Part shown: positions 1 to 25,237 of the stretch, one piece after another
Position numbering within the stretch: position 1 is the stretch's first letter
How the letters are laid out: every line of letters starts with the position of its first letter
Source: a virus
IMG/VR virus record: IMGVR_UViG_3300021961_000583
Location: 1-25,237 of that record
Strand: one strand, 5' to 3'
Length of the DNA stretch: 25,237 nt
Program-made: the position numbers and the translations under genes
Notes under the pieces: model-generated
What the model was told of the DNA's origin: nothing
Seen by the model: the letters and a program-made list of their open reading frames with translations, nothing else
The model's database searches: none

Positions 1-974
1 TAACACAAAGTGGTGATACATTTACTTCAACAATTACATGGGAAGACCAATATGGTAACTCTGATTCAAGAACTATTAATGTAACCGTATTTGGTAACCA
101 ATCACCATCAGTATCATTTACTGATTTGGGATTAAATACCGATACTGCAGTTAGTGGTTCTCATATAGGAACTTTAACTATTTCAGATACAGAAGGAAAC
201 ACTCCATTCAGTGCATCAATTGGTGGAACTGATGGTGGTAAGTTTGAAATCGTTCCACAAAATGCAAATTCATCATCTTACTATGTTTATCCAACTGGTT
301 CGTTAACATTGGGTGATTATTCAGTACAATTTGTAGTAACCGATAACTATTCAGAAACTGCAACCTTGAATGAAACAATTTCAGTCACTTCTGCAACTGA
401 TTATGGAACAATTTATGTTTATACTCAGAACTTAGGACCAGCAGGAGCATGGAGTGAAGCACAATATAAAGGAATTTATGGTATATCAGTAGAAAATGGC
501 GATACACCACCTGAAGTAACTTCGTTTACAACTGCTGCTTCAATGTTAAGTACTCTTGTAAACAATGATGTTATTGGTGATAATACTATTACCTTTAATT
601 CAACTTACACAATGACACTTCGTGATACTATTAGTGGAGATACCACTTTAGATTCTGCTTTGGCATCAAATGGTAATATTTCTTTTGCAGGAACTGCAAA
701 TATTTTATTACTTTACCCAAGTGGTTCTGATATGGAAGTTCCAACATCTATTCAAGAAACAATAAATGGAACAGCAGGAGGTGCCGTACCATATTTGAAC
801 GCCGATGGTGGTGGTTGGGGAGTTGCAAGTGCAAAATTAAACTCAATTACATTAGGAACACCTCATTTGGGATATAGTGAGTGGTTTGTTTTGGGAAGAT
901 TTGGTACTGATGGTGTAGGTTCAAGTTTTGAATATCGATTAATTAATGCAAATGGTGGTAGTGCACCATCATAA
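1..974 (+). CDS. Partial fibre/adhesin-like protein with Ig/cadherin-like repeat (5' end outside window)
   Basis: The reading frame is open from base 3 to the TAA at 972-974 (323 codons), so the gene begins upstream of the window. A TTG at 126 lies inside the frame and is not a credible start. The visible N-terminal part (about residues 1-130) reads as beta-sandwich sequence: the end of one repeat (TITWEDQYGNSDSRTINVTV), then a second with FTDLG, GTLTISDTEG and YSVQFVVTDNYSETATLNETISV, resembling cadherin/Ig-like repeats of phage and bacterial surface proteins. The rest (from YGTIYVYTQNLGPAG) is not recognised; it ends in a Gly-rich stretch, ADGGGWG to GGSAPS. No catalytic motif is seen. Its place at the head of a fibre-gene array suggests a virion surface protein (inference). 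The candidate promoter of the next gene begins 4 bases after its stop. Confidence 0.7.
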   Translation, partial: TQSGDTFTSTITWEDQYGNSDSRTINVTVFGNQSPSVSFTDLGLNTDTAVSGSHIGTLTISDTEGNTPFSASIGGTDGGKFEIVPQNANSSSYYVYPTGSLTLGDYSVQFVVTDNYSETATLNETISVTSATDYGTIYVYTQNLGPAGAWSEAQYKGIYGISVENGDTPPEVTSFTTAASMLSTLVNNDVIGDNTITFNSTYTMTLRDTISGDTTLDSALASNGNISFAGTANILLLYPSGSDMEVPTSIQETINGTAGGAVPYLNADGGGWGVASAKLNSITLGTPHLGYSEWFVLGRFGTDGVGSSFEYRLINANGGSAPS

Positions 975-977
975 TTT

Positions 978-988
978 TATATTTATAT
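978..988 (+). promoter_or_regulatory. Candidate late promoter motif TATATTTATAT
   Basis: This copy of the AT-rich motif recurring before genes in this window ends 21 bases before the ATG at 1010, with AAGGAG (993-998) between. Role inferred from recurrence and position only. Confidence 0.5.
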
Positions 989-1009
989 TAATAAGGAGAA
1001 TAAAATAAA

Positions 1010-1498
1010 ATGCCTCTATTTAGTTCACAATTACAATTAAACACAGCTGCTTCTGCATCGGGTACTCCGTTAGCAGATGTTGCTGCTATTAAAGGTGCAT
1101 TTAAAGTTTACCCAACATATGAGGGATTATCAAGCGTACCTGTAAGTTTAATTTCAAATAAACAAATTGTGTGGGTAGAAGATGCCGCATCTCTTTATCA
1201 AGCAACCATAACTCCGGCGGATTATATATCAACTTTTGAAGATACGGTAGTTTGGGCAGAATTTACTGGATTTGGTGGTGGTGGAGCAAGTAGTGGTGAT
1301 ATTACTGCAGTAATTGCAGGTAGTGGTTTGGTGGGTGGTTCATTCTCAGGAACCGCAACTTTAAATGTTGGTGCTGGAAACGGTATCACCGTAACTGCTG
1401 ATGCAGTTTCGGTAAATACGGGTTCATTACACTTCCAAGGAGGTGTAGAATATTATATTTCTTCGGGTTCTTATATAATAGATTCGGGTAATATATAA
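1010..1498 (+). CDS. Small fibre-associated structural protein
   Basis: A 162-residue protein. The ATG at 1010 is supported by AAGGAG at 993-998. The N-terminal half (residues 1-85, MPLFSSQLQLNTAA...) is not recognised. A GGGGASSG linker near residue 90 leads to GDITAVIAGSGLVGGSFSGTATLNV, a phage tail-fibre type repeat. A matching segment occurs near the C-terminal third of the 1396-residue fibre at about 8108-8205 (GDITSVIAGDGMSGGALSG). The C-terminus is rich in Tyr, Ser and Gly. No signal peptide, transmembrane segment or enzyme motif is visible. A fibre tip, trimerisation or adaptor protein is plausible, but the exact role is unknown. Confidence 0.65.
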   Translation: MPLFSSQLQLNTAASASGTPLADVAAIKGAFKVYPTYEGLSSVPVSLISNKQIVWVEDAASLYQATITPADYISTFEDTVVWAEFTGFGGGGASSGDITAVIAGSGLVGGSFSGTATLNVGAGNGITVTADAVSVNTGSLHFQGGVEYYISSGSYIIDSGNI

Positions 1499-1514
1499 TA
1501 ATCTTTAAAATCAA

Positions 1515-1527
1515 TATATTTATTATA
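1515..1527 (+). promoter_or_regulatory. Candidate late promoter motif TATATTTATTATA
   Basis: A copy of the recurring motif in the 133-base gap before the 1118-residue fibre gene. It is unusually far (104 bases) from the ATG at 1632, giving a long leader that contains an 18-base palindrome. Confidence 0.4.
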
Positions 1528-1534
1528 GAAAAAC

Positions 1535-1552
1535 AAACACTATATAGTGTTT
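1535..1552 (+). repeat. 18-bp perfect palindrome in leader of large fibre gene
   Basis: AAACACTATATAGTGTTT is its own reverse complement. It lies 8 bases after the promoter-like motif and 79 bases before the ATG at 1632. There is no following T run, so it is not an obvious terminator. It could be a dimeric protein site or an mRNA 5' hairpin; the sequence does not tell which. Confidence 0.5.
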
Positions 1553-1631
1553 CATTTATTAGGCAAATGTCCTGTTAAAAAAAACAATAAAGGTTTTCGT
1601 TGTAACAAACTAAAAAAAGGAAAAAAACACA

Positions 1632-4600
1632 ATGGCACAAATTATTAAACACAGACGCGGTTCGTTAGAATCCATTAGTTCTGCTACCAAACGTGCTGGT
1701 GAATTGTTAGTTGTTACGGGTTCTGCAGGAATCACTGCCGCAAATGGAGATTCAATTCTATTCGTTGGTATCGATGGTTCTACCGCAACACCTGCTAACA
1801 AAGTATTACAAGGTTCATCAGTACCTGATTTAACTGGAGCATCATACGATACTTCAGTTGATGGTATCCCGTTCTACGATTCTTCAGCCGAAAAATTATA
1901 TATCTTAAATAAAGGTGGTAATGTTGAAGTTAAAGCAACAGCAAACACCGGAGGAACTGGAATTGTTTCTGGTTCTGCCCAAGTAAAAGAATTATTACCT
2001 TCAGGAACTGTTTCAGGTTCTTCTCAGGTTGTTAGTATCTTGGGTGAGTTAAACGCATTCTCTTCTTCTCAGGAAGGTAAAGATTCTACTTTAGCATCTT
2101 ACACTGCTTCAGTTGATTCTGATTTAACTGAATTATTTGCTTCTGCTTCTGACCACGAAACTCGTGTAGATGCTTTGGAAGCTTTCTCATCTTCATTAGA
2201 TGGTGGATTTGTTAATAATGCTGAATTAGCAGCAGCAACTGGTGCTTTAGAAACCACTATTGATAACTTAACTACTACTGATATTGCTGAAGGTTCTAAC
2301 CTTTACTATACTGATGCTAGAGTAAAAACTAAATTAAATGCAGAAACTGTAATTTCAGGTTCTTCTCAAGTTGATTTGGCAGAAGTTCAAGGTGATACTG
2401 ATGATGTTGCAGAAGGTTCAAGTAACTTATATTACACAGACGCAAGAGTAAAAACTAAATTAAATGCAGAAACTGTAATTTCAGGTTCATCTCAAGTACA
2501 AATCGGTTCAGTAACTGGTTTCTCTTCTTACTCATCTTCAGTTGCTGCAAATGATGTTGAATTATTCGCTACTGCTTCTGACCATGAAACAAGAATCGAT
2601 GCTGTTGAAGAAGCAATTGGTGCTGGTTCAAACATTGATGGTAGATTAACTGCTTTAGAAACATTCTCAGGTTCTGCAGAAGATGATTTAACTGAATTAT
2701 TTGCTACTGCTTCTGACCATGAAACGAGAGTTGATGATTTAGAAACTTTCCAATCAGATATTGAAACTGCAATTTCAGTTTCAGGACAGAATGTAGTTAT
2801 TAATGGTAACTTAGAAGTTGCCGGAACTCAAACCATCGTAGATTCTACAACTGTACAAATTGGTGATAACATCATCGAGTTGAATGGTTCAGGAGCTGCA
2901 AACGCTGGTTTATTAGTAAAAGATGCAACTGCACCAAATACCGTTTCAGGTTCTTTACTTTGGGATTCAACTAATGATTACTGGAAAGCTGGTGCTGAAG
3001 GTGCTGAATCTAAATTATTAGTAGCTGGTGGTGATGGAGTAGTTTCTGGCTCTTCTCAAATCTCTGCTGACCAAACCGAAGGTTGGGCTGCTGATGTTAA
3101 AGTACAATTAGATGCTAACAATGTTGTATCTGGTTCTTCTCAAATCTCTGCTGACCAAACTGAAGGATGGGCTGCAGACGTTAAAACGCAATTAAATTCA
3201 AATACAGTAATTTCAGGTTCTTCACAAGTTAATGCAGATTCAATCACTAACTTCGATGCAAATGTACTTGACAAAATGAATGCTGAAGGAGTAATCTCAG
3301 GTTCTTCTCAAGTAACTATTGGTGATACTACTGGATACAGTGATTTCTCATCTTCAATTGCAACAGCAATTTCTGCTTCAGTAGCTGGTGCACAATGGGA
3401 TAACTTAAATGGAAAACCTGCTGGAATCGTTTCAGGTTCTTCTCAAGTTGTTGATTACTTAGATTCTGAAGATGTTAACTTAGGTGGTATTTCTGGTTCT
3501 TCTTTAGATATTACTGGAAACGCTAAGATTGATGGTAACATCGTAATCGGTGGTAACATCACTATTGGAGATGCATCTTCTGATACAATCTCTTTCGGTG
3601 GTGAAATTGCTTCTGATATCTTACCTTCTCCATCTAACACTTACGATTTAGGTTCTGCAACTAACAAGTTTGCTGAAGTTCATGCTACTGATTTCTTCGG
3701 TACAATCAATGGTGTTGTAAACGCAACAAATGGTGTAGTTTCAGGTTCTTCTCAGATTGTTTCAATCTTAGGTCCATTAAACTCATTCACTTCTTCTATC
3801 AACACTACAATCAAAGATAAGTTAGATGCTGAAACTGTTGTTTCAGGAGCTGCACAAATCGTTGATTTATTATCTAACCAAGCAGTAGATTTCGGAACTG
3901 GTAGAGTATCTGCAGATGATTTCGGAATGGAGAATGGTTCTTCAACTTTCACAGGTTCATTCGTTGGTGATGGTTCAGGTTTAACTGGATTAGCAACTAA
4001 CTTATCAATCGTAGATGGAAAATCAAACTCTACTGATATTGATTTATTAAATGAATCATTAGAATTTTTATCAGGTTCTGCAACCGGTATTGAAGTAACC
4101 GTTTCAAACAACACCGTTACTGTTTCAGGTGTTAACGCTTCTACATCTACTAAAGGTGTGGCTTCATTCGATGCAGATGACTTCGCAGTATCTTCAGGAA
4201 ATGTTGCAATCAAATCAGGTGGTGTTAGAGCTGATAACTTAAACTCTGATGTTGCTGGAACTGGTATCTCTTTAAATGGAGTTGATAACTCTATCGAAGT
4301 TGATTATGGTTCTACTGCAGGAACTGCTGTTGAAGGTGATACTGCATTAACTGTTCAGGGAACTGCAAACGAAATCGAAATCTCAGGTGGTTCAATCACT
4401 TTAGGTGCTGGTGGTACTGTTACTATCGGATTACCTGATGATGTAACTATCGGAAACGATTTGGATGTAACTAATGATGCACAAGTTGGTGGAGATTTAA
4501 CTGTTGTTGGTAACTTGTTCGTACAAGGTACAACTACAACCGTAGATTCAACTACTATCCAATTAGGTGATAACATTATTGAATTGAATGGTTCAGGAGC

Positions 4601-4988
4601 TGCAAATGGTGGTTTATTAGTTAAGGATGCTACTGCTCCTAACACCGTTTCAGGTTCTTTACTTTGGGATTCAACTAATGACTTCTGGAAAGGTGGAGCA
4701 TTAGGTTCAGAAAAAGAATTCGCAAGAATTGATTCTTCTTTATCTTCTAACACCGTTCTAAAAGCTGATGCTAGTGGATTATTGGTAGATACAACCATTA
4801 CTGATGATGGAACTGATGTTTCAATCACAGGTGATTTCACAATCGGTGGTTTAACTGCTAACTCATTCGTAGTTGCTGATGGCTCTAAAACTTTAGTTTC
4901 AATTGCTCCTTCAAACGCTGGTGATTTGATTCAATGGAATGGTTCTTCATTCGTTGCTTCTAACACGGTTGATGGTGGTACATTCTAA
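1632..4988 (+). CDS. Large tail fibre protein with VSGSSQ repeats (1118 aa)
   Basis: The ATG at 1632 follows an AAAAAAAGG tract. The N-terminus (MAQIIKHRRGSLES...AGELLVVTGSAG) matches the short LRRGT...GEL...GDG domain found at the start of many phage fibres (major-tropism-determinant N-terminal type), likely the virion attachment end. The body is Ser/Thr/Gly-rich with eleven (V/I)SG(S/A)(S/A)Q(V/I) motifs and repeated ELFATASDHETRVDALE segments with coiled-coil character. A module around TTTVDSTTIQLGDNIIELNGSG...LLWDSTND occurs twice (about 2830-3000 and 4540-4700). The C-terminus (SFVASNTVDGGTF) has no Peptidase_S74 domain. Codons ending in C (TTC, AAC, ATC) are commoner than in the next fibre gene, as in the sheath and tube genes, hinting at high expression. 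Attachment or receptor binding is inferred. Confidence 0.85.
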   Translation: MAQIIKHRRGSLESISSATKRAGELLVVTGSAGITAANGDSILFVGIDGSTATPANKVLQGSSVPDLTGASYDTSVDGIPFYDSSAEKLYILNKGGNVEVKATANTGGTGIVSGSAQVKELLPSGTVSGSSQVVSILGELNAFSSSQEGKDSTLASYTASVDSDLTELFASASDHETRVDALEAFSSSLDGGFVNNAELAAATGALETTIDNLTTTDIAEGSNLYYTDARVKTKLNAETVISGSSQVDLAEVQGDTDDVAEGSSNLYYTDARVKTKLNAETVISGSSQVQIGSVTGFSSYSSSVAANDVELFATASDHETRIDAVEEAIGAGSNIDGRLTALETFSGSAEDDLTELFATASDHETRVDDLETFQSDIETAISVSGQNVVINGNLEVAGTQTIVDSTTVQIGDNIIELNGSGAANAGLLVKDATAPNTVSGSLLWDSTNDYWKAGAEGAESKLLVAGGDGVVSGSSQISADQTEGWAADVKVQLDANNVVSGSSQISADQTEGWAADVKTQLNSNTVISGSSQVNADSITNFDANVLDKMNAEGVISGSSQVTIGDTTGYSDFSSSIATAISASVAGAQWDNLNGKPAGIVSGSSQVVDYLDSEDVNLGGISGSSLDITGNAKIDGNIVIGGNITIGDASSDTISFGGEIASDILPSPSNTYDLGSATNKFAEVHATDFFGTINGVVNATNGVVSGSSQIVSILGPLNSFTSSINTTIKDKLDAETVVSGAAQIVDLLSNQAVDFGTGRVSADDFGMENGSSTFTGSFVGDGSGLTGLATNLSIVDGKSNSTDIDLLNESLEFLSGSATGIEVTVSNNTVTVSGVNASTSTKGVASFDADDFAVSSGNVAIKSGGVRADNLNSDVAGTGISLNGVDNSIEVDYGSTAGTAVEGDTALTVQGTANEIEISGGSITLGAGGTVTIGLPDDVTIGNDLDVTNDAQVGGDLTVVGNLFVQGTTTTVDSTTIQLGDNIIELNGSGAANGGLLVKDATAPNTVSGSLLWDSTNDFWKGGALGSEKEFARIDSSLSSNTVLKADASGLLVDTTITDDGTDVSITGDFTIGGLTANSFVVADGSKTLVSIAPSNAGDLIQWNGSSFVASNTVDGGTF

Positions 4989-5010
4989 TTAGAGTAACCA
5001 ATAAATTTAA

Positions 5011-5042
5011 AATCCCCTCCCGAAAGGTTGGGGATTTTTTTT
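5011..5042 (+). terminator. Intrinsic terminator after 1118-residue fibre gene
   Basis: AATCCCC (5011-5017) pairs with GGGGATT (5030-5036). An inner CC/GG pair closes a GAAA loop, separated from the outer stem by a 2-by-2 mismatch. A run of eight T (5035-5042) follows. It lies 22 bases after the stop at 4988. Confidence 0.85.
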
Positions 5043-5113
5043 ATACTTTTCGTTTTCTTATACTTATATAAGTGAAGTTATATACAATTCCCAAATAAAT
5101 TATTAAATAAAGA

Positions 5114-5123
5114 TATATTTATA
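5114..5123 (+). promoter_or_regulatory. Candidate late promoter motif TATATTTATA
   Basis: An exact copy of the motif, 26 bases before the ATG at 5150 and downstream of a terminator, so a new transcription unit starting here makes sense. No good ribosome binding site is seen between the motif and the start. Confidence 0.55.
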
Positions 5124-5149
5124 CTAAAAATAAATGGAAATCTAAATAG

Positions 5150-8100
5150 ATGGCTGCAATATTACAATTAAGAAGGGGTACAACTCCGAGTACAACCATA
5201 GCTGAACCATATTTTAATACGAGTTTAGGTACATTACAAGTTGGTGATGGTTCTACCTCAATTACTCTCGTAAAAATAGGTTCAAATACTGGTAATGTTA
5301 CTATTTCAGGAAATCTTACTGCCACTGGCATTTCAACTTTTTCTGCTATCACCGGTTCTAACCTTTACATAACCGAAAATGTAACAATTGATGGAAATAT
5401 CCATATTGGAGGAAACATAACCCTTGGTAGTGGTTCTGATGGTGATATTGTTAATGTAAATGCACCATTGAGCGGTTCAATTATCCCTGCTGAAACAGAA
5501 TTATATGATTTAGGTGCATCTGATAAGAAATATAGAAGTTTATATGTTTTATCTGCTAGTATAGATAATGTTTCATTACCAGGAAGTGGTATTTTATCTT
5601 CATCAAACGAAAACTTTACTAATTTCTCACAATCAGTTGATTCAAGATTAGATGGTGTTGAAGAATCTAACACAAATAGTGATTTTAGATTAAATTCATT
5701 AGAATCATTTACTGGTTCACAAGAAACAAAAAATTCTACACTTGGAACATATACAGGTTCAGTTGATTCTGATTTAACTGAATTATTTTCATCTGCATCT
5801 GACCACGAAACTAGAATTGATGATTTAACTTCAGTTACTGGTTCATATGCAACCACGGGTTCAAATGTTTTCTTTGGAAATCAAGATGTAAATGGTGATG
5901 TATCAATAATTGGTGGAGAATTTAGTGTTATAACCGGAAGTGCACAACTAACAAGTTCTTTGAGTTTCACTCATACTCTCAATGGTCCAAATGATGGATA
6001 TGCAATGTTAGAATTAAGACATGATAATAATGTATATAATGATGATACTGCAATAAGATTAAAAACTGATTTTGCAGGTGCATATTTAGATTATAAAGAA
6101 GATGGTAGTTTATATAATATATTAAGTGTTCAAAGTTTTGCAAGTAAAAACATTTACATTCATAGAGATACTCGATTATTTCAATCAAGTTTAAGAATAG
6201 ATGAAAATCTTACCGTAACTGGTTCTTTAATTGTTGCAACCGATGTATATTCACCTTCATTCTCAGGTTCATTCACTGGTTCGTTTAGTGGTTCACTTGC
6301 AACACAAGATGGTAGATTAGATAGTTTAGAATTAACATCCGAATCACATGATAGTAGACTAAATAGTTTAGAATTAACTTCTGCATCACATGATAATAGA
6401 TTAGATCAGTTAGAAACTGAAACGGGTTCAATTGCTTTAGAACAATCTATCCAAGATGGTAGATTAGATAATTTAGAATTAACTTCCGAATCATACGATA
6501 GTAGATTAGACCAATTAGAAACCGAAACTGGTTCAATTGCATTAGAACAATCTATTCAAGATGGTAGATTAGATAATTTAGAATTAACTTCCGAATCCCA
6601 TGATGGGAGATTGGATTATTTAGAAGGAGAATTTTCAACTTCTTTAGATACACGATTAGATTTACTTGAAAACTTTAGTTCATCTGAATATAACAACGAT
6701 TCTCAATCATTTGATTCTCGTTTAGATTACTTAGAGGGAGATTTTTCAACTTCAGTTGATTCTCGATTAGATAATATTGAAGATTATACTGCATCTTTAA
6801 AACAAGCAATTGATGTAGATGGTCAGAGTTTAATAGTATATGGTGATTTGACTGTACAAGGTACAACAACTACACTTAATACTACCGAATTAGTAATTGA
6901 AGATAAACTATTATCAATCGCATCAGGTTCTACCACTTCTGCAGAGGCAGATGGTGCAGGAATCCACATTTCAGGTGCCGATGCATCTATGTTATGGGAT
7001 GATATTAATTCAAATTTAGTGTTTAACCAAAAAGTATCATCTTCAGTAGGATTTAAAGGTGATGGTTCTGAATTAACTGATGTTTATGCAGTAGGAGTTG
7101 ATTTTGCTGATATAGATAATAAACCAACATTAGTTTCAGGTTCTTCACAAGTAACATCTTCTCTTGATTTTAGATATTTAGAAATACTTGGAGATGATGT
7201 AGTATCGGGTTCATCTCAGATTACAATTACTAACACAACCGGATTCACAACCTTCTCAGGTTCATTGAAAACTACCGATGATGGACAAGATTCTCGTTTA
7301 GATAACTTAGAATCATTCTCATCTTCACAAGAATCGAAAGATTTAACACTTGGTATTTTAACTGCATCGTATGCTGGTAGATTATCAAACTTAGAATCAT
7401 TTACCGGTTCTCAAGAAACAAAAAATTCAACTTTAGCAACCTATACTGGTTCGGTTGACTCACATATTAGTAATTTAGAATCATTTACTTCTTCACAAGA
7501 AGATAAAAACTCAACTTTACAAACATATACTGAATCGGTTGATTCTCAATTAACTGAATTGTATTCAACTGCATCTAATCATGAAGATAGAATTGATATT
7601 TTAGAATCATTCTCTTCATCAATTGATGATACAATCAAAATTAAGTTAGATGTAGAAGGTGTAGTATCATCATCTTCGGATACTTCTACAATTTCTCTTT
7701 CTATACAAAATGGAGTTATTAGTGGAGATGTAATTGGTGGAATAGTTTCAGGTTCTGACCAAGTAACCAGCTCATTGGATTTTAGATATTTAGAAATTAA
7801 TGGTGATGATGTAATTTCGGGTTCATCTCAAGTAACTGAATCTTTAGATTTACGATATGAAGAAATTGCATCTGAAACACATACATTAGTTTCGGGTTCA
7901 TCTCAAGTAACCGAATCATTGGATTCACGATACGAAGTTTCGGGTTCAGTTGCTGATTTAGTAGGTATTCGTTCAACATCAGGTTCTCTTGGTTCAGCTG
8001 CATGGTATAATGTATCTGCTTCAATTTCAGATGGTAACCCTGCTGTTCTTGGAACTGCTGGTGCTGTTAGAGATTATATTGATGAACAACTATTAATCAT

Positions 8101-9340
8101 CGGTGCAGGTGATATTACATCGGTTATTGCTGGTGATGGTATGAGTGGAGGTGCATTATCAGGTTCTGCTACTTTAACACTTGATACTTCATCTGCTCAC
8201 TTTACCGAAGGTGTAGTTGAAGCAATACAACCATTTAGTTCATCAGTTGATACTCGATTAACTGAATTATCAGAAGCAGCAGGTTATATTAACTATGTAA
8301 CAAATAGTATAGAACAATTAACGGGGATAGAAGTGGCAGATTTTGATAATAATGTGGCAGTAACCTTTATAGGTGGAACACTTAAATTTATTTTTGGAAC
8401 ACCCGCGGTACCATCTTCAATTAACACATCATTAAGTGGATTCTTATCTGATAGATTTAATCGAGTAGAAGATGAATATACAATAAATGGTACTTGGAAC
8501 AATGGTGGATACACACTTATAAGTGCATCACTATACGAAGGTACTACTTTATTAGAACAAGTTGGTGTTGGTACATCATTATCACATATAGTAACCACAA
8601 GTGGTTCACATACTTATAAATTGGAATATACCGGAAGTTCTCCATTAGATGGAAGTATTTATACAACATCTACTACGGTGACAGGTACAATATCAAAAAC
8701 AAATCCAGCTTCACCAACATTAACTCCATCTGCAACCATACAATTAGGAGTTAGTTCAAATCAAATAGAACAAGGTGCAACTGGTAGTATATCATTCACC
8801 TCATCTTCAGCTGACCCATCAAATGGTTGGGATTTAATAGATGTAACTACGAATGTGGAATCACCATATTTAATCGAAGGACCTTTAACTGGTTCATCAT
8901 CGATTTCTATAACTGCAACTGCAAATTATGAATCACCAGATGGAGATAATGACCCTAATTTAAATACAAGTTCTACTACAACAAGAACTTATACTAAAAT
9001 TAGAAGTTTAAGATATGGTTCATCTACTATTAGTTCGTTTACTGAAGAAGATTTAGCTAATTTGGCACTATGGGATACATCGTTAGGTGGTTCTGTTGGT
9101 ACAATCGTAAAAGGAACTACAAATCCAAGTGGTCAAACGGTGACAATTACTCATAGTGGAGATGAATTCCATTATATTGTGTACGATAGTTCTCGTTCAA
9201 ACCTAACAGGTATCACAACAAGTGGGTTTGATGTGTTTAACTCGTTTGCAGTAACAACTGTTGGCCAATATAAAATTTATAAATCAACTACGTTACAAGC
9301 AGGTGGTGCAGGAACTAGTTTTACATATACTTTAACATAA
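5150..9340 (+). CDS. Very large tail fibre protein with coiled-coil repeats and Ig-like C-terminal region (1396 aa)
   Basis: The largest gene in the window. The N-terminus (MAAILQLRRGTTPSTTIAEP...LGTLQVGDG) is the fibre N-terminal domain also seen in three neighbouring genes. It is followed by an NGTLTVTG-type beta region (TISGNLTATGISTFSA). Residues about 389-486 are 14- and 21-residue coiled-coil repeats (RLDNLELTSESHDS, RLDQLETETGSIALEQSIQDG), with more SLESFTGSQETKNSTL repeats later. Five VSGSSQ-type motifs occur. The last ~360 residues differ: Ig-like strands (DEYTINGTWNNGGYTLISASLY), a Pro/Thr-rich region and a terminal domain ending YKIYKSTTLQAGGAGTSFTYTLT. There is no S74 domain. The long rod with an Ig-like end suggests receptor or glycan binding at the tip (inference). 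The next gene starts 17 bases after the stop. Confidence 0.85.
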   Translation: MAAILQLRRGTTPSTTIAEPYFNTSLGTLQVGDGSTSITLVKIGSNTGNVTISGNLTATGISTFSAITGSNLYITENVTIDGNIHIGGNITLGSGSDGDIVNVNAPLSGSIIPAETELYDLGASDKKYRSLYVLSASIDNVSLPGSGILSSSNENFTNFSQSVDSRLDGVEESNTNSDFRLNSLESFTGSQETKNSTLGTYTGSVDSDLTELFSSASDHETRIDDLTSVTGSYATTGSNVFFGNQDVNGDVSIIGGEFSVITGSAQLTSSLSFTHTLNGPNDGYAMLELRHDNNVYNDDTAIRLKTDFAGAYLDYKEDGSLYNILSVQSFASKNIYIHRDTRLFQSSLRIDENLTVTGSLIVATDVYSPSFSGSFTGSFSGSLATQDGRLDSLELTSESHDSRLNSLELTSASHDNRLDQLETETGSIALEQSIQDGRLDNLELTSESYDSRLDQLETETGSIALEQSIQDGRLDNLELTSESHDGRLDYLEGEFSTSLDTRLDLLENFSSSEYNNDSQSFDSRLDYLEGDFSTSVDSRLDNIEDYTASLKQAIDVDGQSLIVYGDLTVQGTTTTLNTTELVIEDKLLSIASGSTTSAEADGAGIHISGADASMLWDDINSNLVFNQKVSSSVGFKGDGSELTDVYAVGVDFADIDNKPTLVSGSSQVTSSLDFRYLEILGDDVVSGSSQITITNTTGFTTFSGSLKTTDDGQDSRLDNLESFSSSQESKDLTLGILTASYAGRLSNLESFTGSQETKNSTLATYTGSVDSHISNLESFTSSQEDKNSTLQTYTESVDSQLTELYSTASNHEDRIDILESFSSSIDDTIKIKLDVEGVVSSSSDTSTISLSIQNGVISGDVIGGIVSGSDQVTSSLDFRYLEINGDDVISGSSQVTESLDLRYEEIASETHTLVSGSSQVTESLDSRYEVSGSVADLVGIRSTSGSLGSAAWYNVSASISDGNPAVLGTAGAVRDYIDEQLLIIGAGDITSVIAGDGMSGGALSGSATLTLDTSSAHFTEGVVEAIQPFSSSVDTRLTELSEAAGYINYVTNSIEQLTGIEVADFDNNVAVTFIGGTLKFIFGTPAVPSSINTSLSGFLSDRFNRVEDEYTINGTWNNGGYTLISASLYEGTTLLEQVGVGTSLSHIVTTSGSHTYKLEYTGSSPLDGSIYTTSTTVTGTISKTNPASPTLTPSATIQLGVSSNQIEQGATGSISFTSSSADPSNGWDLIDVTTNVESPYLIEGPLTGSSSISITATANYESPDGDNDPNLNTSSTTTRTYTKIRSLRYGSSTISSFTEEDLANLALWDTSLGGSVGTIVKGTTNPSGQTVTITHSGDEFHYIVYDSSRSNLTGITTSGFDVFNSFAVTTVGQYKIYKSTTLQAGGAGTSFTYTLT
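6314..6607 (+). repeat. Tandem 42/63-base coding repeats (coiled-coil rod)
   Basis: Six consecutive units, each starting with Arg-Leu-(Asp/Asn), of 14, 14, 21, 14, 21 and 14 residues. The 14+21 composite (RLDNLELTSESxDS + RLDQLETETGSIALEQSIQDG) is duplicated nearly exactly at the DNA level. Leu spacing suits a trimeric coiled coil. The 14-residue type is shared with the gene at 9357. Confidence 0.85.
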
Positions 9341-9356
9341 TAATAGAGGATAGAAA

Positions 9357-11444
9357 ATGGCAATTACATTACCAAGTGGTTTTAACATAACAAACAATGA
9401 ACCGGTAGATGCTAGATTTAGTTTAGCTGACCAAACGGCCCGTTATGGCCTATCTTCTGCAAACATATACGAGGGTTTAGTTGTTTATCAACGAGATAAT
9501 AATACATTATGGATATTAGTTGATACAAATGAGGTTTCTAACACAAATGGATGGCAACAAGTAACATCATCGGAGTTATCCGATACAATTACCGATAGAT
9601 TAGATAGTTTAGAATTAACTTCTGCGTCTCATGATGATAGATTAGACCAATTAGAAACAGATTCAGGTTCACAAAGTGGTAGATTAGATAATTTAGAATT
9701 AACTTCTGCATCTCATGATAGTAGATTGGGTAGTTTAGAATTAACTTCTGCATCTCACGATAGTAGATTAGATAATTTAGAATTAACTTCTGCATCTCAT
9801 GATGACAGATTAGATAATATTGAAAGTTTCACATCATCCATAGATACTACAATCAAAACTAAATTAAATGTTGAAGGTGTAATATCGGGTTCAGTTCAAA
9901 TATTAGGTGGAAGTGGTATTTTATCTTCATCAAACGAAAACTTTACTGATTTCTCACAATCAGTTGATAATAGATTAGATTCTGCAGAAAGTGCACTTGC
10001 AAGTGGAAATGATAGATTAACATCATTAGAAGGATTTACTTCTTCAATTGATACTACAATCAAAACTAAATTAAATGTTGAAGGTGTAATTAGTGGTTCA
10101 GACCAATTAACATCTTCATATGATTCTCATTATGTAACATTAGATGGTGACCAAACAATTGGTGGAATAAAAGAATTCAACGATATTGTTGTAAATGGAA
10201 CTGGTTCATTTGCTTATATTGAATCAATTGGTGGTTCTGCTAAAATTATTGGTGACGCGTTTGTTGTAGTAAACACAGCAACACCAACATCAAGATACGC
10301 GGGTTTATCAGTTTATGATTCGGGTTCTACTCTTTCAACTGCATCATTCTACTTTGATGGCCAAAATAACGATTGGGGATATGAATATTCCTCATCTACT
10401 GGTGTTGATTATGCAGTAACCATATTTGGACCTGAATACACAACAAAAGGTAACCCAACTTATTTAACAACGAATACAATACCAAAAGCAGTTGATAATC
10501 ATCATTTAAATGATTCAAATATTTCTGATGATGGTACAACTATCACTCTTGGTTCAAATGTACAATTAAATGGTAATTTAAACCTTACTGGTGGTATAAG
10601 TGGATTAAATATAGTATCGGGTTCATCTCAGATATTAGGTGGAACTGGTATAGTTAGTAGTTCTGCTCAAATAAAACCATTATTACCATCAGGAACTGTA
10701 TCGGGTTCGATACAAGTATCATATCCGAGTTTATCTAATATTCCGGCTGGTATTGTATCGGGTTCATCACAAATAACTCCTTTACTACCAACTGGTGTAG
10801 TATCAGGTTCATCTCAGGTATTCTCAAATGTAAGTGGTGATGTTACTATTAACTCATCAGGTGTATCTGCAATATCAAGTGGAGTAATTGTAAATGCCGA
10901 TGTTAATGCAACCGCGGCTATTGCTTACACTAAATTAAATTTACAAGGTAGTGGAATTATATCAGGTTCTGGTCAAATTACAAAAACTTTACAAGAAGTA
11001 ACAACTGCAGGTAATACAACAAATACTTCAATATCAATTACAAACTTAACTGCATCAACTTCTAAAACAACCGGTGCCTTGATTGTAAGTGGTGGTATTG
11101 GAACAAGTGGTGATGTGTTTGCAGGTGGTGATGTTGTTGCGTATGCATCCTCAGATAAAAGATTAAAAGATAATATTTTACCGATTGAAAATCCTTTACA
11201 AAAAATTAATCAAATTGGTGGTTATAGTTTTGAATGGAATGTGGAAAAACAGAATATTTATAAAGGTAAAGATTACGGAGTTATTGCCCAAGAAATCGAA
11301 GAAATCTTACCTGAATTGGTAGATACGAGAGAAAGTGGATATAAGGCCGTAAAATACGATAAATTGGTTTCCCTATTAATTGAAGGAATCAAAGATTTAT
11401 CACAACAAGTTGAAGAATTAAAACAAAAAATTAACAAGGGATAA
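9357..11444 (+). CDS. Tail fibre protein with C-terminal Peptidase_S74 intramolecular chaperone domain (695 aa)
   Basis: The ATG at 9357 follows AGAGGA (9345-9350). The N-terminus (residues 1-70, MAITLPSGFNITNNEPVDAR...YEGLVVYQRDNNTLWIL) is a different attachment-type domain from its neighbours. Residues 81-150 are five tandem 14-residue coiled-coil units. The middle part has a beta-structured segment (LDGDQTIGGIKEFNDIVVNGTG) and about eight VSGSSQ-like motifs. The C-terminal ~100 residues are a Peptidase_S74 domain: Ser599-Asp-Lys-Arg-Leu-Lys604 fits the Ser/Lys dyad (spacing 5) at which this family cleaves itself before Ser, followed by YGVIAQEIEEILPELV and a terminal coiled coil. In known S74 proteins the domain folds the trimer and is then released. 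The next gene begins 7 bases after the stop. Confidence 0.9.
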   Translation: MAITLPSGFNITNNEPVDARFSLADQTARYGLSSANIYEGLVVYQRDNNTLWILVDTNEVSNTNGWQQVTSSELSDTITDRLDSLELTSASHDDRLDQLETDSGSQSGRLDNLELTSASHDSRLGSLELTSASHDSRLDNLELTSASHDDRLDNIESFTSSIDTTIKTKLNVEGVISGSVQILGGSGILSSSNENFTDFSQSVDNRLDSAESALASGNDRLTSLEGFTSSIDTTIKTKLNVEGVISGSDQLTSSYDSHYVTLDGDQTIGGIKEFNDIVVNGTGSFAYIESIGGSAKIIGDAFVVVNTATPTSRYAGLSVYDSGSTLSTASFYFDGQNNDWGYEYSSSTGVDYAVTIFGPEYTTKGNPTYLTTNTIPKAVDNHHLNDSNISDDGTTITLGSNVQLNGNLNLTGGISGLNIVSGSSQILGGTGIVSSSAQIKPLLPSGTVSGSIQVSYPSLSNIPAGIVSGSSQITPLLPTGVVSGSSQVFSNVSGDVTINSSGVSAISSGVIVNADVNATAAIAYTKLNLQGSGIISGSGQITKTLQEVTTAGNTTNTSISITNLTASTSKTTGALIVSGGIGTSGDVFAGGDVVAYASSDKRLKDNILPIENPLQKINQIGGYSFEWNVEKQNIYKGKDYGVIAQEIEEILPELVDTRESGYKAVKYDKLVSLLIEGIKDLSQQVEELKQKINKG
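9597..9806 (+). repeat. Five tandem 42-bp coding repeats
   Basis: Five in-frame 42-base units start at 9597, 9639, 9681, 9723 and 9765 and encode RLDxLELTSASHDx (the second unit diverges: RLDQLETDSGSQSG). A partial sixth follows at 9807. Near-identity at DNA level suggests recent expansion or slippage. Rod length may vary between relatives. Confidence 0.9.
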
Positions 11445-11450
11445 TACACC

Positions 11451-12095
11451 ATGGCTCAAATTATTAGATTAAAAAGGTCAACATCTTCCGGTACAAAACC
11501 AAGAACACAAGATTTAGAAACAGGTGAAATTGCAATAAACGTATATGATGGTAAGGCATTCACAAGAAAATCAGGTAGTGTTGATGAAGTAGTTGAATTT
11601 GTATCAACAAACACAACCACTGCAATTTCAGGTGATATAAATTTAGATGGTTCAGTAACTGCTTCTTATTTTGTAGGTGATGGTTCTCAAATAACGAACA
11701 TTACAGTTGACCAAGCTGCTACATCTAAAAAAACATTTACAAACCAATCAACTTGGGTAGTAAACCATAATTTAAACACACTAAACCCAATCGCACAAGT
11801 ATATGATTCAAATAATTATCAAATTATACCTGAATCTCTACGAATTACTGATTCAAACACAATCACAATTACTTTCCCAAGACAAGAAACCGGATATGCA
11901 GTAGTTGCAAAAGGTGGACATATTGTTTCAGGTTCAATTTCAGCAGAAAATATTGATGGATTAAGTACTTCTATACTTGATGGTATAAACGCAACTGGTG
12001 CATTTAGTGGTTCTGCTCAAATTAGTTTAAGTGGTGATGTAACTGGTACTGCCGATTCAACCGTTATTTCACAAATTGATGGTGGCGGAATTTAA
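11451..12095 (+). CDS. Small fibre/adaptor protein with fibre N-terminal domain (214 aa)
   Basis: The ATG at 11451 comes 7 bases after the previous stop, with AAGGG (11436-11440) as a likely ribosome binding site. The N-terminus (MAQIIRLKRSTSSGTKPRTQDLETGEIAINVYDGKAFTRK) is the LRRGT/GELAIN fibre domain. Next comes GSVTASYFVGDGSQITNI, then a beta domain (WVVNHNLNTLNPIAQVYDSNNYQIIP...GYAVVAKGGHIVSGS) at about residues 95-165. One SGSAQI motif lies near the end. It is a clear paralogue of the protein at 15765-16616. Its position just before an S74 fibre that lacks this N-terminal domain suggests it could act as the base or adaptor of that fibre (inference). Confidence 0.75.
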   Translation: MAQIIRLKRSTSSGTKPRTQDLETGEIAINVYDGKAFTRKSGSVDEVVEFVSTNTTTAISGDINLDGSVTASYFVGDGSQITNITVDQAATSKKTFTNQSTWVVNHNLNTLNPIAQVYDSNNYQIIPESLRITDSNTITITFPRQETGYAVVAKGGHIVSGSISAENIDGLSTSILDGINATGAFSGSAQISLSGDVTGTADSTVISQIDGGGI

Positions 12096-12111
12096 TTTTA
12101 ATAAAAAAGGA

Positions 12112-12121
12112 TATATTTATA
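12112..12121 (+). promoter_or_regulatory. Candidate late promoter motif TATATTTATA
   Basis: An exact motif copy, 25 bases before the ATG at 12147, with ACGAGGA (12131-12137) as ribosome binding site. No terminator separates it from the upstream gene. Confidence 0.55.
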
Positions 12122-12146
12122 TATTAAAAAACGAGGATAACAAAAG

Positions 12147-15100
12147 ATGATTTTACACAGTCCAATATTTTCAGGTTCAATTAATCAAGCAGAATCTGCA
12201 TATGCAAATTTAAGTGGTTCGTTTACGGGCTCGTTCAAAGGAGTTGGTGATTTTGAAGGTTTAGTAGCAGACTCAATTGACTATGATAACATTTTCAATG
12301 TACCTACTTTAGTTTCAGGTTCATCACAAATATCTTATCCTGAGATATCTAATATCCCAAGTGGTATTATTTCATCATCAGCACAAATAGATACTTTATT
12401 TGATATCGATGGTCTTGTATCAGGTGGTGCACAAGTTGAATTCAATACTATAAACAATAACCCGTTCTCACAAAGTGCAAGTTCGGTAACTGTTTCTAAG
12501 AATATTGTACCAACAACTAATAGTATAACTCTTGGTACTGCACAGAATCCATTCCAAGATTTGTATTTATCCTCTGCATCTCTTTACATTGATGGACAAC
12601 AAGTAATATCATCTAACGCAACTGAATTAATCATTACAACCGATGAAAACCAATCATTAAAATTGATTGAAACCGGTGCTGATACAATTACATTACAAAC
12701 TGCAAATGGTGATATTACCCTTACTACAACCGGAACTGGTAATATTGAATTAGATGCTCCAATACAAATTGCAGCAGGTAATCAAATTATCTCATCCGAT
12801 GGAAATGCAATCCAAATCGGTGAAGATATATCAGTAAGTGGAAATATTGCTGTAACTGGAACCGTAGATGGTGTTGATGTAGCTGCATTAAAGGCTTCCT
12901 TTGATACATTAAATGGTAAATCAGTAATTTCTGGTTCATCACAAGTAACTATTTCTGATACTACGGGATATTCGGATTTTAGTTCTTCATTAAGTGGAAG
13001 AATTTCTACTGAAAAAGGAAGAATAGATGCTATTTTACTCTCTGCAGATGCTGATAAAGATTCATTTGCTGAAATTGTATCATTGATTAACTCTGTTGAT
13101 ACAACTAATGATAATGCATTCGCATCATTCTATACATCCTCAAATAATACAAATACAGCTCAAGATGCAAGATTATCTTCATTAGAAACCGCATCAGGTT
13201 CTGCTATTACACGATTAGATGCATTAGAAGGAACTGATATAACAGTTAGTTTAAGTGGTGATGTTAGTGGTAGTGGTACAATTACTAACTTAGGAGATGT
13301 AACAATCTCAACAACAGTACAACCAAACTCAGTTGCTTTAGGAACTGACACAACTGGTAACTATATGAGTAACGTATCTGCTGGAAACGCAGGTATTTCT
13401 ATATCACATACACAAGGTGAAGGTTCAACTGCAACAATTTCACTTGTTAGTGGTGTTGTTTCAGGTTCATCTCAAGTTAATGCTGATTCAATCACAAACT
13501 TTGATGCAAATGTACTTGCATACAACAACTCTTTAGGTGTAATCTCTGGTTCATCTCAAGTAAATGCCGATTCAATCACTAATTTTGATACAAATGTATT
13601 GGCTTACAACAACTCTTTAGGTGTAATTTCAGGTTCTTCTCAAGTTCTTGGAAATACAGGTATTGTTTCTTCATCTGCACAAATTGATTCATTAGGATTC
13701 TTGAAAGTAGATGGAGATGCTGTAATCTCAGGTTCATCACAAGTTTCTATGGGTGGTGATTTAAGTGGAACTGCTGACAATGCTCAAATAGTAGCTGGAG
13801 CAATTACCAATACTGAAGTTAATGCATCTGCAGCAATTGCATACACTAAATTAAATTTACAAGGTAGTGGTATTGTATCGGGTTCTTCTCAAGTATTCTC
13901 AGATGTGAGTGGAGATGTTGTAATTGCATCAAATGGTGTTGCTACAATCCAAGCTAATTCAGTTGCTTTAGGAACTGATACAACTGGTAACTATGTTGCT
14001 GGTGTAACTGCTGGAAATAGTATCGTAGTATCAGGAACTGCAGGTGAAGGTTGGTCTCCAACAATTACTGTTGGTAATGGAGTTGTTTCAGGTTCATCTC
14101 AAATAGACGCATTAGGATTCTTAAAAGTTGATGGAGATAGTGTAATTTCAGGTTCATCACAAGTATCTCTTTCGGGTGATATAACAGGAACTGCTAACAA
14201 CACTGCAATCGCATCAGGAGTTATTGTAAATGATGATGTTAATGCATCTGCAGCAATCGCTTACACTAAATTAAATTTACAAGGTAGTGGTATTTTATCA
14301 GGTTCAGTACAAGTACAAGCTGGTTCAATTACAGGTGATATTGCATTAGGAACACAAACAAGTGGTAACTATGTTGCAACTCTTGGAACTGGAACAGGTG
14401 TAACTATTGGTTCAAACACAGGAGAAGGTTCAACTCCAACTATCGCAGTTAATTATGGTTCAACTTCAAATACAGCAGTACAAGGTAATACTACTATTGC
14501 ATTTGGTGGTACTGCAAACGAAATTACAATCGATGCTGGTTCTTCAATCACTCTTGGTAGTGGTGGAACGGTAACTATTGGACTTGCAGATTCAATTGGT
14601 GGAAATAGAACTTTCTCAGGAAACGTAACTGTAACAGGTAACTTAACCGTAAATGGTACTACAACAAGTGTAAATTCAAACACAGTAAATATTGGTGACA
14701 ACATTATTGTTCTTAACTCTGATGAGGCTGGTGCTCCATCACAAGATGGTGGTATTAACATCGAAAGAGGTACATCAACTAATGCTGGATTGATTTGGAG
14801 TGAAGCTAACGATTACTGGATGGCAGGACTTGTAGGTTCTGAAGAAAGAATCGTAGTTGGTGCTGGTAATACTTCTATTACTACTTTAGGTACAATCGCA
14901 ACAGGTACTTGGCAAGGTACAGCTATTGCTGATGGATATATTTCATCTGCAGCTGCTTGGAATGCTAAATTAGATTCTGCTGGTACAATCGCTACTAATG
15001 ATTACGCTAAATATGATGCTAGTGGAGATTTAGTTGGTAGAAGTTATACTGAAGTAAAAACTGACCTTTCACTTAATAATGTTGAAAACACTGCATTATC

Positions 15101-15665
15101 AACTTGGGCTGGTTCGGGTAACATTACAACTTTAGGAACAATCGCATCAGGTACTTGGAATGGTTCAGTTATCGCATCTGCTTACTTAGATGCTGATACT
15201 GCTCACCTATCAACTACTCAAACATTTAGTGGAACTAAAACATTCTCTGCTATAACAACTATATCAAATACAACTGCTTCTACAACTAAAACTACTGGAG
15301 CTCTTATAGTTACTGGTGGAGTTGGTGTAAGTGGAGCCCTAAATGTTGGTGGTGACGTTGTTGCTTACGCTTCTTCTGATAAGAGATTAAAAGATAATAT
15401 CAAAAATATCGAAAACCCAATTGAAAAAGTTCAGAAATTGAATGGTGTAACTTGGGATTGGAACTCTAACGCTGATGAATTACAACAATCTTTACCAAAT
15501 GTAGGGGTTATTGCTCAAGAAGTTGAAGAGGTGTTCCCACAATTGGTTCACAATAGAGATAATGGATATAAAGGTGTTGATTACGCTAAATTAACAGGAT
15601 TGTTAATCGAAGCAATCAAAGACCAACAAAAACAAATTGACGAGTTAAAATCCAAATTAGGATAA
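12147..15665 (+). CDS. Large tail fibre protein with C-terminal Peptidase_S74 domain (1172 aa)
   Basis: The start at ATG 12147 is supported by ACGAGGA. It lacks the LRRGT N-terminal domain and starts directly with repeat-type sequence (SGSINQAESAYANLSGSFTG). It has about thirteen (V/I)SGSSQ-like motifs and two 28-residue tandem repeats (13458-13625). SAAIAYTKLNLQGSGI occurs twice here and, with one change, once in the gene at 9357. The module GTANEITIDAGSSITLGSGGTVTIG to GDNIIVLNSDEAG (about 14505-14730) is paralogous to 4365-4590 in the 1118-residue fibre. The C-terminal domain contains Ser1077-Asp-Lys-Arg-Leu-Lys1082, the S74 Ser/Lys dyad, then VGVIAQEVEEVFPQLV and a coiled-coil tail ending DELKSKLG. 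Trimerisation with self-cleavage is expected from the family. A strong terminator follows. Confidence 0.9.
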   Translation: MILHSPIFSGSINQAESAYANLSGSFTGSFKGVGDFEGLVADSIDYDNIFNVPTLVSGSSQISYPEISNIPSGIISSSAQIDTLFDIDGLVSGGAQVEFNTINNNPFSQSASSVTVSKNIVPTTNSITLGTAQNPFQDLYLSSASLYIDGQQVISSNATELIITTDENQSLKLIETGADTITLQTANGDITLTTTGTGNIELDAPIQIAAGNQIISSDGNAIQIGEDISVSGNIAVTGTVDGVDVAALKASFDTLNGKSVISGSSQVTISDTTGYSDFSSSLSGRISTEKGRIDAILLSADADKDSFAEIVSLINSVDTTNDNAFASFYTSSNNTNTAQDARLSSLETASGSAITRLDALEGTDITVSLSGDVSGSGTITNLGDVTISTTVQPNSVALGTDTTGNYMSNVSAGNAGISISHTQGEGSTATISLVSGVVSGSSQVNADSITNFDANVLAYNNSLGVISGSSQVNADSITNFDTNVLAYNNSLGVISGSSQVLGNTGIVSSSAQIDSLGFLKVDGDAVISGSSQVSMGGDLSGTADNAQIVAGAITNTEVNASAAIAYTKLNLQGSGIVSGSSQVFSDVSGDVVIASNGVATIQANSVALGTDTTGNYVAGVTAGNSIVVSGTAGEGWSPTITVGNGVVSGSSQIDALGFLKVDGDSVISGSSQVSLSGDITGTANNTAIASGVIVNDDVNASAAIAYTKLNLQGSGILSGSVQVQAGSITGDIALGTQTSGNYVATLGTGTGVTIGSNTGEGSTPTIAVNYGSTSNTAVQGNTTIAFGGTANEITIDAGSSITLGSGGTVTIGLADSIGGNRTFSGNVTVTGNLTVNGTTTSVNSNTVNIGDNIIVLNSDEAGAPSQDGGINIERGTSTNAGLIWSEANDYWMAGLVGSEERIVVGAGNTSITTLGTIATGTWQGTAIADGYISSAAAWNAKLDSAGTIATNDYAKYDASGDLVGRSYTEVKTDLSLNNVENTALSTWAGSGNITTLGTIASGTWNGSVIASAYLDADTAHLSTTQTFSGTKTFSAITTISNTTASTTKTTGALIVTGGVGVSGALNVGGDVVAYASSDKRLKDNIKNIENPIEKVQKLNGVTWDWNSNADELQQSLPNVGVIAQEVEEVFPQLVHNRDNGYKGVDYAKLTGLLIEAIKDQQKQIDELKSKLG
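13458..13625 (+). repeat. Two tandem 84-bp coding repeats
   Basis: Units 13458-13541 and 13542-13625 encode 28 residues each: (V/I)SGSSQVNADSITNFD followed by (A/T)NVLAYNNSLGV. A third unit begins (ISGSSQV) but diverges at once. The first half also occurs in the 1118-residue fibre at about 3208-3260. Confidence 0.85.
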
Positions 15666-15691
15666 TATACAATAAAAAAGAAAAAGGTTGC

Positions 15692-15722
15692 AAAACCCCC
15701 TCTACATAGGGGGGGTTTTTTT
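15692..15722 (+). terminator. Strong intrinsic terminator after 1172-residue fibre gene
   Basis: AAAACCCCCTC (15692-15702) pairs with GGGGGGGTTTT (15709-15719), including one T-G wobble, around the loop TACATA. The T run covers 15716-15722. It begins 27 bases after the stop and ends the S74 fibre transcription unit. Confidence 0.92.
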
Positions 15723-15764
15723 ATAAACCGAGTAATTATATAATGAAACCGGTAAACCATAGAT

Positions 15765-16616
15765 ATGGCACAAGTAGTAAAGTTAAAAAGAACAGCTGTT
15801 GAAGGCAAAGTTCCATCTACCGCTCATTTAGAGCTAGGTGAACTTGCGATTAATACTTATGATGGTAGAATTTTCTTTGAAAAAGATAATGGTACACCAT
15901 CAGTAGAGCACGTTGTTACTACTAACTCAGAAACTACTGGCTCTATCAATGTTTTCGGTAATGTTACGGCATCTTATTTTTATGGAGATGGTAGTAATCT
16001 AACAAATCTACCAAACACAGATGTATCACAAGTTGCAACTGTAACTTCTTCTTTTGATAATACTAATACAATTTCAGTTCTACATAACTTTGATACAAAA
16101 AATGTAATAATTTCGGTATATCAAAGTAATGATACACAACTTATACCACAAACAGTAACTTTAACTAATAACAACACAGTTGATATTACCTTATCGGGTA
16201 ATCATAGTGGTTATGTAGTAGTTGCAAAAGGTGGACATATAGTTTCAGGTTCTGCCTCAGATTCCAATCAATTAAATGGACAGGTGGGTTCATATTATTT
16301 AGATTATACAAATTTTACTAATATACCAAGTGGTATTATTTCATCATCTGCACAAATAGATGATTTATTTAATATAGATGGTGTTATATCAGGTTCAACT
16401 CAAATAACCAATTTAACAACATACAAAACTGATGTTAGTGGAAATTCAACATATGCAATTTCTCATTCATTAGATGAAGAATATCCAATTGTTCAAGCAT
16501 GGAATACATCAACAAAAAAACAAGAAGTTCCATCTATTGTAGAATCAACTTCGGTAAACTCACTAACAATTACTTTTTCATCAACTTTTGCTGGTAGAAT
16601 TATAGTTAAAAAATAA
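15765..16616 (+). CDS. Fibre/adaptor protein, paralogue of the 214-aa protein (283 aa)
   Basis: The N-terminus (MAQVVKLKRTAVEGKVPSTAHLELGELAINTYDGRIFFEK) is the fibre attachment domain, followed by GNVTASYFYGDGSNLTNL and a beta domain ending GYVVVAKGGHIVSGS, collinear with the protein at 11451. It then has IPSGIISSSAQI and VISGSTQI motifs and what looks like a second, diverged copy of the beta domain (TYAISHSLDEEYPIVQAWN...NSLTITFSSTFAGRIIVKK), an internal duplication. ATG 15765 has no obvious ribosome binding site. Upstream is a terminator and then ACCGAGTAATTATATAAT instead of the usual TATATTTATA motif. Structural adaptor or short fibre is inferred. Confidence 0.75.
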   Translation: MAQVVKLKRTAVEGKVPSTAHLELGELAINTYDGRIFFEKDNGTPSVEHVVTTNSETTGSINVFGNVTASYFYGDGSNLTNLPNTDVSQVATVTSSFDNTNTISVLHNFDTKNVIISVYQSNDTQLIPQTVTLTNNNTVDITLSGNHSGYVVVAKGGHIVSGSASDSNQLNGQVGSYYLDYTNFTNIPSGIISSSAQIDDLFNIDGVISGSTQITNLTTYKTDVSGNSTYAISHSLDEEYPIVQAWNTSTKKQEVPSIVESTSVNSLTITFSSTFAGRIIVKK

Positions 16617-16621
16617 AATAA

Positions 16622-17620
16622 ATGGTTTATGATGTATATTACACTACTGGTGGAGGACCTTGGGTAAATGCTGGTACTGATACTTGGGTAAATCTATGGA
16701 TGGAGTTAGTTGTACCTCATTTAGAGGTAAAACCTATACTTTTATTACATAGAAACAAACCAAAAGGACACGAAGATTACCAATTTCCCATAGAAGCACA
16801 TTGGCACGGTGATGATATCGAAAAATTTGAAGAATTATGTAGAAATGCACGAAGAATCAACATTTTACATGGTCATTATACTCCAATGAAGGTAATCGAG
16901 GAGAATAAACATAAAATTCACTCAAATATACTCCATAATTCAGTAGACCATATACTAAAATCACAATTAGGTACTGATGCTTCACTTGCTTGGCACCCAT
17001 ATTTAGATTCTTCTTGGGAAAAACAAGTAAATGAATGGGCAAAACACTCAATTTGGGTAGGATTATATGAAATTCTCATAAAAAATAAAAATTTACCTAA
17101 TTTTTACGAATTTAAACACAATTTACCTCTCTCAAAATCAAATTACCTCGGTTTTGCTTCAAGATGTGAGGGTAGAAAGAATCCACATTATTTAGATGGT
17201 TTAAAATCATTTATTTTTACTGATTCACACGAATTTAACGCAATTTGGAAGGGTGGAGTTAAAATAGATACATCAAAATCACGAATTTATCACTATAATT
17301 CAGAATTTAAAGATAAGTTTTATAATATGGACTGGGGAGTATCACATTCCGCATTTACATCCGAACCATTTGGTTATGGAATCTTTGAAGCAGTGGATAG
17401 AGGTAAGTTACCAATTTTACATAAACTTTACATGAAAGATTTAGAATACCCCTACCGAGTTTCATCTAAAAAGGAGTTTCGTGATATTTATAATAGAATT
17501 TGTAACGAATCATATGAGGTAAAAAATCATTGGTTTAACCACTTAAAACAATATATGGTAGAAAATTATACCAATAAAGAAAAGTGGATACAAGATTTAC
17601 TTTATATTTATAATATGTAG
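16622..17620 (+). CDS. GT-B fold glycosyltransferase, GT4-like (332 aa)
   Basis: The protein resembles group 1 (GT4-like) glycosyltransferases, which move a sugar from a nucleotide-sugar to an acceptor. The best evidence lies in the C-terminal half: E248-P-F-G-Y-G-I-F-E256 fits the EX7E motif that binds the donor, with A257 and a following GKLPILH as in the typical EA...G.PV pattern. R185-K186-N187-P188 after GFASRCEG resembles the conserved R-K-N segment. The N-terminal half starts with a Gly-rich loop (YYTTGGGPWVNAGT) as in GT-B acceptor domains and has HGHYTPM near residue 83. No transmembrane segment is seen. ATG 16622 is 6 bases after the previous stop, without a ribosome binding site, so translational coupling is likely. 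Acceptor unknown: Ser/Thr-rich fibres, host surface glycan or modified DNA are all possible. Confidence 0.8.
   Translation: MVYDVYYTTGGGPWVNAGTDTWVNLWMELVVPHLEVKPILLLHRNKPKGHEDYQFPIEAHWHGDDIEKFEELCRNARRINILHGHYTPMKVIEENKHKIHSNILHNSVDHILKSQLGTDASLAWHPYLDSSWEKQVNEWAKHSIWVGLYEILIKNKNLPNFYEFKHNLPLSKSNYLGFASRCEGRKNPHYLDGLKSFIFTDSHEFNAIWKGGVKIDTSKSRIYHYNSEFKDKFYNMDWGVSHSAFTSEPFGYGIFEAVDRGKLPILHKLYMKDLEYPYRVSSKKEFRDIYNRICNESYEVKNHWFNHLKQYMVENYTNKEKWIQDLLYIYNM
17603..17612 (+). promoter_or_regulatory. Candidate late promoter motif TATATTTATA inside the end of the glycosyltransferase gene
   Basis: An exact copy overlapping the last codons (Tyr-Ile-Tyr) of the preceding gene, 20 bases before ATG 17633. 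It keeps the usual spacing although it must sit in coding sequence, which supports the motif being functional. Confidence 0.5.
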
Positions 17621-17632
17621 GAAAACATAATT

Positions 17633-18880
17633 ATGGCATACTCATTAAACAATTTGGCCGGAGCAACCGGATTTACTCAAGCCTCTAATGTATCTTTAGG
17701 AACTATAAAAGGGTCTCCTGCAGCAAATGATACTATAAGTATTGGTTCATTTGCTTTGACAAGTGTAACTGCTCCAACTGGATATACTTACGCAGTAGAG
17801 GGAACTTCCGAAACTTATACAGCAGGTACTGCGGGTGGTAGTAGAATATCTTATATTGAAAACTATGCTCCAAATTGGACATGGACAGTTCCGGTTGGTT
17901 CTAAAATTACTTTAGGTACGAACTCTGGTAAAAGTGCTACTTTTTCAGTTTCTTCAATGACCAACCTTCCTACACAAACTGCTTTACAATCAATTATTTC
18001 TCATACAATTCGAATGGTATTTGATGATGGATTTAGTGAAAATTGTACCAATAAAGGGTCAAATTTAGATAAAACAGTTTATTCAGTAGATTCATATGAT
18101 GGTAACTCATCAGCACTATGTTTAACGATTGACTCACCGGTTACTTTAGCAGATGGTACAATCGTAGAGGCAGGTGATTTAAATGAAGGAGATACTCTTA
18201 AAGGGTTCTCTATCGGTGGATTAGGAACTGATTCAGATGGAACTTTCTTAGATTGGTCATCTAATTCACTTTCTACTACTCCAAAAGATGTAACAATTGT
18301 TAATTTAACTTATTCTTTTGCTGCTCGTTATTATGATGTAAATAATGGTGAGGTAACTGCTACTTCTGAACACCCTATGTTGGTGAAAGATTCGGTAAGT
18401 GGTGATTACAAATTTAAAGAAATGTTCAACTTAGTAGTTGGGGATAAATTGGTCAAAGGCGATGGTAGTGAAGTTGATATTACTTCAATTGATATTGTAC
18501 AAAAAACAACCGAGATTGTTTCAATAGATGTTGAAGAAGAAGATACTTACATGGTTAATGGATATATTACACACAACAAAGGTGGTAACTCACATTCTAA
18601 TTTCTCAGGACCAAGTGCACCTACATCAGTTGCATACTCATCTCCATTAATTACATGGACTGCACCATCGGCTCAAACTACAACAGGTATAACTGCTTAC
18701 GAATATCAAATTTCAGCTGCATCTAACTTTAGTTCAATTGAAAATACTGCAGATGAATGGAGTACAACTGAAGTTGAGGTAAATACAATTTTAGCTGCAG
18801 GAACTTGGTACTTTAGAGTAAGAGCAATTGAGGCTGGATTAAAAGGAACTTGGTCTTCTACTCTAACATTTACAAGATAA
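17633..18880 (+). CDS. Tail-associated protein with intein-like Hint domain and Fn3-like C-terminus (415 aa)
   Basis: Three parts are visible. Residues 1-162 are a beta-rich phage-type N-terminal region. Residues 163-315 form a Hint (intein/BIL-type) domain: Cys163 starts CLTIDSPVTLADGTIVEAGD with LNEGDTL (block A), T244-S-E-H247 is the TxxH block B motif, and IVSIDVEEEDTYMVNGYITHN ends in His314-Asn315 (blocks F and G). At about 153 residues it is mini-intein size with no room for a homing endonuclease. The next residue is Lys316, not Cys, Ser or Thr, so standard splicing is not expected; self-cleavage or noncanonical splicing is possible. Residues from about 330 (APTSVAYSSPLITWTAPSA...YEYQISAASNF...WYFRVRAIE) look like a fibronectin type III domain. 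A TAGGAAAA ribosome binding site is weak. Cell-surface binding plus processing of a virion protein is inferred. Confidence 0.82.
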   Translation: MAYSLNNLAGATGFTQASNVSLGTIKGSPAANDTISIGSFALTSVTAPTGYTYAVEGTSETYTAGTAGGSRISYIENYAPNWTWTVPVGSKITLGTNSGKSATFSVSSMTNLPTQTALQSIISHTIRMVFDDGFSENCTNKGSNLDKTVYSVDSYDGNSSALCLTIDSPVTLADGTIVEAGDLNEGDTLKGFSIGGLGTDSDGTFLDWSSNSLSTTPKDVTIVNLTYSFAARYYDVNNGEVTATSEHPMLVKDSVSGDYKFKEMFNLVVGDKLVKGDGSEVDITSIDIVQKTTEIVSIDVEEEDTYMVNGYITHNKGGNSHSNFSGPSAPTSVAYSSPLITWTAPSAQTTTGITAYEYQISAASNFSSIENTADEWSTTEVEVNTILAAGTWYFRVRAIEAGLKGTWSSTLTFTR

Positions 18881-18886
18881 TTTTTA

Positions 18887-18902
18887 CGTTTTGTAGAAAA
18901 CG
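18887..18902 (+). other. Short hairpin before promoter motif
   Basis: CGTTTT (18887-18892) pairs with AAAACG (18897-18902) around GTAG. There is no T run after it, so it is at best a weak terminator or RNA end. It directly precedes the promoter-like motif at 18904. Confidence 0.35.
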
Positions 18903-18903
18903 A

Positions 18904-18913
18904 TATATTTATA
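18904..18913 (+). promoter_or_regulatory. Candidate late promoter motif TATATTTATA
   Basis: An exact copy, 31 bases before ATG 18945. No purine-rich ribosome binding site is seen between. Confidence 0.55.
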
Positions 18914-18944
18914 TATATAATTTAAATTAACAAAATATATCAAA

Positions 18945-19226
18945 ATGGCAGAACAAATCAAGTTTACGGAAGAAGAAATTGGTCAAATCAACCAATTAAG
19001 ACAAGATGCTACTAATGTTTTTTTACAATTAGGACAATTAACATTAGAGAGAAAGAAAAGGTTAGAAGAATTAGATACTTTAGAATCTCAATTACTACAA
19101 AATCAAAAAGAATTGGCGGAAAGAGAACAAAATTTATTTAAATCTCTAAACGAAAAGTACGGTGATGGTAATTATGACCCAAATACTGGCGTTTTCACAC
19201 CATTATCGGATGAAGTTACACAATAA
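18945..19226 (+). CDS. Small coiled-coil protein (93 aa)
   Basis: A Glu/Gln/Leu-rich helical protein. Residues about 7-70 have heptad-like hydrophobic spacing (QINQLRQDATNVFLQLGQL, ELDTLESQLLQNQKELAERE), predicting a coiled coil. A conserved-looking end reads EKYGDGNYDPNTGVFTP. It carries its own candidate promoter and lies between the Hint protein and the sheath gene, separated by 64 and 77 bases. Similar short coiled-coil proteins ending in a KYG.G..(N/D)P.TG.F motif occur near tail genes of other large phages as far as I recall, but no function is known to me. An accessory virion or assembly factor is the best guess. Confidence 0.7.
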   Translation: MAEQIKFTEEEIGQINQLRQDATNVFLQLGQLTLERKKRLEELDTLESQLLQNQKELAEREQNLFKSLNEKYGDGNYDPNTGVFTPLSDEVTQ

Positions 19227-19249
19227 AATATTCTTTACAAAAAGTAAGT

Positions 19250-19259
19250 AATATTTATA
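19250..19259 (+). promoter_or_regulatory. Candidate late promoter motif AATATTTATA
   Basis: A one-base variant of the motif, 44 bases before ATG 19304, followed by TTAGTA as in the copy before the tube gene. Confidence 0.5.
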
Positions 19260-19303
19260 TTAGTATCACTATATTAGAACAAAATTTAAAGGAGTAATAT
19301 AAA

Positions 19304-21631
19304 ATGGCAGAAAAGATTGTATCACCAGGTGTTTTTACAAGAGAAAATGACCTATCATTCTTATCTCAAGGGATTGGTGAAATCGGAGCAGCAATAATTG
19401 GACCTTTCCATAAAGGACCTGCATTCGTACCAACCGTTGTAAACACACAATCAGAATTCGAATCTATCTTCGGTACACCGAATGGAGATTTCTACACGGG
19501 ATATACCGTGCAAAATTATTTAAGAGAGGCTGGAACTGTAACTATCGTTAGAGTTGGTCATGTAGGTGGATATACCCAAGCAGATGCAGTTGGTATCAAG
19601 ATATCGGGTTCAGTTTCAGGTGAAAAACTTGTTGGTGTATTAAAATCTACCCATCATTGGACAACTTCAGGAAACGGAGATGCTATCACTGCTTCTATTG
19701 ATTCACAAGAAGCATCATCTTTATTTGCTATAACATTAGAGAATGGTAACGATGCTTTAAACACTACAATCTCTGCTTCAGTTCTTCACACTGCTGGTAA
19801 TGATTTATCAGATGTATTTGGTGAAAACCCAAGAGGTTCTAAAGGTGTTTATGTATCTCAATTCTTTGAAAATGCTGCAATCGATACATTCAGTTCAGCA
19901 GATGGTGATAAAATTGAATTAGTAGATTTGGGTGAGCAATCATTCGATGGACAAGATTGTACTTTTGCCTCTACTCCTTGGATTAAATCTCAATTAATCT
20001 CTGGCGAAAGACATGATTTATTCCGTTTCCACACTTTAGGTGATGGTACATACGCAAACAAAGAATTTAAAGTATCAATCTTTAATGTAAAAGCAGCAGG
20101 TGAATCAAATGCTACTGATTATTCAACATTCTCAGTTGCAATTAGAGGATTTGCTGATACTGATAGAAAAAAATCAATTTTAGAAACATATAACAATGTT
20201 AACTTAGACCCTGCATCTCCAAATTACATCTTAAAAGTAATTGGTGACCAGGATGTTACTATTGATGCAAATGGAAAACAAACATTAAATGGTGATTATA
20301 GAAATCGTTCTAAATTCGTTAGAGTTGAAGTTTCTGCAGAGGGTGCATTCCCAATCATCGCAGGACCTTTTGGACACGATGCTTACTTATCACCAATCGC
20401 AGGTAACGATAATATCACTCCTGCAGTAGTATTCTCTACAAGTTCAGCTGATAACACTTCATCTTCAACTTATAGATACTCAGGTATTGATTTAGAAACT
20501 GCAGTAGTTAAAGTAGATAATGGACATTTCTTAGCTCCAATTCCAAATGATGCTGAAAATGGTTCAAACGTAGTATTTGCATTTGATTCACAATTCTCAT
20601 ATGAACTTACTGGTTCAAATGCAGCAGATGTTGCAAAGAGACAATTCGTGGTAGGTTTCCAAGGTGGATTTGATGGTGTAACACCAACCGTTTCTCTTGA
20701 TAAAGGAAATGATATATCTGCTGGTAACTCACAAGGATTTAACTTAGCAGGTTCAACTGCAAGTGGTTCAGTTGCTTATGTAAAAGCAATAAACGCAGTA
20801 TCTAACCCTGATGATTTCGATATCAACTTGGTTGCTGCACCTGGTATCATTAGATACAACCACTCTTATGTATTTGATAAGATTGTTGATATGGTAGAAT
20901 CAAGAGAAGATGCATTCTTCATTGGTGATGTAGTTGGACCAACAAATGGTGATTCATCTGCAAAACAACAAATTGCTACCGAACAAGCTCAATCAGTAGA
21001 TTCTAACTATGTTGGTACTTACTATCCATGGGTTAAAACAATCGATTCAAGAACTAACAAATTAACCGTAGTTCCACCATCAGTATTGATGCCAGGAATT
21101 TACGCTGCCAATGATGCTATCGCAGCAGAATGGTTTGCACCGGCTGGTTTGAATAGAGGTGGAATCATCGGAGCAGTAACTGTAACTGATAGATTAACTC
21201 ATGCTGAAAGAGATACTTTATATGAGAACAAAGTAAATCCAATCGCTTCTTTCCCTGGCGAAGGTATCGTTGCATTTGGACAAAAAACTTTACAAGATAA
21301 GGCTTCAGCATTAGATAGAATCAATGTAAGAAGATTGTTGATTAAAGTTAAGAAATACATCGCATCTACTTCAAGATACCTTGTATTCGAACAGAACACA
21401 TCTCAAACAAGAGCTAAGTTCTTGAACACCGTAAACCCTTACTTAGAAGGAATCCAACAAAGACAAGGTTTATATGCGTTTAGAGTGGTAATGGATGAAT
21501 CTAACAATACACCAGATGTAATTGATAGAAACATCATGGCAGGTGCAATTTACTTACAACCTACCAAGACTGCTGAATTCATCGTAATTGATTTCAACAT
21601 CTTACCAACTGGAGCTGCATTTACGGCGTAA
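19304..21631 (+). CDS. Tail sheath protein (T4 gp18-like, 775 aa)
   Basis: Forms the contractile outer tail sheath. The N-terminus is typical (SPGVFTRENDLSFLSQGIGE, then AAIIGPFHKGPAFVPTVV, then EFESIFG). The C-terminal domain is also typical: NKVNPIASFPGEGIVAFGQK, INVRRLLIKVKKYIASTSRY, VFEQNT...NPYLEGIQQRQGLYAFRVVMDE, ending in EFIVIDFNILPTG. These form the conserved core that holds neighbouring sheath subunits together. At 775 residues it is longer than T4 gp18 (659), the extra length lying in the variable middle domains. AAAGGAG (19288-19294) gives a strong start at ATG 19304. Frequent TTC, AAC and ATC codons fit a very abundant protein. The tube gene follows directly, as in T4-like phages. 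Confidence 0.97.
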   Translation: MAEKIVSPGVFTRENDLSFLSQGIGEIGAAIIGPFHKGPAFVPTVVNTQSEFESIFGTPNGDFYTGYTVQNYLREAGTVTIVRVGHVGGYTQADAVGIKISGSVSGEKLVGVLKSTHHWTTSGNGDAITASIDSQEASSLFAITLENGNDALNTTISASVLHTAGNDLSDVFGENPRGSKGVYVSQFFENAAIDTFSSADGDKIELVDLGEQSFDGQDCTFASTPWIKSQLISGERHDLFRFHTLGDGTYANKEFKVSIFNVKAAGESNATDYSTFSVAIRGFADTDRKKSILETYNNVNLDPASPNYILKVIGDQDVTIDANGKQTLNGDYRNRSKFVRVEVSAEGAFPIIAGPFGHDAYLSPIAGNDNITPAVVFSTSSADNTSSSTYRYSGIDLETAVVKVDNGHFLAPIPNDAENGSNVVFAFDSQFSYELTGSNAADVAKRQFVVGFQGGFDGVTPTVSLDKGNDISAGNSQGFNLAGSTASGSVAYVKAINAVSNPDDFDINLVAAPGIIRYNHSYVFDKIVDMVESREDAFFIGDVVGPTNGDSSAKQQIATEQAQSVDSNYVGTYYPWVKTIDSRTNKLTVVPPSVLMPGIYAANDAIAAEWFAPAGLNRGGIIGAVTVTDRLTHAERDTLYENKVNPIASFPGEGIVAFGQKTLQDKASALDRINVRRLLIKVKKYIASTSRYLVFEQNTSQTRAKFLNTVNPYLEGIQQRQGLYAFRVVMDESNNTPDVIDRNIMAGAIYLQPTKTAEFIVIDFNILPTGAAFTA

Positions 21632-21653
21632 TAAAACAAAAAAAGTAGAAAAC

Positions 21654-21663
21654 TATATTTATT
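21654..21663 (+). promoter_or_regulatory. Candidate late promoter motif TATATTTATT
   Basis: A one-base variant, 27 bases before ATG 21691, with AAAGGAG (21674-21680) in between. The tube gene thus seems to have its own start signal in addition to read-through from the sheath gene. Confidence 0.5.
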
Positions 21664-21690
21664 AGTAGTATATAAAGGAGAAATAAAAAA

Positions 21691-22182
21691 ATGGCAGAAG
21701 TATTAGAATTTAACGATATGTTCTATACCAATTTCGAACCAAAGATGAAGAATCGTTTCATCTTGGAAATCGATGGTATCCCTTCTTACTTGATTAGAAC
21801 AGCAACAAGACCACAAATCAATTTTGAAGTTGTAACATTAGACCATATCAATGTTAAAAGAAAATTAAAAGGAAAAGGTGAGTGGCAAGATGTTACTATG
21901 ACCTTATTCGACCCAATCGTTCCATCAGGTGCTCAGGCAGTAATGGAGTGGGTTCGTTTATCTCACGAATCATTGACAGGTAGAGATGGATATGCAGATA
22001 TGTACAAAAAAGATATCGATATCTATATGTTAGGACCAGTTGGTGATAAGATTGAACAATGGAAATTAAAAGGTGCGTTTATCCAACAAGCTAACTTCGG
22101 TGACTTGGATTGGAGTAATGCCACAGACCCTGCATCAATCGAATTAACTTTATCATACGATTACGCTATCCTTGAATTCTAA
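21691..22182 (+). CDS. Tail tube protein (T4 gp19-like, 163 aa)
   Basis: Forms the inner tube through which DNA passes. Its 163 residues equal the length of T4 gp19, and it lies immediately after the sheath gene. Family features: FYTNFEPKMKNRFILEIDGI near the N-terminus, IRTATRPQINFE, then HINVKRKLKGKGEWQDVTMT, LFDPIVPSGAQAVMEWVR and the C-terminal DLDWSNATDPASIELTLSYDY, the usual end of gp19-family tubes. ATG 21691 has an AAAGGAG ribosome binding site at ideal spacing. Codon use is C-ending, as in the sheath gene, consistent with high copy number. A terminator lies 25 bases after the stop. Confidence 0.96.
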   Translation: MAEVLEFNDMFYTNFEPKMKNRFILEIDGIPSYLIRTATRPQINFEVVTLDHINVKRKLKGKGEWQDVTMTLFDPIVPSGAQAVMEWVRLSHESLTGRDGYADMYKKDIDIYMLGPVGDKIEQWKLKGAFIQQANFGDLDWSNATDPASIELTLSYDYAILEF

Positions 22183-22207
22183 TTAACACTGCAATTTTAT
22201 TATACCG

Positions 22208-22240
22208 AAGGGGTTCTCTTGTTGAGAATCCCTTTTTTTT
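22208..22240 (+). terminator. Intrinsic terminator after tail tube gene
   Basis: GGGGTTCTC (22210-22218) pairs with GAGAATCCC (22224-22232), with one G-T wobble and loop TTGTT, followed by eight T (22233-22240). AA at 22208-22209 can extend the stem into the T run. Confidence 0.92.
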
Positions 22241-22257
22241 CAACTTTTTTTAATCTA

Positions 22258-22267
22258 TATATTTATA
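22258..22267 (+). promoter_or_regulatory. Candidate late promoter motif TATATTTATA
   Basis: An exact copy directly after the tube terminator and 25 bases before ATG 22293, giving the gp26-like gene its own transcription start. Confidence 0.58.
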
Positions 22268-22292
22268 TATAAACATAAAATAAAGGTTTATT

Positions 22293-23045
22293 ATGGCAAA
22301 TTATGATTTCCCAACTGAAGTGATATCACTTCCATCAAAAGGTTTAGTATATCCTGAATCAAATCCACTATCATCTGGTCAATTAGAAATTAAATATATG
22401 ACTGCAAAAGAAGAAGAAATTCTTGCATCTCAAAATTTAATTAAAAAGGGTGTAGTATTAGATAAGTTATTTGAATCAATTATTGTTGATAATAAAATCA
22501 ATATAGATGATATTATTATTGGTGATAAAAATGCTATTATGTTAGCAACTCGTATTTTAGGTTATGGACCTGAATATAAGATTGAAATTACTAATGATTT
22601 AGATGAAAAAGAAGAACTTTCTGTTGATTTATCAAAAATTCAAACAAAAGAAATTGATGAATCATTATTAAATCGTGAAAATCGCTATACATTTACTACT
22701 TCAAATGGTACTGTATTAGAATACAAATTATTATCACATGGTGATGAGAAAAAAATTGATGCAGATATAAAAGCGTTACAAAGATTAAATAAAGGAACTT
22801 CTGCTGAATTAACAACACGATATAGATATATGATTCTTTCGGTAAATGGTAAAACTGATACTGGTTCTATAACTGGTTTTATCAATAATCAGTTTTTAAC
22901 TCGTGATACTCGTGCTTTCAGAGAAGCTGTAAAAAAATTACAACCTGATGTTGTTATGGAGTTTGAATACGAAGACCCAAGAACGGGAGAAATGGAGGTA
23001 CGCCCAATTCCTATGGGCGTAGGGTTTTTTTGGCCTACCGAGTAA
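22293..23045 (+). CDS. T4 gp26-like baseplate/tail assembly chaperone protein (250 aa)
   Basis: The sequence fits the T4 gp26 (T4_baseplate) family: VISLPSKGLVYPES near the N-terminus, IKYMTAKEEEILASQNLIKKG, then IDDIIIGDKNAIMLATRILGYGPEY, and a C-terminal ...FFWP end. T4 gp26 is 208 residues. The ribosome binding site is weak (AAAGG at 22282-22286). The gene ends GGG-TTT-TTT-TGG-CCT-ACC-GAG-TAA, and a +1-frame open frame without a start codon continues to 23256. A shift at the T7 run would give a 320-residue fusion in which the last residues of this protein are replaced. Its position between the tube and tape measure genes is that of the frameshifted tail assembly chaperones (lambda G/GT type) of other tailed phages, so a chaperone role is likely, but this is inference. 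Confidence 0.85.
   Translation: MANYDFPTEVISLPSKGLVYPESNPLSSGQLEIKYMTAKEEEILASQNLIKKGVVLDKLFESIIVDNKINIDDIIIGDKNAIMLATRILGYGPEYKIEITNDLDEKEELSVDLSKIQTKEIDESLLNRENRYTFTTSNGTVLEYKLLSHGDEKKIDADIKALQRLNKGTSAELTTRYRYMILSVNGKTDTGSITGFINNQFLTRDTRAFREAVKKLQPDVVMEFEYEDPRTGEMEVRPIPMGVGFFWPTE
22999..23031 (+). promoter_or_regulatory. Recoding signal: stem-loop followed by T7 slippery run
   Basis: TACGCCCA (22999-23006) pairs perfectly with TGGGCGTA (23014-23021) around loop ATTCCTA. GGG (23022-23024) and seven T (23025-23031) follow. It lies at the only place where the reading frames of the gp26-like gene and its +1 extension overlap (23023-23045). TTT in the P site can re-pair exactly after a +1 step. 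The layout also equals an intrinsic terminator, so RNA polymerase slippage giving mRNAs with six U (or nine) would produce the same fusion. Confidence 0.65.
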
Positions 23046-23256
23046 TTATACAATTCAACTTCATCAACAAATTTTTGAATTATGTTATTATGGCAATGGA
23101 TTCAATCAAGAAGGAGTTTATAGATTACCAATACACATACGAAACTTCTATTATAAACAATTAATAGACGCTAAGAAAAAAGAACAAGAGCAAACGAAAA
23201 AGGCCCAAAATACACCAAAAGTAAATAAAGGACCAAGTATAAGAGTGAGGAAGTAA
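23023..23256 (+). CDS. +1-frame extension of the gp26-like gene (77 codons, no own start)
   Basis: This frame is opened by TAG at 23020-23022 and ends at TAA 23254-23256. It contains no ATG, GTG or TTG codon, so independent translation is unlikely. It encodes LHQQIFELCYYGNGFNQEGV, then YRLPIHIRNFYYKQLIDAKK and a charged tail (KEQEQTKKAQNTPKVNKGPS...RVRK). The dense pattern of aromatic and hydrophobic residues argues for a real folded domain; it resembles, as far as I recall, the small second domain found after gp26-like proteins in related phages. Expected product: residues 1-246 of the gp26-like protein joined to 74 residues starting Gly-Leu-Pro. A terminator overlaps its stop codon, so the unit ends here. 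If the T7 length is a sequencing error, the gene is simply one continuous frame. Confidence 0.75.
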   Translation, partial: GFFGLPSNYTIQLHQQIFELCYYGNGFNQEGVYRLPIHIRNFYYKQLIDAKKKEQEQTKKAQNTPKVNKGPSIRVRK

Positions 23257-23273
23257 TTTTCCTCACTTTTTTT
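23244..23273 (+). terminator. Intrinsic terminator overlapping the end of the +1-frame extension
   Basis: AGTGAGGAA (23244-23252) pairs perfectly with TTCCTCACT (23259-23267) around a 6-base loop holding most of the stop codon. Seven T follow (23267-23273). Confidence 0.9.
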
Positions 23274-23279
23274 ATACTT

Positions 23280-23289
23280 TATATTTATA
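23280..23289 (+). promoter_or_regulatory. Candidate late promoter motif TATATTTATA
   Basis: An exact copy 24 bases before ATG 23314 and just after a terminator, followed by GTAGTATA as in the tube gene copy. Confidence 0.55.
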
Positions 23290-23313
23290 GTAGTATAATT
23301 GGAGATAATAAAA

Positions 23314-23580
23314 ATGAAACTTAATAAACAAGAAGCAAAGTTATTTAAGGAATCTCATTCTAAGTGGTTAGGTGAAAACTATTTTTTAGGAAAATTATTT
23401 CTTAGAAAAGTAGTTAATGCCATAAAAAATGATTCTGAAATTAAAAATGCCATAGCTAAAGCAGATAAAGAATTAGAAGCAACCAGAGATAAAATAGAAA
23501 AATTATCAAAAGGTGATAAGGAAAAAGTAAAACAAGCAATCCCTGCAGATGTTAGAAAATATTTAGGGTTTGATTACTAA
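23314..23580 (+). CDS. Small helical protein of unknown function (88 aa)
   Basis: The start is taken as ATG 23314, because the in-frame TTG at 23299 overlaps the likely ribosome binding site GGAG (23301-23304). The protein is Lys/Glu-rich (MKLNKQEAKLFKESHSKWLG, LFLRKVVNAIKNDSEIKNAI, KADKELEATRDKIEKLSKGD) and probably all helical; it ends IPADVRKYLGFDY. There is no membrane segment, signal or metal-binding motif. It lies in the gap between the chaperone-like gene and the tape measure gene, 16 bases before the latter and apparently in the same transcript, which suggests a tail assembly factor. I do not recognise the family. Confidence 0.65.
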   Translation: MKLNKQEAKLFKESHSKWLGENYFLGKLFLRKVVNAIKNDSEIKNAIAKADKELEATRDKIEKLSKGDKEKVKQAIPADVRKYLGFDY

Positions 23581-23596
23581 ACTTATATAATTTAAT

Positions 23597-25237
23597 ATGG
23601 CTAAATCACAATCACAAGAACAAAAAGAATATAATTCTTTACTATCACTTACTCAATCAATGTTGGGTAAGATTGGTGATTCCATGTCTGAAATAGCCAA
23701 TAATTCTGATAAAAGAAATAAAAAATTACAAGAACAAGTATCATTATCAAAACAAATTGTTGATTCAATACAAACTGAAAAAGATTTAGAAGATGCTCTC
23801 TTAAAATTAGAGCAACAACGAAAACAAATAAATTCACAAAATTTTGGAGTAAACGAGGCATCAAAAAATACTCTTTTACAACAAAATCAAGCAATGCAAG
23901 GTGTATTGCAAAAACAAAAAACTCAAGCACAAATTTTAGCAAGAGTAGATGATATTGTTGGTGAAACAACTGATAAGTTTAAGGGTTATTTGGATGATAT
24001 AGATTCTGGATTACAAAAAATTCCAATAATAGGAAAAGCTCTTTCAAATACATTTCAACCATTTAAAGAAAAAACCGAAGAAATAATTGATAAAGTAGGT
24101 AACGAGTTCAGTTCAAAATTTCAAGAGTCATTTTTAGAATCTCAAGCAGCAGGTGATAATTTGGCCACATCAGTTACAAAGGGTATCGGTGGAGGACTTA
24201 GAGGTGCATATCGCGAATTACAAGCATTAACAGGGCCATGGGCTCCTATAATTGTGGGAGCATTGGCCGTGGCCGGTGCTTTATATCTTGCTCTAAAACG
24301 ATTTACAGAAATTGATAAAGCTGCTCAAAAATTTAGAGAAAGTACCGGATTATTAAATTCACAAACTGCCCAAGTTAGGGATAATATAAAATTTGTTTCA
24401 CGAGATTTTGCAGCTCTTGGAGTTTCTGCAGATGATGTTGCAACTGCTGCAGCCGATTTTACAAATGAATTTAGTGGATTAGAACAACCATCTCGTGAAG
24501 TATTGGGTTCTATGGTTTCTTTAAATAAAAACTTTGGAATTGGAACTAAAGAGGCATCTCAATTAAATAAAGTATTTCAAAATATAGGTGGATTATCTGC
24601 CGAACAATCACAATACTTAGTTGGTCAAACTGCCGAAATGGCTAAGATGGCTGGAGTTGCCCCTGATAAGGTTATTAAGGATATGGCCGATAATTCGGAG
24701 TATGCATATCGTTACTTCCAAGGTTCACCTAAAGAACTTGCAAAGGCAGCAGTTGAAGCAGCAAAATTAGGAACATCTATAAAAGAAGCTGGAAAAGTTG
24801 CAGATAATTTATTAGATTTTGAAAGTTCTATCACAAAAGAACTTGAAGCATCTGCAATTCTTGGTACAAATATAAATCTTGGACAATCAAGATATCTTGC
24901 CTCAACTGGTGATATACTTGGTGCACAACAAGCAGTAGTTGATGAAGTATCCAAATTAGGTGATATTACAAAACTTAATAAATGGCAACAAGATGCTTTA
25001 GTTGAAGCAACTGGGATGGAATTTGAATCTTTAGTTAATCAACAAAGAATCAGGGAACGATTCGGAAAATTAAACAAAGAACAATTGGCATCTGCTATGG
25101 CATTGGTTGACGCAGGAAAAGATATATCACAAGTATCGATGGATGATTTAAATGCCCAAACTGGTAGATTGGCAGCTCAAAGAGAAATGCAATCGGTTTT
25201 GGATAATATGAGTAATAATTTTTCATCTTTATCAACT
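23597..25237 (+). CDS. Tape measure protein, N-terminal part (3' end outside window)
   Basis: The frame is open from ATG 23597 to the window end (547 codons, no stop). It would set tail length and be threaded through the tube. Residues 1-125 are Gln/Lys/Glu-rich coiled coil (MAKSQSQEQKEYNSLLSLTQ, LEQQRKQINSQNFGVNEASK). Residues 214-233 (PWAPIIVGALAVAGALYLAL) form a hydrophobic membrane-type segment, as in many tape measure proteins. From about 245 the sequence follows the phage minor-tail/TP901-type pattern (KFRESTGLLNSQTAQVRDNI, SRDFAALGVSADDVATAAAD, NKNFGIGTKEASQLNKVFQN). There is no clear ribosome binding site; co-transcription with the 88-residue gene is likely. Position after the tube and chaperone-like genes supports the call. 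Confidence 0.88.
   Translation, partial: MAKSQSQEQKEYNSLLSLTQSMLGKIGDSMSEIANNSDKRNKKLQEQVSLSKQIVDSIQTEKDLEDALLKLEQQRKQINSQNFGVNEASKNTLLQQNQAMQGVLQKQKTQAQILARVDDIVGETTDKFKGYLDDIDSGLQKIPIIGKALSNTFQPFKEKTEEIIDKVGNEFSSKFQESFLESQAAGDNLATSVTKGIGGGLRGAYRELQALTGPWAPIIVGALAVAGALYLALKRFTEIDKAAQKFRESTGLLNSQTAQVRDNIKFVSRDFAALGVSADDVATAAADFTNEFSGLEQPSREVLGSMVSLNKNFGIGTKEASQLNKVFQNIGGLSAEQSQYLVGQTAEMAKMAGVAPDKVIKDMADNSEYAYRYFQGSPKELAKAAVEAAKLGTSIKEAGKVADNLLDFESSITKELEASAILGTNINLGQSRYLASTGDILGAQQAVVDEVSKLGDITKLNKWQQDALVEATGMEFESLVNQQRIRERFGKLNKEQLASAMALVDAGKDISQVSMDDLNAQTGRLAAQREMQSVLDNMSNNFSSLST

Follow-up and report, generated by a model that had tools for sequence, protein, structure and literature searches.

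The virus record IMGVR_UViG_3300021961_000583 (25,237 bases, all of which were analyzed and which we call the window) encodes, among its tail genes, a 415-residue protein that carries a Hint domain. We favor the reading that this domain, fixed in its tail-associated protein, is a self-processing module that resembles type A bacterial intein-like (BIL) domains. It probably cleaves the protein after Asn315 and so releases a piece made of Lys-Gly-Gly and fn3, the N-terminal thioester being either hydrolyzed or captured by an amine. An intact-looking Hint, an invariant Lys at the +1 position and an adjacent glycosyltransferase gene point to programmed self-processing and not to a parasitic intein. 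The invariance of the Lys and the glycosyltransferase gene go beyond an earlier, preliminary description of this DNA. To our knowledge, few biological roles have been established for BIL domains; here, a large environmental phage family keeps one intact, with Lys at +1 and the glycosyltransferase gene in every relative examined.

In this contractile-tailed phage the Hint gene is flanked by tail-fibre-like genes and a tail sheath gene; the sheath gene downstream places the locus in the tail module, in line with the tail-gene neighborhood described earlier. The features at the locus are as follows.

16622–17620, + strand: gene for a GT-B-like glycosyltransferase, next to the Hint gene on its upstream side (AF2 model, fold match, adjacency)
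17633–18880, + strand: 415-aa protein with N domain, Hint and fn3 domain (ORF list, Pfam, AF2 model)
17633–18118, + strand: N-terminal part, residues 1–162, in the N-extein position (AF2 model)
18086–18118, + strand: N junction VDSYDGNSSAL, residues 152–162 (AF2 model, conservation counts)
18119–18577, + strand: Hint domain, Cys163 to Asn315 (profiles and predicted fold)
18119–18121, + strand: Cys163 (TGT), putative nucleophile for an N-S acyl shift (63/63 relatives)
18362–18373, + strand: block B, T244-S-E-H247 (His in 63/63 relatives, Thr in 62/63, one Ser)
18572–18577, + strand: His314-Asn315, putative Asn cyclization (63/63 each)
18578–18586, + strand: +1 Lys316 (AAA, 18578–18580) with Gly317-Gly318 (Lys 63/63, Gly317 62/63, Gly318 56/63)
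18596–18877, + strand: fn3-like domain, residues 322–415 (Pfam fn3, E 0.0016, below cut-off; 6tpv, Z 12.6, 1.9 Å, 89 residues)
19304–21631, + strand: tail sheath gene downstream of the Hint gene (phrog_23, E 1.2e-71)

The preliminary description had singled out 18119–18580, the span from Cys163 through Lys316. In the translation, Cys163, T244-x-x-H247, His314-Asn315 and the +1 Lys of HNKGG all lie where it had placed them, and the fn3-like part that it had seen behind the Hint is recovered by both fold and Pfam. Masses were calculated as 16.8 kDa for the N part, 16.5 kDa for the Hint, 10.7 kDa for the C part and 43.9 kDa for the full-length protein, close to the fragments of ~17 and ~10 kDa that had been predicted. 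A C-terminal cut would give 33.28 and 10.68 kDa, an N-terminal cut 16.79 and 27.16 kDa, and splicing 27.45 and 16.51 kDa. For the N-terminal part (residues 1–162) no convincing match was found among PDB sequences (best E 0.18).

On the window, the Hint profile matched this ORF and no other. The profile search with Hint and intein models that had been proposed as a check gave matches to NCBIfam intein_Nterm (starting at residue 163, E 4.3e-4, 21.2 bits) and to Pfam PT-HINT (PF07591; residues 237–321, E 1.8e-5, 25.5 bits), both below their cut-offs of 24.5 and 27.7 bits. PHROG 38766, a ‘virion structural protein’, matched residues 159–316 (E 1.9e-9). A profile built from 37 family sequences, that of the window among them, had BIL2 (E 4e-6) and then the Clostridium thermocellum BIL (E 5e-5) as its top matches in PDB sequences.

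The protein was then modeled with AF2 from an alignment of 60 family sequences with the window first. The model had a mean pLDDT of 87 and a pTM of 0.47, so that its individual domains can be used and their relative arrangement cannot. Residues 158–320 were predicted to form the Hint horseshoe, in keeping with the complete domain described earlier, and compared best with BIL2 (6y75; Z 19.8, 1.8 Å, 141 residues) and the C. thermocellum BIL (2lwy; Z 18.2, 1.6 Å, 132 residues). DnaB inteins, at Z 18.0 and below, were tied with 2lwy, being within 1 Z of it, so the fold cannot separate a BIL from an intein; the Hedgehog Hint reached 16.7. Model confidence was low before Cys163 (pLDDT <50 at residues 155–161). 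Taking profiles and model together, we judge the predicted Hint to be more than a chance similarity.

The domain has the features of a type A BIL: a Hint fold (in the model), an N-terminal Cys, block B TxxH, a terminal His-Asn and a +1 residue that is not Cys, Ser or Thr. The same set is found in the C. thermocellum BIL 2lwy, which we take to be type A. BILs led both the fold and the profile searches. The A-type BIL-like features named in the preliminary description are supported. Unlike the C. thermocellum BIL, the window Hint lies in a tail-gene cluster, is linked to a glycosyltransferase and is constant, as is its +1 Lys, in the relatives examined. Type A BILs are placed in hypervariable regions of non-conserved proteins in a passage of PMC7765530; in the window family the flanking domains are variable and exchanged between relatives, and the junctions are well conserved.

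Relatives were gathered by scanning viral contigs, with 169 found for the Hint part (best 80 kept) and 174 and 177 for the N part (best 80 of each). The Hint-part scan and the scan giving 174 relatives used VDSYDGN as search word, and the main count set was taken from the loci found with the N-domain word alone (best 80 of 177 relatives). It holds 63 distinct ORFs spanning the N domain to the junction, one of 64 (L321, cut) having been dropped. Cys163, His247, His314, Asn315 and Lys316 were present in all 63, and Thr244 in 62 (one Ser); Lys316 is as conserved as the catalytic residues. A wider count gave Lys at +1 in 131/131, a figure that includes loci preselected by HNKGG, which are uninformative on Lys. 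Pairwise identity of the Hint went down to 40% in the wider set (83 of 87 proteins, those of >400 aa). A codon alignment of 87 sequences (the window plus 86; L135, cut at a contig end, left out) showed synonymous variation at His247 (CAC 61, CAT 26), Asn315 (AAT 50, AAC 37) and Lys316 (AAA 80, AAG 7), as well as at His314, with the Cys163 codon nearly fixed (TGT 86, TGC 1).

These counts bear on whether the Hint could be a mini-intein now without its former +1 nucleophile and on the way to becoming inactive. Its length of 153 residues, the lack of Cys, Ser or Thr at +1 and the lack of an endonuclease family among the Pfam matches would suit such a history, but catalytic residues kept in 63/63, most of them with synonymous codon variation, an equally conserved Lys and no empty alleles among the relatives examined make it highly improbable. 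It is also very unlikely that the tail protein stays uncut and that its Hint is chiefly a folded spacer. The junctions have low confidence in the model, as linkers would, and yet are well conserved, and a spacer would have no need of an invariant Cys, TxxH and His-Asn.

Conservation was then assessed along the protein. At the N junction D153, Y155, D156, N158 and L162 were found in 63/63 ORFs, G157 in 60/63 and V152 in 59/63. The mean frequency of the commonest residue in this set was 0.85 over residues 141–162 and 0.845 over 316–323; the means of the N domain, the Hint and the fn3 part were 0.66, 0.70 and 0.63, respectively. Window 152–159 was the best conserved 8-mer in the word-selected set and ranked 9th of 408 in the recounted set, where 151–158 and 149–156 came top and 316–323 was 41st. 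An artefact of the search word was rejected as the source of the YDGN conservation, since the five invariant residues stay at 63/63 in the set from the N-domain word. Judged by these alignments, both conserved junctions would suit processed sites.

No Hint-less allele was found among the 63 distinct N domains from the N-domain-selected loci (best 80 of 177 relatives), nor among 127 distinct N-domain sequences over all loci (best 80 of 174 and of 177), the Hint being in the same ORF. The Hint in this family thus looks fixed rather than mobile, with a rare Hint-less allele possible beyond the best 80, and the view of the preliminary description that it is an insertion lacking in related phages was not borne out. 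A canonical (class 1) intein is expected to have Cys, Ser or Thr at +1 and a sporadic presence; here Lys was found in 63/63, and 0/63 and 0/127 N domains in the best-80 lists were without a Hint. A mobile intein was rejected on the same two grounds, the wrong +1 residue and the lack of Hint-less alleles among the relatives examined. Domain exchange between relatives is visible. Proteins L075 and L127 are 84% identical over the N domain but only 48% over the Hint and 35% over the fn3 part, and identity falls off close to the N/Hint boundary. The variants suggested in the preliminary description are seen in the genes, as exchanged domains, and not as a product of Hint chemistry.

The +1 residue was also compared with that of other Hints. 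The pretoxin HINT (PF07591) of polymorphic toxins resembles the window domain in its weak profile match and His-Asn end; it differs in that the window score is below the curated cut-off, that fn3 and not a toxin lies downstream, and that +1 varies among PF07591 matches. A polymorphic toxin was rejected on the fn3 (Z 12.6) and the score (25.5 vs 27.7 bits). As background, 294 genomes were searched with PF07591, of which 55 matched; at one locus per best genome (L368 left out), HN was found in 27/30 loci. Lys was at +1 in 4/27 (L397 has Lys) and Cys or Thr in 6/27, so Lys is no general rule of Hints. Twelve bacterial relatives of the Hint, in 10 loci from Planctomycetes and Nevskiales MAGs, had Asp (9), Gln (2) or Tyr (1) at +1. 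These (L353–L362) sit in Gly/Ser-rich proteins, in L355 and L356 as two neighboring genes.

In the mechanism that we propose, Cys163 together with His247 of block B would form an N-terminal thioester, and His314 with Asn315 would cut the chain after Asn315, giving a free Lys-Gly-Gly-fn3 piece of 100 residues. The usual branched (thio)ester needs a Cys, Ser or Thr side chain; with Lys at +1 it cannot form, and cleavage should dominate. The N domain would be released as a thioester and either hydrolyzed or transferred to an amine. Cys163 and block B would be dispensable if there were only C-terminal cleavage, and their conservation indicates selection on the N-terminal step as well. Processing would probably mature the 415-aa protein during tail assembly, on its way to a presumed place in the virion, and the neighboring glycosyltransferase perhaps modifies one of the pieces. 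Small proteins of this kind pose no special difficulty in expression, which opens a direct way to test whether such domains serve programmed cleavage or amine ligation.

Splicing through Lys316 is the main rival to cleavage after Asn315. After Asn cyclization the alpha-amine of Lys316 would attack the Cys163 thioester, which would excise the Hint and fuse its two flanks as ...YDGNSSAL-KGGNS..., N domain to fn3. This follows the mechanism proposed for type A BILs in a passage of PMC4031507 (thioester at the N end, Asn cyclization at the C end, attack of the freed amine on the thioester), and here neither splice step looks impaired and the two junctions are conserved. However, the same source passage states that type A BILs can splice but that cleavage products dominate, and a passage of another review describes them as unable to ligate their flanks (PMC7765530). 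If splicing were the sole outcome, direct Hint-less fusions would be expected, and none was found in the 127 distinct N-domain sequences of the best-80 lists. We therefore regard atypical splicing as rather unlikely. Ligation via the Lys316 alpha-amine would give the calculated tryptic peptide TVYSVDSYDGNSSALK (1704.78 Da), and thioester hydrolysis TVYSVDSYDGNSSAL (1576.69 Da).

A further reading has the Hint act as a conjugation enzyme, transferring the N domain from its Cys163 thioester, without ATP, to the alpha- or epsilon-amine of Lys316, to a lysine of another tail subunit or to an acceptor on the host surface, with the glycosyltransferase modifying the product. For BIL2 of the Tetrahymena BUBL1 locus (6y75, 6tmm), the best match of the window Hint by both fold and PDB sequence profile, a passage of PMC8616854 reports isopeptide bond formation at the epsilon-amine of a lysine. 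BIL2 differs in belonging to a ciliate and in its ubiquitin-like flanks, its lysine being described there as in the ubiquitin-like domain ubl5. We consider conjugation unlikely for the window protein; if true, part of the virion would be assembled covalently and without ATP, in a way comparable to the lysine isopeptide bonding reported for BIL2.

For the preferred reading, cleavage after Asn315, a parallel is offered by a J-like tail protein of ~1160 residues, found in three near-identical copies (L197, L206, L223), in which a 58-residue leader is followed by a Hint and then HN-KGGWNP. Hint-less homologs in the cultured Pelagibacter phages HTVC202P, HTVC111P, HTVC026P and HTVC112P have their N terminus at the Lys-Gly-Gly or close to it, reading MGG in three and MGIG in one. 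A shared SLFLSW block is reached 28 residues after the Asn, and 29 residues from the start in HTVC111P and 32 in HTVC202P. A cut at Asn/Lys in the J-like protein would give a nearly native N terminus. By analogy, this comparison favors C-terminal cleavage as the step that an HNKGG Hint performs, and it suggests that Hints define where a tail protein begins in more than one phage lineage. The C-terminal release envisaged in the preliminary description is supported to this extent; the J-like case is an analogy only, because its Hint is distant (about 30 bits with the family profile), the three proteins are near-identical and two of the four homologs (HTVC026P, HTVC112P) have N-terminal indels.

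In HTVC111P, HTVC026P and HTVC112P the gene before the J-like gene belongs by annotation to the toxin-activating lysine-acyltransferase / RTX toxin acyltransferase family, whereas in HTVC202P and L197 a minor-tail-L-like gene lies directly before it instead. The acyltransferase-annotated genes are:

L364, 1043–1450: gene before the J-like gene (annotation)
L365, 1019–1432: gene before the J-like gene (annotation)
L366, 1082–1468: gene before the J-like gene (annotation)

The gene directly upstream of the Hint gene (16622–17620) was modeled with AF2 at a pLDDT of 85 and a pTM of 0.84. Its predicted fold is a GT-B double Rossmann-like one, closest to 6kih (Z 19.8, 315 residues, 3.9 Å), with HepE, TarM and BshA close behind. 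No Pfam family was found for the window member, and 50 members of the family gave only five weak matches to tyr_de_CO2_C (best E 0.0029) and one to RgpF (E 0.0072). E-x7-E is the nucleotide-sugar motif of GT-B glycosyltransferases, and the window protein carries EPFGYGIFE; its first Glu is invariant in 49 aligned members and the second is Gln in some (L002).

Of the distinct Hint sequences whose upstream flank reached at least 1 kb, 93/93 had this glycosyltransferase directly before them; where the downstream flank reached at least 2 kb, the sheath gene was present in 128/128 distinct cases. Reciprocally, the Hint gene lay next to 57/57 distinct glycosyltransferase ORFs (the 80 nearest of at least 590 relatives). 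The linkage comes mostly from one phage lineage with a conserved gene order. Searched against 50,697 phage records, the glycosyltransferase matched only LR756508, a 484-kb phage, where it adjoins a Hint ORF in the opposite order. That Hint has the Cys, SASQ at block B and HNKH at its end. With the LR756508 glycosyltransferase as query, no relatives were found in the viral contigs. The phages Mel-JY01 and immuto, close relatives by sheath, were absent from the phage records matching the Hint protein or the glycosyltransferase. No glycosyltransferase match was found among the 50,697 records for the NCTB and Erwinia phages, which carry Hints in tail or virion proteins, so the pairing of Hint and glycosyltransferase is not general.

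Annotations of Hint domains in phage tail and virion proteins exist already. A Hint related to that of the window by sequence or fold occurs in NCTB gp136 (‘putative phage tail protein, contains intein domain’), a virion structural protein of Erwinia Alexandravirus, phrog_38766 and, from uncultured Caudovirales in BFVD, ‘Hint’ and ‘Fibronectin type III’ proteins, and these too are tail or virion proteins. Two of them, NCTB gp136 and the Erwinia protein, differ in having a collagen-like N part, 7 and 10 residues after the Asn, and Ala and Thr at +1, respectively. Directly after gp136, whose Hint ends HNAVMVAKK, NCTB gp135 (L158:5480–5941) is a small separate Hint-like ORF ending HNKVD. In the literature, as covered by titles, beginnings of abstracts and passages of mostly non-subscription papers, no case of a Hint or BIL in a phage tail protein was found; the phage Hints in those passages lie in a terminase, a reductase, a helicase or a gene without a named tail role. 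The invariant Lys, the constant Hint presence, the glycosyltransferase linkage and the J-like comparison were not found in any listing examined.

Elsewhere in the window, two tail-fibre-like ORFs (9357–11444 and 12147–15665) have a C-terminal Peptidase_S74 domain (chaperone of endosialidase), the matched domain opening with the motif SDKRLKDNI in both. With the Hint ORF, the window thus holds three tail-region proteins with potential self-processing domains. The tail-fibre ORFs at 1632–15665 are rich in short repeats, such as SGSSQ(V/I) and DSRLDxLE, and the reverse-strand ORFs lying within them may be by-products of these repeats.

Follow-up and report, generated by a model that had tools for sequence, protein, structure and literature searches.

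Programmed frameshifts in tail chaperone genes are generally known in the -1, -2 and +1 directions (PMC5009743). The G/GT gene of phage lambda and the corresponding gene of phage Mu are known cases: a programmed shift, located before the tape measure gene, yields a short and a long chaperone form. Lambda shifts by -1 and Mu by -2, and in both direction and slippery sequence they differ from the locus described here (PMC5009743). T4 gp26/gp51 (PHROG 150) is its homologue in both the N and the C domain, shares the position among the tail genes and likewise exists in a short and a long form. In T4, however, the long form is encoded by a separate gene, 51, and gene 26 ends TTC TTT GAG without a slippery tract. 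T4 gp51 covers both parts of phrog_150 in one frame; gp26 covers the first part only. In cyanophages, pelagiphages and other T4-like phages the two parts are arranged in -1.

In the present case there is one gene, and its second part lies in +1. The gene is found in a viral sequence of 25,237 nucleotides (IMG/VR record IMGVR_UViG_3300021961_000583), the whole of which is called the window below. It very probably encodes the tail assembly chaperone of a T4-like phage with a contractile tail, a minority of ribosomes slipping +1 on UUU and joining the zero-frame domain (TAC-N) to the +1 domain (TAC-C) in a fusion protein, TAC-NC.

Organization of the locus and its predicted products

The gp26-like ORF closes with a stop codon at 23043-23045. 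The +1 frame is open from the upstream stop TAG (23020-23022) and ends in a stop at 23254-23256; it contains no ATG, GTG or TTG. The two frames overlap at 23023-23045 only, across GGG TTT TTT TGG CCT ACC GAG TAA, where the T7 run is read in zero frame as GGG TTT TTT TGG. Both frames, their +1 offset, the extent of the overlap and the lack of a start codon had been described in a sequence-only reading of this DNA, and inspection bears out each of them. The same reading had placed the gene between the tail tube and tape measure genes. The upstream neighbours are indeed a tail sheath gene and a tail tube gene (gp19 match in Pfam and PHROG), and a tape-measure-like ORF starts downstream at 23597, with similarity (E 2e-13) to the protein annotated as tape measure in Flavobacterium phage immuto. 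A small ORF (23299-23580, 93 aa) with no credible family match sits between the chaperone and tape measure genes.

Table 1. Features of the probable frameshifted chaperone locus in the window.
Feature	Position	Strand	Evidence
TAC-N, zero-frame ORF, short form, 250 aa	22293..23045	+	phrog_150, gp26 profile, AF2 fold matches
TAC-C, +1-frame ORF without start codon, 77 codons and stop, C-terminal extension of the long form	23023..23256	+	constraint, gp51 C-terminal profile, three-helix AF2 model
Slippery site TTT TTT T, in which two UUU_U sites overlap	23025..23031	+	T7 in 196/261 loci; UUU_Y in 253/253
GGG codon directly before the run, third base never T in T7 members	23022..23024	+	0/124 clusters
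Predicted hairpin UACGCCCA-AUUCCUA-UGGGCGUA, candidate +1 stimulator	22999..23021	+	folding energy; synonymous shuffles

Elsewhere in the window, two long repetitive fibre-like proteins (9357-11444 and 12147-15665) each carry a terminal Peptidase_S74 intramolecular chaperone domain. A virion-type protein at 17633-18880 has an intein-like Hint domain (PT-HINT E 1.8e-5, below the Pfam cut-off), which ends ...HNKGG and is followed by a weak fn3 match. The Lys after HN suggests that this domain might mediate cleavage rather than splicing.

Both halves of the gene match the gp26/gp51 family, in agreement with the earlier assignment to a frameshifted chaperone of gp26 type. TAC-N matches phrog_150 (baseplate hub) with E 9.1e-8, as do 58 of 59 relatives, and a profile of gp26 and its -1 relatives with E 9e-16. 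The two domains were modelled separately in AF2. The TAC-N model (pLDDT 92.8) finds its best fold matches in T4-like baseplate hub assembly proteins, and the TAC-C model consists of three helices (pLDDT 84). The homology of TAC-C is to the gp51 C-terminal region together with the -1-frame domains of T4-like phages (hhalign probability 96, E 1e-9). Profiles on both sides were required, hhalign against single T4 proteins giving no signal, and TAC-C has no direct PHROG match. Pfam gave no credible match for either frame; PDB sequence and fold searches returned nothing significant, the HK97 tail chaperone 2ob9 appearing at E 2.1 only. Each part was found once per long record searched, including those of immuto and Mel-JY01; no second copy of TAC-N or TAC-C, and hence no two-gene arrangement as in T4, was present in these records.

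The proposed sequence of events is as follows. (i) Most ribosomes would make TAC-N and terminate at its stop codon. (ii) A minority would slip one base forward, the tRNA-Phe on UUU (23025-23027 or 23028-23030) re-pairing with the overlapping UUU downstream. (iii) After the slip, GGC CUA CCG... would be read on to 23253. (iv) The product, TAC-NC, would have 320 aa and the predicted junction ...GVGFFGLPSN.... (v) By analogy with lambda gpG/gpGT (PMC5009743), TAC-N would coat the tape measure protein and TAC-C recruit tail tube subunits. The chaperone function itself is putative and follows from homology.

Conservation of the offset and of the shift site

A gp26-like protein search of viral contigs yielded more than 600 relatives, of which the best 80 were read. 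The set was enlarged with queries taken from relatives in Flavobacterium phage immuto, Microcystis phage Mel-JY01, LR756508 and Streptococcus phage GXN1, which brought it to 261 loci whose zero-frame stop is complete. Of these, 253 have a +1 ORF of 55 aa or more, as against 19 for the other frame. Within 150 nt after the zero-frame stop of these 253 loci, the +1 frame contains no stop codon and the other two frames contain 625 and 1474. Substitutions favour the third positions of +1-frame codons (2966, 1853 and 7384 at positions 1, 2 and 3), the signature of coding constraint. Twelve extra loci from GTDB assemblies, many of them in Flavobacteriales or Saprospiraceae bins, have the same site and bring the total with the +1 offset to about 265. 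The check proposed in the sequence-only reading, to align homologous loci and see whether the frames stay offset and the T7 is conserved, thus has a divided outcome: the offset holds in the 253 and the twelve loci, whereas T7 stands in frame in 196 of the 261 and gives way elsewhere mostly to broken runs, in which UUU_Y is the constant. The eight loci outside the 253 are L177, L182 and L187, discussed below, and five that run into the locus end; T7 and the start of the +1 domain are kept in all five. One gp26-like gene with GAG TTT TTT TGG and a +1 domain (CP070664.1, 2763994-2769764) comes from a metagenome-assembled genome, a 2.8 Mb record under the title candidate division WOR-3 chromosome, and may represent a prophage, an integrated tail cluster or an assembly mix.

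The shift site varies within narrow limits. UUU followed by U or C stands in frame in all 253 +1 loci, so that in every member the P-site codon could re-pair after a forward move of one base. In the 196 T7 loci the run is followed by GGCC, ACCC or TCCC and the A-site codon is UGG, UAC or UUC; GGG stands beside the run in the window and in 57 of these loci. The variants besides T7 are TTTCTTT, TTTCTAT, TTCTTTT, CTTTTTT, TTCTTTC and CTGTTTC. They include broken runs with TTT CTT or TTT CTA before TGG (the isolate immuto among them), TTC TTT TGG and CTT TTT TGG. Among named phages the second frame lies in +1 after TTT TTT CAC in Bacillus phage SP-15, TTT TTT AGT in Listeria phage LIS04, TCC TTT TTT TGG in Rhodothermus phage RM378 and CTG TTT CGC in Streptomyces phage BRock. 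Streptococcus phage GXN1 has TTC TTT CGT; in influenza PA-X, UUU_CGU has been demonstrated to serve as the +1 site (PMC3498833). As judged from these alignments, the conserved element is UUU_Y, not a pure T run. The pure T run emphasized in the earlier reading is thus correct for the window and for most loci, but several classes reach the same frame through runs broken by C. The members with CTA point to the first codon as the probable place of slippage and those with TTC TTT to the second; T7 would be compatible with either.

There are three natural exceptions. In L177 and L182, sister rows close to immuto, TTC TTG and TTC CTT replace UUU_Y, and the C domain comes with an ATG of its own, placed immediately behind the TAC-N stop (from 3218 in L177 and 3215 in L182). 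This is a derived escape from frameshifting. Homologues with a normal start codon for the second frame had been named as grounds for rejecting a frameshift; these two carry such a start, and both have lost UUU_Y. L182 keeps CTT_T and yet has lost TTT_C, which suggests that slippage in the TTT CTT class would occur on TTT. The more distant L187 has GAT TTT TTC (around 3130-3230) and its second domain in -1.

The base before the tract and the predicted upstream hairpin

The same two parts occur in -1 in P-SSM2, S-PM2, HTVC008M, Cr30, phiM12, phiW-14, C48C1, Melnitz, XacN1 and Vibrio 1.081.O. All sites examined in these -1 relatives are NNT TTT TTY, permitting tandem slippage on T_TTT_TTY. The window and its +1 relatives are not of this type: their C domain lies in +1, and T precedes T7 in none of 124 clusters at 90% identity and none of 50 at 70%, with about half expected from their own codon use. 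The product of probabilities for this absence is about 1e-22, the clusters not being fully independent. Codon choice before T7 is correspondingly skewed: GGG makes up 33 of 37 Gly codons, AGC 20 of 31 Ser codons and AAC 25 of 25 Asn codons, as against 7%, 3% and 28%, respectively, in these genes as a whole. Three TTC second codons, from T8-T9 members or of the L182 type in shifted register, were left out of these counts. Since no T stands before T7, the -1 option is removed, and we read the missing T as probable selection against -1 slippage. Members with an interrupted run may have T before it (GGT TTC TTT, L171-L175). A before T7 is also rarer than expected, at 11 observed and 36 expected in 122 clusters; avoidance of -1 slippage accounts for the lack of T only, not for that of A.

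Directly upstream of the site, the window has a predicted 8 bp hairpin (-12.6 kcal/mol, z -2.8) that ends 3 nt before the first slip codon. In 59 clusters, the stretch immediately before the site folds more strongly than its synonymous-codon shuffles (mean z -1.50, se 0.18), and the signal fades to between -0.5 and 0.1 further upstream. Column-preserving codon shuffles give z -3 to -6 at the site, with a control region reaching -2.9, and the best free base pair of the hairpin covaries weakly. A hairpin abutting the shift site is probably favoured by selection, with moderate support, and is a candidate +1 stimulator. With 70S ribosomes in vitro, a hairpin that re-folds beside the E site stimulates +1 shifting and attenuates shifting by -1 (PMC6321510). 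In a search for a downstream RNA stimulator no structure stood out, and Rfam gave matches only far below gathering scores.

In a tree of the N domain the +1 rows stand apart from the main -1 group. The long-branched -1 rows L187 and XacN1 fall near the +1 side, L187 close to the root of the +1 group, and the tree is compatible with a single +1 clade (AU p 0.53). For close relatives, the named hosts and the genome bins belong mostly to Bacteroidota, a group that rarely uses Shine-Dalgarno (SD) sequences. We tentatively propose, at somewhat short of even odds, that a homologous Phe-Phe U tract serves -1 shifting in one T4-like branch and +1 shifting in another, the base that precedes the tract deciding the direction, with help from a hairpin that re-forms against the ribosomal E site and replaces the SD.

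Alternative readings

The sequence-only reading had regarded a sequencing or assembly error in the homopolymer, concealing one continuous frame, as the main alternative. T runs are error-prone on some platforms, but the identical offset recurs in the 253 loci, in many assemblies and named phage genomes, and some members without a long T run share it. The GTDB loci and the coding constraint add to this; hundreds of independent sequences rule out a sequencing error, and its residual likelihood is negligible. RNA polymerase slippage on T7, which homopolymer runs can provoke, would change the number of U residues and allow the fusion to be translated without ribosomal slippage. It is extremely unlikely: the offset is unchanged in members with runs of only 3-5 T (TTTCTTT, TTCTTTT, TTCTTTC), and the avoidance of T in the codon before T7 fits codon-anticodon rules for -1 slippage. 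That the second frame is a separate gene, expressed through reinitiation or by initiation at an internal or non-canonical codon, is very unlikely. The ATG of L177 and L182 is a point in its favour, as is the fact that about half of the loci contain some ATG, GTG or TTG among the opening 22 codons of the +1 ORF. Only 3 of 106 clusters, however, have an early +1-frame start codon with an SD in front of it, and the window's frame has no ATG, GTG or TTG at all; homology also reaches up to the slip site, and UUU_Y is present in all 253 +1 loci and absent from the two relatives with ATG.

A programmed -2 shift at the same site, giving ...GVGFFFGLPSN..., leads to the same frame and has a precedent in the Mu tail chaperone (PMC5009743, PMC3498833). 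T7 permits re-pairing two bases back, and the window's run taken alone fits both +1 and -2, so that the distinction rests on relatives. In members with TTC TTT T or TTC TTT CGT, a tRNA-Phe moving two bases back meets a middle-base mismatch (UCU), and in the member with CTG TTT CGC the match is similarly poor (UGU), whereas UUU to UUU or UUC at +1 pairs fully in all of them. A -2 shift is accordingly very improbable, and of the '+1 or -2' left standing earlier, we infer +1. The preferred reading is a +1 slip of tRNA-Phe on UUU_Y.

Comparison with known systems

Bacterial prfB (RF2) resembles this site in its P-site forward slip with an element next to the E site. The AGGG-3 nt-UUU-UGG spacing of the GGG subclass is one that we take to resemble the prfB geometry. 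Here, unlike in prfB, the A-site codon is a sense codon (UGG, UAC, UUC), not a stop, and a hairpin rather than an SD seems favoured. Influenza A PA-X, with UCC_UUU_CGU, shares the +1 slip of a P-site tRNA-Phe on UUU_Y (PMC3498833), as seen in the UUU_CGU of GXN1, but belongs to a eukaryotic virus and a different gene without homology. E-site-juxtaposed hairpins likewise abut the shift site, but were designed reporters (PMC6321510), whereas the predicted hairpin here is a candidate natural case.

For Flavobacterium phages, a full-text literature search turned up no tail chaperone with a frameshift. Vladimirov, Gautam and Davidson (2022; Virology 566:9-15) reportedly identified T4-like tail assembly chaperones, and poly-T -1 sites are said to be mentioned in passages that cite that study. 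With that study outside the comparison, the large +1 branch, the UUU_Y rule, the lack of T before the run and the probable hairpin appear to be new. They would provide a large collection of natural UUU_Y +1 sites from a bacterial setting, together with candidate natural counterparts of the E-site-juxtaposed hairpins known from reporter constructs. For annotation, the rule would be to expect that public records omit the latter half of this tail gene or give it a wrong start. In Flavobacterium phage immuto, immuto35A_232 (L082, 4836-4946), annotated as a hypothetical protein, is a 36-codon end fragment of the +1 chaperone domain.

The -1 gp26 genes (Kyanoviridae, HTVC008M, Cr30, phiM12, phiW-14, C48C1, Vibrio 1.081.O and XacN1, whose second domain was assigned by frame only) have the same two domains, and their shift likewise takes place towards the end of TAC-N, on a U tract encoding Phe-Phe. 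Theirs is T_TTT_TTY in -1; here it is UUU_Y in +1, with no T before T7. If this is true, a conserved gene can reverse its direction of frameshifting while using the same slippery tract, and hundreds of natural variants would separate the rules of +1 from those of -1 shifting.
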